From Nesterenkonia sp. Act20 (GTDB taxonomy: Bacteria > Actinomycetota > Actinomycetes > Actinomycetales > Micrococcaceae): a stretch of DNA of 64,000 nt. The first letter of the stretch is position 1, and the number at the start of each line of letters is the position of its first letter. Below the pieces are notes generated by a model, which worked only from the letters and a program-made list of their open reading frames with translations, was not told the DNA's origin and searched no databases. Made by a program: the position numbers and the translations under genes. Below, in pieces: positions 1 through 64,000 of this stretch. Location of the stretch: NCBI RefSeq assembly GCF_019173455.1, contig NZ_JADPQH010000001.1:1054001-1118000 (forward strand). The letters are read 5' to 3'.

Positions 1-321
1 GTTCAGGTGATCCACGTGGCGGATCGTATAGGTGCGCGTGACCGGCATCAGCTCGCTGGGCAGCTGCTCGCGCAGCGCCTCCATGTCGAAGGGGCGGCTC
101 AGGTCCACGTCCTGCTGCGCGCCAGCATCCTCGTGGAGGGCGTCCGGCAGGAACAGCAGCTTGATGTATTGGTCCGTCGCTGGAGAATCTCCCACCGATT
201 TGAACTCGATGGCATCAAAGCCGGGGCCGCCGAAGATCACCCGGATCATATGCGGGCTGAGCTGCTTCTTGGTCTCGACGCGGAGCACATGCTGCACGCG
301 TGGTTTCTTCGTCTTGGACAC
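1..321 (-). CDS. Siderophore-interacting FAD-binding protein, N-terminal part (cut by window edge)
   Basis: The reverse strand from a GTG at 319-321 reads 107 codons to the window edge without a stop. The N-terminus (VSKTKKPRVQHVLRVETK) leads into a beta-barrel segment, and near residues 99-105 there is RTYTIRH. That is the RxYT(x)R FAD-binding signature of the siderophore-interacting protein / ViuB family. These cytosolic flavin reductases reduce imported ferric siderophores with NAD(P)H to release iron. The NAD(P)H-binding half lies outside the window. An in-frame TAG at 331-333 limits the start to GTG 321 or a weaker CTG just upstream. The family call is good; the siderophore is unknown. 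Confidence 0.82.
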   Translation of the reverse strand, partial: MSKTKKPRVQHVLRVETKKQLSPHMIRVIFGGPGFDAIEFKSVGDSPATDQYIKLLFLPDALHEDAGAQQDVDLSRPFDMEALREQLPSELMPVTRTYTIRHVDHLN

Positions 322-451
322 CAGCGCACTCTAATCCACTCTTCGAGCTCAGGTCAGGTTCCCCTCAGCCGGAGGCTGGACTATTACGCAAGCATGTTCT
401 GCCCGATTGACGCGCGCACCCGGTCACCCTTCCAGTTCGGCGTCGAAAAAA

Positions 452-485
452 GTTGAGTGCACCATGCTCAACTTTGGAATATACT
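452..485 (+). promoter_or_regulatory. HAIR-like HspR operator and -10 upstream of hsp20
   Basis: GTTGAGT-N7-GCTCAAC at 452-472 matches the HspR-associated inverted repeat layout (CTTGAGT-N7-ACTCAAG) in arm length and spacing, with one change at each outer end and one inner change. A TATACT at 480-485 follows directly and could be the -10 box, so a bound repressor would cover the promoter. HspR control of hsp20 genes is known in actinobacteria (for example acr2 of Mycobacterium); its use here is inference. Confidence 0.62.
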
Positions 486-567
486 CAGAGCAGGTTCCGT
501 TGGAATCGATGCCGCAAGGCATGAAACGTACCCGTTGAGCAATGAGTTGAAGGAGCTGATTGCTGTG

Positions 568-1014
568 ATGAACACCTCTCTGACCCGCCTGGATCCGTTC
601 ACCCTCATCGATGACGTGTTCCGCACCATGCGCACCCCGGCAATGGACGCGACGCAGCGTCAATCCGGCTTCGTTCCACCGGTAGACGCCCACAGGGACG
701 GCGAAGATTTGGTGCTGAGCGCCGATCTTCCGGGCATCGATCCGGACAAGGACGTCTCTGTCGAACTGACCGGACGCACCTTGACGGTCTCCGGCGAGCG
801 CCGCAGCCAGACCGAGGCCGATGGGCTGCGCGAGGTCCGCTACGGGTCCTTCTCCCGCACGATCACCCTGCCGAGCGAGGTCTCCGGTGACGCCATCACC
901 GCGAACTACGAGTCCGGGGTGCTGAAGGTCCGGGTGGCCGGGGTCTACGCCGCTGAACAGCCGCGCAAGATCCAGGTCTCCTCCACCGAGCGCCAGCAGG
1001 TGATCGATTCCTGA
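568..1014 (+). CDS. Hsp20 family small heat-shock protein
   Basis: A 148-residue alpha-crystallin-type chaperone that should hold unfolding proteins in the cytosol without ATP. The alpha-crystallin domain covers about residues 35-140. It shows the LSADLPGID strand, SGERR, SFSRTITLPSEV and the ANYESGVLKVRV segment (the A-x-x-x-G-V-L motif). The N-terminal arm is short (MNTSLTRLDPF). ATG 568 is preceded by AAGGAG at 550-555; a GTG at 565 is also in frame. A HAIR-like operator lies about 100 bases upstream, which points to heat control by HspR. The gene is convergent with purU, with a hairpin repeat between them. Confidence 0.93.
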   Translation: MNTSLTRLDPFTLIDDVFRTMRTPAMDATQRQSGFVPPVDAHRDGEDLVLSADLPGIDPDKDVSVELTGRTLTVSGERRSQTEADGLREVRYGSFSRTITLPSEVSGDAITANYESGVLKVRVAGVYAAEQPRKIQVSSTERQQVIDS

Positions 1015-1035
1015 CCCGCCGCCACCACCACCACC

Positions 1036-1107
1036 GCTGAGGGGCGGATTCTCCGACTAGTTTGGCCCGATAACGGGGTCAGATACCCGGAGATTCCGCC
1101 CCTCAAC
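1036..1107. repeat. Dispersed imperfect hairpin repeat, copy 1 (between convergent hsp20 and purU)
   Basis: Arms TGAGGGGCGGATTCTCCG (1038-1055) and CGGAGATTCCGCCCCTCA (1088-1105) pair at 17 of 18 positions around a 32-base loop. The single mismatch lies at the A/T after GGCGGA. Copy 2 at 7483-7554 has the same arms and the same mismatch, and aligns best when one copy is inverted. The position between two converging stop codons suits a two-way terminator, but there is no T-tract. Confidence 0.75.
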
Positions 1108-1120
1108 GTAGGGGGTCGGC

Positions 1121-1996
1121 TTAGAAGACGATCGTGGTGCTGCCGTTGCGGATCACACGATCCTCGCAGTGCCACTTCACCGCACGGGAGAGCACAGCGC
1201 GCTCGACGTCGGCGCCGAAGCGGGTGAGCTGGGCGACGTCGTCGCTGTGGGAAACCCGGATGACGTCCTGCTCGATGATCGGGCCCTCATCGAGATCACG
1301 GGTCACATAGTGCGCAGTCGCGCCGATGAGCTTCACGCCCCGGTCCTTGGCCTTCTGGTACGGGCCCGCACCGATGAAGGCCGGCAGGAAGCTGTGGTGG
1401 ATGTTGATCACCGGGGCGCCGACCTCCTCCAGGAAGTTCTCTGAAATGATCTGCATGTAACGCGCCAGGACGATCATGTCCACATTCCCGCGCAGCAGCT
1501 CCAGGTGCCTGGCCTCGGCGGCGGCCTTGTCCCCGTCGACGATGGGCACGTGGAAATACGGGATGCCGAAGGGCCGCACATCCTCGGCGAGGTCAGCGTG
1601 ATTCGAGATGACCATTGCGATGTCCATCGGAATCTCGCCGCGGCGGTGGCGCCAGAGCAGGTCCAGCAGGCAGTGATCAGTCTTAGACGCGAAGATCGCC
1701 ACCCGCTTGGGCTGATCTGCGGCGGTGAGCGAGAAGTCCATGGAGAAGCGATCGGCAAGCTTCGTCTGGACCGCCTGCTCCACATCGGGCTTGGCGGCGG
1801 CGAGACCCGGCAGATGGAAGACGGTGCGCTGGAAGAAACGCCCCCCTTCCACGCCTGTGGAGTACTGGTCGAGGCTGATGATGTTGCCGCCCATGTCTGC
1901 GATGAGCTCTGAGACCGCAGCCACGATTCCTGGCTGATCCGGGCACGAGATGATCAATCGGGCGATGTCATACGGCTGGGTCTCAGGGGTGCTCAT
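1121..1996 (-). CDS. purU: Formyltetrahydrofolate deformylase
   Basis: A 291-residue enzyme that hydrolyses 10-formyl-THF to formate and THF, balancing the one-carbon pool and feeding PurT/purine synthesis. Residues about 8-85 form an ACT domain (ARLIISCPDQPGIVAAVSEL). Residues about 95-290 form the formyltransferase-like domain, with the catalytic-site segments VINIHHSFLPAF, GATAHYVT and DLDEGPII. Length and order match PurU. ATG 1996 has GGAG five bases upstream; a TTG directly before it is less likely. It is transcribed towards hsp20. Confidence 0.95.
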   Translation of the reverse strand: MSTPETQPYDIARLIISCPDQPGIVAAVSELIADMGGNIISLDQYSTGVEGGRFFQRTVFHLPGLAAAKPDVEQAVQTKLADRFSMDFSLTAADQPKRVAIFASKTDHCLLDLLWRHRRGEIPMDIAMVISNHADLAEDVRPFGIPYFHVPIVDGDKAAAEARHLELLRGNVDMIVLARYMQIISENFLEEVGAPVINIHHSFLPAFIGAGPYQKAKDRGVKLIGATAHYVTRDLDEGPIIEQDVIRVSHSDDVAQLTRFGADVERAVLSRAVKWHCEDRVIRNGSTTIVF

Positions 1997-2076
1997 CAAG
2001 TCTCCGAATCAGGCTCGCCAGGTCAGTGCGGGCAGACGGCGCCGCGCCAAGGACACTATGACACGAAACAGGGCAT

Positions 2077-2108
2077 GAAAAACGCCCCCGCCCAGATGGG
2101 CGAGGGCG
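2077..2108 (-). terminator. Rho-independent terminator of tRNA-Asn
   Basis: On the reverse strand CGCCCTCGCCCA-TCT-GGGCGGGGGCG is followed by TTTTT (2078-2082). It lies directly downstream of the tRNA and upstream of nothing else on that strand until purU. Confidence 0.82.
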
Positions 2109-2114
2109 AATCTG

Positions 2115-2186
2115 CTCCCCCAGTTGGATTCGAACCAACAACCGCTCGATTAACAGTCGAGTGCTCTGCCGTTGAGCTATGGAGGA
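2115..2186 (-). tRNA. tRNA-Asn (anticodon GTT)
   Basis: The reverse strand folds as a cloverleaf. The acceptor arms are TCCTCCA/TGGGGGA, the D arm is AGCTCAACGGCAGAGC, the anticodon stem-loop is CTCGACTGTTAATCGAG with GTT in the loop, and the T arm is TTGGTTCGAATCCAA. The discriminator is G and the full CCA is not encoded. No integrase or second copy of the 3' end is visible, so there is no sign that it serves as an attachment site in this window. Confidence 0.95.
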
Positions 2187-2274
2187 TTGCGACTGGAAAA
2201 GTCTAGCAGGGGTTCCGGGTCGCTGGGAAATCCCGAGGCGGATACGCCGACGGGCGCTGTGACATCATCTCCTC

Positions 2275-2940
2275 GTGAGCCACGATCCATCAAGCACCCC
2301 AGCAAGCACCCCAGCACACATCCTCGCAGGCACTCCGGCAGATGCCTCTGCAGGCACTCCTCCGCGTGCCCCCGCGTCCCAAGCCGCGTTCAGCAGCCTG
2401 ACCGTCTTCACCGGGTCCGCCTCAGGAACCGACCCGGAGTACACGACAGAAACCAGAGAGCTCGGCTCCGCGCTGGCAGCCGTCGGGATCAGCGTGGTCT
2501 ATGGCGGCGCCATGGTCGGGCTGATGGGACACCTCGCTGATGCAGCATTGGGGGCCGGCGGCGAGGTGCACGGCGTCATCCCTGAGGTGCTGATGGACCG
2601 GGAGGTGGCCCACCAGGGTCTGACGTCGCTGGAGCTGGTCCCAGACATGCACACCCGCAAGTCTCGGATGGCCGAGCTGGGGGACGGATTCATCGCCCTG
2701 CCCGGAGGTATGGGAACGCTCGAGGAGTTCTTCGAGGTATGGACCTGGCAGTATCTCGGCCTGCACGCCAAGCCCGTCGGGCTCTACAACGTGAAGGGGT
2801 TCTGGGACCCGCTGCTGAGAATGGTCGAGCACATGGTGGCCGAGGGGTTCATGTCCCCCGCGCGCCGCGACGCCCTGGTCATCAGCGCGGATCCGCAGGA
2901 CCTGATCACTGCGCTTCGCGCCTGGACTCCTGCGATCTGA
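2275..2940 (+). CDS. LOG family protein (TIGR00730-type nucleotide phosphoribohydrolase)
   Basis: The 221-residue product has the LOG/lysine-decarboxylase-like Rossmann fold. FTGSASGTDPEY is near residue 45, VVYGGAMVGLMG near 74, and the signature PGGMGTLEE is at 143-151, preceded by TRKSRMAE. Known members release free bases from nucleoside 5'-monophosphates (cytokinin activation in plants); the bacterial substrate is often unclear. The first 40 residues are Ser/Thr/Pro/Ala-rich imperfect repeats that are not part of the domain. The GTG 2275 start has no strong ribosome site, so the start is less certain than the function. It is convergent with the next gene, three bases apart. Confidence 0.86.
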   Translation: MSHDPSSTPASTPAHILAGTPADASAGTPPRAPASQAAFSSLTVFTGSASGTDPEYTTETRELGSALAAVGISVVYGGAMVGLMGHLADAALGAGGEVHGVIPEVLMDREVAHQGLTSLELVPDMHTRKSRMAELGDGFIALPGGMGTLEEFFEVWTWQYLGLHAKPVGLYNVKGFWDPLLRMVEHMVAEGFMSPARRDALVISADPQDLITALRAWTPAI

Positions 2941-2943
2941 CGG

Positions 2944-3390
2944 TCAGGAATTCAGCCACCGCCCCAGCACGACGGTGTCCTGATCCGTGTAGCCCAGGCC
3001 CCGATAGAACTCCTGGACCTCCGCGTTCTCCTGACGCACCATCAGCATGAGTTTGGGAACGCCGCGAGCGCGCAGCCAGTCCTCCGCCGCGGCCAGCAGA
3101 CGCTTGCCGATCCCACCACCCTGCAGCGACTTCTCCACCGCGGTGTAGTAGATCCAGCCCCGATGCCCGTCCTGGCCCAGCATCACCGTGCCGAGCAGCC
3201 GGTGGCGGGCGTCCACTGCCGCGAGCACCGTGGACTCGGCTCCGGCGAGCGCGCGCCGACAGTCCTCGTGCGGATCGTTCCAGGGTCTGGTCAGGCCGAC
3301 CTGTTGCCAGAGGACGACGGCGGCGTCCACCAGGTCGTTGGGAAGGTCGATGATCTCGACCGGCCCGTTCAGCGAGTCCTGCTCACTCAC
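2944..3390 (-). CDS. GNAT acetyltransferase, YpeA-like
   Basis: A 148-residue single-domain GNAT protein. The acetyl-CoA loop is QGGGIGKRLL near residues 90-99. Conserved YpeA-type blocks are visible: LTRPWNDPHEDCRRAL near 34-49, DGHRGWIYYTAV near 75-86 and FYRGLGYTDQDTVVLGRWL at the C-terminus, as in Escherichia coli YpeA. Substrate unknown. It starts at GTG 3390 just after the SDR stop (7-base gap), so dapE, the SDR gene and this gene probably share a transcript. Confidence 0.87.
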   Translation of the reverse strand: MSEQDSLNGPVEIIDLPNDLVDAAVVLWQQVGLTRPWNDPHEDCRRALAGAESTVLAAVDARHRLLGTVMLGQDGHRGWIYYTAVEKSLQGGGIGKRLLAAAEDWLRARGVPKLMLMVRQENAEVQEFYRGLGYTDQDTVVLGRWLNS

Positions 3391-3397
3391 GCCGGCG

Positions 3398-4144
3398 CTA
3401 CTTCTGCACGGGTCGGATCGAGAGGGTCTCGACCATGGAGGCGTCCTCCATGTCGACCACGGTGCGCGCCGCCTCGGCGATGGCTCGCGGGGAGATGTAG
3501 ATGCCGCCGTCGTAGTTCTCGTTCCCCATGGATTCCTGCAGGGCCACCTGCATGTCGGTGTCCACGCGGCCGGGGTGGATCGAGGTCACCTTGACGCGCC
3601 CGCGCTCCTCTTCACGCAGCGCGTCGGTCATCGCGCGCAGCGCGAACTTGGTGCCGGAGTACATGGAGCTGCCCGGCCCGGCGGTGTACCCGGCCCCGGA
3701 GTTGATGCTCAGCACCTGGCCGTAGGACTCGCGCAGCAGCGGAAGTGCGGCACGGGTCAGCTCGGCCACGGCGAAGACGTTGACGGTGAACATCTGTTGG
3801 AACTGCGCCGGGGAGGTCTCTGCGACCGTGTTCATCCAGGCCAGTCCGGCGGAGTGGACCAGCACGTCCAGCCGGCTGAGTCCCGCGGCCTCCAGCGCCG
3901 GGGCGATCGCGTCGAGGTCCGTGAGATCGACCAGGAACGGCTCCGCGCTTGGCAGGGCCTGCACCACGGCGTTCACAGTCTCCGGGTTGGTGCCGCCGAC
4001 CAGGATGTGGTGCTCCCGGCCCAGCTCCTCCGCGATGGCCTTGCCGATCCCTCGGGACGCGCCGGTGATCAGCGCGACCGGCCGTGCTGATTTGAAGCTG
4101 GAGGACTGGGTGGACGCGGCGACGGGGCTGGACTGTTCGGTCAT
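3398..4144 (-). CDS. Short-chain dehydrogenase/reductase
   Basis: A 248-residue classical SDR. The NAD(P)-binding TGASRGIG is at 27-34, HSAG near 97-100, a serine in INSGAG near 146-150 and the catalytic YSGTK at 162-166. The N-terminal 20 residues are Ser/Thr-rich. It lies nine bases downstream of dapE, so co-transcription is likely, but nothing in the sequence ties it to lysine synthesis. Substrate unknown. Confidence 0.9.
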   Translation of the reverse strand: MTEQSSPVAASTQSSSFKSARPVALITGASRGIGKAIAEELGREHHILVGGTNPETVNAVVQALPSAEPFLVDLTDLDAIAPALEAAGLSRLDVLVHSAGLAWMNTVAETSPAQFQQMFTVNVFAVAELTRAALPLLRESYGQVLSINSGAGYTAGPGSSMYSGTKFALRAMTDALREEERGRVKVTSIHPGRVDTDMQVALQESMGNENYDGGIYISPRAIAEAARTVVDMEDASMVETLSIRPVQK

Positions 4145-4153
4145 GGATTCAGC

Positions 4154-5293
4154 TTAGAGGACGCCGCCCATCAGCCAGCGGTGCAGCGCCTGGTGACAGG
4201 CCCGCAGCGCGTCGGCGCTGACGTGTTCGTCGTCGGTGTGCGCCAGCAGCGGGTCGCCGGGGCCGAAGTTCACCGCAGGCACTCCCCTGGCGGAGAACCG
4301 GGCCACGTCGGTCCATCCGTACTTGGGCATCGGCTCCCCACCCACCGCGGAGACGAACGCCTTCGCGGCGGGATGATCCAGTCCCGGACGAGCGGCTGCG
4401 GAGCTGTCGGTGATCCGCACCTGATCCCGGGTGATGCCCGCACCGGAGAGCACCTCGTAGACGTGGGCGTGGGCCTGCTCCTCGGTCTTGTCCGGGGCGA
4501 AGCGATAGTTGATCTCCACCACGGTGGAATCCGGGATGACGTTTCCGGCCACTCCCCCGTGGATCCGCACTGCGTTGAGCCCCTCGCGGTAGTCCAGCCC
4601 CTCCACACCGATGGTCTGCGGCGCGTAATCCCGCAGGACGCCCAGCAGCCCGGCGGCATCGTGGATCGCGTTCGTCCCCATCCAGGCGCGGCCGGAGTGC
4701 GCGGCGACCCCGGGGATGGTCACCTCGAAGCGACAGGTGCCGTTGCATCCGCCCTCCACTACCCCGTGGGTGGGTTCCAGCAGCACAGCGAAATCAGCAT
4801 CGAGCAGCTCGGGGACGCTGGCCAGCACCCGGCCGAGTCCGGATCTGCTGGCCTCGACCTCCTCGTGGTCGTAGAAGACCCAGGTGATGTCCCGATCCAG
4901 GGATCCCCCGGCGTCCAGGTGAGCCGCGACGTCGTCGGCTAGCTTCAGCTGCACCGCCACTCCGCCCTTCATGTCCGTGGCGCCGCGGCCGTAGAGGACG
5001 TCCTCGCCCTGCTCGTCCTCCCAGCGCGGCGGGACCGTCCCGCGGGACCCCTCCGTGGTCGGCAGCGGCACCGTGTCGAGGTGCCCGGCGAGGATGATCC
5101 GCTGTCCCGCGCCGGTGTCGGTGCGCGCAATGATGGTGTCGCCGTCGCGGTGCAGGCTCAGGCCGCTGAGCCCGGTCAGGGCGGACTCCACGGCATCGGC
5201 CAAGGCCTTTTCGTTTCCAGAGACGGATTCGCAGGCAATGATCGCCTCGGTGAGCACGGCGACGTCGCCGGAGAGCTGGGCACGGATATCCAT
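4154..5293 (-). CDS. dapE: Succinyl-diaminopimelate desuccinylase
   Basis: A 379-residue M20 metallohydrolase that removes succinate from N-succinyl-LL-DAP in the succinylase branch of lysine and cell-wall DAP synthesis. Metal ligands and catalytic acids are visible: H71 in [13 protein letters not shown]107 in [11 protein letters not shown]144/E145 in [14 protein letters not shown]173 in [15 protein letters not shown] and a late His in LLAHTDDEH. The dimerisation/lid domain starts near residue 180. It is divergent from dapD across about 70 bases, so the two may share a regulatory region. Confidence 0.94.
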
Positions 5294-5361
5294 GTCTCCA
5301 GCCTAGGCGGGGAACGCGCGGGGCGGCGCCGTCGGACCCGCGGTCAGCGGGAAAAAGTAGG

Positions 5362-6324
5362 ATGGAGGCCATGAGCACTGAATCCCGAATTGCATCTGGC
5401 CATGGTCTTGCCAGCGTGACCGCCGACGGAACTGTCCTGGACACCTGGTTCCCGAACCCCGTTCTGTCCCCGCTGAGCGAGAACGACGACGCCGCACTCA
5501 CCGCCGCCCTGCAGGCCGCCACTGGCGAGGACGCTGACCGCGGGGTGAGAATCCAGCTGGTCTCTGTCGAGTCGGACCTCGATGCTGAGGCGACCTCTGC
5601 CTCGGATGTGTGGCTGCGTCTGCACCTGCTCTCGCACCGGCTCGTGAAGCCGCGGACCATCAACCTGGACGGCATCTTCGGCCATCTGAGCAACGTGGTG
5701 TGGACGAATTTCGGCCCCTGCGCGGTGGCCGGGTTCGAGACCACGCGGCTGCGCCTGCGCGCCCGCGGCCACGTCAGCGTCTACTCCATCGACAAGTTCC
5801 CCCGCCTGGTCGACTATGTGACGCCGTCCGGCGTGCGCATCGGCGACGCCGATCGCGTCCGGCTGGGTGCGCACCTGGCTGAGGGCACCACCGTCATGCA
5901 CGAGGGCTTCGTGAACTTCAACGCCGGCACGCTGGGCACCTCCATGGTGGAAGGACGCATCTCAGCAGGAGTCGTGGTCGGCGACGGCACCGACATCGGC
6001 GGCGGCGCCTCGATCATGGGCACTCTCTCCGGCGGCGGCAAGGAGAAGATCACCCTCGGCGAGCGGGTCCTGCTGGGCGCGAACTCCGGTGTGGGCATCT
6101 CGATCGGCGATGACTGCGTGGTCGAGGCAGGCCTCTATGTCACAGCTGGCACGAAGGTCTCGGTGCTCGGCGATGACCGCAGCGTGGAGGACACCGTGAA
6201 GGCCTCCGCGCTCAGCGGCGTGCCGAATCTGCTCTTCCGGCGGGATTCGGTCACCGGCGCGGTGCAGGCAGTCCCCCGCAAGGGCCAGAAGGTGGAGCTC
6301 AATGCGGCTCTGCACAAGAACTGA
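5362..6324 (+). CDS. dapD: 2,3,4,5-tetrahydropyridine-2,6-dicarboxylate N-succinyltransferase
   Basis: This enzyme transfers succinyl from succinyl-CoA to tetrahydrodipicolinate. It is the actinobacterial DapD type: an N-terminal domain ([22 protein letters not shown] near 86-107, [13 protein letters not shown]-like near 113-122), then left-handed beta-helix hexapeptide turns ([39 protein letters not shown]) and a C-terminal [13 protein letters not shown] segment. ATG 5371 (MSTESR) is an alternative start; GGAGG lies only two bases before it, and 5362 has only a weak site. It acts between DapA/DapB and DapC/DapE, both of the latter encoded nearby. Confidence 0.94.
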
Positions 6325-6347
6325 GCAGAGAGCACAGAGAGGTCCTG

Positions 6348-7412
6348 ATGAGCCCGCGAGCTGATCCTCCCATCGCCGTCACGCGCAAGGCCCACCGGCG
6401 TCGCCGCCGCGCCCGGGCGGTCATGGCGATCACGGTGGTCGCCGCCGTCGTCGCCGCCACCGGATACGGGGCCTGGCAGTTCATCGAGGAGAACGAATAC
6501 CTCCTCGATGAGCGCTGCCAGGTGACGGTGGGTGAGACCGAGCACCGGCTCACTCCTGCGCAGACCTACTCTGCCGCCCATCTTGCCGCCGGTGCCGCTG
6601 ATCGGGACATGCCGGTGCAGGCAGCGATCGATGCGCTGGCGATCTCGCTGCAGGAGACGGATCTGGAGAACCGCGCAGATCCTGAGGAGGCGGGCGCCGA
6701 GAACGGTGGCGGCGCAGAAGATGCCGGCGCGGAGGAGAGCGGCGAGAACGAGGCCGCCGAGGCGCCGGCGCCGATCCTCTTCGCCGCCGGCGGTGCCCAG
6801 TGGGATGCCGTGGACGCTTCGAATCCCACGCCGCGGACCGCGGACGAGTTCTATCAGGAGCTCTCGAACAGCAGCCGCGGGGAGGGCGCCTCGGAGGCGC
6901 AGTGGTCCGCTGAGCTGGGTCTGGACGAGGCTGCCGAAGCGCTGAGCCGTCCGCACAACTCCAGCTTCTACCCGCAGCATGGTGAGCTTGCGCGTGCCTT
7001 CGCTCGTCCGCTGACCGGCATGCAGCCGTTGGGGATGACCTGCCAGCTCAGCCAGATCGACGTTCCCGGACCCGACGCGGAGGGCCTCAGCCAAGAGCTG
7101 CAGGCCACGCTGCCGAACCTGCTCGGCGAGGAGGCCATCGCCGTCGAAGGCTCCGGAGAGAACAGCTCGATGAGCGTGTCGATCGCGGACGTGGGCCCCG
7201 ACGCAGGGGTCCACGATCCGGTCGATGGAGACTCCGCCGAGCGCGGGGACCCGCTCTGGCTGGTGGCACAGTGGGCGGTGGCGGCGGCAGAGACCTACGG
7301 CGTGCAGTCGGTGCACGCGGGAACGCACGAGTGGCAGCGCGACACCGGACGCTGGGAGCGCGTGGATAAGGTCAGCGACGACGCCGTCGAGATCGGCTTC
7401 TCCCGCGAGTGA
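6348..7412 (+). CDS. Membrane-anchored protein of unknown function
   Basis: Not recognised beyond a resemblance to uncharacterised actinobacterial proteins. The 354-residue product has a very basic N-terminus (RKAHRRRRRARAV), one membrane helix at about residues 27-45 (AITVVAAVVAATGYGAW) and a large extracellular part. Residues about 108-142 are an acidic Ala/Glu/Gly linker. A motif HNSSFYPQHGELARAFARPLTGMQP sits near the middle (written here in parts: HNSSFYPQH, then ELARAFARPL). It follows dapD by 23 bases and is probably co-transcribed. The C-terminal segment contains WLVAQWAVAAAETYGVQSV and WQRDTGRW, which suggests a cell-surface hydrolase-like or binding fold, but this is a guess. Confidence 0.75.
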   Translation: MSPRADPPIAVTRKAHRRRRRARAVMAITVVAAVVAATGYGAWQFIEENEYLLDERCQVTVGETEHRLTPAQTYSAAHLAAGAADRDMPVQAAIDALAISLQETDLENRADPEEAGAENGGGAEDAGAEESGENEAAEAPAPILFAAGGAQWDAVDASNPTPRTADEFYQELSNSSRGEGASEAQWSAELGLDEAAEALSRPHNSSFYPQHGELARAFARPLTGMQPLGMTCQLSQIDVPGPDAEGLSQELQATLPNLLGEEAIAVEGSGENSSMSVSIADVGPDAGVHDPVDGDSAERGDPLWLVAQWAVAAAETYGVQSVHAGTHEWQRDTGRWERVDKVSDDAVEIGFSRE

Positions 7413-7421
7413 GCGCGGCGC

Positions 7422-7487
7422 CCCCACACGCGTTGACGCCCCACACGCGTTGACGCCCCACACGCGTTGACGCCCCACACGCGTTGA
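7422..7487. repeat. 17-bp tandem repeat, four units
   Basis: CCCCACACGCGTTGACG is repeated at 7422-7438, 7439-7455 and 7456-7472, with a last partial unit CCCCACACGCGTTGA at 7473-7487. The three full units are identical. The final GTTGA is also the first five bases of the hairpin repeat that starts at 7483, so the array runs directly into it. Confidence 0.95.
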
Positions 7488-7554
7488 GCGGCGGAATCTC
7501 CGGGTAGTTAGGGCCTAGAAGGCACTCAACTGGTCGGAGAATCCGCCGCTCAAC
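7483..7554. repeat. Dispersed imperfect hairpin repeat, copy 2 (between convergent genes)
   Basis: Arms GTTGAGCGGCGGAATCTCCG (7483-7502) and CGGAGAATCCGCCGCTCAAC (7535-7554) pair at 19 of 20 positions around a 32-base loop. Both arms and the loop edges (GGGTA; ACTGGT versus ACTAGT) correspond to copy 1 at 1036-1107 in inverted orientation. It lies between the stop codons of the unknown membrane protein and citrate synthase. Confidence 0.78.
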
Positions 7555-7569
7555 GAAAAGGGGAAGAGG

Positions 7570-8853
7570 TCAGACTCCTGGGTAGTTGCGCTCGGGCTCG
7601 CCGATGTAGATCTGGCGAGGCCGGCCGATCTTGGTGGAGGGATCCTCGATCATCTCGCGCCACTGAGCGATCCAGCCGGGAAGCCGACCGAGCGCGAAGA
7701 GCACGGTGAACATCTTCTCCGGGAAGCCCATCGCCTTGTAGATCAGCCCGGTGTAGAAGTCCACGTTCGGGTAGAGCTTGCGCTCGATGAAGTAGTCGTC
7801 CTCCAGGGCCTTCTGCTCCAGTCGCTGGGCGATGTCGAAGAGCTCGTCATCGCCGCCGAGCTTGGCGAGCAGGTCATCGGCGAGACCCTTGACCACGCGG
7901 GCACGCGGGTCGTAGTTCTTGTACACGCGGTGTCCGAAGCCCATGAGCCGGACGCCGTCCTCCTTGTTCTTAACCTTCTCCATGAAGGCCTCCGGGCTGA
8001 CGTCGCCGGACTGGATCTGGCGCAGCATCTTCAGCACGGCCTCGTTGGCGCCGCCGTGGGCGGGGCCGTAGAGGGCGTTGATGCCGGCGGAGACCGAGGC
8101 GAAGAGGTTCGCCTGCGAGGAGCCGACCAGGCGCACGGTGGAGGTGGAGCAGTTCTGCTCATGGTCCGCGTGCAGGATCAGCAGCGTGTCCAGGGCCTTC
8201 ACGATGTCCGGGTCCAGCTCGTACTGCTCTGCGGGTACGCCGAAGCAGCCACGCAGGAAGTTCTCGGTGAGCGTGAGGTTGTTGTCCGGGTAGAGCATCG
8301 GCTGTCCGATGGACTTCTTATAGGCATAGGACGCGATGGTGGGCACCTTCGCGAGCATCCGGTAGGTCGAGCGCTCCACGTGGTCCTTGTCGAAGGGATC
8401 CAGCGAGTCCGGGTAGTAGGTGGACAGCGCGGAGACCGCCGAGGACAGCACCGGCATCGGGTGCGCATCGCGCGGGAATCCGCCGAAGAAGTCACGCAGC
8501 TCCTCGTGCAGCAGGGTGTGGCGCCGAGTGACCTGGTCGAAGTCCGTCAGCTGCGTCTGAGTGGGCAGCTCGCCGTAGATCAGCAGGTAGGAGACCTCGA
8601 GGAAGCTGGAGTGCTCCGCGAGCTGCTCGATCGGGTATCCGCGGTAGCGCAGAATGCCCTCATCGCCATCGATGTACGTGATCGCGGACTTGGCGTTTGC
8701 GGTGTTCATGAACCCGGGGTCATAGGTGACCGCACCGGTGGTCTTCAACAGCGGAGCAATATCGAGGCCGTCGTTGCCCTCGACTGAGGACTGCACGGGA
8801 AGTTCCAGATCGCCCCCCTGGTAGCTCAGGCGGGCAGGAGTCTGCTCAGTCAT
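7570..8853 (-). CDS. gltA: Citrate synthase
   Basis: A 427-residue hexameric-type citrate synthase that condenses acetyl-CoA and oxaloacetate at entry to the TCA cycle. Catalytic and substrate blocks are present: HADHEQNCSTSTVRLVGSS near residue 235-253, GFGHRVYKNYDPRA near 306-319, and the late R/D segment (NVDFYTGLIYKAMGFP). ATG 8853 has AAGGAG four bases upstream. An upstream in-frame TTG at 8874 would add seven residues and has no ribosome site. It is a single gene, with the next gene (dapC) on the same strand about 110 bases upstream. Confidence 0.97.
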   Translation of the reverse strand: MTEQTPARLSYQGGDLELPVQSSVEGNDGLDIAPLLKTTGAVTYDPGFMNTANAKSAITYIDGDEGILRYRGYPIEQLAEHSSFLEVSYLLIYGELPTQTQLTDFDQVTRRHTLLHEELRDFFGGFPRDAHPMPVLSSAVSALSTYYPDSLDPFDKDHVERSTYRMLAKVPTIASYAYKKSIGQPMLYPDNNLTLTENFLRGCFGVPAEQYELDPDIVKALDTLLILHADHEQNCSTSTVRLVGSSQANLFASVSAGINALYGPAHGGANEAVLKMLRQIQSGDVSPEAFMEKVKNKEDGVRLMGFGHRVYKNYDPRARVVKGLADDLLAKLGGDDELFDIAQRLEQKALEDDYFIERKLYPNVDFYTGLIYKAMGFPEKMFTVLFALGRLPGWIAQWREMIEDPSTKIGRPRQIYIGEPERNYPGV

Positions 8854-8963
8854 GGGTCTCCTTATCAGACACACTCGGGGGACATCATGACAAACCTACC
8901 GTGAGGTCACGGCCGGTTGCCAGTTGTGTCCTGGTTCACGGATTTGGGTGTAACCTACGCCGG

Positions 8964-10133
8964 TCAACCCATCAGTCGAGCAACTGCAGCGACGATCCGT
9001 TCATCCGTGGCGGTCAGCGCCACGCGGATGTAGCCGTTGCCGCGCTCGCCATAGAACACCCCAGGGCCGACGACGATTCCCCGCTCCGCCATGGCGCGCA
9101 CCAGGGCCCAGGTCTCCTCGGCGGTGGCCCGCGCGGGATCAGTCGTCGCGGAGCGGCACCACAGGTACAGCCCGGCGTGGGAGTCTTCGATCTGCAGCCC
9201 GGCGGCCTGCAGTGCCGGCACCATCAGTTCTCGACGCCGACGGTAGACCTCGCGCTGAGCATTCACGTGGGCGTCGTCGTCCAGTGCGGCGGCCAAAGCG
9301 GCCTGGATCGGGGCCGGAACGATCATGCCGGCGTGTTTGCGAGTGTTGACCAGACCGGCGATCAGCTCCGGGCAGCCGGCGGCGAACGCTGCTCGGTACC
9401 CGGCGAGGTTCGACTGCTTGGAGGCGGAGTAGACCGCGAGCAGCCCGCGGTGATCGCTGGCACCGGTCTCGGGATCCGTGCCGCAGACCCGGGGGTCCAG
9501 GATCGAGGGGACGTCGTCCCCCTCCACCTCCCAGGGAAGTTCGGCGTAACACTCGTCGGAGGCCACCACGGCACCGATCCGTCGTGCCAGGGCTACCACC
9601 GAGCGCATCCACTCGAGACTGGCGACCGCGCCGGTGGGGTTCGACGGAGAGTTGATCCAGATCAGCTTGACCCGCTGTAGCGTCTCCTCGTCGAGGCTGA
9701 ACGGGTCATCGGTGGCGATCGGCGTCGCCCCGGCGATCTGTGCGCCGATGTCATAGGTGGGATAGGCGACCAGCGGGCGCAGCACGACGTCGGCGGCTCC
9801 AGCTCCAGCTCTGGCGCCGAGTCCGAGAAGGGTGGGAAGCCACGCCACAAGCTCCTTGGATCCCACCGTGGGCAGGACGTGCTCGGGGTCGAGATCCGGC
9901 ACCCGGCGACGGCGGGCGAACCACCCGGAGATGGACTCGCGCAGCGCGAGCGTGCCGTGGGTCGTGGGATAGCCCGGTGCATCCGCAGCCCCGGCGAGGG
10001 CCTGCCGGATGACCTCGGGCGTGGGGTCCACCGGCGTGCCGATGGAGAGGTTCACGGCACCGTCGGGGTGAGCCCGGGCCTGCTCCAGATAGGGAGCCAT
10101 CGCGTCCCAGGGATACTCAGGAAGAGTGAGCAT
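8964..10133 (-). CDS. dapC: N-succinyl-LL-diaminopimelate aminotransferase
   Basis: A 389-residue fold-type I PLP aminotransferase that makes N-succinyl-LL-DAP from N-succinyl-2-amino-6-ketopimelate with glutamate. It shows NSPSNPTGAV near 161-170, D193 and Y196 in ASDECYAELPWE, the PLP lysine K239 in SASKQSNLAGYR and a late arginine in GNGYIRVAL. The partner gene fdxA lies 36 bases upstream, the usual actinobacterial fdxA-dapC pair. With dapD and dapE in the same window, the succinylase branch is well represented. Confidence 0.93.
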   Translation of the reverse strand: MLTLPEYPWDAMAPYLEQARAHPDGAVNLSIGTPVDPTPEVIRQALAGAADAPGYPTTHGTLALRESISGWFARRRRVPDLDPEHVLPTVGSKELVAWLPTLLGLGARAGAGAADVVLRPLVAYPTYDIGAQIAGATPIATDDPFSLDEETLQRVKLIWINSPSNPTGAVASLEWMRSVVALARRIGAVVASDECYAELPWEVEGDDVPSILDPRVCGTDPETGASDHRGLLAVYSASKQSNLAGYRAAFAAGCPELIAGLVNTRKHAGMIVPAPIQAALAAALDDDAHVNAQREVYRRRRELMVPALQAAGLQIEDSHAGLYLWCRSATTDPARATAEETWALVRAMAERGIVVGPGVFYGERGNGYIRVALTATDERIVAAVARLMG

Positions 10134-10169
10134 GGCTTCCTTCGCGGAGGTGGCCGGTGGGGTGGATGG

Positions 10170-10490
10170 TCAGTGCTCTTGGACGGGCAGGGCGGCGACG
10201 ATCTCGTGATCCTTCGGGATCAGTCCGACCTTTGCGGCGCCGCCGGGCGAGCCGATGTCGTCGAAGAACTCGACGTTGGCGCGGTAGTACTCGGACCACT
10301 GCTCCGGGGTGTCGTCCTCGTAATAGATGGCCTCCACGGGGCAGACAGGTTCGCAGGCGCCGCAGTCGACACACTCATCCGGGTGGATGTAGAGCATCCG
10401 GTCACCTTCATAGATGCAGTCCACAGGACATTCATCGATGCAGGCCTTGTCCTTCAGATCCACGCAAGGAAGGGCGATGATGTACGTCAT
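10170..10490 (-). CDS. fdxA: 7Fe ferredoxin
   Basis: A 106-residue ferredoxin. Cysteines in CVDLKDKACIDECPVDC bind a [3Fe-4S] cluster and those in CVDCGACEPVCPVEA a [4Fe-4S] cluster, as in actinobacterial FdxA. It is a soluble low-potential electron carrier. The C-terminal 50 residues (DDTPEQWSEYYRANVEFF) are the typical extension. It is probably co-transcribed with dapC. Confidence 0.95.
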   Translation of the reverse strand: MTYIIALPCVDLKDKACIDECPVDCIYEGDRMLYIHPDECVDCGACEPVCPVEAIYYEDDTPEQWSEYYRANVEFFDDIGSPGGAAKVGLIPKDHEIVAALPVQEH

Positions 10491-10527
10491 GGACTCCTCA
10501 GTCTTTCTACGAGTGCGTGCTTAGAGT

Positions 10528-11003
10528 CTACCGAGATGAGGCGCGGTCCCGCACAACGATCCACTTGACCAGGACCATTGCGAGCAGGGTCACCACGGCT
10601 GCGCCCAGCCACCAGATCAACGAGGCCAGGGTGGGGCCGGGAAGCAGCTCCATGGCCTCGGGGCTGTAAGGGACCACCAGCTGATCGGGGCCGGGCCAGA
10701 GGTAGGCGATGGTGGCCACCGTGAAGGTGGTCACGCCCATGACCATAGGTTCGGCCAGGGACCCGCTCTTCAGCCCCGCCCAGAGCTGCGCCATCAGGCA
10801 CATCACGAGCGCCAGCAGCGCACCCCAGGGGATGACCGTGCCGGTCTCGGTGGAACCGAGCACCAGGATGTTGCCGTGCAGGACGGTGCCCAGGATCCCG
10901 AGGACCACCCCGGCGGAGAAGCAGACTCCCATCAGCACTGGGCTGAGGGAGCGGCGTCGCCGCGCGGGGGTCTCGGGATGCCCGGTGTCCTGCGCCGCGG
11001 ACA

Positions 11004-11004
<1 letters not shown>
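10528..11004 (-). CDS. Small multi-pass membrane protein of unknown function
   Basis: The 158-residue product has a basic N-terminus (PARRRRSLS) and four predicted membrane helices, near residues 24-45, 60-80, 87-105 and 125-147. No catalytic motif is visible. Its GTG start shares one base with the typA stop (TAGTG), so it is translationally coupled to typA. Similar small membrane proteins sit next to typA in related actinobacteria; the function is unknown. Confidence 0.8.
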
Positions 11005-12950
<1,946 letters not shown>

Positions 12951-13127
12951 AAGTGGGGCAACGCCTTCCATAGAGGAGATGTGACTTCGTGGACGTCAGC
13001 GTCATGGGCTGACTCGTCCGCGTCACGTCGTGGTTCAACAGTGTTCTTCAGTGTGGATTCGGGTGGGTCAGAGCGCACAGCAACGCGGCTGTGTCGCGAC
13101 CACACCATTCAAGTGTACGGCCTGACA

Positions 13128-13166
13128 CCGCGAGACCGGCAATGAGTTGCATCACCGGTCTCGCGG
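13128..13166 (-). terminator. 12-bp perfect stem-loop between the ABC importer operon and typA
   Basis: CCGCGAGACCGG (13128-13139) and CCGGTCTCGCGG (13155-13166) form a perfect stem with a 15-base loop. It lies downstream of the last importer gene and upstream of typA on the same strand. There is no T-tract on the reverse strand, so intrinsic termination is possible but not certain. A second short stem (CCCTGG/CCAGGG) follows near 13176-13196. Confidence 0.55.
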
Positions 13167-13212
13167 ATGAGGGGCCCTGGCCGTGCTGCACCAGGGAGAT
13201 CAGGGCTCGGTT

Positions 13213-14265
13213 CTAGTGGTGCGCAGGGGCCACTCGCTCGTTCGGCGCCGCGTGGTGGCAGGCGGCCGCCTGGGTGATCCGACCGCGTGAGATCAGCTCG
13301 GGCTCCTGGGTGGCGCAGATCTCCGTGGCCTTCCAGCAGCGCGTGCGGAAGCGGCAGCCCGAGGGTGGGTTCGCCGGGTTCGGCGGGTCCCCCTGGAGCA
13401 CGATCTGTTCGCGCTCGCCGCGCAGCGTGGGATCCGGGAGCGGCACGGCGGAGAGCAGCGCCTGGGTATAGGGGTGGGCGGGAGCGTTGTAGATCTCCTC
13501 CTGCGTGCCCAGTTCGGCGAGCTTGCCCAGATACATGACACCCACCCGGTCCGAGATGTGCCGGACCACTGAGAGATCGTGGGCGATGAAGATGTAGCTG
13601 AGCCCGAACTGCTTCTGCAGATCATCGAGCAGGTTCATCACCTGCGCCTGCACTGAGACATCCAGTGCGGAGACCGGCTCATCGCAGATGATGACATCCG
13701 GGTTCAGCGCGAGGCCGCGGGCGATCCCGATGCGCTGGCGCTGGCCGCCGGAGAACTGGTGCGGGTAGCGGTTGATGTGCTCCGGGTTCAGCCCCACCAG
13801 GTCCAGCAGCTCCTTCACCCGGTTGCGGATGCCCTGCTTGGGCTTCTCCTCCGGGTGCAGCTTGAACGGCTCGGCGATGATGTCTCCCACCGACATTCGC
13901 GGGTTCAGTGAGGTGTAGGGGTCCTGGAAGATGATCTGGATCTTGCGCCGCAGTCGGCGCAGCTCATCTCCCTTGACGGAGAGGAAGTCCTCTCCGCGGA
14001 ACTTGACGCTGCCGGCGTCGGGCTCCTCCAGCCGCATCAGCAGCTTCGCCAGCGTGGACTTGCCACAGCCGGACTCCCCGACGATGCCCAGCGTCTCGCC
14101 CTCACGCAGGTTGAAGCTGACGCCGTCCACCGCCTTGACGGCGCCGACCTTGCGCTGGAACACGATGCCCTGGGTGATCGGGAAGTGCTTGACCAGGCCA
14201 TCGACCTGGAGCACGGACTTCTTGTCCGCGAACGGATCCGCCGCAGCGGGTACTGAGAGACTCAT
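13213..14265 (-). CDS. Peptide/nickel ABC importer ATP-binding protein (DppF/OppF type)
   Basis: A 350-residue ATPase. Walker [10 protein letters not shown] is near residue 60, the Q-loop [16 protein letters not shown] near 105, signature LSGGQRQ-type [15 protein letters not shown] near 167, Walker [13 protein letters not shown] near 187 and the switch His in FIAHDLSVV. The C-terminal oligopeptide/dipeptide extension with [11 protein letters not shown] and C residues is the Fe-S/peptide-transporter tail typical of OppF/DppF. ATG 14265 has GAGGAGG seven bases upstream and overlaps the stop of the upstream ATPase gene (ATGA). It is the last gene of the five-gene importer operon. Confidence 0.93.
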
Positions 14266-15365
14266 TCTGGTGCCTCCTCGGAGACGGGGATCATGCCGGC
14301 GCCCGTGGGTGACGGGCGCTGCGTGCGTGTGGCGGTGCCGGCGTAGACGTCCTCGGCATAGTGGCAGGCCGAGAGATGCCCCTCGGCGATCAGTCGCAGC
14401 TCGGGACGCTCGGTCCGGCACCGGTCGGTGGCGAATTCGCAGCGCGGGCTGAACGGGCAACCTGAGGGCAGGTCAGTCAACGACGGCGGCAGCCCCGGTA
14501 TAGCGCGCAGGCGTCCGCCCTCGTCGTCGATCCGCGGGATCGAGGACAGCAGACCCTGGGTGTAGGGGTGTCCCGGCTTGCCGTAGATCTCATAGACGTC
14601 CGCGGCCTCCATCACACGACCGGAATACATCACCGCGATCTTGTCCGCGACGTCGGCGACCACGCCGAGGTCATGGGTGATCAGAATGAGTCCCATGTTG
14701 AACTCTTTCTGCAGGTCCTTCAGCAGTCGCATGACCTGGGCCTGCACCGTGACGTCCAGGGCCGTGGTGGGCTCATCGGCGATCAGCACATCCGGGTCCA
14801 GGGCGATGGCCATGGCGATCATGATGCGCTGGCGCATGCCGCCGGAGAACTGATGCGGGTAATCCCCTGCACGCTCCTCGGCCGCGGGGATGCCCACTCG
14901 GGTCATCATCTCCACGGCCTTGACCCTGGCCTCCTTGCGCTTCATGCCGTGGTGGACGCGGAACATCTCGGCGATCTGCCAGCCCACCGGCATGACGGGG
15001 TTCAGCGCGGAGAGCGCGTCCTGGAAGATCATGGCGATCTTGCCCCCGCGCAGCCTGCGCCTGGACTCCTCACTCATGGTGAGCAGGTCATCGCCGCGGT
15101 AGCGGATCTCGCCACCGGCGATCCGCCCCGGGGGCATGTCCAGGATGCCCATGATGGTCTGTGCCGTCACGGACTTCCCCGAGCCGGACTCGCCGAGGAT
15201 GGCCAGCGTCTCGCCGGCGTGCAGGGTGAAGTTCAACCCGTTGATCGCCTCCGCGACGCCAGCCTTGGTGCGAAACTCCACGTGCAGGTCCTTGACCTCC
15301 AGCAACGGGGCGTCGCCGGGGCGGGTGCCGGGGGCGATGCGGGTCGAGGTCTGGGATTCAGTCAT
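14262..15365 (-). CDS. Peptide/nickel ABC importer ATP-binding protein (DppD/OppD type)
   Basis: A 367-residue ATPase partner of the next gene. Walker [11 protein letters not shown] is near residue 52, the Q-loop [15 protein letters not shown] near 109, signature [14 protein letters not shown] near 168, Walker [15 protein letters not shown] near 190 and the switch [10 protein letters not shown] near 220. The C-terminal [14 protein letters not shown] cysteine segment marks the OppD/DppD family. Upstream in-frame ATGs would run into the preceding permease gene; ATG 15365 lies 13 bases after its stop. Confidence 0.93.
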
Positions 15366-15378
15366 GAGATCCAGCCCT

Positions 15379-16320
15379 TCACTTCTTGGATTTGGGATCA
15401 AGGGCGTCGCGCACGGCGTCACCCATGGTCATGAACGCGAACACCGTGAGCCCGACGAAGATCACCGGGAACAGCAACAGGTGCGGTGAGGTCTGCAGAT
15501 ACTGTCGTGCATCTGAGAGCTGCAGGCCCCAGGAGATGGCCGGGAGCTGCAGGCCGACGCCGAGGAAGGTCAGCACGGCCTCGGCGCCGATGATGATGCC
15601 GGTGAAGACCGTGGCATAACCGATGACCGGTCCCAGCGAGTTCGGCAGGATATGCCGACGCATGATCGTGATCGGTCCCGCGCCCAGGGCTCGAGCCGCC
15701 ATCACGAAGTCGGAGTTCACCACTGAGATCACCGAGCCGCGCATCAGACGCGTCATCGTGGGCCACATGAAGATGATCAGCACGAAGGACACTTCACGCA
15801 CGCCTTGGGCCTGGAAGGCCTGGAGTGCGTTCAGCAGGACCAGCGCCCCGAGGATGTAAGGCACGGCGAAGACCATATCGGTGATGCGGGAGATGAGGGC
15901 GTCCACCCATCCGCCGGAGTAGCCGGCCACCAGCCCGAGCAGCACCGCAACGATGAAGGTGCCGATGGCAACGATGAACCCGATCGCGATGGAGTTCCGC
16001 GCGCCGTGGATCACTCGGCTGTAATAGTCGCAGCCCTGAACGTCGGTGCCGAACCAGAATTCGCCGGAGGGGTCCTGTCGGCTTCTGGAGAGCAGGCACT
16101 CCCGCGGGTCGGTGTTGGTGAACAGCTGCGGGAACACTGCCATGGTCAGGAAGATCAGCAGCAGCACCGCCGAGACGATGAACCAGGGATTCCTGCGCAG
16201 GGAACGCCAGGCGTCGGCCAGCAGACTGGCCTCCTCGGTCTTCTGCTCTGATTTTCCTGAGGTCTCCAGCTGGGAGTCGATCGGCGCTGTGCGCGCCTCG
16301 GCTTTATGCATCTCACTCAT
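15379..16320 (-). CDS. Peptide/nickel ABC importer permease (DppC/OppC type)
   Basis: A 313-residue inner-membrane permease with an N-terminal cytosolic region, a first helix near residues 44-64 (WFIVSAVLLLIFLTMAVFP), a periplasm-like loop with FGTDVQGCDYYSRVIHGARNS (in parts: FGTDVQGCDYY, VIHGARNS), then five helices. The EAA-type loop AARALGAGPITIMRRHILPNS contacts the ATPase (parts: AARALGAGP, MRRHILPN). ATG 16320 has AAGGA seven bases upstream and overlaps the end of the dppB-type gene by eight bases. Confidence 0.93.
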   Translation of the reverse strand: MSEMHKAEARTAPIDSQLETSGKSEQKTEEASLLADAWRSLRRNPWFIVSAVLLLIFLTMAVFPQLFTNTDPRECLLSRSRQDPSGEFWFGTDVQGCDYYSRVIHGARNSIAIGFIVAIGTFIVAVLLGLVAGYSGGWVDALISRITDMVFAVPYILGALVLLNALQAFQAQGVREVSFVLIIFMWPTMTRLMRGSVISVVNSDFVMAARALGAGPITIMRRHILPNSLGPVIGYATVFTGIIIGAEAVLTFLGVGLQLPAISWGLQLSDARQYLQTSPHLLLFPVIFVGLTVFAFMTMGDAVRDALDPKSKK

Positions 16321-17239
16321 AACGGATCCTTGGGTCGAGAAGGCCATAGAGGATGTCGACGATCAGGTTGATCAGCACGAAGAAGATCACGAAGAGGGTC
16401 ACAATGCCGACGACGACGGTGCCCTCCTGAGCCTGAATCGAACGATAGACCTGCTCACCGAGTCCCGGCAGGTTGAAGATCGCCTCCACGACGATCGACC
16501 CAGCCATCATGCTCGCCAGGTCGGCGCCGATGAAGGTGACGGCGGGAATCAGGGAGTTGCGCAGGCCGTGGCGGGTGACCACCCGAGTGCGCTTCATGCC
16601 CTTGGCCGTGGCCGTGCGGACGTAATCGGATGTCAGGGAATCCAGCAGCTCGCTGCGGACCAACCGCGCAAGAATGCCGGTGGACACTGAGGCCATGGCC
16701 AGCGCCGGAAGGATATAGCTGATCAGGCCGTCGTTGATCCCGGCGATCGGGAAAAGACCCAGGTTCAGCCCGAAGACCAGCTGCATGAGAAAGGCGATGA
16801 CCAGCGTGGGCAGAGCCACCATGGTCACCGTGGCCACCTGGACGAATCGGTCGAAGAAGCGGTCGCGGTAGAGCGCGGCCAGGATGCCGGCGATGATGCC
16901 CATGATCGTCTGGATGACGAAGGTCACCAGGGCGAGTGTCGCGGTGACGGGCAGTCGCTGGGCGATCAGGTCGGAGACCGGGCGCCCGTTGAAGGTCGTG
17001 CCGAAGTCTCCAGCGCTGATGATGCCCCAGAGGTATTTGGCGTACTGGACGAAGAAGGGGTCATCCAGGTTGTACTGCTCGCGCAGCGTCTCTCTGACGG
17101 CGTCGCTCATCGGGCGATCACCGGCGAGGGCCCGGATGGGATCCCCGGGCATGGCGAAGACCAGCGCGTAGACGATCAACGTGGAGATCAGGATGACCGG
17201 AACGAATTGGAGCAGACGCCGAATGATATAGCGGGTCAT
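16313..17239 (-). CDS. Peptide/nickel ABC importer permease (DppB/OppB type)
   Basis: A 308-residue permease starting MTRYIIRRLLQFVPVILI, the usual DppB beginning, with the loop MPGDPIRALAGDRP, six helices and the EAA loop YVRTATAKGMKRTRVVTRHGLRN (parts: YVRTATAKGM, VVTRHGLRN). It ends DILYGLLDPRIRYE as in the family. ATG 17239 has AAGGA six bases upstream. It follows the binding-protein gene after a stem-loop that may reduce read-through. Confidence 0.94.
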   Translation of the reverse strand: MTRYIIRRLLQFVPVILISTLIVYALVFAMPGDPIRALAGDRPMSDAVRETLREQYNLDDPFFVQYAKYLWGIISAGDFGTTFNGRPVSDLIAQRLPVTATLALVTFVIQTIMGIIAGILAALYRDRFFDRFVQVATVTMVALPTLVIAFLMQLVFGLNLGLFPIAGINDGLISYILPALAMASVSTGILARLVRSELLDSLTSDYVRTATAKGMKRTRVVTRHGLRNSLIPAVTFIGADLASMMAGSIVVEAIFNLPGLGEQVYRSIQAQEGTVVVGIVTLFVIFFVLINLIVDILYGLLDPRIRYE

Positions 17240-17384
17240 TGCTGTCCTTGTGGGTACGGGCGGTGGCGCGGGTGCACCGAGCGACTGGCTCGACGGAGAG
17301 GTCTTCTCCAATGCCGAGGTCGAGGCCGCGATCAATGATAGGGAGTCGGAGCGATTCTGCTGAATCGACGATCCGACACGGAAA

Positions 17385-17419
17385 GGCGCGGCCTACACGG
17401 TGTCCGCATAGGCCGCGCC
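17385..17419 (-). terminator. Intra-operon stem-loop after the binding-protein gene
   Basis: GGCGCGGCCTA (17385-17395) pairs perfectly with TAGGCCGCGCC (17409-17419) across a 13-base loop. On the reverse strand it is followed by TTTCC. It lies 14 bases after the binding-protein stop and about 145 bases before the permease start. This place suits partial termination or mRNA-end protection that keeps the binding protein in excess. Confidence 0.65.
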
Positions 17420-17433
17420 TGTGCCGTTGAGGA

Positions 17434-19071
17434 TTACTCCTCGGTGACGACGACGTCCTCAAGGTGGGTGTAGGTGGCCTGGTCCATGAAGATTGAATCT
17501 CCATCGACCCGGTCGCTGTGCACCACGAGGTAGTTCGAGAACCACATCGGGATGACCGGCATGTCCTCGAGCAGGATCGCTTCGGCCTCGGTGTACATCT
17601 CGGCTGCGGTGTCCGGATCAGTCTCGGCGTTGGCCTCGTTGATCAGGTCATCGAACTCCTCGTTGGAGTAGCCCGCGTAGTTCGAGGAAGCCCCCGTGGC
17701 GTAGATGGGCTCCATGGCGTACTGCGCGCTGGGGTAGGAGAGGCTCCAGCCCAGACGGTACGGGCCGGTGACTTCCTTCTCGTCATGAAGGGCCAGGTAC
17801 TGGGCGAAGTCCAGGGACTCGAACTCGACGTTCTCGACGCCCAGGTTCTGCTGCCACTGGTTGGAGACTGCCTCCACCCATTCCTCGTGACCTGCACCGG
17901 AGTTGAAGTAGATGGTCAGGTCAGTGGGGCCGCCAGCTTCTTCATAGAGCTCCTTAGCGGCCTCGGGATCGTACTCGCAGAACTCGCAGTTGCCCTCGCC
18001 GGCATCGGAGAGAGCCGGCGGGATGATGTTCGCGGCAGGTGTCTGCGCGCCGTCGAAGATCGCGTCGATGATGGCCTGACGGTCGATCGCCATGGACAGC
18101 GCGTGACGCACGTCCACGTCCTGGAACTCCTCCTGGTAGAGCGGGAGTCCCATGTAGGTGAAGGAGGAGGTGTCGAAGTCGGCGTAGTTCTCGCCGAAGT
18201 CCGACTCCACGGTCGCGCGGCGGTTCGGCGGCGCGGCGTCGAGGATGTCGAGGTTGCCGGACTGCACGTCCAGGTAGGCAGTCTCGATATCGGTGTACAT
18301 CTTCCATTCGATGCGCTGCGGCAGACCCGGATCCTCACCGGCCCAGTCCTCGAAGCGCTCGACGGCGATCTGCACGTCGTGCTCCCACTCGCCGTCCATC
18401 ATGTACCGACCGTTGCCGACCGGCGCCTGCTCGAAGGCCTCGATGTCCTCGTAGGCCACCGAGGGCATCGGGTAGAACGCGGTGTAGGTCAGCATGTCGG
18501 GCAGCGGAGAGAAGGGCTCGGTGAGCTCGATCTCGAGAGTGTAGTCGTCCACTGCACGGACGCCTTCCATCTCCTCGGCATCGCCGTCGACGACCTCCTG
18601 GTAGCCCACGAAGTTGTCGAAGAAGTTCGCGCTCTGCTGCGCATTGTCCGGATCGACGACCCAGTTGTAGGTGTCCACGAAGGTCTGAGCCGTGATCTCT
18701 TCACCGTCGTGGAAGGTCCAGTCCTCACCCAGGGTGAAGGTCCAGGTCTGGTTGTCCTCGGTGTCCCAGGACTCAGCAACGCCCGGCATGGGCTCGTTGG
18801 TCTCGAGATCGGTCTGGACCAGTCCGGTGAACAGGGAGTCCAGAACCCAGGATCCGCAGACCTCGGTGGAGTTGCCCGGCACCAGGAACTGCGGTTCACA
18901 GTTGTATGCGGAGACGGTGCCGCCGCCTTCGACGCCCTGCGCAGCTTCGCCGTTGTCGCCGCCGCCGTTGTCATCGCCACCGCCGCAGGCGGACAGCACC
19001 AGGGCTGCCGCTGCGGTCACGGCGACCGCACCCGTCGCGCGTCGGCGACGGGAAGAGTTTTTCACGTGCAT
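17434..19071 (-). CDS. Peptide/nickel ABC importer substrate-binding lipoprotein
   Basis: A 545-residue SBP_bac_5 family protein. The signal peptide ends in the lipobox LSAC (residues about 26-29, mature Cys29), followed by a Gly/Asp/Asn-rich linker. Family blocks include YNCEPQFLVPGNSTEV near 55-70, ESWDTEDNQTWTFTL near 102-116, FHDGEEITAQTFVDTYNWV (parts: FHDGEEITA, VDTYNWV) and RHALSMAIDRQAIIDAIF near 326-343. It should capture oligopeptides or a similar ligand outside the membrane; the ligand cannot be read from sequence. ATG 19071 has AGGAG nine bases upstream. Confidence 0.93.
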   Translation of the reverse strand: MHVKNSSRRRRATGAVAVTAAAALVLSACGGGDDNGGGDNGEAAQGVEGGGTVSAYNCEPQFLVPGNSTEVCGSWVLDSLFTGLVQTDLETNEPMPGVAESWDTEDNQTWTFTLGEDWTFHDGEEITAQTFVDTYNWVVDPDNAQQSANFFDNFVGYQEVVDGDAEEMEGVRAVDDYTLEIELTEPFSPLPDMLTYTAFYPMPSVAYEDIEAFEQAPVGNGRYMMDGEWEHDVQIAVERFEDWAGEDPGLPQRIEWKMYTDIETAYLDVQSGNLDILDAAPPNRRATVESDFGENYADFDTSSFTYMGLPLYQEEFQDVDVRHALSMAIDRQAIIDAIFDGAQTPAANIIPPALSDAGEGNCEFCEYDPEAAKELYEEAGGPTDLTIYFNSGAGHEEWVEAVSNQWQQNLGVENVEFESLDFAQYLALHDEKEVTGPYRLGWSLSYPSAQYAMEPIYATGASSNYAGYSNEEFDDLINEANAETDPDTAAEMYTEAEAILLEDMPVIPMWFSNYLVVHSDRVDGDSIFMDQATYTHLEDVVVTEE

Positions 19072-19538
19072 ATTCTGTTTCTCCTCAGAGGAATGCGAGC
19101 TTCATGGGCACATCGGAGACCTGTACGAGAGTGTTGTATGGGTCACCTGTGGCAGTGAGCCTAGCAGGGCGATTTCCCAGGTTGAGTTCAGCCTGCGTTA
19201 ACCCTGGCGCGTCCCACTCATTTCCTACGCGCTCCCACACCCTGACCCGCGACACACATTGCGCGACGCGAAAGATCACAGCCGCAGCGACGTGCCGAGC
19301 CTGTAACACGAGCAGAAAAAGCTCAGCGATCAGAGCCCCGCCGCGGAATCACGTGGACGTGGCGCCGAGGAGAGCCCGGGATCCCGGACTCGCCGTAGAG
19401 GTTGTGACCGCCGCCACACGAACAGATGAAACCCTGTGTTAACACGGGCCTTCGCGGCTTGCTACCCACCGGTAGATGGCGCCGACCTGCGAATAAGTCA
19501 GACTGTTACGAAACCTCTGCGGAGGGCTCTGCCGCACC
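19072..19538. other. Intergenic stretch upstream of the importer operon; no gene seen
   Basis: 467 bases separate the binding-protein start from the YihY stop. I find no convincing gene in either direction. The near-perfect palindrome CCTGTGTTAACACGGG (19433-19448, GTGTTAACAC core at 19436-19445) is a possible operator. CTACC-CACC-GGTAG near 19461-19474 is a short hairpin after yihY. The importer promoter must lie here on the reverse strand, but I cannot pick a clear -35/-10 pair. Confidence 0.5.
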
Positions 19539-20834
19539 TCAGCGCCGCCAGGAGGCCTCCGGATCCGAGGTCTCTCCCTTGGTGACGCGCAGCGCCTGTC
19601 CCTGAGCCACCAGCTCTTCGTACTTCTTGGACTTCTTCTCTGCCGTGCTCATATCGCGCGGGGGCAGCATGATGGTGCGCTCGGCCTCGATCCCGCTCTG
19701 CAGCTGGCGTCCACGTTCGAGCTCGGAATCGAACTCTGCCCCGAGCAGGATCACGAGGTTCATGATGTAGATCCAGATCAGGAAGATGATCACGCCGGCC
19801 AGCGCGCCGTAGGTGGCCTGGTAACTGCCGAAGTTGGTGATGTAGAACGCCACACCCGCGGTGGCAAGGATCATCACCACGATCGCCACCACGGCCCCGG
19901 CCGACATCCAGCGAACACCGGGCTGCCGCAGGTTCGGGGTGGCGTAGTAGAGCAGTGCGATGCAGAGGACGATGACGAGCAGCAGCACGGGGTACTTCGC
20001 CCAGTTGAAGACCGTCAGCGCGGTGCTGCCGAGTCCCACGGTGTTGCCCAGGGATTCAGCGACCGGGCCGGAGACCACAAGCAGCACTGCCGAGACGGCC
20101 ACGAGGACGATCAGGGCGGCGGTGATGACGTAGAAGAACGGGCGCAGCTTGAGGATCGACCGGCCCTCCTCCACCTCATAGATCCGGTTCATGGCCCGGG
20201 AGAAGGCGTTGACGTAGTTCGAGGCCGTCCACAGGGCGGTCAGGATGCCGAGGATCAGCCCCAGTCCAGCCCCTTGGACGCTGGTGATCTGTTCGATGAC
20301 CGGACGGACCTTCTGCATCGTGTCGGATTCGACCAGACCGGCGGCGGTCTCCAGAAGAAAGTCTCGAGTGGATTCGCCCTGGCCGATCACCGACATCATG
20401 GAGACCAGGGCGATGAGCGCCGGGAACACTGAGAGCACCGTGTAGTAGGTCAGCCCGGCAGCCAGGTCCGTGCAGCCGTCGCGGCCGAACTCCGCGAAGG
20501 TGCGCTTGATGCTGTACTTCCAGGTGGTCCCTGTCAGCTTGGTCGGCGACTTGAGCTTGCGGCGCTTGAGCCTCCGCTCGGCACCGGAGGCCTCTGTGGC
20601 CTGCCGTGCCTCCGCATAGTCTTCGCGCTGACGATTCTTGACCATGTAGGGCTGATCGGCGGCCGCCCAGATGGTGCCGACCTGCAGCTGATCTGCATAG
20701 GTGGGTGAGGAGCTGGGAGCCCCATGGTCCTCAATCGGGTGCCGACGCTCGCGGTGCGCCCGCAGGACGCCTTCGACGCGCTCGCGCGTATCGGAATTGG
20801 ATGGTCGACCCTGCGGGTCCGAATCAGTGCTCAT
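19539..20834 (-). CDS. YihY/BrkB (UPF0761) family membrane protein
   Basis: The 431-residue protein has a long charged N-terminal cytosolic region (about 1-130, with RRLKRRKLKSPTK) and then the YihY domain. The conserved blocks are GCTDLAAGLTYYTVLSVFPALI (parts: DLAAGLTYY, VLSVFPALI), LWTASNYVNAFSRAMNRIYEV (parts: LWTASNYV, FSRAMNRIYEV) and YGALAGVIIFLIWIYIMN near the end, with six helices. Family members are membrane proteins of unsettled function, despite the old RNase BN label. The C-terminal 60 residues are a charged tail. It lies 42 bases downstream of mnhG and may be read with it. Confidence 0.9.
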   Translation of the reverse strand: MSTDSDPQGRPSNSDTRERVEGVLRAHRERRHPIEDHGAPSSSPTYADQLQVGTIWAAADQPYMVKNRQREDYAEARQATEASGAERRLKRRKLKSPTKLTGTTWKYSIKRTFAEFGRDGCTDLAAGLTYYTVLSVFPALIALVSMMSVIGQGESTRDFLLETAAGLVESDTMQKVRPVIEQITSVQGAGLGLILGILTALWTASNYVNAFSRAMNRIYEVEEGRSILKLRPFFYVITAALIVLVAVSAVLLVVSGPVAESLGNTVGLGSTALTVFNWAKYPVLLLVIVLCIALLYYATPNLRQPGVRWMSAGAVVAIVVMILATAGVAFYITNFGSYQATYGALAGVIIFLIWIYIMNLVILLGAEFDSELERGRQLQSGIEAERTIMLPPRDMSTAEKKSKKYEELVAQGQALRVTKGETSDPEASWRR

Positions 20835-20876
20835 GGACTCAAACTATCCGGATGTCAGCACAACACCAACTGGGGA

Positions 20877-21233
20877 TCAGCTCCTGTCTGGACTGCGCCG
20901 CGTCAGCCTCAGCTCGTCGATATGAGTGATCTCAGCCGGCAGCGCGTTGTTGAGGTATCCGGCTCGGGCGATGGCCATGGATCCCACTGCGGAGGTGAGC
21001 AGCTGCGCGATGATCGCGATGACCGCCTTGAGCAGATTCAGCCCGCTGAAATCCATCAGGAGTGCACCCAGCACGATGGAGGCGACGCCGAGGCCCGCCG
21101 AGGTTCCCACCGCAGAAGCACGCAGGTAGAGGTCCGGCAGTTTGAACAGCCCGATGGCTGAGACGACGATCGTGCCGATGCCCAGGAAAATGAACACCAG
21201 GCCGAGGGCCTCGATGATGTCGATGAGTTCCAT
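20877..21233 (-). CDS. mnhG: Na+/H+ antiporter subunit G
   Basis: A 118-residue MnhG/PhaG subunit of a multi-subunit monovalent cation/proton antiporter. It has three helices and the family motif IGLFKLPDLYLRASAVGTSAG (parts: GLFKLPDLY, LRASAVGTSAG). Its ATG shares a base with the mnhF stop (TGATG). It is the last gene of the mnh operon and carries a hydrophilic tail IDELRLTRRSPDRS. Confidence 0.93.
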   Translation of the reverse strand: MELIDIIEALGLVFIFLGIGTIVVSAIGLFKLPDLYLRASAVGTSAGLGVASIVLGALLMDFSGLNLLKAVIAIIAQLLTSAVGSMAIARAGYLNNALPAEITHIDELRLTRRSPDRS

Positions 21234-21499
21234 CAGCGACGGCCTCCTGACCCGAGTCGTGCCATGGACAGGGCTGCCATGAAGCCCAGCAGCGTGGCGA
21301 TGAGGATGATGTCAAAGAGTGCGTCGATGCCGGTGCGCAGTCCGATCAAGGCCACAAAGCCGATCGTGGCGAAGAAGATCAGATCTGCAGCCACCGCACG
21401 GTCCATGGTCCGGGGTCCGAGAAAACCTCGCACGGAGGCGATGATCATCCCGATGGCCAGCAGGAACAGGGCGACCTCGAGGGTCCATTCGGAGATCAT
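21233..21499 (-). CDS. mnhF: Na+/H+ antiporter subunit F
   Basis: An 88-residue three-helix subunit with the MnhF motif RGFLGPRTMDRAVAADLI (RV.GPt..DRvvaLD pattern). It overlaps mnhE by four bases (ATGA) and mnhG by one, so translation is coupled. It is a membrane component of the Mrp/Mnh antiporter that exports Na+ and supports growth at high pH and salt. Confidence 0.93.
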   Translation of the reverse strand: MISEWTLEVALFLLAIGMIIASVRGFLGPRTMDRAVAADLIFFATIGFVALIGLRTGIDALFDIILIATLLGFMAALSMARLGSGGRR

Positions 21500-21954
21500 G
21501 GGTTCTCACCTGACCCGGTGGGCGGGTGCGCAGACGCCCCGGGGGTCCCCGACGGCGGGGCGGCCTCGTCGAGCGGACGGACCACGGGACGTTCGGTGGG
21601 ACGTGACAGGTCTCCGGGCTCTCGGCGCATCGCGTGCAGCAGCCGATCCTCCATCTCCTGGATCTCGGCCACGAGCTGCTCCCGGGAATCCACGAACATG
21701 CCGTGCACGTAGAGAATGCCATGCTCACGCGAGATGGTGATCGTCAGTGTGCCGGGAGTCAGCGTGATCAGCGAGGAGATCAGCGTCCATTCGCTGTCGG
21801 TCCGCGAGGCCGCAGGCACGGCGACGATGGCCGGACGCATCTTCATCCGGCGACGCGGACGCAGCACATCGGCGGTGACCGAAAGGTTCGCCAGCAGGAA
21901 CTCCTTGGCATACCACGCCAGGAATCCGATGATCCGGAAGGGCCAGCTCATCAT
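21496..21954 (-). CDS. mnhE: Na+/H+ antiporter subunit E
   Basis: A 152-residue subunit with the MnhE/PhaE features: an N-terminal helix (FLAWYAKEFLLANLSVTADVL in part), LITLTPGTLTITI near 64-76 and LYVHGM near 82-87. The last 45 residues are a Pro/Ser/Gly-rich hydrophilic tail (PPSGTPGASAHPPTGSGEN in part) beyond the domain. Two ATG codons in tandem (21954, 21951) could start; the first overlaps the mnhD stop. Confidence 0.9.
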   Translation of the reverse strand: MMSWPFRIIGFLAWYAKEFLLANLSVTADVLRPRRRMKMRPAIVAVPAASRTDSEWTLISSLITLTPGTLTITISREHGILYVHGMFVDSREQLVAEIQEMEDRLLHAMRREPGDLSRPTERPVVRPLDEAAPPSGTPGASAHPPTGSGENP

Positions 21955-23555
21955 GCTCCGTTCACCGCCCTCACATAGTCCATCGGGTTGAGCAGATTCT
22001 CGGCAGCGGTGGCGGACCAGCCCATCAGCAGCTCCGCCCCGAGCCCGAAGAAGAGCGTGATGCAGGCCAGCAGGATCCCCGGCATGATCAGCTTCAACGG
22101 CACCTTCACGGCCTGTCTGCCCGCGAGCACCGCGGAGGTCGTCGCGGTCGGAGGACCCACAGTGAGTGTGGGCGTCTCGGCCTGGGCCTCCACTCGCAGA
22201 TACCGCTTGCCATGCATGCGCTGCTGGTAGGTCAGTGCGCGCTCCTGCAGGTCGTCGGGCTCGGCCCCCATGAAGACGCCGGTCCAGATCTTCAACATGG
22301 AGAGCAGCGTGAAGATCGAGACCACCACAGCGACCGCGGCCACCGCGTAGTGGGACTCGGCCAGCGTCGCCTGGATGATCGCGAACTTCGCCACGAAGCC
22401 GGAGAAGGGCGGCAGCCCGGCGAGCGAGAGCGCGGCGACCATGAAGGTCACCGCGATCAGCGGCTCGCGCTTGAGCATGCCGCCGAGCTTGTCGATCTCG
22501 CCGGTGCCGTAGGTCTCCTCAATGGCGCCGGTGGAGAGGAACAGCGAGGCCTTCACGATCATGTGGTGGAGCAGATAGAAGATCGCCGCGGTGAGTCCGA
22601 GCATCGTGAAGAGTCCGACACCGATCAGGATGTAGCCGATCTGGCTGATCATGTGAAAGACCAGGATCGAGCGGGTGGTCTTCTCCCCCACCGCGCCGAG
22701 CACACCGACGAGCATGGTGACCGAGGTGATCACCAGCGCCACCCAGAGGAACCGCTCGTCGCCGTCGAAGAGCAGCGAGTAGATGCGGTAGATCGCGTAG
22801 ATCGCGACCTTGGTGTGGATCCCGGAGAAGAGCGCGGTGACTGCAGGTGAGGTCATCGGGTAGGTACGGGTGAGCCAGCCGTGCACCGGGACCACGGCCG
22901 CCTTGATAGAGATGGCGGTCAGCACGACTCCCCCGGCCAGGGCGACGGCGGGGTCCTCCTTGGCCGCCCCATGCAGCTCCGCGAGGTTCACCGTTCCTGC
23001 CGTGGCGTAGACCAGCGCGATGCCCACCAGCAGCAGGGTCGACGCCAAGAGGTTCACGGAGACATAGATCCGTGCGCCATGGGCCCCCAGCTTGGCACCC
23101 ATCATGGCCAGCAGACCATAGGAGGGCAGCAGCATGACCTCGATGAACACGAAGAGGTTGAAGATGTCTCCGGTCATCAGCGCCCCGGAGACCCCCGCCA
23201 TGAGGATCAGCACGAACGGGTGGAAGAAGCGGGCACGCGCCTCATGGGTGGCCATGGCGAAGAGCACGCTGGCGATCGCGAGCACGGTCATGACCATGAG
23301 CACCAGCGCGGACAGCGAGTCCACGACGAACGGGATGGCGATCCCCTGATCCCACAGCCCCACCTGATGAGCCAGGATGGTGCCGTCACTGGTGGCGATC
23401 ACCAGCACGACGGCGAAACCGAACATCGAGATCAGCGTGCCCAGGCTGAGCACATGGCGAATGATGCGCTTCTTGCGCACCGCCACGCCGACCGCGCCGA
23501 GCAGCAGCGGGATGCCCACCAGCAGGGGCAGCAGGGCTGGGAGCGTCTGAATCAT
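21951..23555 (-). CDS. mnhD: Na+/H+ antiporter subunit D
   Basis: A 534-residue NuoM/NuoN-like proton-translocating subunit with about 14 helices. It shows conserved blocks including GDIFNLFVFIEVMLL near 123-137 (with the membrane glutamate), AAVVPVHGWLTRTYPMTSPAV near 213-233 (parts: VPVHGWL, TSPAV), HMISQIGYI near 305-313 and LLHHMIVKASLF near 330-341. A hydrophilic insert follows residue 445, then two final helices. It overlaps mnhC and mnhE by four bases each. Confidence 0.94.
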   Translation of the reverse strand: MIQTLPALLPLLVGIPLLLGAVGVAVRKKRIIRHVLSLGTLISMFGFAVVLVIATSDGTILAHQVGLWDQGIAIPFVVDSLSALVLMVMTVLAIASVLFAMATHEARARFFHPFVLILMAGVSGALMTGDIFNLFVFIEVMLLPSYGLLAMMGAKLGAHGARIYVSVNLLASTLLLVGIALVYATAGTVNLAELHGAAKEDPAVALAGGVVLTAISIKAAVVPVHGWLTRTYPMTSPAVTALFSGIHTKVAIYAIYRIYSLLFDGDERFLWVALVITSVTMLVGVLGAVGEKTTRSILVFHMISQIGYILIGVGLFTMLGLTAAIFYLLHHMIVKASLFLSTGAIEETYGTGEIDKLGGMLKREPLIAVTFMVAALSLAGLPPFSGFVAKFAIIQATLAESHYAVAAVAVVVSIFTLLSMLKIWTGVFMGAEPDDLQERALTYQQRMHGKRYLRVEAQAETPTLTVGPPTATTSAVLAGRQAVKVPLKLIMPGILLACITLFFGLGAELLMGWSATAAENLLNPMDYVRAVNGA

Positions 23556-24097
23556 CGGGTCTCCCCCTCCCTGGTCTGGGCAGCCTCTGGGGCTGCGACG
23601 TCCGGCGTTGCGGCACTCGGGGCGGCCGGCTCGGAATTCTCGACCCCTGAGGCCTTCTCCGGCCAGGGGTCGCCGGTCTCGTCCTCGCCGTGGTCCACCA
23701 CGATGTCACCAGACTCGGTGGTCAGACCGTAGTAGCCGGCGTCGTTGGTATCACCGCGGTCCGCTGCGAGCAGCCGGGCCGGTGAGGCCTCGACATCTTC
23801 GGTGTCGTCATCGGTGGTGGTGGTGATCGCCAGGGTGACCATGAACATGGAGATGGAGAACGCAATCACGATGGCGGTGAGCACGAAGGCCTGCGGCAGC
23901 GGGTCCGCCTGCTGGCTTGGATCCCCGGAGCCGATATAGGAGACCCCGCGAAAGGCGGTGTTGCCGGCCGCGAAGAGCACGAGGTTCGCGGCATGGCTGA
24001 TCAGCACGAACCCGAGCACGATCCGAATCATGCCGCGCTGCATGAACAGATACACGGCCGCAGCGGTGAGCAGTCCGACGGCGATGGCGATGCTCAT
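23552..24097 (-). CDS. mnhC: Na+/H+ antiporter subunit C
   Basis: A 181-residue NuoK-like subunit. Three helices are visible (about 1-15, 25-45, 70-95), with the block QRGMIRIVLGFVLISHAANLVLF (parts: GMIRIVLGF, SHAANLVLF) and DPLPQAFVLTAIVIAFS near 64-80. The C-terminal 80 residues form an acidic Ala/Glu/Asp-rich cytosolic tail that standard MnhC (about 110 residues) lacks. It is translationally coupled to mnhA and mnhD (ATGA overlaps). Confidence 0.92.
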   Translation of the reverse strand: MSIAIAVGLLTAAAVYLFMQRGMIRIVLGFVLISHAANLVLFAAGNTAFRGVSYIGSGDPSQQADPLPQAFVLTAIVIAFSISMFMVTLAITTTTDDDTEDVEASPARLLAADRGDTNDAGYYGLTTESGDIVVDHGEDETGDPWPEKASGVENSEPAAPSAATPDVAAPEAAQTREGETR

Positions 24098-27078
24098 CGG
24101 TCATTCACCCCCTTCGGCTCGATGTCTGCGTGGATCCCCGGCGCAGCCTCACCGGACTGCACCTCGAAGGGCAGGTCCCCGGGGTCCGCGTGGTACCCCG
24201 CGGGGACCTTCAGCGTAGACAGCTCAGCCTCGCTGGTGCCGTGAGCGCGGCGGTGTGCCTGAAGCAGCTCCGCCGGGTAGCGCTGGGCCTGGCCGAGGCG
24301 GTCCAGCGCGACGAGCACGGCGCCGATGACGGCGAGGTAGATGCCGACGTCGAAGATCAGCGCCGTGGTGAAGGAGAAGCCGGCGTCGGAGCCCCAGGGC
24401 AGCGGAAGCCCCTCGGCGATCACCACGGGGCGGAGGAAGGAACCCTCGAGGTAGCCGGCCAGTCCGATGGCGGCGCCTGTCACCACGCCGCCGACGATCA
24501 CCAGCGCATAGTCGAAGCGCAGCTTGACCGCGGAGTCCGAGGGGGCGACGAGGTAGCGCAACGCGAAGAAGCCGCCGGCCACCAGGGCCGCGATGAATCC
24601 GCCGCCGGAGTCGTAATGGCCGCGCAGCAGCAGGATCAGCGAGAGCAGCACGATGAACGGCGCCATCCAGTTGAACACGCTGCGCATCGCGGTGGTGTTG
24701 TCCCCGGCGTGATCCAGCGGCGTCCCGGTCCACTGCCGCGAGTCGGGCGGCTCGTTGTCCGAGGTGGAGAACGCGGAGTTCAGAAGCGCCAGGATCGCGA
24801 ATCCCGCGACGCCGAGCACGGTGAGCTCGCCGAAGGTATCCAGCGCACGGAAGTCCACCAGGATCGAGTTCACCACGTTCAGCGCGCCGGTGGTCTCGTA
24901 GGTGTTCTCCATGTACCACTGCGAGGCAGGTGACTGCCCGCGGCGCCCGGTCAGCGCGAAGGTGGCACCGAAGGCCATCACGCCGAAGCCCAGCGCCACC
25001 GCGATGGCGAGGAACTGGCGCCTGCGGGTGATCTTGTGGAACGTCTTGGGCAGCTTGCGCAGCACCAGAACCAGCACCACCACGGTGAGGATCTCCACGA
25101 GCAGCTGGGTCATCCCCACGTCGACGGCGCCGAGGGCGAAGAACCAGGCGGCGACGACGAACCCGGCACCACCGGCCAGCACCACGGCGGCGGCCCGGTT
25201 CTTCGAGACGACGGTGCCTGCCAGGAAGCAGACCAGCAGGATGATCAGCACCCAGTCCGTCATGCGGGTGTGGCCCGGATCGAATTCCCCGACCTCTGGA
25301 GCATTCACCAGGCCCGCGATGAAGAGCCCGGCGAGCAGAATGCCCGGAGCGGCGAGATGCAGCCCATGCATGTCTGAGCGGGTGATGTCCCCGACGCGGC
25401 GCCCGAAGTTGATCGCGCCGGAGCGCATGGCCTCCACGACCTGAACGCCGGTGAAGGGGAGCAGCGTGCGGGGAATGAGGTTGTCCAGCCGCGCGCGCAT
25501 CAGCACGGCGAACAGACCCCCGACGATGATCACCGCGGAGAGCAGCAGCTCCACGGTGAATCCATGCCAGAGCAGGAAATGCGCCTCATAGGTCTCGGTG
25601 TGGGCGGCGTCGGCCGCCTGGGTGACCAGGCCGTCGAAGACGAAGGGCACGAAGCCCAGCAGCAGTCCGGCGGCGGCCGGGATCAGCGCGGGCAGGTAGA
25701 AGGAAGCGGGGGCCTCATGGGATTCCGTCGGGTCGATCAGCTCATGCGCCTCGTCCTTGGCTCCGGCTCCGGTGTAGGTCGTGAAGGCGCCGAGCACGAT
25801 CCGACCGCAGTAGGCGAAGGTGCCGATGGCCGCGAGCACCGCGAGCAGGGTCAGCGTCCAGGTCAGCGGGGCCGGCATATCGGCGGAGAGGAAGCCTGTC
25901 AGCAGGTGTTCCTTGGAGACGAAGCCCAGCAGCGGAGGCACACCCGCCATGGAGAGCGATGAGATCAGCGTGATGACCAGCGAGACGCGCATGGTCCGGC
26001 TCAGCCCGTGCAGCCGACGGATGTCACGAGAATGCGCCTCATGTTCGATGATGCCCACCATCATGAACAGCGCCGACTTGAACAGGGCGTGTGCGATCAC
26101 GTGGATGGTCGCGGCGACCAGGGCAGTGGGTGTGCCGATCCCGATGACGGCGACCAGGAACCCCAGCTGCGAGACGGTGGAGTACGCCATGATCTCTTTG
26201 ATGTCGTGGCGCTGGAGCGCGAAGAGCGCACCCATCAGTGCGGTGGTCAGCCCGGCGCTGATCAGCAGCACCTGCCAGAGCGTGGAGTCCTCGAACACCG
26301 GCGAGAAGCGCAGGAGCAGGTAGATCCCCGCCTTGACCATCGCTGCGGCATGCAGATACGCCGAGACCGGAGCCGGCGCAACCATGGCGTCGGGCAGCCA
26401 GAGGTGGAAGGGGAACTGCGCGGACTTGGTGAACGCGGCGAAGGCGATGAGCACTGCCACCACGGAGGTGAAGGTGGCGTTGTCCTGCCAGGCGCTGTGC
26501 GTCAGCGCCTCGGAGATCCGGGTGGTGCCGGTCTCCACGATGATCAGCAGCACCACGCTCAGCAGTCCCAGGCCGCCGGCGGCGGTGATCAGCAGGGTGC
26601 GCTGCGCGGGGGCGGGCGCCTTCTCTCCGGAACGGTTGATCAGGAAGAAGGAGCACAGCGTGGTGAACTCCCAGAAGACGAAGAGCAGGATCAGGTCATC
26701 TGCCAACACCATCCCGCTCATCGCGAAGACGAAGAGCAGCATCCACAGGTAGTAGTCCGAGGTCTTCTTCTGCACGGAGAAGTAGCGCGCCGAGTAGGCC
26801 ATCACCAGGGCGCCGATGAAGATCACCAGCAGCAGGAAGACCATCGCAAGCCCGTCCAGACGGAAGCTCAGGCCGACGTCGATGGTGGGGATCCAGGGCA
26901 GGTGCTCCTGGATCACGCCGCCTTCCAGCAATGTGGGCATCCATGGCAGCGCGGATATTCCGATCCCGGTCAGCGCCACTGCGGCAAAGAACCCGGTGTC
27001 CCGGCCCAGCGCGCGATGCACCAGCACGGAGATGGGCACCAGGGCCAGAGTCAGCAGGAGCAGCACCGTGAGGGTCAT
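24094..27078 (-). CDS. mnhA: Na+/H+ antiporter fused subunits A and B
   Basis: The 994-residue protein combines a NuoL-like MnhA (about 1-770) with an MnhB part (about 800-930; helices MAPFIVLLSLILLL and the block HYDSGGGFIAALVAGGFFALR in part). NuoL blocks include FVFWEFTTLCSFFLI near 129, HLWLPDAMVAPAPVSAYLHAA near 224 (parts: HLWLPDAM, SAYLHAA) and MAYSTVSQLGF near 295. The fusion is the usual actinobacterial arrangement and explains the absent mnhB gene. The ATG has no ribosome site of its own; it overlaps the stop of an 18-codon leader ORF (27075-27131). Confidence 0.94.
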   Translation of the reverse strand: MTLTVLLLLTLALVPISVLVHRALGRDTGFFAAVALTGIGISALPWMPTLLEGGVIQEHLPWIPTIDVGLSFRLDGLAMVFLLLVIFIGALVMAYSARYFSVQKKTSDYYLWMLLFVFAMSGMVLADDLILLFVFWEFTTLCSFFLINRSGEKAPAPAQRTLLITAAGGLGLLSVVLLIIVETGTTRISEALTHSAWQDNATFTSVVAVLIAFAAFTKSAQFPFHLWLPDAMVAPAPVSAYLHAAAMVKAGIYLLLRFSPVFEDSTLWQVLLISAGLTTALMGALFALQRHDIKEIMAYSTVSQLGFLVAVIGIGTPTALVAATIHVIAHALFKSALFMMVGIIEHEAHSRDIRRLHGLSRTMRVSLVITLISSLSMAGVPPLLGFVSKEHLLTGFLSADMPAPLTWTLTLLAVLAAIGTFAYCGRIVLGAFTTYTGAGAKDEAHELIDPTESHEAPASFYLPALIPAAAGLLLGFVPFVFDGLVTQAADAAHTETYEAHFLLWHGFTVELLLSAVIIVGGLFAVLMRARLDNLIPRTLLPFTGVQVVEAMRSGAINFGRRVGDITRSDMHGLHLAAPGILLAGLFIAGLVNAPEVGEFDPGHTRMTDWVLIILLVCFLAGTVVSKNRAAAVVLAGGAGFVVAAWFFALGAVDVGMTQLLVEILTVVVLVLVLRKLPKTFHKITRRRQFLAIAVALGFGVMAFGATFALTGRRGQSPASQWYMENTYETTGALNVVNSILVDFRALDTFGELTVLGVAGFAILALLNSAFSTSDNEPPDSRQWTGTPLDHAGDNTTAMRSVFNWMAPFIVLLSLILLLRGHYDSGGGFIAALVAGGFFALRYLVAPSDSAVKLRFDYALVIVGGVVTGAAIGLAGYLEGSFLRPVVIAEGLPLPWGSDAGFSFTTALIFDVGIYLAVIGAVLVALDRLGQAQRYPAELLQAHRRAHGTSEAELSTLKVPAGYHADPGDLPFEVQSGEAAPGIHADIEPKGVNDR

Positions 27079-27131
27079 CGGCGGGCCACCGCCGGCGCAC
27101 CCAGGCGCAGGAAAGGCGTTCGCGAATGCAT
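27075..27131 (-). CDS. 18-codon leader ORF coupled to mnhA
   Basis: Reverse-strand ATG 27129-27131 is preceded by a full GGAGG (27136-27140) with a four-base spacer. It reads MHSRTPFLRLGAPAVARR and stops at a TGA that overlaps the mnhA ATG (ATGA). mnhA has no Shine-Dalgarno of its own here. I infer that ribosomes enter at the leader and re-initiate on mnhA. The peptide itself matches no known family. Confidence 0.6.
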   Translation of the reverse strand: MHSRTPFLRLGAPAVARR

Positions 27132-27202
27132 GGTGCCTCCAGTCGGTGCGGATATGACGGCGCGGTGAAGCTCAATCGCCGACCAGACTTCCCGGCACAC
27201 CA

Positions 27203-27246
27203 GTGACTGACTATATCCATCGAGTCGATCACTCAGCAATCGAGTC
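27203..27246 (-). promoter_or_regulatory. Candidate mnh operon promoter with a 20-bp-spaced direct repeat
   Basis: On the reverse strand TTGCTG (27234-27239), an 18-base spacer and TATAGT (27210-27215) form a plausible sigma-70-type promoter about 70 bases before the leader ORF. The octamer GACTCGAT occurs twice, 20 bases apart (27239-27246 and 27219-27226), one copy over the upstream edge of the -35 box and one in the spacer, which suits a regulator binding one DNA face. Confidence 0.5.
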
Positions 27247-27300
27247 TGCATGCTGGACGACTGTCCGCGCGCCGGATGGTTCCGTGCTACAACCTGATCC

Positions 27301-28110
27301 CTATTGCTCCTCCACAACCCCACAGGCCACTCGAGCGCCCGCGTCGCCACTCGTCAGTGACTCCTGATCCGGACCATAGCCGTTGTAGCGTTCCGGCACA
27401 TTGGCGTGATTGTCTGCCGCAGCGTGGACGATCACAGAGGCGCCCTCGGCGGCGAGCAGGTCCTCGGGAACCAGTCGATCACTGACCACGCTCAGCCACC
27501 CGGTGCCGTCCTCGTTGACCAGAAGATTGGGCAGGTCACCGGCATGGTCGGGGTGATCCACGGGTGCCGGTTCCTGGAGCGGGTCCTCCTCGGAGAGGTC
27601 ATCGAGGTCGGGCTCGGTGGACTCGGGGGCTTCCTCACCCTCGACGACGCCGGCATCGCCCTCCGCGTTCCCCACCAGATGCCCGCCGGAGGACTCGAAG
27701 TCTCCCACCACGCCGGTCTCGGAGGTGGACTGCGGCTCGCAGACCCCGTTCTCGTGGATCGCGATGCCACGGAAACCGGACTGAAGGTCATGGACCTCCG
27801 CCTCGATCAGCACTCCGTCCTCCCTCTCGGTGAAGCTCACGGTGCCGATGCCGTTCTGCGCCATATCGGTCATCTCGGCGGTGGCGAAGGGCTCCTCGTC
27901 GGCCGCCGCGTCGCCGTCGTCGTCTCCGGCCTCGTCGCCCGCCTGCTCGGCGTCCTCGTCAACCTGGGCAGCGTCGTCCTCGTTCTGCGCGGCGGGCTCG
28001 GACTCGGCGGAGTCTCCACATCCGCTCAGTGCCAGAGCCGCGATCAGCGCAATCCCGGTCCAGGGCAGCACGGTCCGGCGCGAGGAGGAACTGACACGTG
28101 GAATGCTCAT
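27301..28110 (-). CDS. sodC: Cu/Zn superoxide dismutase lipoprotein
   Basis: A 269-residue secreted lipoprotein: signal peptide, lipobox LSGC (Cys near residue 31), a 45-residue Glu/Asp/Ala-rich linker, then a SodC domain. Metal-site blocks are GIAIHENGVCEP (Cu His and first disulfide Cys), SSGGHLVG, HPDHAGDLPNLLVNEDG (bridging/Zn His and Asp) and VIVHAAADNHANVPERY (Cu His), ending GDAGARVACGVV with the second Cys. An acidic Pro/Glu insert of about 35 residues lies between the GHLVG and HPDHAGD blocks. It should remove superoxide outside the membrane. It is read towards the mnh operon promoter region. Confidence 0.9.
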   Translation of the reverse strand: MSIPRVSSSSRRTVLPWTGIALIAALALSGCGDSAESEPAAQNEDDAAQVDEDAEQAGDEAGDDDGDAAADEEPFATAEMTDMAQNGIGTVSFTEREDGVLIEAEVHDLQSGFRGIAIHENGVCEPQSTSETGVVGDFESSGGHLVGNAEGDAGVVEGEEAPESTEPDLDDLSEEDPLQEPAPVDHPDHAGDLPNLLVNEDGTGWLSVVSDRLVPEDLLAAEGASVIVHAAADNHANVPERYNGYGPDQESLTSGDAGARVACGVVEEQ

Positions 28111-28173
28111 GACCGCACAGCTTACCGGGAGCGTCTCTCCCCCACGAGTCGGTGGCAGGCACGCGCGGTCGGC

Positions 28174-29109
28174 TCAGGCGTGGGTGTGGGTCTCGCTGGC
28201 GGCGATGCCGCGGGTCTCCAGCTGGAACGTCGAGTGCTCCACGGAGAGATCGAAATGCTCGGCCACGCAGGATTTGAGCCGGCTGAGCGTCTCGGGGGCA
28301 CAGCCATCCTTGAAGCACTCGTCATCGACTACGACATGGGCGGAGATGACAGGCAGACCGGTGGCCACCGTCGAGGCATGCAGATCGTGGACCTCCTGGA
28401 CGTGGTCCTGGGCGAGCATATGCCGCCGCACCTGCTCGAGGTCGAGTCCACGCGGCGTGAATTCCAGGAGGACGCGGGCGCTCTCGCGCAGCAGCAGCGC
28501 CGCCCGCGGCACGATGAGCGCGGCGATGACAAGCGCTGCGACAGCGTCAGCCTGTTGCCATCCTGTGGTCCAGATGACGACGGCGGCGACCATGACTCCC
28601 AGCGATCCCAGCGCGTCGGCGGCGACCTCCAAGAACGCCGCGCGCATGTTCAGATTCGCGCTGCGTCCGCCGGAGAGCACGAGCAGCGACACGATGTTGC
28701 CCAGCAGTCCCACTGCGCCGAAGAGCAGCAGCTCCTGATGCATGACGGTGGGCGGGGAGCTGAGCCGTGCGATGCCTTCCACCGCGGCATAGATGCCGAT
28801 GCCCAACAGCAGGGCGGCCTGGGCCAGACCGCCGAGGATCTCCACGCGACGGAAGCCCCAGGTGCGCTGCGCGGTGGCGGCGCGGAACATCAGCGATGCC
28901 GCGATGAGCGCGACCACCAGGCCGATGCTGTCGGTGAGCGAATGCACGGCATCAGTGAGCAGGGCCAGAGAACCTGTCAGCCAGGCCCCGGTGGCCTGCG
29001 CCACCACGATTCCCACGGTGATCGCGCAGGCGATCGCCAGCCGGCGTCGGTGCGAGCCTCCGCCGTCGGCGGGCGCGGCGGATGAACCGCCATGGTCATG
29101 AGAATGCAT
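28174..29109 (-). CDS. Cation diffusion facilitator (CzcD-like) metal exporter
   Basis: A 311-residue CDF transporter with a His-rich N-terminus (MHSHDHGG), six helices and the metal-site blocks SLALLTDAVHSLTDSIGL near 46-63 (in place of the usual HxxxD in helix 2) and GSLGVMVAAVVIWTTGW near 165-181. A cytosolic C-terminal domain contains VHDLHASTVATGLPVISAHVVV (parts: VHDLHAS, ISAHVVV). It exports Zn2+ or related divalent ions with proton exchange. Longer in-frame starts run through the neighbouring amidohydrolase remnant on the other strand, so ATG 29109 is preferred. Confidence 0.9.
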   Translation of the reverse strand: MHSHDHGGSSAAPADGGGSHRRRLAIACAITVGIVVAQATGAWLTGSLALLTDAVHSLTDSIGLVVALIAASLMFRAATAQRTWGFRRVEILGGLAQAALLLGIGIYAAVEGIARLSSPPTVMHQELLLFGAVGLLGNIVSLLVLSGGRSANLNMRAAFLEVAADALGSLGVMVAAVVIWTTGWQQADAVAALVIAALIVPRAALLLRESARVLLEFTPRGLDLEQVRRHMLAQDHVQEVHDLHASTVATGLPVISAHVVVDDECFKDGCAPETLSRLKSCVAEHFDLSVEHSTFQLETRGIAASETHTHA

Positions 29110-29186
29110 CGTGGAACCATTCTCCTGCGTCGGGCACCGATCTCCTAAGCTGCGAGTCGAAGTGAGTTGCGTTCTCATCAGCCTGC

Positions 29187-29416
29187 CTGCGCGGGCCCCG
29201 CTTGCAGTCCGGGAGGGCATGGACCCGGCGGAGGCACTGAAGGCGGTGACGCTGAACCCGGCCGAGGTCCTCGGGGTCTCGGACCGCATCGGCTCGCTGG
29301 AGCCGGGGAAGGATGCAGACCTCGCACTCTGGTCCGGGGACCCGCTGGACACCCGCAACCGAGTGCTGCGCACGTGGATCGACGGGGAACAGGTCTACAC
29401 CCACGCGGAGGATTAG
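29187..29416 (+). pseudogene. C-terminal remnant of an amidohydrolase
   Basis: The forward frame reads APLAVREGMDPAEALKAVTLNP-AEVLGVSDRIGSLEPGKDAD-LALWSGDPLDTRNRVLRTW-IDGEQVYTHAED and stops at TAG 29414. This is the last 70 or so residues of imidazolonepropionase-like amidohydrolases (the AEvLG..driGsLepGKdADl block). The catalytic barrel that should precede it is gone; instead the CDF gene begins at 29109 on the other strand. No start codon with a ribosome site makes sense. It is a deletion remnant. Confidence 0.78.
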
Positions 29417-29498
29417 ACCGACGCCTTCCCGGCGAACCCGGTCTGCGTTCGGGGGTCCGGCCCTGGTGGGGTCCGGTCTCAGGTGTTTGACTGGGCGC

Positions 29499-29840
29499 AT
29501 GACTGAACCAGTTTCTGCATCCGAGTCCGAACAGCCCCTCTCCCCGTCGGGCTGCACCGTCGGAACCCATGCGAACATCTCCGGCGACGTCCAGGGAGTC
29601 TCCTTCCGCGCGGCCGCGAAGACCGAGGCAGACGACCTGGGCCTGGTCGGCTGGGTGTGCAACACCGAATCCGGGGGTGTCGAGCTCCTCGTCGGAGGCG
29701 CGGGCCCCGCCGTGGACTCATTGCTGCGCTGGGCCGAGGAGGGTCCCGAATCGGCCCAGGTCACCGAGGTCACGCAGCGCGAAGCCACCTCCGAGGAGCT
29801 TGCCTCGCTCCCGCGCAGCGGCTTCGAGATTCGCCGCTGA
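29499..29840 (+). CDS. acyP: Acylphosphatase
   Basis: The 113-residue protein carries the acylphosphatase fold from about residue 25: ISGDVQGVSFRAAAK with the catalytic Arg of the GxVQGVxFR motif, and GWVCNTESGGVELLVGG with the catalytic Asn of the GxVxN motif. It hydrolyses carboxyl-phosphate bonds such as acetyl phosphate or carbamoyl phosphate. The Ser/Glu-rich 20-residue N-terminal extension is not part of the fold. The start at ATG 29499 avoids overlap with the amidohydrolase remnant. Confidence 0.92.
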   Translation: MTEPVSASESEQPLSPSGCTVGTHANISGDVQGVSFRAAAKTEADDLGLVGWVCNTESGGVELLVGGAGPAVDSLLRWAEEGPESAQVTEVTQREATSEELASLPRSGFEIRR

Positions 29841-30015
29841 GACAGGTTTCGGTTGCCCCGTGAGATAGTCCTGCTACGGTCGAAGGACAGCTTGCAACGG
29901 CCCCCATCTCGTGACCGACGTCCCTCGAGGGGCGTGGAGTGGGCCGACGAGCGATGAATACCGGATCCATACGAAACCAGAGACATCCCTCAAGAAACGC
30001 ACGAAAGGTCTGCAT

Positions 30016-30957
30016 TTGACGACGACTGTCACCAGAAATTCACGCACCCGGCACGACACCGCACCCGCCGACGCAGTGGACCGCTACCCCACCCGTGGTG
30101 AGACCGGCCCCGCCGTGCTCACCCGCGAAGATCCCGTGGTCCACGGCTCCGAACAGGACGGCCCGCTGGACGGCGGACAGCTCCGCTCCTTCGAGGACAA
30201 GGGCTACCTGACCATCGATCAGCTCATCAGCGGCGATGAGCTGGAGCTGTTCAGGAACGAGCTCAAGCGACTGGCCGAGGATCCCGAGGTCAAGAAGGAC
30301 CATCGCACCATCGTCGAGGCCAAGTCCGATGAGGTGCGCTCCGTCTTCGACATCCACAGGACCAACGAGATCTTTGCCAAGATCGCCCATGACCCGCGTG
30401 TGGTCGAGCGCGCCCGCCAGATCCTCGGCTCGGATGTCTACATCCACCAGAGCCGCATCAACTACAAGCCGAGCTTCACCGGCAAGGACTTCACCTGGCA
30501 CTCCGACTTCGAGACATGGCACGCCGAGGACGGCATGCCAGGTCCGCGCGCGGTGTCGATCTCCATCTCGCTGACGGACAACTATTCCTTCAACGGTCCG
30601 CTGATGATCATGCCCGGGTCGCATAAGCACTACATCAGTGCCGTGGGCGCCACACCGGACGACAACCACGAGCAGTCCCTGGTGATGCAGGGGGCCGGCG
30701 TGCCGGACAAGGCCACGCTGACCGAGTTCGCCGACCGATTCGGCATCGACGTCCTCGAAGGGCCCGCAGGCGGTGCCATCATGTTCGACAGCAACTGCAT
30801 GCACGCCTCCAACGGGAACGTGACCCCCTACTCCCGGTCCAATGTCTTCATCGTCTACAACTCGGTCGAGAACCTCACGGAGGAGGAGCCCTTCGCGGCT
30901 TCCAAACCCCGCCCGGAGCACCTGGGCAGCCGAGACTTCACTCCCGCCGGGAGCTGA
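30016..30957 (+). CDS. ectD: Ectoine hydroxylase
   Basis: A 313-residue Fe(II)/2-oxoglutarate dioxygenase that converts ectoine to 5-hydroxyectoine, a compatible solute. It shows the EctD signature FTWHSDFETWHAEDGMP near residues 158-174 with the HxD iron ligands, the second His in FDSNCMHASNGN near 259-270, and the 2-oxoglutarate arginine in PYSRSNVFIVYNSV. I choose TTG 30016 because AAAGG lies seven bases upstream and the length fits the family; a GTG at 29911 would add 35 unlike residues. The ectABC genes are not beside it. Confidence 0.93.
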   Translation: MTTTVTRNSRTRHDTAPADAVDRYPTRGETGPAVLTREDPVVHGSEQDGPLDGGQLRSFEDKGYLTIDQLISGDELELFRNELKRLAEDPEVKKDHRTIVEAKSDEVRSVFDIHRTNEIFAKIAHDPRVVERARQILGSDVYIHQSRINYKPSFTGKDFTWHSDFETWHAEDGMPGPRAVSISISLTDNYSFNGPLMIMPGSHKHYISAVGATPDDNHEQSLVMQGAGVPDKATLTEFADRFGIDVLEGPAGGAIMFDSNCMHASNGNVTPYSRSNVFIVYNSVENLTEEEPFAASKPRPEHLGSRDFTPAGS

Positions 30958-30978
30958 TCGACTCTCCACGTCACACAG

Positions 30979-31010
30979 AACGGCCCTGGGTCCTTGGACC
31001 CAGGGCCGTT
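30979..31010. terminator. Two-way terminator between ectD and the S9 peptidase gene
   Basis: AACGGCCCTGGGTCC (30979-30993) and GGACCCAGGGCCGTT (30996-31010) form a perfect 15-bp stem, followed by TTCTG on the forward strand and by TTCTG on the reverse strand (CAGAA). It sits between two converging stop codons. Confidence 0.9.
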
Positions 31011-31033
31011 TCTGCGTTCTGCCCCGCGCTCGG

Positions 31034-33142
31034 TCAGCGGGCCTCGGGCTTCGCTGAATCGGGCATCGCGAGCCCGAGCTCTGGCGGAAGCGCGCGGGGC
31101 TCGCCGAGCACATGCTCGGAGAGGAAGCCGAAGACCACCTGATACCAAAGCTTCGCGTGCTGCGGCTTGAGCACCCAATGATTCTCCGAGGGGAAATAGA
31201 GGAAACGGTGGGGGGTCTGCCCGTCGGCATCGGCGGGAAGCCCTGAGTTCGCCAGCAGCTCGTACCAGAGCCGCAGCCCCTCCCCGATCGGCACCCGGTA
31301 GTCCTTGTCCCCGTGGATGACCAGCATCGGCGTGACGATCTTCTCCACGTGGTGATGCGGAGAGTGCTCGGCCGCCATCGTCTCATCGAGTTCGTGGCGC
31401 CAGTAGAAGGCCATATCCGTGGTGGGGCTGAACTGGTCCAGTGCCCAGAGCGAGGCATGGGTGACGATCGCCGAGAACCGATCAGTCTGTCCGGCGATCC
31501 AGTTCGCCATGTACCCGCCGAAGGATCCGCCCATCGCCGCGGTCCGGGTGGCGTCGATGTCTTCGCGAGCTTCGGCGGCGTCGGTGATCGCCATGAGATC
31601 CGTGAAGGGGTGCCCGCCCCAGGAGTTCCAGCCGCGCTGGACGAAGTCCTGGCCGTATCCGGTGGACAGCGCAGGGTCCGGCAGCAGGACCGCATAGCCC
31701 TGTTCGACCATCAGCCACGGGTTCCACCGCCAGGTCCACGCGTTCCAGGAGTTCAACGGGCCGCCGTGGACCCACAGCAGCAGCGGAGCGGGCTGATCTG
31801 CGGAGGCTTCGCCGGGAAGCGCGAGCCAGGCGCGCACGGGGGCCCCGTCGGTCCCGGTGCTCTGCACCTCTGTGAGCCTGCCGGGCAGCTCGGGGCGCGG
31901 AGCGGGATTCTGGAGGCGCCTGGTCTCCCCGCTGTCCAGATCGATCGAGACCACCTCTTCGGGGTGGGCATAGCTGGAGCGCACCCCGTAGGCGGTCCTG
32001 CCCTGAGGGGCGGCGAGGACCGCGGAGTAGGCGGCATCCTCGGTGGTCACTTGGCGCACGGCGCCGGTCTGCGCCGAGACCTCGAAGACCGGGCCACGGC
32101 CTCCCTGGTCCGCCAGTGCGAGCAGCCCTGAGCCGTCCGAAAGCCAGGCGGCAGGGGTCAGCCACAGATCCGCGTCCCCGCCGAGCCGCTTCAGGTCTCC
32201 AGTCTGCAGGTCCATCAGGTGCAGCTGGGGCTGCGGGGCCTGCTCAGGGGTCGGCTGTGCGGAGCGCACGACGGCGGCGCTGCTGGAATCCGGGCTGATC
32301 GGCCCGGCGCTGAAGGTATAGCCCGGCTCGTCTGCGATGATCCGGCGTTCTCCGGTGGCGATGTCCACCAGGGCCAGCGCGCTGCGCTGCGATGCGCGCT
32401 CCTCCGGGATCGTGATGCTGATCAGCGCGGCCGTGCCGTCCGGACTCAGCTGCACCTCACCGCCGAATCGGGAACCCAGGCCCGCGGTGAGATGGCGCAG
32501 GCGCGCCTGCGGCGAGTCAGTGGTGTCGGCTGCGCCGCCGTCGTCGGCCTTGTGCTGCGGTGCTGAGACCGAGGAGTCCAGGGCGAAGAGGCTCGGGCGT
32601 CCGGGACCGAGGTCGTGGTCCCAGAATCGAACCGGGTAGCCGGTGTACAGGATCGCGTCCACGGAGGCATCCTTGCGGCCAGCATGCAGCTGGCGCTGCT
32701 CCTCCTCAGTGGCGGCGCCGGGCAGCAGTGGCGCGCTGACCAAGGTCAGCTCCGCGTTCTCGGCAGAGTGCACCCGGGTCACGCCACCCGCGCGGCGGAG
32801 CACCTCTACGGCTTCGCCGCCGGCTGCCGGGAGCCGGAAGAGCGCCGGGTCCTTCTCCTGCGACTCGACGCCTGGCCGGGCCGAGGTGAAATAGAGGTCT
32901 CCCGAAGCGGTGAATACTGGTGATTCCTCCCCCTGCGCACTGTGGGTGAGTCGGCGGGCCGGTGCCGCACCGGTGGGATCGATCTCCCAGAGTGCGCCGA
33001 CATAGCCGTCCCCGGCAGAGTTGACTGCGGAGACCGTGGTGACCAGACGCGTTCCGTCCGGGCTGAGCGCCAGACCGCTGAGCCGGGGGTGCGTGATGTA
33101 TTGGTCCAGATCGGAGAAGAGGTCCTCGCTGTGCTGTGTCAT
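31034..33142 (-). CDS. S9 family serine peptidase (acylaminoacyl/dipeptidyl peptidase type)
   Basis: A 702-residue prolyl-oligopeptidase family enzyme. The N-terminal 400 residues form a beta-propeller (WD40-like/TolB-like repeats, for example VQLSPDGTAALISI and DPTGAAPARRLT). The C-terminal alpha/beta hydrolase has nucleophile Ser in GGSFGGYMANW near 542-552, Asp in HGDKDYRVP near 629-637 and His in SENHWVLK near 668-675. No signal peptide is seen, so it is probably cytosolic and trims short peptides. It is divergent from the glycosylase gene. Confidence 0.93.
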   Translation of the reverse strand: MTQHSEDLFSDLDQYITHPRLSGLALSPDGTRLVTTVSAVNSAGDGYVGALWEIDPTGAAPARRLTHSAQGEESPVFTASGDLYFTSARPGVESQEKDPALFRLPAAGGEAVEVLRRAGGVTRVHSAENAELTLVSAPLLPGAATEEEQRQLHAGRKDASVDAILYTGYPVRFWDHDLGPGRPSLFALDSSVSAPQHKADDGGAADTTDSPQARLRHLTAGLGSRFGGEVQLSPDGTAALISITIPEERASQRSALALVDIATGERRIIADEPGYTFSAGPISPDSSSAAVVRSAQPTPEQAPQPQLHLMDLQTGDLKRLGGDADLWLTPAAWLSDGSGLLALADQGGRGPVFEVSAQTGAVRQVTTEDAAYSAVLAAPQGRTAYGVRSSYAHPEEVVSIDLDSGETRRLQNPAPRPELPGRLTEVQSTGTDGAPVRAWLALPGEASADQPAPLLLWVHGGPLNSWNAWTWRWNPWLMVEQGYAVLLPDPALSTGYGQDFVQRGWNSWGGHPFTDLMAITDAAEAREDIDATRTAAMGGSFGGYMANWIAGQTDRFSAIVTHASLWALDQFSPTTDMAFYWRHELDETMAAEHSPHHHVEKIVTPMLVIHGDKDYRVPIGEGLRLWYELLANSGLPADADGQTPHRFLYFPSENHWVLKPQHAKLWYQVVFGFLSEHVLGEPRALPPELGLAMPDSAKPEAR

Positions 33143-33222
33143 GCCCTTGTTCTACCAGCAATCTGCGTTACATGGTTGCATATTACAACTACCGTGTGGC
33201 GGGTCGGAGGTAGCCTGGTGAA

Positions 33223-33864
33223 GTGACTGCGACACCTGAGGACACCGCCCCCAATCAGACTCCCGGGCTGGTGATCGGTCCCGACGGCCTACCTCGCACG
33301 CCGTGGGCGCTGGGCAGCGAGATGATGTGCCGGTACTACGACACCGAGTGGGGGCTGCCGATCCGTGAGGAGCGCGGGCTCTTCGAACGGCTGAGCCTGG
33401 AGGGCTTCCAGTCCGGCCTGTCCTGGTCGACGATCCTGAGCAAGCGGGAGAACTTCCGAACGGCCTTCGCCGGTTTCGACCCGGAGCTGGTCGCTGAGTT
33501 CACCGAGGAGGATGTCCAGCGTCTGCTCACCGATGCCGGCATCATTCGACACCGCGGTAAGATCACCGCGACCATCAACAATGCCCAGGCGACGCTGGCC
33601 CTGCGAGCCGATGGCGGACTCTCGGAGCTGATCTGGTCCTTCAAGCCGGCGGAGACCCCCGTGCCGCGGAGGCTCGAGGAGGTGCCCACCCGATCGACGG
33701 AGTCTGCGGCGCTGGCGAAGCGCCTGAAAGCCGAAGGGTTCCGCTTCGTCGGCCCGACCACGGCCTTCGCCCTCATGGAGGCCATCGGCATGGTGGACAC
33801 GCACGTTGTGGGTTCCCACCGTCGTGGCAGTTCAGGAGTCTCCTTCACCAACCAGCCCGCCTGA
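33223..33864 (+). CDS. DNA-3-methyladenine glycosylase I family protein lacking the zinc site
   Basis: A 213-residue Tag-family protein that should cut alkylated bases from DNA in base-excision repair. Family blocks are CRYYDTEWGLPIREERGLFERL near 36-57 (parts: YYDTEWG, LFERL), LEGFQSGLSWSTILSKRENFR near 60-80 (parts: EGFQSGLSW, KRENFR), GIIRHRGKITATINNA near 107-122 and the end GPTTAFALMEAIGMVDTHVVG. In classical Tag a Cys-His/His-Cys zinc snap joins the ends; here the first His is Tyr (YYD) and the last Cys is absent (VGSHRRG). The GTG 33223 start is the first usable one. Confidence 0.87.
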   Translation: MTATPEDTAPNQTPGLVIGPDGLPRTPWALGSEMMCRYYDTEWGLPIREERGLFERLSLEGFQSGLSWSTILSKRENFRTAFAGFDPELVAEFTEEDVQRLLTDAGIIRHRGKITATINNAQATLALRADGGLSELIWSFKPAETPVPRRLEEVPTRSTESAALAKRLKAEGFRFVGPTTAFALMEAIGMVDTHVVGSHRRGSSGVSFTNQPA

Positions 33865-33879
33865 ACCGAGAAGCCTGGC

Positions 33880-34185
33880 TCAGCGGGGCCGCTGAAGCTC
33901 GATCACTCGGTCCATGTCATCGTCCGGCGCGAGACGGTTGCGATCGACCTGCCCACAGGCCGTGCAGCGGTGCAGGAGAAGGAAGCCCTTCTTCCCGGTG
34001 TGGTCCACACCCACCGGCTCCATGGGTGCGCCGCAGTCCGCGGCGCGATCGCCCGGGCTGATGTCCACATGTCTGGAGTACAGGCAGCGCGGGCAGTGGT
34101 TGCGATAGCTGCCGCCGAGCTGCTTCGGGATCGGGTGCCCGCAGTGGATGCAGTCGAAGCCGGTGTTCTCGGCCTCTCTGCTCAT
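33880..34185 (-). CDS. RNHCP domain zinc-ribbon protein
   Basis: A 101-residue protein with paired CxxC motifs: FDCIHCGHPI near 10-19, YRNHCPRCLYSRHVD near 27-41 (the RNHCP motif that names the domain) and HRCTACGQVDRNR near 72-84. It probably binds zinc and may bind RNA; the function is unknown. It overlaps the SpoU methyltransferase stop by four bases (ATGA), so it is coupled to an RNA-modification gene, which fits an RNA role. Confidence 0.9.
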   Translation of the reverse strand: MSREAENTGFDCIHCGHPIPKQLGGSYRNHCPRCLYSRHVDISPGDRAADCGAPMEPVGVDHTGKKGFLLLHRCTACGQVDRNRLAPDDDMDRVIELQRPR

Positions 34186-35192
34186 GAGTCTGTGCTGCTC
34201 GGATCAGCCTCAGGTGCGGCGAGGACAGGCGTCTCAGCAGAAGCGGCGGCGGGGGCCGCGGGGCTCTCGTGCTGCGCCATCGCCGTGGAGTACATGCAGA
34301 CCGTTGCGGCGGTGGCGACATTGAGCGACTCCGCGGCGCCGAAGAGCGGGATGGACACCCGCTGATCGGCAAGCTCGCGCTCGGCGTGGGTGAGGCCGTG
34401 CGCCTCGTGTCCCAGGAGCCAGAGCGTGGGAGCCGCCGGGCGCTGGACCTCTGGCAGAGAGGTCTCCCCTCGTCCGTCTGCCGCGAGCACCTGGAATCCG
34501 CGGGCCCGTGCGGCGTCGACGAGATCCGAGGCTTCGATTCCGGTGAACAGCGGCAGGTGGAAGTGGGATCCTGCGGCGGCCCTGACCACCTTGGGGCTCC
34601 AGGGGTCCACCGTGCCGGGGCTGAGAATGATGGCGCCGGCTCCCGCGGCATCGGCGGTGCGGATGATCGTGCCGGCGTTGCCCGGATCCTGCAGACGCAG
34701 CATGGAGGCGATCAGCGCCGGAGACTCGCGCTGCGAGAGCTGCTCCAGGAGCGCATCCAGTGCCTCGAGCTTCGAGACTCTGGCCGGGATGCGGCAGACG
34801 GCGAGCATGCCCTGAGAGGTCTCGGCATCGCCCATCACGCGCAGCACCTCGGGGGTGGCCTCACGCAGGAAGATCCTGGCCTGTGAGGGCAGCTTGATCT
34901 CGGGGTTGAAGAGCACCCCACGCACCCGGTCCAGCAGCGCCAACACATCTGGATGCTTCTCCAGGGCGACGGGGTCGAAGAAGAGGGCGTCCAGCGCCGG
35001 GAAGGGCTGCTCGCCCTGCTCCTGCTCCCACTGGCGCAGCCAGACCGTCAGCGCCTCACGCACCGGCTGAGGCCCCTCGGCCAGGAAGAGTCCCTGCTTG
35101 GTCCGCGCGGAGCGGCTCGCAAGACCCGCCACGCGGCGCACGCGGTCGGACCGGGGGTTGTCGACGAGCTCGGGGTCAAGGGGCTGAGACAT
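34182..35192 (-). CDS. SpoU/TrmH family RNA 2'-O-methyltransferase
   Basis: A 336-residue SPOUT methyltransferase with an N-terminal substrate-binding domain (DNPRSDRVRRVAGLASRSART in part, the rRNA MTase type) and a C-terminal trefoil-knot domain. Knot motifs are LQDPGNAGTIIRTADAAGA near 166-184 (motif 1), LLGHEAHGLT near 258-267 (motif 2) and IPLFGAAESLNVATAATVCMYS near 281-302 (motif 3; parts: IPLFGAAESLNV, MYS). It probably methylates rRNA; the site is unknown. The C-terminal 25 residues are an Ala/Ser/Pro tail. Confidence 0.92.
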   Translation of the reverse strand: MSQPLDPELVDNPRSDRVRRVAGLASRSARTKQGLFLAEGPQPVREALTVWLRQWEQEQGEQPFPALDALFFDPVALEKHPDVLALLDRVRGVLFNPEIKLPSQARIFLREATPEVLRVMGDAETSQGMLAVCRIPARVSKLEALDALLEQLSQRESPALIASMLRLQDPGNAGTIIRTADAAGAGAIILSPGTVDPWSPKVVRAAAGSHFHLPLFTGIEASDLVDAARARGFQVLAADGRGETSLPEVQRPAAPTLWLLGHEAHGLTHAERELADQRVSIPLFGAAESLNVATAATVCMYSTAMAQHESPAAPAAASAETPVLAAPEADPSSTDS

Positions 35193-35272
35193 GTCTCTAT
35201 CTTCTCCTACTGCACGGGGGATGCGGGGGCGGCGCCGAGGTGGACCTCACCGGAGAACCGCCGAGGCACGAA

Positions 35273-35306
35273 GAAGGCGCCGTCCCCGACAGGAGACGGC
35301 GCCTTC
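35273..35306 (-). terminator. Terminator of the rpmI-rplT operon
   Basis: On the reverse strand GAAGGCGCCGTC and GACGGCGCCTTC form a perfect 12-bp stem with a 10-base loop, followed by TTCG. It lies 16 bases after the rplT stop. Confidence 0.85.
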
Positions 35307-35321
35307 TCACGGTGTGCCGGT

Positions 35322-35702
35322 TCAGACTCGAGCGGCGTTGACATCCTGCGGGAGCGCCTTGCGGGCGGTCTCGACCAGGACGCCGAAGGACTTCGCGTCG
35401 TAGACGGCGAGCTCGGCGAGCATGCGACGATCAACCTCGACGCCAGCGGCCTTGAGGCCCTGGATGAAGCGGTTGTAGGTCATGCCGTGCGAGCGGGCAG
35501 CAGCATTGATGCGCTGGATCCACAGGCGACGGAAATCGCCCTTGCGCTTCTTGCGGTGCTGGTAGTTGTAGACGTACGAGTGCAGCAGCTGCTCTTTGGC
35601 CTTGCGGTAAAGGCGTGAGCGCTGTCCGCGGTAGCCGGAGGCCCTGTCCAGGACCTTGCGGCGCTTCTTATGGCCATTGACGGCCCTCTTCACACGTGCC
35701 AC
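35322..35702 (-). CDS. rplT: 50S ribosomal protein L20
   Basis: A 126-residue L20 with the standard start [15 protein letters not shown], then [18 protein letters not shown] and [23 protein letters not shown] (parts: [21 protein letters not shown]). It binds 23S rRNA early in 50S assembly. It follows rpmI by about 50 bases; the last residues (PQDVNAARV) extend a little past the usual end. Confidence 0.97.
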
Positions 35703-35751
35703 GTGATATCTCCTTGAGTCTTAAAGTCTTCGGTGATGAAAGTGCTGAGGC

Positions 35752-35946
35752 TCAGATGCCCAGCATCCGCTTGATGCGCTTCTCGTCAGCCTTGGTGACC
35801 AGGTGATCTCCGGCCAGGCGGCGCTTCAGGCGTGAAGACTTGTGCTCCAGGTAGTGGCGACGGTTGGCCTGCTGGCGCTTGATCTTGCCAGAACCGGTCA
35901 GCTTGAACCGCTTCTTGGCCCCGCTGTGGGTCTTCATCTTCGGCAT
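35752..35946 (-). CDS. rpmI: 50S ribosomal protein L35
   Basis: A 64-residue L35 beginning [21 protein letters not shown] and ending KRIKRMLGI, very basic as usual. The start at ATG 35946 is fixed by the family N-terminus and AAGGAG at about 35953-35958. It is followed by rplT on the same transcript. Confidence 0.97.
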
Positions 35947-36098
35947 GGTGCCGTTCTCCTTATGTCGTTCGGACCTGCAACGCCTGTGCTCTGCCATGAA
36001 TGGGTCAGGCCCGTTCGCGGCCGCGGCGGCGCAGAGGTGGGTCCTCGTGCGTGGCAGTGCTGCCAAGCAGCGCCTGGAAGTCCACGCGTGGGACCCCT

Positions 36099-36133
36099 TT
36101 TATAGTGGCGGAGACGACGACGTCGAGACGTCG
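36099..36133 (-). promoter_or_regulatory. Candidate internal promoter for rpmI-rplT with an overlapping dyad
   Basis: On the reverse strand TCGACG (36121-36126), 16 bases and TATAAA (36099-36104) resemble a -35/-10 pair about 150 bases before rpmI. The perfect inverted repeat CGACGTC-GA-GACGTCG (36118-36133) overlaps the -35. The gap between infC and rpmI (258 bases) is longer than usual for this operon and otherwise contains no gene. Confidence 0.45.
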
Positions 36134-36204
36134 GGTCACGCACCAGCGCACCAGTCTACGTCATGAGACCGGTGCGCAGGTTCACCGCGATGGTGAAGCT
36201 CTGG

Positions 36205-36915
36205 CTAGAGGTTCTTCAGCTCATCCGGCAGGTAGTCGGCCATGGAGTTCGAGAGCGGCGCAGCGTCCTTCTTCTCCGTGGGAAGTCGCTCGGCGTTCTT
36301 CCGCGCACGACGGTCGTTCTTGGGCGTCGGCTGCTCGGCCTCGGCATCTTCTGCGACCGGCTCCTGGTTCTTGGCCTGGTTCTTCGCCGCAGCCTTGGCC
36401 TCTGCCTTGGTCTTCAGCGGTCCGACGACCATCACCATGTGGCGGCCGTCCTGGCGCGGGGAAGACTCCACGGCGCCCAGATCGGCGACGTCCTGCGAGA
36501 AGCGCTGGAGCAGTCGAACACCCATCTCCGGGCGCTGCTGCTCGCGACCGCGGAACTGGATCATCGCCTTGACCTTGTCGCCTGCCTCAAGGAAGCGGCG
36601 AGCATGTCCGACCTTGGTGTTGTAGTCGTGGTCATCGATCTTGAGCCGGAAGCGGACCTCCTTGAGCACCGTGGTGCTCTGATTCTTCCGGGATTCGCGG
36701 GCCTTGACGGCAGCCTCGTACTTGTACTTGCCGAAATCCATCAGCTTGCAGACGGGAGGTTTGGCCTGCGGCGCGACCTCAACCAGATCCAGATCAGACT
36801 CAGTGGCGAGCCGGAGGGCGTCTTCGATGCGAACGACTCCCACCTGCTCCCCCTGGGGGCCGACGAGGCGGACTTCTGGTACGCGGATGCGTTCGTTGAT
36901 GCGTGGTTCGCTGAT
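36205..36915 (-). CDS. infC: Translation initiation factor IF-3 (start at AUC)
   Basis: IF-3 prevents 50S joining and checks the start codon on the 30S subunit. The product is 236 residues: N-domain [34 protein letters not shown], linker, and C-domain with [21 protein letters not shown] (parts: [18 protein letters not shown]) and [17 protein letters not shown] (about 115-131). A 60-residue Lys/Ala/Glu-rich tail follows. The conserved N-terminus begins at an ATC (36913-36915), eight bases after AGGAG (36924-36928). No ATG, GTG or TTG lies in frame near it; the first GTG (36843) would remove the conserved N-terminal 24 residues. Rare AUU/AUC starts are known for infC and allow self-control. Confidence 0.93.
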
Positions 36916-37051
36916 CTGTCTAGCTCCTGTGTATGAGGAATTCGGTGAATGGGGAGTTCTCGGCGGATGCGCTGTGCGGACTCTTATGAGCCCGTATGAC
37001 GCCTCTTTGCGCGTTTAGCGCGGCCGAAGAGACTGTGACAAGCTTACCAGC

Positions 37052-37498
37052 ATGCAGAGTGAGCAGAGTAACCGCGCCGAGGGCGCAGAGAACGGTCATG
37101 GCCACGATATGGGCCAGGCCCACGACCACGGCTCAGAGCACGGATCCGATTCGTCGATGGCCCAGGCGGTCAATCAGCAGTCACGCGACATCGCTGAGGT
37201 TCCCGCCGTAGAGCTCATCAACACCGTTGCGGTGCACCTGATGAGCGCCGCCGCCGTGAAGCTCGGCCTGGCCGATGATCCTCATGCCGACGAGCTCAAG
37301 GACCTCGATGAGGCCCGCAAGCTGATCACCTCCCTCGCCGGATTGATCACCGCAGCCGCTCCCGAGGTGGGGTCGACCCACGCCGCACCGCTGCGCGATG
37401 GTCTGCGCTCGCTCCAGCTGGCCTTCCGCGAAGAGTCCTCCGTCCCGGACGCCCCGGGCAAGGGCCCGGGCGAGAAGTGGACCGGCCCGGTCAACTGA
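37052..37498 (+). CDS. DUF1844 family protein
   Basis: A 148-residue protein with the DUF1844 block DIAEVPAVELINTVAVHLMSAAAVKLGLAD near 47-76 (seen as EVPAVELINTVAVHLMSAAA then KLGLAD). The N-terminal 40 residues are His/Gly/Ser-rich (GHGHDMGQAHDHGSEHG), which could bind metal. Function unknown. It is divergent from infC across about 136 bases, a common actinobacterial arrangement, and the shared gap has a TTGTCA-type -35 for infC at 37036-37041. Confidence 0.9.
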   Translation: MQSEQSNRAEGAENGHGHDMGQAHDHGSEHGSDSSMAQAVNQQSRDIAEVPAVELINTVAVHLMSAAAVKLGLADDPHADELKDLDEARKLITSLAGLITAAAPEVGSTHAAPLRDGLRSLQLAFREESSVPDAPGKGPGEKWTGPVN

Positions 37499-37568
37499 GG
37501 ATCAGGGGCCTAACGCCAACAGGGCCGGACCCGCACCACGAGGCATCAGACCTCGTTGACGTCGCTCT

Positions 37569-37630
37569 ATGAGAGCCCGATGAGAGGCGCATGAGAGAAA
37601 CCCTCGGTTTTTCTCATGCGCCTCTCATCG
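37569..37630 (+). promoter_or_regulatory. Five-copy ATGAGAG/TCTCAT box array upstream of the glycan operon
   Basis: ATGAGAG occurs at 37569-37575, 37580-37586 and 37591-37597 (exactly 11 bases apart). TTCTCAT and CTCTCAT follow at 37611-37617 and 37622-37628, also 11 apart and inverted. The block forms a perfect 19-bp inverted repeat (CGATGAGAGGCGCATGAGA at 37578-37596 against 37612-37630). OmpR/PhoB-type regulators bind heptamers with 11-bp spacing. The array ends 33 bases before ATG 37664. The same hairpin could also terminate the DUF1844 transcript. Confidence 0.62.
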
Positions 37631-37663
37631 TTGCTTCACGTGGAGTCAGCAAGATGTTCATCT

Positions 37664-38959
37664 ATGAGCATCACCATCATCTTGTACTCGCATGACTCGG
37701 TCGGCCTGGGCCATGCCCGCCGCAACCGGGCACTGGCCCACGCGCTTGCCGCCGATCTGCCCCGCTTGACGGGGCAGTCGGTCCGCGGCCTGCTCATCGC
37801 GGGACACCCCGACGCCACGGCTGATGCTCTCCCTCAGGGGTGGGACTGGCTCGTGCTGCCAGGTTTCACCCGCACCGTCGATGGATACACCTCGAGACGC
37901 CTCGATGTGAGCAATGATCGCCTCTTCAGCCTCCGCAGCGCGACAGCCGCGGCCGCGGTCAATGCCATGTCCCCGGACCTCTTCATCGCGGACCGTCACC
38001 CGTTCGGCGTCGGGGGTGAGCTGCTCGCCGCATTGGAGGGTCTGCGGGCGCGGGGGGCGCGCTGCGTGTTGGGCATGCGTGATGTGTTGGACTCGCCACC
38101 CGCCGCCGCGGCCGAGTGGCGCGCACTGGGCGGGGCGGCCGCCGCAGCCGCGTTCTATCAAGCGGTCTGGGTCTACGGCGATCCACAGGTGTACAGCCCC
38201 GTGGACAGTGGGGAGATCCCTGTTCCGCTGGCGGCGAGGACTCACTTCACCGGCTACCTCAGCCGCGGCCGACCCGCCGATGAAATGCTCGACTCCAGCC
38301 TGCGGCCCGCTCGACCCTATGTGCTCACAATGGTCGGCGGGGGCTCCGACGGCGGGGCGCTGGCTCTCGCCGCTGCACAGGCGCGAGTGCCCTCCGGGCA
38401 CCGGCACGTGATTCTGACCGGCCCACAGATGCCCCCTCACGACTATGACAAGGTGCTCCGCGCCGTCGCGGACTCTGCTGACCATGACCGCATCCAACTG
38501 ACACGTTCAGCTCCACATGTTCCACAGCTGGTGCGCGAGGCCGCCGCCGTCGTCTCCATGGCCGGATACAACTCCACCGCTGAGATCATGGCGACCAGCA
38601 CTCCTGCACTGCTCGTCCCGCGCAGCAGACGACGCGCCGAACAGCCACGCCGGGCCGCGGCGTTGGCGGCCGTGGGAGCTGTCGAGGTGTTGGAGCCGGA
38701 GAATCTCACCCCTCAGCGGATCAGCCGCTTCTTCACCCGGGCAGTGACCCACCGAACCGTGCGCGACACCGTGGATCTGGACGGGCTCAGCCGCATCGGC
38801 CTGCTGGCAGCCACTGAACTCTCCAGAGCGCCCGCCGCCATGGCCCCTTCGAACACCCCTGCTGTCCACCACCCCCTCTCCTACGCGTCCACATCACCTG
38901 CATCCACGGGGGACCCCGCCCCGGCCATTGAAGCGAGGTTCGAGACTCATGTCAGCTGA
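37664..38959 (+). CDS. Predicted glycosyltransferase (COG4671-like)
   Basis: A 431-residue GT-B-type protein, first gene of the glycan operon. The N-terminus ITIILYSHDSVGLGHARRNRALAHAL (parts: LYSHDSVGLGHARRN, ALAHAL) matches the MurG/GT28-like COG4671 family, with PGFTRTVDGYTSRRL near 69-83. The C-terminal donor site has TMVGGGSDGG near 222-231 and AAAVVSMAGYNSTAEIMATSTPAL (parts: SMAGYNSTAEIMA, TPAL) near 289-310, the usual nucleotide-sugar segment. Sugar and acceptor unknown. The last 45 residues are low-complexity Pro/Ser/Ala. No clear ribosome site precedes the ATG, which lies just after the box array. Confidence 0.83.
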   Translation: MSITIILYSHDSVGLGHARRNRALAHALAADLPRLTGQSVRGLLIAGHPDATADALPQGWDWLVLPGFTRTVDGYTSRRLDVSNDRLFSLRSATAAAAVNAMSPDLFIADRHPFGVGGELLAALEGLRARGARCVLGMRDVLDSPPAAAAEWRALGGAAAAAAFYQAVWVYGDPQVYSPVDSGEIPVPLAARTHFTGYLSRGRPADEMLDSSLRPARPYVLTMVGGGSDGGALALAAAQARVPSGHRHVILTGPQMPPHDYDKVLRAVADSADHDRIQLTRSAPHVPQLVREAAAVVSMAGYNSTAEIMATSTPALLVPRSRRRAEQPRRAAALAAVGAVEVLEPENLTPQRISRFFTRAVTHRTVRDTVDLDGLSRIGLLAATELSRAPAAMAPSNTPAVHHPLSYASTSPASTGDPAPAIEARFETHVS

Positions 38960-40307
38960 CTCCACTGATCGCGCCGCAGGCCCTGCCGATCCTGTCAGTC
39001 CCGCCACTCACACCATCGGCTATGTCCTGAAGATGTACCCCCGGTTCTCGGAGACGTTCATCGTCTCGGAGATCCTGGCTCGCGAAGCTGCCGGCGAGAA
39101 GATCGTGATCTTCTCTTTGCGCCCCAGCACCGACGCAAGGTTTCATCCCGAGCTTGCCCGCGTGAGGGCTCCCGTCGTCCACGTCCCACGGAGCTCCGTG
39201 GCATCGCGGTTCTGGGCGCAGTTCGCTGAGGCGGCTGCATCGCCGGCTCTCGCCGAAGGACTCCAACGAGCCCTGCCCGAGCTGCTCGAGGCAGGACACG
39301 ATGACGCTCAGCAGGCGGTCGCACTCGCCCAGTCCGCAGAGCAGGCCGGCGTCACTCACTTCCACGCCCACTTCGCCTCGATGGCCACCAGCGTGGCCCG
39401 TCTCGCCGGGATGATCAGCGGACTTCCCTACTCCTTCACGGCGCATGCGAAGGACATCTTCCATGAAGATGTCGATCCGGCGGAGCTGCAGACCAAATTG
39501 GCCGACGCCCATCATGCGATCACGATCTCAGGGTTCAATCTGGAGGATCTGCAGCGCCGGTTTCCTGCGGAGACCTCCCGGCTGCACCTGGTCCGCAACG
39601 GATTGGAACTCTCCCGTTTTCCCTTCACTCCGGGCCGGAACGTCCGACCGGCCGACGGTGATCCGCCTCGCCTGCTCGGGATCGGACGTCTGGTGGAGAA
39701 GAAGGGGTTCCATCTGCTCATCGAAGCGGTGTCCCGGCTGCACAGCCTCGGCGTCCCAGCACAGGTCAGCATCGCCGGTGACGGCCCCTTGCGTTCCGAG
39801 CTCCAGGAGAGGATCGACGGCGCGGGACTGACCTCCTGGGTGCGACTGCTCGGTCCCTGCACACAGGAAGAGATCGGCGAGCTGCTCGGCACACACGATG
39901 TGTTCGTGGCCCCGTTCGTGGTGGGCGCCGATGGCAATGCGGACGGACTTCCCACGGTCCTCCTAGAGGCGATGGCACGCGGAATCCGCTGCGTGGCGGC
40001 GCAGGTGACCGGGGTCGGTGAACTCGTGCGCAGCGCAGAGACCGGGTGGTTGGTGCCCTCCGGGGACGTCACCGCCCTGACCAAGGCCCTGCTGGAGGCG
40101 CTCACCCTCGACGCCGGACACCTGGCGCTGTTGACTGCCGCCCGCAGCTGCATCGAGGACCACTTCGATTCCACCAGTCAGGCAGCGACGCTCCGTGCGC
40201 TGGTCCATGACCCACAGAGCGTGAGCTGCCGGGAGAGCCTGGTCGGCAGCGACACCGCAACGACCACGGTGCCGCTGCCGATGATGCGCGTGGAGGAGCC
40301 GGTATGA
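38949..40307 (+). CDS. Glycosyltransferase family 4
   Basis: A 452-residue GT4 protein. The N-domain has GYVLKMYPRFSETFIVSEI near 24-42 (the KxxPRxSETFI motif of colanic/EPS-type GT4), THFHAHFASMATSVARL near 135-151 and YSFTAHAKDIF near 161-171. The C-domain has GIGRLVEKKGFHLLIEAV near 243-260, IAGDGPLR near 276-283 and the donor motif DGLPTVLLEAMARG near 333-346. It retains its sugar with configuration, as expected for GT4. It overlaps the preceding gene by 11 bases. Confidence 0.9.
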   Translation: MSADSTDRAAGPADPVSPATHTIGYVLKMYPRFSETFIVSEILAREAAGEKIVIFSLRPSTDARFHPELARVRAPVVHVPRSSVASRFWAQFAEAAASPALAEGLQRALPELLEAGHDDAQQAVALAQSAEQAGVTHFHAHFASMATSVARLAGMISGLPYSFTAHAKDIFHEDVDPAELQTKLADAHHAITISGFNLEDLQRRFPAETSRLHLVRNGLELSRFPFTPGRNVRPADGDPPRLLGIGRLVEKKGFHLLIEAVSRLHSLGVPAQVSIAGDGPLRSELQERIDGAGLTSWVRLLGPCTQEEIGELLGTHDVFVAPFVVGADGNADGLPTVLLEAMARGIRCVAAQVTGVGELVRSAETGWLVPSGDVTALTKALLEALTLDAGHLALLTAARSCIEDHFDSTSQAATLRALVHDPQSVSCRESLVGSDTATTTVPLPMMRVEEPV

Positions 40308-41575
40308 GAATCGCCTACCTGCTGGCGGACCCTGGCATCGGGATCTTCGGCACCAAGGGAGCCAGCGTGCATGCCCAGGAGATGATCCGCGCCTTCCGCG
40401 GTTTGGGCCACGAGGTCACCGTCTTCTGCACCAAACGCGGCGACAGGTTCGGTGACCCCCACAGTGAGGCGCAGCCGACCGATCTTGCTGACCTTCCGGT
40501 GTATGTGATCCCGGTGGACGGGGCCAAGGGGGCAGCTGCCCGAGAGGTCGCGGTCGCGCGCGCCTCGTCCACGATGGCGGCGCTGGCAGGCGACGGTGAA
40601 TTCGACTTGCTCTACGAGCGCTATGCGCTGTTCTCCACCGCCGGCGCAGAGGCCAAGCGCTCCAGCGCCTGCCGGTTGGTCGTGGAGGTCAACGCCCCGC
40701 TGTTGGCTGAGCAGGCCAGACATCGCACTCTTCACGACGTCGGCGGCGCCACAGCCGCCACGCGCGAGACCTTCTCCCAGGCGGACCTCCTCTCCTGCGT
40801 CTCGTCGCCCATCGCCGAGTGGGCCCGCGAGATGAGCAGCACGGGGACCCGACTGCCGAGGGTGCGGATCACAGCCAACGGCGTGGACCCTGATCGTTTT
40901 CGACAATCGAGTTCAGTGTTCCCGCAGTCGCGGCACTCCGATCGTGAGACGGTGACGATCGGATTCCTGGGAACGCTCAAACCATGGCACGGCACTGACC
41001 TGCTGATCCAGGCGTTCGCGCATGCGCTCCAGCGGCTCGCTTCGCCGGCGCTCAAGCTGCTGATCGTCGGCGGGGGCCCGGAGCGAAACGCCTTGGAAGA
41101 GCTCACCGAGGAGCTGGGCATCGCGGAGGATGTGGAGTTCACCGGTCCTCTCCCCCCAGACCAGGTGCCGGCGGCGCTGCGTCGGTTCGACATCGCGGCG
41201 GCCCCATATCCTGCGCCCCCAACGGGCACAGCGCACTATTTCTCACCGCTGAAGGTCTATGAGTACCTCGCCGCCGGAGTTCCGGTCCTCGCCTCAGCGG
41301 TGGGGGAGCTTCCAGAGCTGCTTGCTGGCCCTGCTTCGACGGGACCTGCGGGAGAAACGGTCCTCCCAGGCGACGTCGAGGCGCTGACCGTTTCGCTGAT
41401 CTCGATGATCGAAGACCCTGCACGGAGGGCACGACTGGGTGCCTCCGGTCGCCTGCAGGTCAAGCATGGACACAGCTGGGCTCATCGAGCCGAGGAGCTG
41501 CTGGATGACCTTGCGCAGTTGAATCTCGAAACCGGGACCCCAGAAACGTCCCCTGCGGAGGTGGCTTCTGCATGA
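40304..41575 (+). CDS. Glycosyltransferase family 4
   Basis: A 423-residue GT4 protein. It begins MRIAYLLADPGIGIFGTKGAS with the glycine-rich loop and VHAQEMIRAFRGLGHEV. The donor half has ITANGVDPDRF near 190-200, TIGFLGTLKPWHGTDLLIQAF (parts: GFLGTLKPWHG, LIQAF), LLIVGGGPERNAL near 249-261 and SPLKVYEYLAAGVPVLAS near 309-326 (the EX7E-like region). Overlap with the previous gene is four bases (ATGA). With the two neighbours it could build a short chain of three sugars or act on one acceptor in turn. Confidence 0.9.
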   Translation: MRIAYLLADPGIGIFGTKGASVHAQEMIRAFRGLGHEVTVFCTKRGDRFGDPHSEAQPTDLADLPVYVIPVDGAKGAAAREVAVARASSTMAALAGDGEFDLLYERYALFSTAGAEAKRSSACRLVVEVNAPLLAEQARHRTLHDVGGATAATRETFSQADLLSCVSSPIAEWAREMSSTGTRLPRVRITANGVDPDRFRQSSSVFPQSRHSDRETVTIGFLGTLKPWHGTDLLIQAFAHALQRLASPALKLLIVGGGPERNALEELTEELGIAEDVEFTGPLPPDQVPAALRRFDIAAAPYPAPPTGTAHYFSPLKVYEYLAAGVPVLASAVGELPELLAGPASTGPAGETVLPGDVEALTVSLISMIEDPARRARLGASGRLQVKHGHSWAHRAEELLDDLAQLNLETGTPETSPAEVASA

Positions 41576-43503
41576 GCCGGGAAAAAAGGGCCGAGGCGAA
41601 GGATTCCCGCACGCTGCACCGGCGCGGGCTCTCGAGGACGCTGCGCATGGTGCTCCCCCACCTGGGTGAGCACAAGCTTCTGGTGGCCACCGGACTGCTG
41701 GCGCTGCTGGGTGACGTGGCGTTCCGCATCCTAGAGCCGTGGCCGGTGAAGTTTGCAGTGGACGCCGTCACCGAGGCACTGGGTGCCGACGTCGACGAGA
41801 CCATCGACTCCAGCAACAACGTTGAAGGCATGCTCATCTTCTGGGCCTTCGCACTGGCACTGATCGTGGGGGGCCGAGCTGTCTGCAACTACGCCTCGAC
41901 CATCGCCTTCGCCAGAACGGGCGTCAAGGTGGCCGCACGTCTGCGCACACGAGTCTTCGACCACATCCAGTCACTGTCGCTTCGATATCACTCCAAGGCA
42001 TCCATCGGGGACACCTCTCAGCGCCTGGTCGGGGACATGGGTCGGCTTCAGGAAGTCGCCGTGACGGCAGGTCTGCCGCTGGTCGGAAACCTGCTGACGC
42101 TTGTGACGCTGCTGGTGGTCGTGCTCATCCTCAATCCGCTGCTGGCTCTGATCGTCATCATCACCGGAGCCGGATACCTCTTGGCGAGCCGCGTGCTGAG
42201 TCCGATGATCACTGCCGCTTCGCGGTCAACCCGCAAAGGCGAGGGACGGCTGGTGGGCGATGCCGCCGAAGCGCTGGCCGCGATCCGGGTGGTGCAGTCC
42301 TACGGTCTGGAGGAGACTGTCGCGTCAGGGTTCGCCGCCGGGAACAACAAGGCGTTGAAGGCCGGGATCCGCGCACGACGTTTGGCAGCGCGCCTCGAAC
42401 GTTCAACGGACCTGTTGGTGGGGACGGCTACCGCCGTGGTGCTGGGCTTCGGTGGGTGGCAGGTGCTGCAGGGCGGGATGACACCGGGCGATATGGTGCT
42501 GTTCCTGATGTACCTCAAGATCGCGATGAAGCCGCTGCGCGATATGGCTAAATACACCGGTCGGATCGCCCGCGCCACGGCTTCGGGCGAGCGCATTGCG
42601 GACCTTCTCGATGAAGAGATCGAGATTCAGGATCCGCCACATCCACTGCCGATGGGACGGGCGGAGGGCGAGCTCACCTTCTGGAGGGTCACGGCCAGGG
42701 ACCATCGGGGCGCACCGCTCTTCCACGAGCTGAGTCTGCAGGTGCCTGCAGGACAGCGTGTGGGGCTGCTGGGGCCCTCGGGAGCGGGAAAATCGACACT
42801 GGCGGGCTACCTGCTTCGATTGGCGGACCCCGACTCCGGGTCTGTGCTCGTCGACGGTTGCTCGGCGCGGAATCTCACTCGAGCAGACCTTCGACGCAAT
42901 ATCGCGATCCTGCTTCAGGAATCAGTGCTCTTCAGCACCACGGTGCGGGAGAACATCCGCTACGGGCGCCAGGGCGCCAGCGATGCGGAGGTGGAGCAGT
43001 CAGCGCGGCGAGCGGGCGCCCACGATTTCATCATGGCGCTGCCCGAGGGGTACGAGACCGAACTGGGAAACCGCGGTGACACCCTCTCCGGGGGGCAGCG
43101 TCAACGGGTCGCCATCGCGCGAGCCCTGGTCCGCGACGCGCCGATCGTGCTGCTGGACGAACCGACGACGGGTCTGGACCCCGCCGCTCGAGAGGTCGTC
43201 GAGGCTTCGATCCGGGAGTTGACCCGCGAGCGCACCACAGTAGCCATCACCCACGACCTCAGCATGATCCAAGGCTTGGATCGTGTGCTGTGGCTGGAGG
43301 CCGGTGCGATCCGTGAGGACGGCTCCCCGGCGGAGCTGCTCGCAGATCCCCGTTCGCGACTGGCGCAGTGGGCTTCGAGTCAGCGAGGAGCCGCGGGGGC
43401 GGAGCCCGAACCCGCCGGCTCGGCGGAGAGCGGCACGGGGTCAGGGGAGGCATCAGAGGCAGAACAACGGTCCGCGCTGCGGCCAGAAGGGGTGTCGCGA
43501 TGA
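41572..43503 (+). CDS. ABC exporter, fused membrane and ATPase domains
   Basis: A 643-residue half-transporter (MsbA/lipid or glycoside exporter type). The membrane domain (about 25-330) has six helices, beginning LLVATGLLALLGDVAFRI. In the ATPase, Walker A GPSGAGKST is near residue 401, the Q-loop ILLQESVLFSTT near 444, signature LSGGQRQRVAIARAL near 503, Walker B PIVLLDEPTTGLD near 523 and the switch ITHDLSMI near 560. A Glu/Gly/Ser-rich tail follows. It probably works as a homodimer and exports the glycan or glycoside made by the upstream enzymes. Both ends overlap neighbours by four bases. Confidence 0.92.
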   Translation: MSREKRAEAKDSRTLHRRGLSRTLRMVLPHLGEHKLLVATGLLALLGDVAFRILEPWPVKFAVDAVTEALGADVDETIDSSNNVEGMLIFWAFALALIVGGRAVCNYASTIAFARTGVKVAARLRTRVFDHIQSLSLRYHSKASIGDTSQRLVGDMGRLQEVAVTAGLPLVGNLLTLVTLLVVVLILNPLLALIVIITGAGYLLASRVLSPMITAASRSTRKGEGRLVGDAAEALAAIRVVQSYGLEETVASGFAAGNNKALKAGIRARRLAARLERSTDLLVGTATAVVLGFGGWQVLQGGMTPGDMVLFLMYLKIAMKPLRDMAKYTGRIARATASGERIADLLDEEIEIQDPPHPLPMGRAEGELTFWRVTARDHRGAPLFHELSLQVPAGQRVGLLGPSGAGKSTLAGYLLRLADPDSGSVLVDGCSARNLTRADLRRNIAILLQESVLFSTTVRENIRYGRQGASDAEVEQSARRAGAHDFIMALPEGYETELGNRGDTLSGGQRQRVAIARALVRDAPIVLLDEPTTGLDPAAREVVEASIRELTRERTTVAITHDLSMIQGLDRVLWLEAGAIREDGSPAELLADPRSRLAQWASSQRGAAGAEPEPAGSAESGTGSGEASEAEQRSALRPEGVSR

Positions 43504-44684
43504 AGCAGGATCTATCAGTGTGGACCGAGGCAGACGAGGTCGCGGCCAGGGCCGTCGGTCTGACGGGCGCCCGTCTGCTGCTCGATTCCGCAGAGCTCTC
43601 CTCACTGGTGGACGAGCCGGTGACCATCACCCGGATCCGCGCCAAACCGGGACATTCGCTCGTCGCGTCCTTTCAGACCGAGGCCGGGGACCCACGCTGG
43701 GCGATGCTCACCCTGGACACCGACAAGCTTGCGAAAGCTCGCGTGCGCGCGGCAGAGGGCGGACAGTCGGCGTCCTTCCGCGTCCACACAGACATCGGAC
43801 CGTATCTCTTCAGCGGAAGCCTCTGGGCAGACCCGGTGCTCGGCAAAGACCTCGCAGAGGCACGCCGGGCTATGGAAGCTGCGGCCGGTGCAGCGCTGCC
43901 GTGGCAGGTTCTGCGTCATAATCCCCGGCGTCGAGTGGTGGCCGTGGTGCCGGATCCTCGATCGGGACACGGAGACAAGATCGTGCGCGTGGCCTCCATG
44001 GGAACGGCGGCTGCGCTCGAGGCGGCTCAGCGGTGGAGGGCCCTCGGACTTCCGCTGGTGCGCAGCACGTCCCTGGGGCGTCGGGGAACCGCGATGAGTT
44101 CACCCCGCTGGGGGTGGGAGGACTTGAACAACAGCCCACACGCGCCGGCCGCGCAGGCAGCGGGAGAGGTCGTGGGTCGATTGCATCGGCTCACCCGGGG
44201 TTCCCGGCGCAGGCCGATCCCCTCCGAGCTGCGCAGCGCTGAGCGGTCGATCTCGATCATCGCTCCCTGGTTGGCGGCCTCCGCCAGTCGTCTCGCGGAA
44301 GGGGTCCAGGAACGGCTCACCGCTGAGCAGGGTGTCCCTCCGTGCGAGCTTCATGGAGACCTCTCGCCGGACCAGGTCGTGATGGCTGCTCCGGGCAGCC
44401 ACAAGATCCGCCTCATCGACTTCGACCGCTCCGGCTCGGGGGACCCGATGCGCGATGTGGGAAGTTGGCTGGCCTCCTGCCGCCGGCAGAACCTGGAGTC
44501 CATGAGAGTCGGGTTCATGGATGGCTACCGCGAACACGCGGAGCCCGACGATCGGCGCGCAGCGACGTGGGAGGCCTACGCTCAGCTGGCCGCCGCCTCC
44601 GACCCATTTCGGCACCGTGCACCCGACTGGCCCGCTCAGATGCACACCATGCTGCGGCTCGGCCAGGAGGCTCTGGACCGATGA
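43500..44684 (+). CDS. APH-like phosphotransferase family protein (kinase 1 of the glycan locus)
   Basis: A 394-residue protein with an aminoglycoside-phosphotransferase/choline-kinase-like catalytic half: CELHGDLSPDQVVMAAPG near 281-298 (Brenner-type HxDxxxxQ, with Gln where Asn is usual) and IRLIDFDRSGSGDPMRDVGSWLAS near 302-325 (parts: LIDFDRSGSGDP, DVGSWLAS). The N-terminal half (VTITRIRAKPGHSLVASFQ in part, then LRHNPRRRVVAVV) looks like the ATP-binding lobe. The substrate may be a sugar or the locus product; the family also contains resistance and small-molecule kinases. Overlaps of four bases on both sides. Confidence 0.8.
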   Translation: MKQDLSVWTEADEVAARAVGLTGARLLLDSAELSSLVDEPVTITRIRAKPGHSLVASFQTEAGDPRWAMLTLDTDKLAKARVRAAEGGQSASFRVHTDIGPYLFSGSLWADPVLGKDLAEARRAMEAAAGAALPWQVLRHNPRRRVVAVVPDPRSGHGDKIVRVASMGTAAALEAAQRWRALGLPLVRSTSLGRRGTAMSSPRWGWEDLNNSPHAPAAQAAGEVVGRLHRLTRGSRRRPIPSELRSAERSISIIAPWLAASASRLAEGVQERLTAEQGVPPCELHGDLSPDQVVMAAPGSHKIRLIDFDRSGSGDPMRDVGSWLASCRRQNLESMRVGFMDGYREHAEPDDRRAATWEAYAQLAAASDPFRHRAPDWPAQMHTMLRLGQEALDR

Positions 44685-45805
44685 CTCCTCTGCCGCTGCC
44701 ACCAGAGACCTTCACCCAGGCGGGGGTCGAGCTGCGCGTGACCCGCGCCTGGCCCCTCCCGGAAGAGTCGACCCTCATTCTCGAATGCGCGGATGGGGAA
44801 CAGCGCAGGGCCGCGCTCTGGGACCAGTCTGGCCTGCGGCTGCAACCCACTGACACCAAGCTCAGTGCACTGGCAGAAGCCGCACCGGGCGGCGTCGTCG
44901 TCTCCCATCGATGGGGCAGACGCGCCGTCGTGCATCAGGGCGAGCGCTACATCAAAGTGGTGAGGCGCGGCCGCAGCTCCGCCATCATGCGGGGCATCGC
45001 CCGCGCCGGGGTCTTCGCCCAGACGTTCAGGACACCGGAGGCGCTGGCGCGGGATGAATCAACCGTGACCTTCTCCGCGCTGCCAGGTCTGACCCTCCAC
45101 GATCCCGCTCTCTTCTCCGCGGTGGAATGGGAGCGCGCGTGGCACCAGGTGATGGGCGCGTGGACGCGAGCCGTCCGGGATGCGGCCAGGAGCCTGGACG
45201 TGCCCGGGGTCCCTGGACTGACCGACGGCGGTGGACTGACCGACGGCGGTGGGACAGTGACGCACGGGCCCGACCAAGAGGTCCAGGTCCTGCACCGTTG
45301 GGCCGGTCTGGTGCAGCCCTTCATCGAGAACCCCGAGCTGCTCTGGAGAAATGTCGAGACCGCCTCCGCGCGGCTGCGCGGGCTTCGCGACGCGCCGCTG
45401 CGACCAGCGCACCGCGACCTGCATGACAAGCAGCTGCTGTGGAGCCCGGACGCAGGTCCTGGACTGCTCGACGTCGACACTGCATGCCTTGCGGACCCTG
45501 CACTGGACCTGGGAAATCTTCGCGCCCATGCCCGCCTGCGCGTGCTGCAGCAGCTGTGGGCGCCACACGAGGCGAGAACCGTGGTGGCCGCCGTCGACGC
45601 TGCGGCCGCTCAGATCGGCGTGTCGAGTTCGGCGCTTCGCGTCTACGAGCAGGCGGCCGCTCTCCGGCTGGGCTGCGTCTATGCGGTGCGCCCGGCTTAT
45701 TCCGCGGTGGCCGCCAGGCTGCGTCTGCTCGATGCCCAGGAGCGTGAAGATGAGAACTTTCTCATCCCGACTTCACGGTCCCCTCACTCTCGAGGTGCAG
45801 GATGA
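44681..45805 (+). CDS. APH-like phosphotransferase family protein (kinase 2 of the glycan locus)
   Basis: A 374-residue protein of the same broad fold. AHRDLHDKQLLWSPDAG near 246-262 is the catalytic loop (HRDLHDKQ; again Gln replaces Asn) and GLLDVDTACLADPALDLGNLRAH (parts: LLDVDTACLADP, LDLGNL) is the metal/DFG-like segment. The ATP lobe has ERYIKVVRRGRSS near 88-100. A duplicated GLTDGGG linker occurs near 183-196. It is the last of the six overlapping genes. The pair of adjacent kinases suggests two phosphorylations or a heteromer; this is inference. Confidence 0.78.
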   Translation: MTPLPLPPETFTQAGVELRVTRAWPLPEESTLILECADGEQRRAALWDQSGLRLQPTDTKLSALAEAAPGGVVVSHRWGRRAVVHQGERYIKVVRRGRSSAIMRGIARAGVFAQTFRTPEALARDESTVTFSALPGLTLHDPALFSAVEWERAWHQVMGAWTRAVRDAARSLDVPGVPGLTDGGGLTDGGGTVTHGPDQEVQVLHRWAGLVQPFIENPELLWRNVETASARLRGLRDAPLRPAHRDLHDKQLLWSPDAGPGLLDVDTACLADPALDLGNLRAHARLRVLQQLWAPHEARTVVAAVDAAAAQIGVSSSALRVYEQAAALRLGCVYAVRPAYSAVAARLRLLDAQEREDENFLIPTSRSPHSRGAG

Positions 45806-45808
45806 GAA
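45750..45808 (+). promoter_or_regulatory. ATGAGAA/TTCTCAT boxes upstream of the secreted protein gene
   Basis: ATGAGAA (45750-45756) and TTCTCAT (45759-45765) form an inverted pair, with a third ATGAGAA at 45802-45808. They lie over the end of the kinase 2 gene and 76-134 bases before ATG 45884. They match the heptamer of the array at 37569-37628, but the 11-bp spacing is not kept here. Confidence 0.4.
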
Positions 45809-45883
45809 CAGATCGAACGAAGCACCAGCACCAGAAAGCGTCGTCGAACTGGTGAGGTTCACCAGAGCAAGGAAAAGTGCATC

Positions 45884-46366
45884 ATGAGCAGGCAGACAGG
45901 CTGGATCCTCACCGGCGCACTGAGCATAGTCGCCCTCGGTGGCACCGCCGCAGTGGCGCAGCTCAATTCAGACAGCCCGGAACAGGACCTCGGACCGGCG
46001 ATGGAGGTGGCCGAGCAGAGCGCTGCGCCAACCTCGGCGAGTCCGAAGCCCTCCCCGAGCCGGAGTCCGTCCCCCTCGCGCACAACCGACGCGGATCAGG
46101 ACCCCAGTGCATCGGCAGCACCGCGTGCGAGCTCGACACCGACTCACGCAGCGGAACCAGCACCAGCCCCTGATCCGGTGCCCGAACCCGCTCCTGCGCC
46201 CATTCCGGAGCCCGCACCAGCCCCTGATCCCGCACCCGGTCCTGCGACGATCAGCCCCACTCCACCGGCGGTGTATCAGCCCGCCCCACTGGCTTCGGAC
46301 TCGGCATGGACACCGGTGAGCTCGGTGTCCGCCCAGAGCTGGTCAGCGCCCTCGGCCGGCAGCTGA
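45884..46366 (+). CDS. Secreted Pro/Ala-rich protein
   Basis: A 160-residue protein with a signal peptide or anchor (residues about 1-26, GWILTGALSIVALGGTAAVA) and then a disordered Ser/Pro/Ala/Glu region with repeated PEPAPAP and PAPDP units at about 85-125. It looks like a wall-spanning or wall-exposed spacer. No folded domain or sortase motif is visible. It lies after the glycan operon, has its own ATGAGAA boxes and converges with the response regulator gene. Possible role: acceptor or anchor for the glycan; this is a guess. Confidence 0.75.
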   Translation: MSRQTGWILTGALSIVALGGTAAVAQLNSDSPEQDLGPAMEVAEQSAAPTSASPKPSPSRSPSPSRTTDADQDPSASAAPRASSTPTHAAEPAPAPDPVPEPAPAPIPEPAPAPDPAPGPATISPTPPAVYQPAPLASDSAWTPVSSVSAQSWSAPSAGS

Positions 46367-46392
46367 CCCGCGCGATACCTGCGAGAGGCCAC

Positions 46393-47052
46393 TCAGGCCT
46401 CGAGGCGGTAACCCACGCCGCGCACGGTCTTGATCCGCTCAGCCCCGACCTTGGCACGCAGGTAGCGGACATAGACGTCCACCAGATTCGACCCCGGATC
46501 GAAGCTGTAGCCCCAGACGCGTTCCAACAGCTGCTCACGGGAGAGGACCTGTCCGGGATGACGCATGAAGGTCTCCAGGAGAGCGAACTCCCGTGAGGAC
46601 AGATCGTGCTGCTTCTCTCCTGCAGTGATCCGCCGCGCGTGGAGATCGAGCGTGAGTGAGCCAGCGGTCAAGCTGGTCGGCTCCTCCGCGGAACCACCGC
46701 GCAGCCGAAGTCTGATCCGAGCCAGCAGCTCATCGATGCTGAAGGGCTTGGCCATGTAATCGTCCGCCCCGGAATCCAGTCCGGCCACGGTGTCCGCCGG
46801 CGTGCTGCGCGCCGTGAGGATGATGACCGGCGCCGTGAACCCCTGCGCGCGCAGTCGGCCCAAGAGGCGCAGGCCATCTTCATCCGGGAGCCCCAGATCC
46901 AATACGGCCAGATCCACGGCGCTGCTCAGCGCGTACTCATACCCTTCGGCCGCGGTGGCGCCGCGCAGGACCGCGTAGCCCGCCGCACGCAGCCCCTTCT
47001 CCACGAAGGAGGCGATCCGGTCTTCGTCCTCAATGAGCAGGATCTGCGTCAC
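46393..47052 (-). CDS. OmpR/PhoB-family response regulator
   Basis: A 219-residue two-domain regulator. The receiver has the acidic pair EDED near 8-11, phospho-acceptor D52 in VLDLGLPDEDG and the switch lysine in MAKPFSIDELL near 100. The winged-helix DNA-binding domain (about 125-219) has HDLSSREFALLETFMRHPGQV (parts: LSSREFALLE, MRHPGQVLS), WGYSFDPGSNLVDVYVRYLR (part) and ends RGVGYRLEA. It overlaps the kinase gene by four bases. OmpR-type proteins bind direct repeats with 11-bp spacing, as seen at 37569-37597. Confidence 0.95.
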   Translation of the reverse strand: MTQILLIEDEDRIASFVEKGLRAAGYAVLRGATAAEGYEYALSSAVDLAVLDLGLPDEDGLRLLGRLRAQGFTAPVIILTARSTPADTVAGLDSGADDYMAKPFSIDELLARIRLRLRGGSAEEPTSLTAGSLTLDLHARRITAGEKQHDLSSREFALLETFMRHPGQVLSREQLLERVWGYSFDPGSNLVDVYVRYLRAKVGAERIKTVRGVGYRLEA

Positions 47053-48662
47053 GCTGGGCCTCCTGTGCTGTTCGTCTGCGTGGAATGCTCAGAGGCGGTC
47101 GAGGCATCCGGGCTGTCGGCTGCTCGCGAGTCGGCGGCCTCGGACACAAAATCCATCGGGTCCTCGTCTGAATGCGGCAGCACCATGGTGAAACGGGCAC
47201 CCATGCCGGGGGCCGATTCAAGCTTCACCCAGCCCCCATGGGCCTGCGCTATCGCATCCACGATGGGAAGCCCCAGCCCCGAGCCCGGCTTGCTGGAGTC
47301 TGTGCGCCCGAAGCGCCGGAACACCCGCTCCTGATCTTCATCCGCGATGCCCTGGCCCTGGTCACGTACGAAGAGCCGCACCTCCCCCGCCGCGAGCTCC
47401 GAACCCAACGAGATGACCGACCCGGGGGCAGAGAACTTCACGGCATTGGCAGCAAGCTGCAGCCAGGCCTGCGTGAGTCTCTCGCGGTCGAGCCACGAGT
47501 CACCTTCAGCGCGCGCGTCCACGATCCACCGCCGCTCCCCCAGCGCGATCGCCTTGTCATAGACCTCATCGGTGAGCTTCCCGACCTCGGTGGGCGTCCG
47601 TCGCAGGAAGTCAGGCCTGCCTGCCTGCGCGAGAGTGGTCAGGTCATCGATCACCCGGTTCATCCGAGTCAGCTCATCGAGGGTCAGTTCACGGGTGGAG
47701 AGCACATCATCGCGATCTCCGGCGTCGAGCACCTCGAGATGACCGCGCACGATGGTCAGCGGCGTGCGCAGCTCATGGCTGACATCCTGGATCAGCTGGT
47801 CCTGGGAGCGGAAGGAGGCCTCGAGCCGGTCCAGCATCTCGTTGACCGACTTGGTCATCTCCGTGAGGTCGTCCTTGCCGGTGACCGGGATCCGTTCCGA
47901 GAGATCCTCCCTCCCGATGTGGCGGGCCGAGGAGGCCAGCACTCCGACCGGATGAAGCAGCCGTCCGGCGATGACCCCTCCGACGATCGCCACGACGCCC
48001 AGTGAGAGCGCCGCCACGGCGGCGTAGATCAGAAATCCATCCGCAAAGACTCCCTTTTCGGCGGTCATGTCGTAGCCCATGACCAGGGCTCCCACCTGAG
48101 ACTCCTCCGCCGCCTCCGAATCCTCGGGCGCAGCGCTGCCGTGGATCGGCACGATCGCCACGCGGTAGGTGGTCCTCTCTGTCTCGAGCGTGGTCACGGT
48201 CGCACGTTCCGCCACGGCATAATCCTCCAGCAGGTTCAGCAGCTCAGGATCCTCTTCCAGACGCACCCGCGTGACCGCTGAGGTGAAGGCCACCTGGCCG
48301 TCGACAAGTCCGACGATCCCCTCGTTGCGCGTGGGAATGATGCGTTCCATGGCTGTGCGCACCAGTTCCGTGGGCGAGGTGAAGGGTTCACCGGTGCTGG
48401 GATCCACCCCCACCTCGTGCAGAACCCGGAACTGCTCGGCATCGGCGACAAGCTCCGCGTCGATTCGCCCCTCGACCTGAGCCTGCTGAATCGCGAAAGC
48501 CGTATAGCCGGCAGCGGCCAGCGCAAGCGCAGCGAGACCGACGACGGCGGCCAGAATCCTCGCTCGCACACTCAGCGGACGCAGGGCTGCGCGCCTTCGC
48601 AGCCGACGCCGCGGTGAACGCGCGGGCACCTCCGGCTCACCCGGCGTAGTCGTGTGGCTCAT
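47049..48662 (-). CDS. Sensor histidine kinase
   Basis: A 537-residue membrane kinase. A basic N-terminus (RRRLRRRAAL) leads to helix 1 (about 36-56), an extracellular sensor of about 150 residues, helix 2 (about 213-235) and a HAMP domain. Then HisKA with H296 in DVSHELRTPLTIVRG, and HATPase_c with LAANAVKFSAPGS (N box), VRDQGQGIADED (G1) and SGLGLPIVDAI (G2). The tail is Ser/Asp/Ala-rich. It should phosphorylate the adjacent regulator. Its extracellular acidic loop (GSAAPEDSEAAEE) gives no ligand clue. Confidence 0.94.
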   Translation of the reverse strand: MSHTTTPGEPEVPARSPRRRLRRRAALRPLSVRARILAAVVGLAALALAAAGYTAFAIQQAQVEGRIDAELVADAEQFRVLHEVGVDPSTGEPFTSPTELVRTAMERIIPTRNEGIVGLVDGQVAFTSAVTRVRLEEDPELLNLLEDYAVAERATVTTLETERTTYRVAIVPIHGSAAPEDSEAAEESQVGALVMGYDMTAEKGVFADGFLIYAAVAALSLGVVAIVGGVIAGRLLHPVGVLASSARHIGREDLSERIPVTGKDDLTEMTKSVNEMLDRLEASFRSQDQLIQDVSHELRTPLTIVRGHLEVLDAGDRDDVLSTRELTLDELTRMNRVIDDLTTLAQAGRPDFLRRTPTEVGKLTDEVYDKAIALGERRWIVDARAEGDSWLDRERLTQAWLQLAANAVKFSAPGSVISLGSELAAGEVRLFVRDQGQGIADEDQERVFRRFGRTDSSKPGSGLGLPIVDAIAQAHGGWVKLESAPGMGARFTMVLPHSDEDPMDFVSEAADSRAADSPDASTASEHSTQTNSTGGPA

Positions 48663-48672
48663 GGGCTTCAGT

Positions 48673-48729
48673 TTCTCATCCTGGTGCCCCTGACACGGCC
48701 CTCCGGTGATGAGAGTTCTTTCATCTGAG
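48673..48729. promoter_or_regulatory. Divergent regulatory region with TTCTCAT and ATGAGAG boxes
   Basis: TTCTCAT at 48673-48679 and ATGAGAG at 48709-48715, with ATCTGAG at 48723-48729, lie in the 84 bases between the sensor kinase start (reverse) and the third kinase gene (forward). They match the heptamer of the operon array and suggest that the two-component system controls itself and this gene. Confidence 0.4.
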
Positions 48730-48746
48730 TGCGGCAGGATGACTGC

Positions 48747-50036
48747 ATGGATCAGCTCGCCGCCCTCGTCTCGGTGCTGCGCGGTCCCACCGCTGGCGAG
48801 CTGCTGCGGATGGCGCTTGAACCTGGAGATGTCACCCTGAGTGCCTGGAAGCTGGAACAGGTCTACGCACGTCCGGGGGCGGAGACCACCGCCCTCTACC
48901 AGGTGGAGACCCCGGGGATGCCGCTGACCTTGGTGATCAGCACGGTCTCACTCACCGATCAGCAGCGCCAGGCGATGGGGGCGGTGCGCGCCGAATCCGT
49001 CCAGGGGACTGTGCACATCTGGGCGCACCCGGTAGACCCGGAGCTGCCTGGCCTGCTCGTGGTCGAAGCGGGTGCCGAGGTCGGCGCCGGTGCCGAGGTT
49101 TGCGCCGGTGCCGAGCACCGTGGATCCGGGACCCTTGAAGAGCGCCTGAGCCGGCTGCTCGGTGAAAAGTGCAGCATCACCGACCTGCGTCGGCTGGTGC
49201 TGCGCCCGCTGCGCCGAGCCGTGTACCGAGCGGTGGTGTCCTCGGTTCGGGGCGAGAGGGTGCTCTACCTCAAGGTTGTGAGACCCGCCAAAGTGCCGGG
49301 CCTGCTTCAGCGGCACCGCTGTTCCAGGCTGAGCCCCCCGGCCGCCGACGCCGGCGAAGGGATCCTCGTCATTCCCGAGGCACCTGGGATGCCCCTGACC
49401 CACCACCTGTACCGGCCGACACCATCGACAGCGAGGGGCGGCCAGGCGCACCATCACGAGCCCGTGCCGCGTGTACACCCGAAGACGATCACCTCGGCGT
49501 TGGACTCGTTGACGCCGTCCGCCCTGGAGCTGCCGGCTCGAGAGTCACCCGCGCAGCGTCACCGCGGCCTCGAACCTGGGGCCATCGGTGCAGGCGCAGA
49601 CCCACAACGGGTCGGAAAGCTGGGAGATGACATCGCCGCGAAGCTCAGCACGACGCCGGGGCCGGTGGTGCCCACCCACGGCGACTTCCATCCGGCCAAC
49701 CTGTTCCTGGACCAAACCGCGAGCACACCCACGGCACTCATCGATGCTGACACGGTGGGGCCGGGCTACCGGGTCGACGATCTCGCCACGATGCTGGGGC
49801 ACCTGATCACCCTGCCCAGCTTCAACCCGGCCGCGTACTCGGCCGTCCCCGACCTGGCTCGCAGATTCTTCTCCCACTGCCTCATCGATCACGATCCCGA
49901 CGAGCTGCGCGCACGGACCGCCGCCGTGCTGCTGTCACTGCTTCCAGGGGTCGAGAGCGGCGAGCAGCGGGAGCACTACCTGCACTGGGCCGAGCAGCTG
50001 GTGAGGGACCTCAGTCCTGCGGATCTGCTTCGCTGA
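48747..50036 (+). CDS. APH-like phosphotransferase family protein (kinase 3 of the glycan locus)
   Basis: A 429-residue protein with a canonical catalytic loop VPTHGDFHPANLFLDQ near 307-322 (HxDxxxxN) and ALIDADTVGPGYRVDDLATMLG near 329-350 (parts: LIDADTVGPG, DDLATML). The ATP lobe has RAVYRAVVSSVRGERVLYLKVV (parts: RAVYRAVV, LYLKVV) near 157-178. A GAEVGAGAEVCAGAEH repeat lies near 108-123. I choose ATG 48747 with AGGA eight bases upstream; GTG 48729 is possible. Its 3' end overlaps the convergent membrane-protein gene by 26 bases. Confidence 0.78.
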   Translation: MDQLAALVSVLRGPTAGELLRMALEPGDVTLSAWKLEQVYARPGAETTALYQVETPGMPLTLVISTVSLTDQQRQAMGAVRAESVQGTVHIWAHPVDPELPGLLVVEAGAEVGAGAEVCAGAEHRGSGTLEERLSRLLGEKCSITDLRRLVLRPLRRAVYRAVVSSVRGERVLYLKVVRPAKVPGLLQRHRCSRLSPPAADAGEGILVIPEAPGMPLTHHLYRPTPSTARGGQAHHHEPVPRVHPKTITSALDSLTPSALELPARESPAQRHRGLEPGAIGAGADPQRVGKLGDDIAAKLSTTPGPVVPTHGDFHPANLFLDQTASTPTALIDADTVGPGYRVDDLATMLGHLITLPSFNPAAYSAVPDLARRFFSHCLIDHDPDELRARTAAVLLSLLPGVESGEQREHYLHWAEQLVRDLSPADLLR

Positions 50037-50463
50037 GCCAGACCTGTGTGGGACGGATGAACAGCAGCACCAGCGCGACGGCGGCGGGCAGCACGAACGC
50101 CACACCCACTGCCGGGAGCCCGCCGGAGAAGAAGCTGAAGGACAGCACCACGATCAGCAGCTCCACGACCATCGCCGGGGTCCGCGCACCCTGCGTTCCG
50201 AGGAAGATCCTGAAACCGAGCAGCACCAGAACGAGTCCGAAGAGGACATAGAGCACCACCAGCGCAATGGCTCCGGCGGCGTCGAGCACCTGGGCCTGCG
50301 AGGTCAGCGCGCTGGCCACGGCATTGAACGCCAGCGCCATGCCCTGGATGAAGAGGATCAGAAAGAGCACCCAGACGGAGACCGGCCGCGGCCGGGCCTG
50401 AGTGAAGCGTCGGGGCGGACGCGGTGCGTTGAAATCCGGGGTGACGGAGTCTTCGGGGGCCAT
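50011..50463 (-). CDS. Small membrane protein of unknown function
   Basis: A 150-residue protein with a Pro/Arg-rich N-terminus (FNAPRPPRRFTQARPRPVS) and four predicted helices: about 31-52, 66-86, 94-112 and 115-135. No motif recognised. It is convergent with and overlaps the third APH gene. ATG 50463 has GGTGAG directly upstream. Longer in-frame starts would run into the whiB1 regulatory region. Confidence 0.75.
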   Translation of the reverse strand: MAPEDSVTPDFNAPRPPRRFTQARPRPVSVWVLFLILFIQGMALAFNAVASALTSQAQVLDAAGAIALVVLYVLFGLVLVLLGFRIFLGTQGARTPAMVVELLIVVLSFSFFSGGLPAVGVAFVLPAAVALVLLFIRPTQVWLSEADPQD

Positions 50464-50860
50464 CTCACCATTGAACCACCCGGTGCACGGTTCTCCACTG
50501 GAGCAGCTCCCCAACCGCTGACCTGGTGCAACGTTTGGAACGAAACAGCATGTGACAAAGTACACACTGTTTCGCAGTCATTTCGGCAGTGCGAAGTCTT
50601 GTTTGCCAGGCGTTAACATGCCAGCCTTGAGTCCGTACTTATTCGGGATGGCAGAATACCTCGCCCGAGGTCTGGAAATGCACCGCCGTCCAGGCGCCAC
50701 GGTCATTCGACTGTGGAACGTTCTGCCCCCTGGACGCGGATGTGACTCCCGAAGCAACACCGGGGACCGCCACAGATCGAGGCTTGGTCGAGGAAGCTCC
50801 GCGCAATGCCCTAAGACCCGAACAGCGGCGCCCACGAGGCGCCCTAGGAGTAGTGATCCC
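50464..50860 (+). promoter_or_regulatory. whiB1 upstream region with CRP-like site and dyad
   Basis: No gene is seen in these 397 bases. TGTGACAAAGTACACA (50551-50566) fits the CRP/Rv3676 consensus TGTGA-N6-TCACA at nine of ten positions. It lies inside a larger dyad with arms CGAAACAG (50541-50548) and CTGTTTCG (50567-50574). In Mycobacterium tuberculosis whiB1 is controlled by the CRP homologue. The leader before whiB1 is about 250-300 bases long. I could not fix a -35/-10 pair (TAACAT at 50614-50619 is a weak -10 candidate). Confidence 0.6.
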
Positions 50861-51109
50861 ATGGATTGGCGCAGCCGAGCAGCCTGCCTGGACAAGGACC
50901 CCGAACTTTTCTTCCCCGTCGGCAACACCGGACCAGCTCTGCTTCAGATCGAAGAGGCCAAGAGCGTCTGCCGCCGGTGCCCCGTGATGGACACCTGCCT
51001 TCAGTGGGCTCTCGAGACCGGACAGGACTCCGGCGTCTGGGGCGGCATGAGCGAGGACGAGCGCCGCGCGCTCAAGCGCCGGGCCGCTCGCGCCCGCCGC
51101 GCCTCCTGA
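50861..51109 (+). CDS. whiB1: WhiB-family [4Fe-4S] transcription regulator (WhiB1 type)
   Basis: An 82-residue WhiB protein whose four cluster cysteines are C9, C37, C40 and C46 (AACLDKDPELFFP; SVCRRCPVMDTC), with the G(V/I)WGG turn near 60 and the basic tail ERRALKRRAARARRAS. The sequence is very close in pattern to mycobacterial WhiB1 (MDWR start, GNTGPAL, GQDSGVWGGMSEDERRALKRR). WhiB1 binds NO through its cluster and works with the main sigma factor. ATG 50861 has AGGAG ten bases upstream. Convergent with a PdtaS-like kinase, the same order as in mycobacteria. Confidence 0.96.
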   Translation: MDWRSRAACLDKDPELFFPVGNTGPALLQIEEAKSVCRRCPVMDTCLQWALETGQDSGVWGGMSEDERRALKRRAARARRAS

Positions 51110-51120
51110 GAGTCTTCGCC

Positions 51121-52707
51121 TCACCCGCCAGACTTTGCTGACGCGGTGAGGATCGGAGCACGGAGCTTGACCCGTGTGCCGGTCCTCACCGCGTTTTTCA
51201 TGTCCGGCTCCGCCGGGGAGGCGGGCTCCCATTCGATGGAGCCGGAGAGCTCCCCCCGGACCAGGGTGCGCACGATCTGCAGCCCCAGGCCGGGCTCCCA
51301 TTCCTCTTCGGGCAGACCCACACCGTCGTCGGTGAGCTCCAGCTCGAGCCGCTGACGTCCCGCGGCGTCGGCGGCTCGATGCACCGTCATCGCCACGTTG
51401 AGCTCGCGGCGCTCCGGATCCGGGCCGAATCCATGCTCCACGGCATTGGCCACGATCTCCGTGATCACCAGCGCCAGCGGGGTCACCATGTCCGGGGGGA
51501 GCTGACCGAAGCTTCCCTCCAATGAAGTGACGACCTGTCTGTCCGACTGCGCCATCTCCGCGGCCAGCCGCAGCTGTCGGCGCATCAGCTCATCGACGTC
51601 CACGCTTTCCTCCAGCCCCTTGGAGAGCGAGTCATGAACCATGGCGATGGTCTCCACCCGGCGCATGGCACGACGCAGACCCTCCCGGCCCTCCTGAGAA
51701 TCCATCCGCCGCGACTGCATCCTCAGCAGCGCGGAGACGGTCTGCAGGTTGTTCTTCACCCGGTGGTGTATCTCCTTGATGGTCGCGTCCTTGCTCATCA
51801 GCTGCTTGTCGCGACGGCGCAGCTCGGTGACGTCGCGGCAGAGCACCAGGGCCGCGTAGCGCTCCCCATGAGCTTGTCGCGCCGCCTCGCTGCCGGCTGC
51901 GTGATAGAGTGGAATCGAGCGCAGCGTCACCGCGGCACCGTGTGCCTCCAGCTCCGCGCGCATCGCCCGTCGTCCGGTCAGCATCATCGGCTGAGACTCG
52001 TCGACGACGACGCCGGTCGCGCGCTGCAGCTCCGAGCCGATCCCCGCCAGGGAGCGCCCCTCGAGAGTGTCCGAGACGCCGAGCCGCAGCAGCGCGGAGA
52101 CGGCATTGGGCGAGGCGAAGGTGATCCGCCCCTCCTCGTCCAGGCGCAGCAGCCCATCGCCGACCCGGGGCGCTCCCCCGTAGCCCGTGAATTCCTGAGT
52201 GGCGTCGGGCCAGCGGCCCTCGGCGGCCATGGCAAGCAGGTCATCCGCGCAACGTCGATACGTCAGCTCCAGCCGAGACGGGCTGCGCATGGCAGCCACC
52301 GCGAAGTGCAAGGTGATCACGCCGACAGTGCGCCCGCGGTGCAGCAGCGGAAGCGCCTGCACCCGCATGCGCGCCGGCGAGGGCTGTCCCTGATCGGAGG
52401 AGTTCGTCTCCACCTGGGAGGTCCAGGCGCGCTCCACCATCGGCTTCAGATCGGCCCGGATGCGGTCCCCGACCACGTCGCGGTGGATCAGGGTCTGCGT
52501 GGTCGAGGGGCGAGCCTGCGCCAGGGCGATGAAGGAACGCTCCTCGGCGTAGAGAAACCCTTCCTCGGTGTGCGGGAACCACAGCACCAGATCAGAGAAC
52601 GCCAGATCAGAGAGCAGCTGCCAGTCCCCGACGAGGGCATGGAGCCATTCGACGTCGTCCTGCGTGAGATACCGATGACCGACGAGCGGATCCTGGAAGA
52701 CGGCCAT
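51121..52707 (-). CDS. pdtaS: PdtaS-like soluble sensor histidine kinase
   Basis: The 528-residue cytosolic kinase has an N-terminal GAF-like sensor (about 1-150), a PAS-like region (about 175-290, DGLLRLDEEGRITFASPNAV in part) and a HisKA_2 module with KEIHHRVKNNLQTVSALLRMQ (parts: EIHHRVKNNLQ, LLRMQ), His about 314. The HATPase has ITEIVANAVEHGF (N box) and DDGVGLP (G box). Known PdtaS signals to the antiterminator PdtaR, which is not in this window. The whiB1-pdtaS neighbourhood is conserved in actinobacteria. It has no membrane helix. Confidence 0.92.
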   Translation of the reverse strand: MAVFQDPLVGHRYLTQDDVEWLHALVGDWQLLSDLAFSDLVLWFPHTEEGFLYAEERSFIALAQARPSTTQTLIHRDVVGDRIRADLKPMVERAWTSQVETNSSDQGQPSPARMRVQALPLLHRGRTVGVITLHFAVAAMRSPSRLELTYRRCADDLLAMAAEGRWPDATQEFTGYGGAPRVGDGLLRLDEEGRITFASPNAVSALLRLGVSDTLEGRSLAGIGSELQRATGVVVDESQPMMLTGRRAMRAELEAHGAAVTLRSIPLYHAAGSEAARQAHGERYAALVLCRDVTELRRRDKQLMSKDATIKEIHHRVKNNLQTVSALLRMQSRRMDSQEGREGLRRAMRRVETIAMVHDSLSKGLEESVDVDELMRRQLRLAAEMAQSDRQVVTSLEGSFGQLPPDMVTPLALVITEIVANAVEHGFGPDPERRELNVAMTVHRAADAAGRQRLELELTDDGVGLPEEEWEPGLGLQIVRTLVRGELSGSIEWEPASPAEPDMKNAVRTGTRVKLRAPILTASAKSGG

Positions 52708-52809
52708 GTCTGTTCTCCTCGATGAGTGATGGCGGGGAAAGGAATCTCTGGATCACCGTGCGGACCCGAAGGCGGCTCCGGAGTTGACCACGGCTCCGGA
52801 GCCCAACAC

Positions 52810-55800
52810 TCAGGAGTCGATCAGGCCACGCAGGTGACGCAGCAGCACTGTCAGCGAGGCGATGTTGTCATCGGCCAGGGCATCCACCTCGGCGATGAGC
52901 CGCTCGGTGCGGGCGAGCTTGGCCCCATTCGCCTGCTTCCACTCCTCCAGGCGCTGCGTCGGGTCCTGCTCCGCGGAGGTCCCGCGCAGCACCGCCCCGG
53001 TGATCTCGGCCATGGCGCTGTAGAGCTCATCGCGCTGCGCTCCGCGAGCCAGTGCCTGCCACTTGTCCTCACGCGGCTGGTTCGTGATCCGGTTCAGCAG
53101 CGAGTCTGCGCTGAACTCCGCATAGACCGCGTAGTACACCCCGGCGACCTCTCGAGAGTCGAGCTCGTGGGTGGCAGAGAGCGAGGCGATGTCCAGCAGC
53201 GAGAAGGCCTCGAAGAGCTCGGAGACCCAGGTGGCAAGCTCCTCGGGCATGCCCGTCTCCATCGCCTCGGCCCGCCGCTGCTCCACACGCCTGCGGTCCT
53301 CACCGCGCAGATAGCTGGTGAGGTCTCCGTAGAGCGGTGAGATGTGCTCGGCATAGGCCTCCACATCTTCCCGCACGGAGGTGCCACGGCTCACGTGGTT
53401 GATGAACCAGCGGACGGCCCGATCCAGCAGCCGGCGCATATCGCGGTAGGTGTTCGCCCAGGCGTCCCGGTCGAAGTTCACCGGGAGCTCGCGCATGGCC
53501 TCATCGAAGGCCTCCAGCGAGAAGAGCTGACGCACTGCCACGAAGGAGCGGACCACCTGTTCCTCGGCCGCGAACGTCTCCTCGATCGCACGGAAGACGA
53601 AGGCCGCTCCACCGACGTTGACCACATCATTGGCCACCACATTGGCGATGATCTCGCGATGCAGCGGATGCCGAGAGAGCTCCTCGGAGAACCGCTCGCG
53701 CAGGGCCGCGGGGAAGTACTCCTCAAGGGTCAGGGTGAACCAGTCATCATCTGGAACCGAGCTTTCCACCAGTGCTGCCTTGAGCTGAATCTTCGCGTAG
53801 GCGGCCAGCACGGCGAGTTCCGGCGAGGTCAGGATGCGCTGGCCGGCCGCGGCGCGCTCGGCGAAGATCTCATTGCTGGGAAGCACCTCAATGCTGCGGT
53901 CAAGGTCCACCGTCTCTTCCAACCACGTGATGAGTCGCTGGAAGCTCGGCGACCACTCCCCCACCCGATGCCGATCCGTCATCAGCAGCACATTCTGGTC
54001 CCGGTTCGTCTCCAGGACATGGGAGGCGACGTCCTCGGTCATGGAGCCCAGCAGCTCGCTGCGCTCGCCCGCCTCGAGATGTCCGGACCCCACGAGCTGG
54101 TCGATGAGGATCTTGATGTTGACCTCATGGTCGGAGCAGTCCACCCCGGCCGAGTTGTCGATGGCATCGCTGTTGAGCAGGGTTCCGGTCTGCGCAGCCT
54201 CGATTCGACCGGCCTGGGTGAAGCCGAGGTTGCCGCCCTCCCCGACGACCCTGGCCCGCAGCTGACTCCCATCCACACGGATGGCGTTGTTGGCGCGGTC
54301 ACCGACCTGGTCATGGGTCTCATAGGAGGCCTTCACGTAGGTGCCGATGCCGCCGTTGTAGAAGAGGTCCACAGGGGTCTGCAGCAGCGCCTTGATCAGT
54401 TCCGGCGGGGTCAGCTGGTCCTGATCTGCCGGAAGATCGAACCGTTGACGCATCTCCTCGGTGATCTCGATGCTCTTGGCGGTCCGGGAGAAGACCCCGC
54501 CCCCGGCGGAGATCAGCTCGGAGTCGTATTCGCCCCAGCCGGAGCGCTGGGCGTGGAAGAGCCGCTGCCGTTCGGCGAAGCTGGCGGCGGCATCCGGATT
54601 GGGGTCGATGAAGATGTGCAGGTGATTGAACGCCGCGACCAGTTGAATATGCTCGGAGAGCAGCATCCCGTTGCCGAAGACGTCTCCACCCATGTCACCG
54701 ATCCCCAGGACCGTGAAGTCTTCGCTCTGCGTGTCCACGCCGAGCTCCGAGAAATGCGACTTCACCGACTCCCAGGCACCCCGGGCGGTGATGCCCATCT
54801 CTTTGTGGTCGTAGCCCACGGAACCGCCTGAGGCGAAGGCATCGCCGAGCCAGTGCCCGTATTCCTTGCTGATCTCGTTCGCGGTGTCGGAGAAGGTCGC
54901 GGTGCCCTTGTCCGCGGCGACCACCAGGTACGCGTCGTCGCCGTCGTGGCGAACGACCCTGTCCGGGTGGATGATCACCATCTGAGAGTCTCGTTCACTC
55001 TGGTTGTCGGTGATGTCGAGCAGCGCCCGGATATAGATCTTGTACGCGTCCCGGCCAGCCTCGAACCAGGACGAGCGGTCCGCCGCCGGATCTGGAAGCT
55101 GCTTGGGGTAGAACCCGCCCTTGGCTCCGGAGGGGACGATCACCGCGTTCTTGGCCATCTGCGCCTTCACCAGGCCCAGCACCTCAGTGCGGAAGTCCTC
55201 GCGCCGGTCGGACCAGCGCAGGCCGCCGCGAGCGACTTTGGCGAAGCGCAGGTGCACCCCTTCGACGACGGGCGAATAGACCCAGACCTCATGGGCCGGG
55301 CGCGGCTTGGGCGCGGCGTCGATCGTGGCCGGAGTCAGCTTCAGCGAGAGCCAGTCGTGTCCTTGATAGAGGTTCGTCCGCTGGGTGGAGTCGATCAGAT
55401 TGAGCAGGGCGCTGAGCACGCGGTCCGCGTCCAGTGTGCGCACCTGCTCCAGCGCCTCGAGGACCTTCTCGCGGGCCGAGGAGCTGAGCTGCTCACGGTC
55501 CCCATCGAGGTCCGGGTCGAAGCGCGTCTCGAAGTACTCGACCAGCGCGATGGCCATCTCGGGGTTCTGCAGCAGCGACTCCGCGACGAACGTGTAGGAG
55601 TTGGTGCTGCCGAGCTGACGGTAGTACTTGGCGTAGGCGCGCAGGACCGTGACGCTGCGGATGCTCAGACCCAGACGCAGGACGAGCTGGGAGAAGACGT
55701 CGGATTCGGCCTTCCCCATCAGCACCTGCTGATAGGCCTCCTGCAGCAGCGAGACGGTGTCCTTGGCGGTGACCCCCTCGGGGTAGAACAGACCGAGATC

Positions 55801-57654
55801 GTAGAGGTGGAAGGTCGCCCCGTCCGGGCAGTTCAGCGTATAAGAGCGCTCATCGAGAACCTCCAGCCCGAAGTCATCGATGACCGGGAGGGTGTCGGTG
55901 AGGGTCTTCTGCTCGGTGAGGTAGAGCTTCAGGCGCATGTCCGCCGTGCCGCCGTCCCGCGAGCTGTAGAAGCTCATCCGGGGCACCGCTTCGCCCTCCT
56001 TGGCCGCCTCCTCCAGAGCCTCGAACTGCGCGGCGTCGGAGAGCGCGTCCTGGACCTCGTAGAGCACACGGTAATCATCGGGGAACGCCTCGCTCCAGCG
56101 CGCGGCGACGGCCTCGGCATGCCTGCTCGAGTAGCGCTCCTGCGCCTCGGCCGCGATTCCTTCGGCCCAGGACCGCACGGCCCTGGTCAGCCGGTTCTCG
56201 AGCTCCTCCTGGGTACCAGCGGGCTCGGCGGCGTCGTCGGCCAGGCGCAGCCGGAAGAAGACCCGCGCCAGCACGGAATCGGTGAGTCGCACGTTGAAGT
56301 CGATGGACTCGGCCTGCACGTAGTCGAGCAGCTCCTGCTCGATCCGGCGGCGCACGGCAGTGTTGTACCGGTCCCTGGGGAGGTAGACCAGCGCCGTCAT
56401 GAACCGCCCGTAGTGGTCTCGCCGCAGGAACAGCTTGACCCTGCGTCGTTCCTGAAGCTGCATGATCTGCCAGGTGGCCTGCTCGATCTCGTCGATCTCC
56501 ATCTGCAGCAGCTCATTGCGCGGATAGGTCTCCAAGATCTGCATCAGGTCATTGCCCGAGTGCGAGTCGGCTGCGAAGCCGGAGCGCTTGAGCAGCTCAT
56601 CCGCGCGGGAGCGCAGCAGCGGAATGTTGACGATGGACTGGCTGTAGGCGCGTTCGCTGAAGAGTCCGATGAAGCGGCGTTCGCCCTTGACCGTGCCGTC
56701 CACGTTGAAGGTCTTGACGGCGACGTAGTCCATATAGGTGCGGCGACGCACCGTGGAGCGCGAGTTGGCCTTCGTCACAACCAGCGCACGGCGCTGCCCG
56801 GCACGCTCGCGACCGGCGGCGGAGAGTTCGGTGGAGCGCCGCGCGATCGGCTTGCCATTCTTGTCGGCGAGGATCCCGAGGCCTGTGCCGGTGACCGGAT
56901 CCAGGTGCACGGAGCCGTCCGGGTATTCGGCGAGCTCGTATTCGCGGTAGCCCAGGAACAGGAAGTTTCCGGAGCCCATCCATTCCAGGAGATCAGCGGA
57001 CTCCTCAGCCTCTGGGAGGTCCTCGGCGCCGCGCAGAGAACGTCCTGCCGTCATCACTTGGGCAACCATTCGGTCCTGATCACGATGACTTGCCAGCACA
57101 TCTGCCAGGATCCTGCGAAGCCCGTCGATCAATTCGTCTGCGTCCTCCGCGGAGATCACGCGGTCGAGCTCCACGGTGATCCAGGACTCGATCTTGACCT
57201 GGTGATCGTCGTGGAGCAGCGCCTTCAGGTTCGGCAGCGTCTGGGTGTCCCCCGAGGAGACCCCCCGGTGCTCGGCGGGCAGGGATTTCACGGCTGCCAG
57301 TTCTCCGGAGCCGCTGCTGCGGCTGCTCAGGAAGATCGGGTGCACCACCAGAGAGATGCCGTGTCCATGCCGGGTCACTTCTGCGGTCACCGAGTCCACG
57401 AGGTAGGGCATGTCATCGGTGACGACCTGGACCACGCTGCGGGCCCCCACGGTGCTCACCTGAATGACGGGTGAGGAGTCCGTGCGGGACTGCGCGAGTG
57501 TCAGGTGCTCGGTGACCCTGCGCACCTGATGGTCACTGCTGACAAGCTGCAGGTCATCGTGCGCGATGTGCGCATAGTAGGCATCGGTCAAAGTCTCAAG
57601 GTCGGCGTCATTGCTGGTCCATAGAGTCTTCTCAGCGGGCATCTGTACTCTCAC
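52810..57654 (-). CDS. gdh: NAD-specific glutamate dehydrogenase, large 180-kDa class
   Basis: A 1614-residue cytosolic NAD-GDH that deaminates glutamate to 2-oxoglutarate, linking amino-acid use to the TCA cycle. The N-terminal third carries ACT-like regulatory segments (ARSVVQVVTDDMPYLVDSVTA in part, residues about 70-90). The catalytic core (about 800-1240) has KVARGGLRWSDRREDFRTEVLGL (parts: ARGGLRWSDR, FRTEVLGL), SGAKGGFYPKQ, TVLGIGDMGGDVFGNGMLLS (part; NAD-binding glycine-rich loop) and RVVGEGGNLGFTQ. The C-terminal helical domain ends LLRHLRGLIDS. GTG 57654 has AGGA upstream; ATG 57642 is also possible. Single gene, monocistronic. Confidence 0.95.
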   Translation of the reverse strand: MRVQMPAEKTLWTSNDADLETLTDAYYAHIAHDDLQLVSSDHQVRRVTEHLTLAQSRTDSSPVIQVSTVGARSVVQVVTDDMPYLVDSVTAEVTRHGHGISLVVHPIFLSSRSSGSGELAAVKSLPAEHRGVSSGDTQTLPNLKALLHDDHQVKIESWITVELDRVISAEDADELIDGLRRILADVLASHRDQDRMVAQVMTAGRSLRGAEDLPEAEESADLLEWMGSGNFLFLGYREYELAEYPDGSVHLDPVTGTGLGILADKNGKPIARRSTELSAAGRERAGQRRALVVTKANSRSTVRRRTYMDYVAVKTFNVDGTVKGERRFIGLFSERAYSQSIVNIPLLRSRADELLKRSGFAADSHSGNDLMQILETYPRNELLQMEIDEIEQATWQIMQLQERRRVKLFLRRDHYGRFMTALVYLPRDRYNTAVRRRIEQELLDYVQAESIDFNVRLTDSVLARVFFRLRLADDAAEPAGTQEELENRLTRAVRSWAEGIAAEAQERYSSRHAEAVAARWSEAFPDDYRVLYEVQDALSDAAQFEALEEAAKEGEAVPRMSFYSSRDGGTADMRLKLYLTEQKTLTDTLPVIDDFGLEVLDERSYTLNCPDGATFHLYDLGLFYPEGVTAKDTVSLLQEAYQQVLMGKAESDVFSQLVLRLGLSIRSVTVLRAYAKYYRQLGSTNSYTFVAESLLQNPEMAIALVEYFETRFDPDLDGDREQLSSSAREKVLEALEQVRTLDADRVLSALLNLIDSTQRTNLYQGHDWLSLKLTPATIDAAPKPRPAHEVWVYSPVVEGVHLRFAKVARGGLRWSDRREDFRTEVLGLVKAQMAKNAVIVPSGAKGGFYPKQLPDPAADRSSWFEAGRDAYKIYIRALLDITDNQSERDSQMVIIHPDRVVRHDGDDAYLVVAADKGTATFSDTANEISKEYGHWLGDAFASGGSVGYDHKEMGITARGAWESVKSHFSELGVDTQSEDFTVLGIGDMGGDVFGNGMLLSEHIQLVAAFNHLHIFIDPNPDAAASFAERQRLFHAQRSGWGEYDSELISAGGGVFSRTAKSIEITEEMRQRFDLPADQDQLTPPELIKALLQTPVDLFYNGGIGTYVKASYETHDQVGDRANNAIRVDGSQLRARVVGEGGNLGFTQAGRIEAAQTGTLLNSDAIDNSAGVDCSDHEVNIKILIDQLVGSGHLEAGERSELLGSMTEDVASHVLETNRDQNVLLMTDRHRVGEWSPSFQRLITWLEETVDLDRSIEVLPSNEIFAERAAAGQRILTSPELAVLAAYAKIQLKAALVESSVPDDDWFTLTLEEYFPAALRERFSEELSRHPLHREIIANVVANDVVNVGGAAFVFRAIEETFAAEEQVVRSFVAVRQLFSLEAFDEAMRELPVNFDRDAWANTYRDMRRLLDRAVRWFINHVSRGTSVREDVEAYAEHISPLYGDLTSYLRGEDRRRVEQRRAEAMETGMPEELATWVSELFEAFSLLDIASLSATHELDSREVAGVYYAVYAEFSADSLLNRITNQPREDKWQALARGAQRDELYSAMAEITGAVLRGTSAEQDPTQRLEEWKQANGAKLARTERLIAEVDALADDNIASLTVLLRHLRGLIDS

Positions 57655-57728
57655 TCTTTCCTCGGATTGCGAGTGCGCGCTGAGCTCCTCGTCGCTGGGG
57701 AGAGCGCACGCTGCCTGTGTGATTCAGC

Positions 57729-59186
57729 CTACCTTCTGAGTCGATGGAGCAGACCCCTCCGACGCTGCCCCAGATCCACCCCGGCGAGCGCCGCAATGCC
57801 CCGCCGCAGGGCCGATTCAGCGGCGGCTTCGGCCAGCACCTACCCGGCCAGCAGAGCGGCGTCGCAGCCGGAGGCGTCCATGGGCAGGAAGGCCGCGATC
57901 CCGCGATCAGGTCCCAGTCGGCGCCAGGTCTGCCCGAGCTGATCCCGCGGTGAACGCCCGATCACCTCGCTGCGCACCTTGTTGATGACCACGTCGACCT
58001 GAGCTGCTGCGGTCTCCGGCAGACTGAGCTGGAGATCCTCGATGGCCTTGACTAGCCGCGAGAAGCTCACTGCATCAGCCGCGCCGACGGCGAGGACCCG
58101 GTCCGCATGCCGCAGACAGGTCAGCGCGGCGCCATTGCGCTGCGGCGCGAGGGTGTCATAGCTGAGCTCCTCATCCTGTTCCACGCATGCGGCGACGTCG
58201 ACGATCACGTAGTCATACCGGGTTCTCGCGAGCTGGAGGACAGCCCGCAGGCTGCGCTCGCGAATCTCTGGCCAGCGGGCGGCCCGAGGCAGACCTGAGA
58301 GCAGCGCGAGTCGAGCGCCGCTGACCTGAACGGCGGAGGTGGCCGTCTGCAGCGCCTGCGGGTCGAGGCGCCCGAGATCCGCGGCCCGGCAGGCCTGCGC
58401 CAACCCTGCGGTCTCTTCCATGAGACCAAGCTGAGGCACGAGCGAGGCTGCCACGGTATCGGCGTCGACGAGCAGGACCTCTTGACCCTGAAGCGCGATC
58501 TCAGCGGCCAGGTTCACCGCGACCGTGCTTCGACCCGGGCTTCCGGGCGCACCCCAGACCACGGTGATGCCCTGGATGCAGTGCACGGCTTCTCGGTCGT
58601 CTATGCGCGAGTCATCCATCAGCTGGTCATCGCTGGAGCGGTCGATGCTGGGTGGCACAGCCTCGTCGGAGACGCGCTCGACCATGGGCGGATCCATTGA
58701 TTCGAGAGGAGACGGTTCCTCACCGTGACCCCAACCAGACCATGCACCGGCGCGAGACTCCGCCCCGTGGGACTGGGAGGGCGCCTGGTCGGGATCAGGG
58801 GCGGGGTCCTGGTCGGAGTCTTCGGCGGAGGCTGCTGACCGGGCGGGCTGGCGTCCCTGCAGCGCCGCCGCGAGTGCCTCGGCGCCGACGTCGTCGTCGA
58901 AGCAGGTGAGCCCGAGATTGCGAAGCCTTGCGCGCTCCTCAGCCACGGCGGAGATGGCGACCACCTGGCGATCCCCCTCCTGCAGGTCCGCGAGCACGGT
59001 GGCCGTGAGCAGCTCGGTGCTGCCGATGACCAGAGCTGCGTCAGAGCGGCCAGTGCGACAGACGGCCACGAGCTCCGCAAGGTCCGCACAGCGACGCTCG
59101 ATCGTCACCGGGCCTTGGAGGCCTTCGACGGCGGCGATATGGTCGGCGCGCAGCGCTCCCGTGGTGACCACCGACCACCGTTGCAT
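57729..59186 (-). pseudogene. CpaE/MinD-like ATPase gene interrupted by an in-frame amber codon
   Basis: The first reading frame gives 448 residues: a response-regulator-like N-domain (about 1-110), an acidic Ser/Asp/Pro linker, and a P-loop ATPase domain (about 205-448) with deviant Walker A WGAPGSPGRST near 211-221, VLLVDADTV near 240-248 and YDYVIVDVAACVEQD near 320-334. It stops at TAG 57840-57842 after CDAALLAG. The next 36 codons in the same frame read VLAEAAAESALRRGIAALAG and VDLGQRRRGLLHRLRR, then TAG 57729. That is the normal C-terminal continuation of this family, so a CAG to TAG change is likely. The truncated protein may still work. It is coupled to the SAF-domain gene upstream (adjacent stop/start). 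Confidence 0.8.
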
Positions 59187-59945
59187 CTAACCCTCCTCAT
59201 CGGCGTCGGACCCGCGTGATTCCGGTTCGGGCGATCCAGCCTCAGGGTCGGGCTCCCCGCCGGCCGGAACCACCGACAGCGACGCCGCGGAGCTTCTCGC
59301 GGCGAGCAGCGCCGGCAGCTCCTCGGGATCCACGAGCAGCTCCACCGTGACGACAGCCTGTGCTCCAAAGGTGTTGCTCGCCTCGGTGAGCGCGGCCACC
59401 TCGGCTCCCCTGGCGATGCGCTGCACCTCGACCTCCTGCTGCTGACCCACAGCTCCGGCGTCGGCCGCCCACACATCGACCATGCGCGCCGGCTCTACTC
59501 CGCGGGCAAGCGCGTGATCGACCTCTACCGTCACGGCTTGCCGGCCCTGCGGGTCGTGAGGTCCGACGGCACGCCGCGGGACCAGCTCACCCTCTTGCAC
59601 GATGGTGATGATCCGCGATTCCTGTGGGAGCTGCTCGGCGGCCGACAGATAGGAGTCCTGGACCTCGTCGATCTGCACGTCCACCACGCGCAGGTCCTCC
59701 ACACTCAGCTGGTCCCCGACGGTGAGCAGCCGGTCCGCAGCATAGACCTGCGCGGTGCGGTTCTGCGCCGCGAGCAGGGCGATCACCCCGGAGACTGAGA
59801 GCGCAACAATGAGCAGCCCGACCAACAGCCGCGGATCCCGCCAGCTCGGCCGTCGAAGGCGCTCGGCCGCCGGGGCCTCAGGACGTGGCCCATTGCTGTG
59901 CACCCTGGGGCTCGAGTCTGTGCTCGGCGAATACGGATTCGGCAT
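59187..59945 (-). CDS. SAF-domain membrane protein (CpaB/FlgA-like)
   Basis: A 252-residue protein with a cytosolic Pro/Arg-rich start, one membrane helix near residues 38-58 (LLVGLLIVALSVSGVIALLA in part) and a SAF domain (about 62-130: VYAADRLLTVGDQLSVEDLRVVD in part, SYLSAAEQLPQESRI). The rest is a beta-rich region and an acidic Pro/Glu tail. SAF proteins of this kind occur beside CpaE-like ATPases in pilus/secretion-type loci; no other pilus gene is present here. ATG 59945 has GGGAGG four bases upstream; an ATG at 60053 is less likely. Stop and start of the two genes abut. Confidence 0.85.
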   Translation of the reverse strand: MPNPYSPSTDSSPRVHSNGPRPEAPAAERLRRPSWRDPRLLVGLLIVALSVSGVIALLAAQNRTAQVYAADRLLTVGDQLSVEDLRVVDVQIDEVQDSYLSAAEQLPQESRIITIVQEGELVPRRAVGPHDPQGRQAVTVEVDHALARGVEPARMVDVWAADAGAVGQQQEVEVQRIARGAEVAALTEASNTFGAQAVVTVELLVDPEELPALLAARSSAASLSVVPAGGEPDPEAGSPEPESRGSDADEEG

Positions 59946-60134
59946 GAGGCCTCCCTGCACGTCGCCCTGCTCGTGCTTCGGCGGGGGTGAGCGCGCTTCC
60001 GGAGGCCGCCGACGGGGGCGCACAGGCTCAGAATAATACAGCTCGCCCGGCATGGAACCAGTGAGCCGAAAAATGTGGAGGGAAGGCCCCGTTCCGTGGT
60101 GGGAATACCCGCCGGAGACGCTGGCCGCTGTGGC

Positions 60135-60160
60135 ATGATGAATGAAACATCATCAAACGT
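60135..60160 (+). promoter_or_regulatory. ATGATG-N7-CATCAT dyad and ATCAAACGT box upstream of the HTH gene
   Basis: ATGATG (60135-60140) and CATCAT (60148-60153) form a dyad, followed by ATCAAACGT (60152-60160). The latter nonamer recurs as a 10-bp-spaced direct repeat upstream of the LysM gene (61140-61158). A shared small DNA-binding protein could read both. Confidence 0.35.
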
Positions 60161-60223
60161 CACCATCCAGTCCCGGACCCTCGGGTCCAGCTATCCACAC
60201 GCTCAGCACCACGGGGGATCACC

Positions 60224-60463
60224 ATGCGTCGCTTTCTGACCCTGCCGGATGTGGCAGAAGCACTGAACATCTCGATGTCACAGACACGCGCACTGATCAA
60301 GACCGGTGACCTCGAAGGAATTCAGATCGGCGGACGCGGCCAATGGAGAGTCGAGGAGGCAAAGCTCGACGAGTACATCGAGCGGCAGTACGCCGCACAG
60401 CGAGCCTCCCGCGCCTCAGACTCCGAGAGCCACACGACGTCCACCAAACCCTCTGGCTCCTGA
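60224..60463 (+). CDS. BldC/excisionase-like helix-turn-helix protein
   Basis: A 79-residue MerR-superfamily/HTH_17 protein: FLTLPDVAEALNISMSQTRAL near 4-24 (parts: LTLPDVAEALN, SQTRALI), then the wing IQIGGRGQWRVEEAKLDEYIE near 33-53. BldC of Streptomyces is of this kind and binds direct repeats with about 9-10 bp spacing. No integrase or phage gene is nearby, so a regulator is more likely than an excisionase. The stop of the converging gene begins at the next base. Confidence 0.88.
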   Translation: MRRFLTLPDVAEALNISMSQTRALIKTGDLEGIQIGGRGQWRVEEAKLDEYIERQYAAQRASRASDSESHTTSTKPSGS

Positions 60464-61039
60464 CTACCCGGGCTCCGACCCCTGCTCTTCACTCTGCAGC
60501 CAACAGACAGAGTGGAGCGGCAGCGTGCGACGGGCAGCGGAGGAGGCCGCGGAGCCACGGTGCGGCTCACCCGCCGTGAACTCGACGATCTCCAGGAAGT
60601 CTCGACCCGCGCCGGCGATCAGGCCCTGGGCCAGGAGCCCCTCGCCTCCGTGCACCTGCACCACCGAGCGGTCCCGACTCAGCCGACGAATCGGCTCCAT
60701 GATGCCCAGGCGACGACGAGTCACGCTGGCTTCCGCCCGAGCCGCAGATCGCTGCATCCCATCCACAGCGCGGAGTGCCGACAGAGGCACCAGCACGCTG
60801 TGCTGAGTCAGCGTCCCGGAGAGCCAGTCACTGCCGACGGCCCCGACGCGCACCGCGAGCCGCCGATTGCCCGGCAGCACGAGACTCAGCTGCTGGCCCT
60901 GATGGGCACGGAGACGGTCAGCCAGCTCCAACCGAGAGGACTCCAGGCGGGCGGCCTCTGCGACGGCGGCGTCGAACTCCGCCGTCTGGGCAGCGTCCAG
61001 CTGTGCTTGAAGATCGGCGAAAAGGGCGTCCCAGCGCAT
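60464..61039 (-). CDS. Protein of unknown function (actinobacterial, near secA)
   Basis: Not recognised. The 191-residue product begins with a helical Ala/Glu/Arg-rich part (FDAAVAEAARLESSRLELADR in part), then a beta-rich centre (LSLVLPGNRRLAVRVGAVGSDW in part) and GIMEPIRRLSRDRSVVQVHGG near 113-133. No signal peptide or membrane helix. ATG 61039 has GAGG five bases upstream. It is divergent from the LysM gene, whose -35 box lies 65 bases upstream. Confidence 0.75.
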   Translation of the reverse strand: MRWDALFADLQAQLDAAQTAEFDAAVAEAARLESSRLELADRLRAHQGQQLSLVLPGNRRLAVRVGAVGSDWLSGTLTQHSVLVPLSALRAVDGMQRSAARAEASVTRRRLGIMEPIRRLSRDRSVVQVHGGEGLLAQGLIAGAGRDFLEIVEFTAGEPHRGSAASSAARRTLPLHSVCWLQSEEQGSEPG

Positions 61040-61103
61040 CACTGCCTCGTCTCCAGAACCGGCCGTCAGGTGCCCAGCGTACACACCCCGTGAAGCACGA
61101 CGC

Positions 61104-61158
61104 TTGACGACCCGGGCGCACTGTGTACAATTTATCGATATCAAACGTTATCAAACGC
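61104..61158 (+). promoter_or_regulatory. Promoter of the LysM gene with ATCAAACG direct repeats
   Basis: TTGACG (61104-61109), 16 bases and TACAAT (61126-61131) form a strong-looking -35/-10 pair. ATCAAACGT (61140-61148) and ATCAAACGC (61150-61158) follow as a 10-bp-spaced direct repeat just after the expected start point. This AT-rich patch stands out from its surroundings. Confidence 0.65.
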
Positions 61159-61176
61159 ACACTAAAGAATCCTGCG

Positions 61177-62058
61177 GTGAACGTTGTGTCTCCACTTCCA
61201 GCTCCCTCAGCCGCCCGGTCGGTACAACGACAGGCCGTCGTTGATCTGCTGTTGAGCGCGGCGATGATCGGAAGCGGTCCAGCTCTCTGGGCCTGCGGAA
61301 GCATCATTCTGAACAGTCGCCTCCCCTCCGCTCCGACCTGGCCTTCCAGCGCAGAAGATCCCGCTGCGGCCCTGATGGAGATGGCAACCACCACATGGTC
61401 CAGCCTGGGCAGGTCGGGGATGTACTCCGCGGAGGTGACGATCGGACTGCTCGCCGCCAGCGCCGGGCTGCTGGGCTCGCTGATCTCGGTGCTGGCCGTG
61501 GGGACATGCCTGTCCCAGGCGCTGGCCCGCCACCACGGAGCGGCTCGAATCGAACATGTCTTGGCAGGACTGACCCCGAAGTTTCTCCAGCGAGCCGCAA
61601 CCCTCGCGCTGAGCGCGGGTCTCGCCCTGTCCTCCACTGCAGCGGGCGTCTGGGCAGGTCCAGCGAGTCACACGGCGGGTCCACCGAGTCACGCAACACC
61701 CGCGGTCGTGCTGACCGCCGAGGCCAGCGACCCCGGTCTCGACACTGCCCTCTTCAGAGAAAGGCACGCAGAAGAGACACAAGAGAAGGAGACACCGATG
61801 TCCGGACTCTTCACGCCACACCAGCGGAACTCGACACCTGAGACGAAGCCTCCTCGAGACGCATCGGGCTCCGCAGAGGAGGTTCTCGTGCGGCCTGGCG
61901 ACACACTCTGGGACATTGCCGCAGAGCATCTGGGATCAGGCGCCACTGATGGGGAGGTCGCTGAAAGCTGGCCGCGCTGGTACGAGACGAACCGACACAC
62001 CATCGGCGATGATCCCGCGCTCATCCAGCCCGGCATGGTCCTGCTCCCGCCCACCTGA
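61177..62058 (+). CDS. LysM-domain membrane protein
   Basis: The product has two to three hydrophobic segments (VVDLLLSAAMIGSGPALWACG in part; LLAASAGLLGSLISVLAVG; ATLALSAGLALSSTAAGVWAG in part), a Ser/Thr/Pro linker and a C-terminal LysM domain (VLVRPGDTLWDIAAEHLG, then NRHTIGDDPALIQPGMVLLPP in part) that should bind peptidoglycan. A GTG at 61123 would extend it by 18 residues but lies on the -10 box, so I use GTG 61177 (293 residues). GTG 61186 is also possible. No strong ribosome site is seen. Likely tethered to the envelope; partner unknown. Confidence 0.82.
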   Translation: MNVVSPLPAPSAARSVQRQAVVDLLLSAAMIGSGPALWACGSIILNSRLPSAPTWPSSAEDPAAALMEMATTTWSSLGRSGMYSAEVTIGLLAASAGLLGSLISVLAVGTCLSQALARHHGAARIEHVLAGLTPKFLQRAATLALSAGLALSSTAAGVWAGPASHTAGPPSHATPAVVLTAEASDPGLDTALFRERHAEETQEKETPMSGLFTPHQRNSTPETKPPRDASGSAEEVLVRPGDTLWDIAAEHLGSGATDGEVAESWPRWYETNRHTIGDDPALIQPGMVLLPPT

Positions 62059-62130
62059 ACCTCAGAACCTGACCCTCTGACCTGGTCCGACACTTCAAGG
62101 ACCCGTCATCCGCCCATCCAGGAGAATCCC

Positions 62131-62832
62131 ATGTCTGCCAGCCCTGCAGGTCAACAACATTCGCCGACACCGTCCGAGACGCAGGAGGCGATCACGATGC
62201 TGAGGTCACTCCTCGATGCCGACCCGCTCCTGCGCGGTCGGACCACAGTCATCCCGGCGCCACGGACCATGGGACCCTGGGCGACCGAGCCGTCCGACCA
62301 GGACGGCGTCAGGTACCGACTGCGGCGTGAAGACGAAGTGCCGGCCCTCCTCCGACGACTCCGTGGCGCCCCTCGGGGAGAGCCTCAGCCATCGAGCCCT
62401 ACTGAGCCGCCGACGACCCTGGCTACCTTTCGGGAGGAGCGGCGCCAGATCTGCGCCATCTCCAGAATCGTGTGTCAGGTGACCAGCGAGGTGCTTCTGG
62501 GGCTTCGACCCGCGACCCAGTTGAGTCGCTGGATGGATCTCGAAGTCCAGCAGAAGGTGCAGGAGCGTGCTGCGGTGCTGGCGGAGGCGCGCCGGAGCCC
62601 TACGCACAGACGCACCCCCGCATCACCACCTGAGCGAGCTGCGGCTGACCGTGGCGCAAGGGTGCCACGACCCCAGCCGCTGCGGTTCGGCACGGTCCGC
62701 GCCCAACGCGCAGCCCGGGGTGCGTGGGAGGTCTCAGTGGTGTTCGGGGACGCCACACGCATCCGTGCCTGCGCCATGCGCCTGGAGGCGCACCGCCGTC
62801 GCTGGCGCGTGGTCGCCATGGAACTCGGCTGA
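62131..62832 (+). CDS. Rv3235 family protein
   Basis: A 233-residue Ala/Arg/Pro-rich protein. The N-terminal 100 residues are largely disordered. The Rv3235-type domain follows: REERRQICAISRIVCQVTSEVLLGLRPATQLSRWMDLEV (parts: CAISRIVCQVTSEVLLG, RPATQLSRWMD) near 102-140, and the C-terminal strand set WEVSVVFGDATRIRACAMRLEA (parts) with RRWRVVAMELG at the end. Members sit next to secA in actinobacteria, as here. Function unknown; a link to secretion is inference from position. Confidence 0.85.
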   Translation: MSASPAGQQHSPTPSETQEAITMLRSLLDADPLLRGRTTVIPAPRTMGPWATEPSDQDGVRYRLRREDEVPALLRRLRGAPRGEPQPSSPTEPPTTLATFREERRQICAISRIVCQVTSEVLLGLRPATQLSRWMDLEVQQKVQERAAVLAEARRSPTHRRTPASPPERAAADRGARVPRPQPLRFGTVRAQRAARGAWEVSVVFGDATRIRACAMRLEAHRRRWRVVAMELG

Positions 62833-62864
62833 GCGGACGAGACGACCGGAGTCAGCTGCGAGGA

Positions 62865-64000
62865 TCAGCCCTGGGTCGAGGTCGTGTCCTGCAGGCCGGG
62901 AACCCGAAGTCGCTTGCCCGCGGCGAACATGCGGCCATCCTTGACGCCGGGCAGGTTCGGCGCCTTCGTCACCGGTGCTGCTGCGGTGACCTCGGCACTG
63001 AAGAGCAGCCGGACCGAATCTTCCCGGACGCTGTCAGCCATGGTCTGGAAGAGCAGAAAGCCCTCGCGCTGGTACTCGACCAGCGGATCGCGCTGCGCCA
63101 TCGAGCGCAGACCGATGCCTGACTTGAGGTAGTCCATCTCGTAGAGATGCTCCTGCCACTTCTCGTCGATGACGGTCAGCAGCACTCGGCGCTCGAGCTG
63201 GCGAATGGCGTTCTCGCCGATCTCCTGGGCCTTCTTCTCATAGGCGATCTTGGCGTCGGAGATGAGCTCACGCTTGAGCATCTTCACGCTGAGCTGATCG
63301 ATTCCGCCGGCCTCCTCGACCAGGTCCTCGATGCTCAGTGACACCGGGTACAGGGACTTCAACTCTTCCCAGAGCGTCTCGAGGTCCCAGTCCTCGGAAG
63401 AGTTGGCCGTGGTCTTCTCCTCGACCATGAGGGTCACGGCGTCCTCGATGAAGTGTTGGACCTTCTCGTGGACGTCGTCGCCCTCGAGGATGCGGCGGCG
63501 ATCCGAGTAGATCGCCTGACGCTGGCGGTTCATCACGTCGTCGTACTTGAGCACGTTCTTGCGCGTCTCGGTGTTCTGCCCCTCGCGCTGCTGCTGGGCA
63601 TTGGCGATCGCCGAGGACACGAACTTGTGCTCCACCGGGATCTCATCGTCCATCGCCTTGGAGTTCATGATGCGGGCGGCAGCCGCCTGGTTGAACAGGC
63701 GCATCAGATCATCGGTGAGCGAGATGTAGAAACGTGACTCGCCGGGATCACCCTGGCGGCCGGAGCGACCACGCAGCTGATTGTCGATGCGGCGCGACTG
63801 GTGGCGCTCAGTGCCGAGCACGTAGAGTCCGCCCAGCTCGCGGACCTGATCGCCGTCGGCCTTGGTCTCGGCCTTGGCCTTGTCGAAGACTTCGTCCCAC
63901 TTGGCCTCGTAGGCCTCGGCGTCCTCCACCGGGTCCAGACCCAGCTTCTCCATCTCACGGACCGCGTTGAACTCGGCGTTGCCGCCGAGCATGATGTCGG
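62865..64000 (-). CDS. secA: Preprotein translocase ATPase SecA, C-terminal part (cut by window edge)
   Basis: 378 codons of SecA, which drives protein export through SecYEG. The first visible block is [10 protein letters not shown], then the second nucleotide-binding half with [30 protein letters not shown] (parts: [25 protein letters not shown]), the helical scaffold ([16 protein letters not shown]), and helical wing/IRA region with [21 protein letters not shown] (parts). The usual C-terminal zinc-binding CxCxSG motif is absent; it ends [12 protein letters not shown]. The N-terminal half lies beyond the right edge. Confidence 0.97.

Follow-up and report, generated by a model that had tools for sequence, protein, structure and literature searches.

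A conserved glycosyltransferase, ABC exporter and kinase cassette beside a two-component system in Nesterenkonia sp. Act20

Layout of the locus

In the 64,000-nt stretch of the Nesterenkonia sp. Act20 genome analysed here (the window), six overlapping genes encode, in order, a GT28-like glycosyltransferase (GTa), two GT4 glycosyltransferases (GTb and GTc), an MsbA-like ABC exporter, and two APH-like proteins (APH1 and APH2; Table 1). On recomputing the gene ends, we found overlaps of 11, 4, 4, 4, and 4 bp, matching the 4–11 bases given in a preliminary description made from the sequence alone. A 78-bp gap separates APH2 from the downstream PAR gene. The response regulator (RR) and histidine kinase (HK) genes, which overlap each other by 4 bp, are convergent to the six-gene operon, and a third APH-like gene (APH3) is divergent from HK.

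Table 1. Genes and candidate operators of the locus, in window positions.
Feature	Position	Strand	Description	Evidence
Operator 1	37569..37639	+	Cassette promoter; ATGAGAG direct repeats, 11-bp spacing, with inverted copies (TCTCAT)	Exact-site genome scan; same place in relatives
GTa	37664..38959	+	GT28-like (MurG-related) glycosyltransferase, cassette gene 1	PF04101 (Glyco_tran_28_C); MurG best solved relative (7e-8); alignment
GTb	38949..40307	+	GT4 glycosyltransferase, EpsE-like	Glycos_transf_1; family and solved-relative matches
GTc	40304..41575	+	GT4 glycosyltransferase	Glycos_transf_1; family and solved-relative matches
ABC exporter	41572..43503	+	Single-chain half-transporter, MsbA/HepA-like	Membrane and ATPase domains; MsbA_rel 365 bits, MsbA 344, HepA family 292
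APH1	43500..44684	+	APH-like kinase, HGDLSPDQ loop	PF01636; Gln in 35/35 full cassettes
APH2	44681..45805	+	Diverged APH-like kinase, HRDLHDKQ loop	Loop; solved-APH profile matches; Gln in 35/35 full cassettes
Operator 2	45750..45787	+	Upstream of PAR; GATGAGA-N4-TCTCATC palindrome, then two 11-bp direct repeats	One of two exact palindrome sites in genome
PAR	45884..46366	+	Small, secreted and Pro/Ala-rich; encoded by the proposed regulon's second transcription unit	Homologues adjoin two-component system in relatives
RR	46393..47052	-	OmpR-family response regulator	Receiver and Trans_reg_C; co-occurs with GTa
HK	47049..48662	-	Sensor histidine kinase	HAMP, HisKA, HATPase_c; homologues also where cassette and HK are unlinked
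Operator 3	48709..48724	+	HK/APH3 divergent intergenic region; ATGAGAGTTCTTTCAT	Second of two exact palindrome sites in genome; palindromic form only
APH3	48747..50036	+	APH-like kinase, usual Asn (HGDFHPAN)	PF01636; RR/HK block rather than cassette

The exporter carries its membrane and ATPase domains on one 643-a.a chain, not on separate subunits of the Wzm/Wzt or KpsMT type. Its best 25 of 197 family matches all fell under their own curated cut-offs; for MsbA, the lipid A exporter, it scored 344 bits and so fell short of the NCBIfam cut-off of 602. Family models revealed no sugar-nucleotide, Wzx, or Wzy protein among the ten locus proteins scanned, in line with the earlier view that this is not a Wzx/Wzy locus, and the scanned set likewise showed no polymerase, priming enzyme, or synthase. 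The lack of sugar-nucleotide genes, also noted earlier, holds for these ten proteins but is local only, since homologues of UDP-glucose dehydrogenase lie elsewhere in the window's own genome.

Conservation of the cassette and its kinases

The conservation of gene order in relatives, a check that the preliminary description had itself named beforehand, was borne out. The full six-gene order, on one strand, occurs in 35 of 53 GTa-bearing loci (the window and 34 of 52 others), which is more than expected by chance. These 35 full cassettes comprise 18 from Nesterenkonia, 16 from other genomes of the class, and one from an E. coli plasmid, and two Rhodobacterales plasmids keep the cassette order with the kinases fused. 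In this count, duplicate loci (L032–L035) were left out of the motif and order tallies, a locus with GTa fragments only (L057, genome G009) lies outside the 53, and two loci were scored as full despite a GTa cut at the contig start (L058) or GTa and exporter genes that each match in two pieces (L052). The loci scored with the cassette-gene profiles were also those from which the profiles had been made.

APH2 had no Pfam match at 0.01, and its assignment as a kinase comes from its HxDxxxxQ-type loop, weak similarity to AmgK (1e-4) and LxmK, and matches to profiles of solved APH structures. As described earlier, APH1 and APH2 have Gln in this loop where APH3 has Asn. The Gln is retained by both proteins in all 35 full cassettes but is not unique to them: a solved kinase (9dk1) aligns with Gln at the same position, and Asn replaces Gln in the APH1-type matches of three cousin loci (L066, L068, and L107) and the APH2-type matches of two others (L110 and L111). 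The loop was thus rejected as a unique mark of the cassette. APH1 and APH2 form a single ORF in three loci (L051, L059, and L060).

The presence of the kinases tracks the exporter type of the cassette. APH matches occur in 43 of the 44 loci having this exporter type (by the profiles built from the scored loci), the lone miss (L109) being at a contig end, and in none of the five uncut GTa loci without it (L061–L064 and L067). One exception, L111, has APH matches without this exporter in view.

Against named APH resistance models, APH1 and APH2 gave no match at 0.01 and the best score of APH3 was 19.6 of 520 bits; with scores this far under the cut-offs, a role in resistance as aminoglycoside O-phosphotransferases was rejected. 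Lantibiotic function was likewise set aside for the ten proteins scanned, its matches being weak and far under cut-offs. While the locus does hold three APH-like genes, as first described, APH3 belongs with the RR/HK block, and the cassette owns two kinases only. APH3-like matches adjoin HK or RR in four of five genomes where the cassette is unlinked, and APH3 was not detected in L056 or L127. The idea of three kinases in one pathway was dropped, since APH3 goes with the two-component system.

Candidate operators and the two-component system

The repeats at the three promoters of the locus have exact forms confined to it. The exact 11-bp direct repeats occur at three sites in the 2.93-Mb genome, all within the GTa promoter, with three one-mismatch sites elsewhere, and the palindrome has two exact matches, one ahead of PAR and one between HK and APH3, with one-mismatch matches in 10 other places. 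A test restricted to the window was weaker, giving three matches (≤2 mismatches) against 0.48 expected, a number reached by 2 of 100 shuffles. The first base of the operator 1 repeats (37569) is exactly the start of the region flagged in the preliminary description.

The 18-bp form of operator 3 is identical in 6 of 13 loci where the HK is linked to the cassette, within 3–4 mismatches in another six, and cut by a contig end in one, and is absent (≤4 mismatches) from all six unlinked HK loci. Searches for the cassette operator gave nothing at the E. coli and Rhodobacterales loci or at 4 of the 16 other loci of the class, and 10 of the 29 operator-positive loci carry just one relaxed repeat pair; the shuffle control of this search in relatives used an approximate swap method with 60 shuffles per region.

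The domains of the RR and HK are those of an OmpR-family two-component system, and direct repeats about 11 bp apart, as in targets of that family, are present at the cassette and PAR promoters. Among Nesterenkonia genomes, the RR (E ≤ 1e-70) was found in 16 of 20 with GTa and in none of 10 without (Fisher p = 3e-5, kinship ignored). In 14 chosen genomes, the HK was present in 6/6 with GTa and 1/8 without, the latter being G028, which has homologues of HK, RR, and APH3 with no GTa match. A second exception, G002, has the cassette and the HK with no RR match beside the HK or at 1e-70. On this sequence evidence, the link between the two-component system and the cassette appears well supported, consistent with the early view of the locus as lying under one such system, and it seems that in Act20 this dedicated sensor system turns the cassette on. 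The phosphorylated RR would bind the TGAGA repeats at the cassette promoter, the PAR promoter, and the HK/APH3 divergent region.

Putative product and comparison with known systems

The nature of the product is best approached through the company kept by related loci. A UDP-glucose 6-dehydrogenase gene was found in L053, L094, L100, and L065 by family scan and in L054 by similarity; it lies directly after APH2 on the same strand in L054, L094, and L100 and convergently in L053. For the three of these enzymes scanned (L053, L094, and L100), the best specific family was TuaD, a UDP-glucose dehydrogenase. In the E. coli plasmid p1RM9088, the six genes are followed by an alginate-export barrel and a Ugd-like UDP-glucose dehydrogenase. 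Alginate-export barrels occur in L065 (Pfam) and in L066 and L068 (as annotated), with heparinase-like lyases in L066 and L068 (as annotated) and L111 (Pfam), and a PF14099 lyase in L067 (Pfam). Except for the barrel of L065, the barrel and lyase loci are more distant cousins, some with altered gene order. The dehydrogenase adjoins 5 of the 35 full cassettes; within the family it occurs in 20 of 22 genomes with GTa and 10 of 14 without (p = 0.18), so it was rejected as a co-occurring partner, and the cassette-bearing genomes G014 and G029 have no match at the cut-off used.

Given the dehydrogenase, barrel, or lyase genes of these related loci, a uronic-acid-containing polysaccharide is favoured over a small molecule, and the likely task of the six-gene set is to make an acidic sugar polymer, phosphorylate it, and export it. 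GTa, GTb, and GTc would assemble a sugar chain, probably uronic-acid-containing and a polymer rather than an oligosaccharide, at the inner face of the membrane; APH1 and APH2 may then add phosphate to this chain, or to a lipid-linked precursor of it, after which the half-transporter would carry the product out. By analogy with WbdD and the E. coli O9a antigen, phosphorylation could prime, cap, or license the export substrate. We hold with moderate confidence the model as a whole, in which a dedicated two-component system controls a glycan cassette that makes, phosphorylates, and exports a uronic-acid-containing chain.

A possible though rather unlikely alternative is a short phosphoglycolipid, for which GTa would use a membrane lipid as its starting acceptor, two sugars would come from GTb and GTc and phosphate from the kinases, and the exporter would flip the finished product to the outer leaflet, with no polymer made. 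MurG, the best solved relative of GTa, acts on a lipid-linked sugar; phosphatidylinositol mannosyltransferases are among the solved relatives of GTb and GTc; MsbA-type families top the scores of the exporter; and there are exactly three glycosyltransferases with no polymerase seen. The alginate-export barrels and lyases, mostly of distant cousins, instead suggest a polymer. It is improbable that the kinases serve AmgK-like sugar-1-phosphate salvage, feeding nucleotide-sugar synthesis for the three glycosyltransferases while the exported product stays phosphate-free. APH-fold sugar kinases are known and APH2 is weakly AmgK-like, but no nucleotidyltransferase is found among the cassette proteins, the dehydrogenase in several loci already indicates precursor supply, and kinase presence follows the exporter. 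Of the pathway first proposed, glycosylation, phosphorylation, and export are kept here, while its small molecule, a metabolite modified for export and self-protection, is highly improbable: combinations of glycosyltransferases, ABC exporters, and APH proteins do occur in antibiotic clusters, and GTa has a weak macrolide glycosyltransferase match among family models, but the APH proteins, members of that family, score far under the resistance cut-offs, no scaffold gene was noticed among the ORFs of 33–54 kb, and the dehydrogenase, alginate-export, or lyase genes beside the cassette or its cousins speak against an antibiotic or self-protection role.

Returning to the phosphorylated polymer, the cassette offers a testable home for two conserved, as yet unassigned families of kinases and for a route of glycan export common to distant phyla, and its operators, with exact forms limited to three locus promoters, provide a handle on the inducing signal and product. 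As first surmised, the gene set was not found described as a pathway with a known product in the open-access literature searched, where the broad searches covered titles and abstract starts among the papers listed. A bolder reading, less likely than not, is that the cassette defines a class of phosphorylated uronic-acid exopolysaccharide not described before, whose assembly needs neither a synthase nor a Wzy polymerase. Export through the single-chain ABC transporter would be licensed by two APH-type kinases bearing a Gln metal loop, and the cassette would have passed among Actinomycetes, Rhodobacterales, and E. coli plasmids while recruiting local regulators.

We rate the cassette as belonging among the ABC-exporter glycan systems. 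HepA (heterocyst polysaccharide), PglK, and MsbA are homologous half-transporters, although the cassette exporter falls under the cut-offs of all three (292 of 725 bits for the HepA family and 131 of 1000 for PglK). The class V lanthipeptide kinase family LxmK shows weak similarity to APH1 (34 of 315 bits). The GT28-GT4-GT loci of rhizobia and Azospirillum/Sulfitobacter (L061–L064 and L067) likewise begin with homologues of GTa and GTb and have a nucleotide-sugar dehydrogenase nearby in three of five cases (L063, L064, and L067) and a deacetylase or lyase near several; they differ from the cassette in exporter type, the lack of an APH match, and their separate clade.

The msbA2 operon of Sinorhizobium meliloti (SMb21188-SMb21191) has, like the cassette, glycosyltransferase genes ahead of one for an MsbA-like exporter, in its case for an unknown polysaccharide, and two-component control, through activation by ChvI (PMC3687685, PMC12239276). 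As described in the accessible portions of these sources, it starts with an acyltransferase and has two glycosyltransferases with no APH kinase named; this gene content sets it apart both from the cassette and from the GTa locus of S. meliloti (L067). For the kinases, a close parallel is WbdD, which phosphorylates the E. coli O9a O-antigen glycan exported by an ABC transporter (PMC3482155). In WbdD, a kinase domain of eukaryotic type is joined to a methyltransferase, whereas the cassette has two APH-type proteins, in neither of which a Pfam scan detected a methyltransferase domain, and a single-chain exporter. If its kinases do license export, the cassette would stand beside WbdD as a further case of phosphate-controlled glycan export, with another kinase type and another exporter.

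Layout and distribution of the cassette

The genome holding the window (G000:C1:1054001-1118000) is 2.93 Mb in size. The preliminary description of the locus was correct: six overlapping genes, comprising three glycosyltransferases (GTa, GTb, and GTc), an MsbA-like exporter (ABC), and two APH-like kinases (APH1 and APH2), are accompanied by a gene for a small Pro/Ala-rich secreted protein (PAR), by a response regulator and sensor histidine kinase on the minus strand (RR/HK), and by a third APH-like gene (APH3). The successive overlaps in the cassette are 11, 4, 4, 4, and 4 bp.

Features of the cassette and its surroundings (positions within the window)
Feature	Position	Strand	Arrangement or basis
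GT28-like glycosyltransferase, then two GT4 enzymes, single-chain ABC exporter, and two APH-like kinases		+	Family scans
PAR			After the six-gene cassette
RR and HK		-	After PAR
APH3			Divergent from the sensor
Exact palindrome before PAR	45750-45765		
Exact palindrome between HK and APH3	48709-48724		

Homologues of GTa were found in 27 of the 58 genomes searched (E ≤ 1e-3, own genome counted), three of them with a weak best match near 1e-5. A profile search at 1e-20 shows GTa to be patchily distributed across the class (20 of 394 sampled genomes; 15 of 137 genera). The gene order, which was to be followed across Micrococcaceae, is kept in 35 of 53 GTa-bearing loci (scored with profiles made from those very loci) and extends beyond these relatives to an E. 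coli plasmid, with 18 full cassettes in Nesterenkonia, 16 in other genomes of the class, and one in E. coli. Eighteen of the 20 strongly GTa-positive Nesterenkonia genomes hold the full cassette; the other two are G018 (locus L038), where the contig stops after GTa, and G009 (L057), with GTa fragments only. In L052 (genome G014), the matches to GTa and to the exporter are both split in two, as a frameshift or misassembly would produce.

Plasmids of Paracoccus aestuarii and Pseudorhodobacter turbinis share the same gene order, with both kinases forming one ORF, as also seen in one of the 35 full cassettes (L051, genome G032), in which a gene for a secreted AMIN-like protein (8045-8707) follows the fused kinases. 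Among 5,426 E. coli genomes, 18 carry the cassette, plasmid-borne every time and with identity of at least 99%; the version on plasmid p1RM9088 (L065, 5390-15568) has eight genes, with an alginate-export barrel and a Ugd-like dehydrogenase. In a GTa+GTb tree built from 49 loci, the E. coli cassette falls with the Rhodobacterales cassettes, and the rhizobial and Azospirillum/Sulfitobacter loci form a group (support 1.00 for each).

The two-component system and putative operator repeats

The nearby two-component system is probably dedicated to the cassette. At E ≤ 1e-70, RR was matched in 16 of 20 GTa-positive versus 0 of 10 GTa-negative Nesterenkonia genomes (Fisher p = 3e-5, uncorrected for kinship), and also in G032 and G033, ~100 kb from the cassette or on another contig. 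The four GTa-positive Nesterenkonia genomes below this cut-off hold HK homologues (40-56%), and one of the eight GTa-negative genomes searched has an HK homologue. Two counter-cases were noted: G028 (L131) carries HK, RR, and APH3 homologues without a GTa match, and G002 (L126) showed no RR match beside HK, though the cassette is present. In L126, HK is accompanied by APH3, PAR, and memb homologues.

Where the regulator block is inverted (L045, L047, and L052), APH3 keeps company with HK. In blocks lying elsewhere in the genome, APH3-like matches (34-40% identity, three partial) stand beside HK or RR in L126, L128, L129, and L130, with none in L127; APH3 was not detected in L056 by profile scoring. 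Given its place in the inverted and most of the unlinked blocks, APH3 belongs mostly to the regulator block and not to the cassette. The three kinases earlier assigned to one system are thus to be divided, with APH1 and APH2 within the cassette and APH3 mostly going with RR/HK.

The cassette promoter carries TGAGA/TCTCA repeats at a spacing of 11 bp. Exact ATGAGA-N5-ATGAGA occurs at three sites genome-wide, all in this promoter (reversed control, 0), and at three sites elsewhere with one mismatch. A one-mismatch direct repeat overlapping the start of an ORF that is murG-like by eye (L135 1501-1517, G000:C1:739889) may be due to chance. The palindromic form ATGAGA-N4-TYTCAT matches exactly at two genome sites, both within this locus, and with one mismatch at 10 other places (reversed control, one forward and one reverse match). 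A one-mismatch palindrome (L147 2047-2062, G000:C1:1788646) situated 8 nt before an ORF resembling, by eye, a sugar-importer binding protein may represent a fourth target or a chance match.

Of the 35 full cassettes, 29 carry relaxed repeats ahead of GTa (10 of the 29 with a single relaxed pair), namely 17 of 18 from Nesterenkonia (a contig end truncates the remaining one), 12 of 16 from other genomes of the class, and 0 of 1 from E. coli; they are absent from both Rhodobacterales loci. Before PAR, a regular expression recovered the repeats in 7 of the 15 Nesterenkonia loci listed, and a palindrome is visible by eye in further PAR upstream regions. Of the 13 loci with a linked regulator block, six have an identical HK/APH3 site and six more have it upstream of HK with 3-4 mismatches; in the last (L042), the region is cut by a contig end. 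At ≤ 4 mismatches, the site was not found in the six unlinked HK loci (L126-L131). This result and that in G002 make our main explanation, a cassette controlled by the two-component system whose glycan is phosphorylated and then exported, slightly less likely and its three rivals slightly more so; we give it an even chance of being right.

Proposed kinase function and the candidate product

The kinases accompany the MsbA-like exporter. APH matches were obtained in 43 of 44 loci with this exporter, the exception (L109) being truncated at a contig end; the five loci without it (L061-L064 and L067) gave none. L111 has APH matches with no MsbA-like exporter in view, and L038, L104, and L106 have neither (two of the three are cut by contig ends). 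This association, the overlap of the kinase genes with one another and with that of the exporter, and their shared ORF in some relatives favor a step in which APH1 and APH2 would phosphorylate the glycan or a precursor of it ahead of export, on the model of WbdD, for which PMC3482155 describes phosphorylation of a glycan that an ABC transporter exports. The His-x-Asp-x4-Gln loop, previously considered unusual, is indeed common to both kinases (35/35 full cassettes), but Gln also occupies this position in the solved kinase 9dk1; some cousin loci have Asn. In two rhizobial loci without kinases (L061 11681-12337; L067, from S. meliloti, 14631-15305), a gene annotated as a SAM-dependent methyltransferase lies on the opposite strand between the glycosyltransferases and exporter, a possible alternative modification; the L067 protein had no Pfam match.

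No gene at this locus identifies the sugar. In relatives, APH2 is directly followed by a dehydrogenase gene in L053 (convergent), L054, L094, and L100; in L065, one lies two genes downstream. For the four scanned (not L054), the best specific families were UDP-glucose dehydrogenases, all below equivalog cut-offs. L065 and two Manganitrophus plasmids encode an alginate-export barrel; L066, L068, and L111 encode a protein that is heparinase-like or of the 'alginate lyase family', and the S. meliloti cousin locus a PF14099 lyase. Judged from gene content, these genes point to a uronic-acid polymer, a link weaker than it appears since the dehydrogenase lies near only 5 of the 35 full cassettes and does not track GTa across the family genomes. 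GalE-type epimerase genes adjoin L048-L050 (above the GalE cut-off in L049), and distant cousin loci (L062, L063, L066, and L068) show recurrent histidine-phosphatase-like and polysaccharide-deacetylase-like matches.

Comparison with known systems

The cassette is real and conserved, with a probable role in glycan export and two kinases of an unusual kind, and it would operate in the manner of known ABC-exporter glycan systems. It fails a defining test of every named exporter or kinase family against which it was checked. Among the open-access literature matches listed, we found no description of the six-gene cassette and no described pathway with a known product, in keeping with the preliminary proposal of a new system; nothing in passages of PMC5498481 bore on the msbA2 operon of S. 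meliloti. This operon, the nearest studied analogue found, is described in sections of PMC3687685 and PMC12239276 as encoding glycosyltransferases and an ABC exporter for a polysaccharide of unknown nature, and is activated by ChvI.
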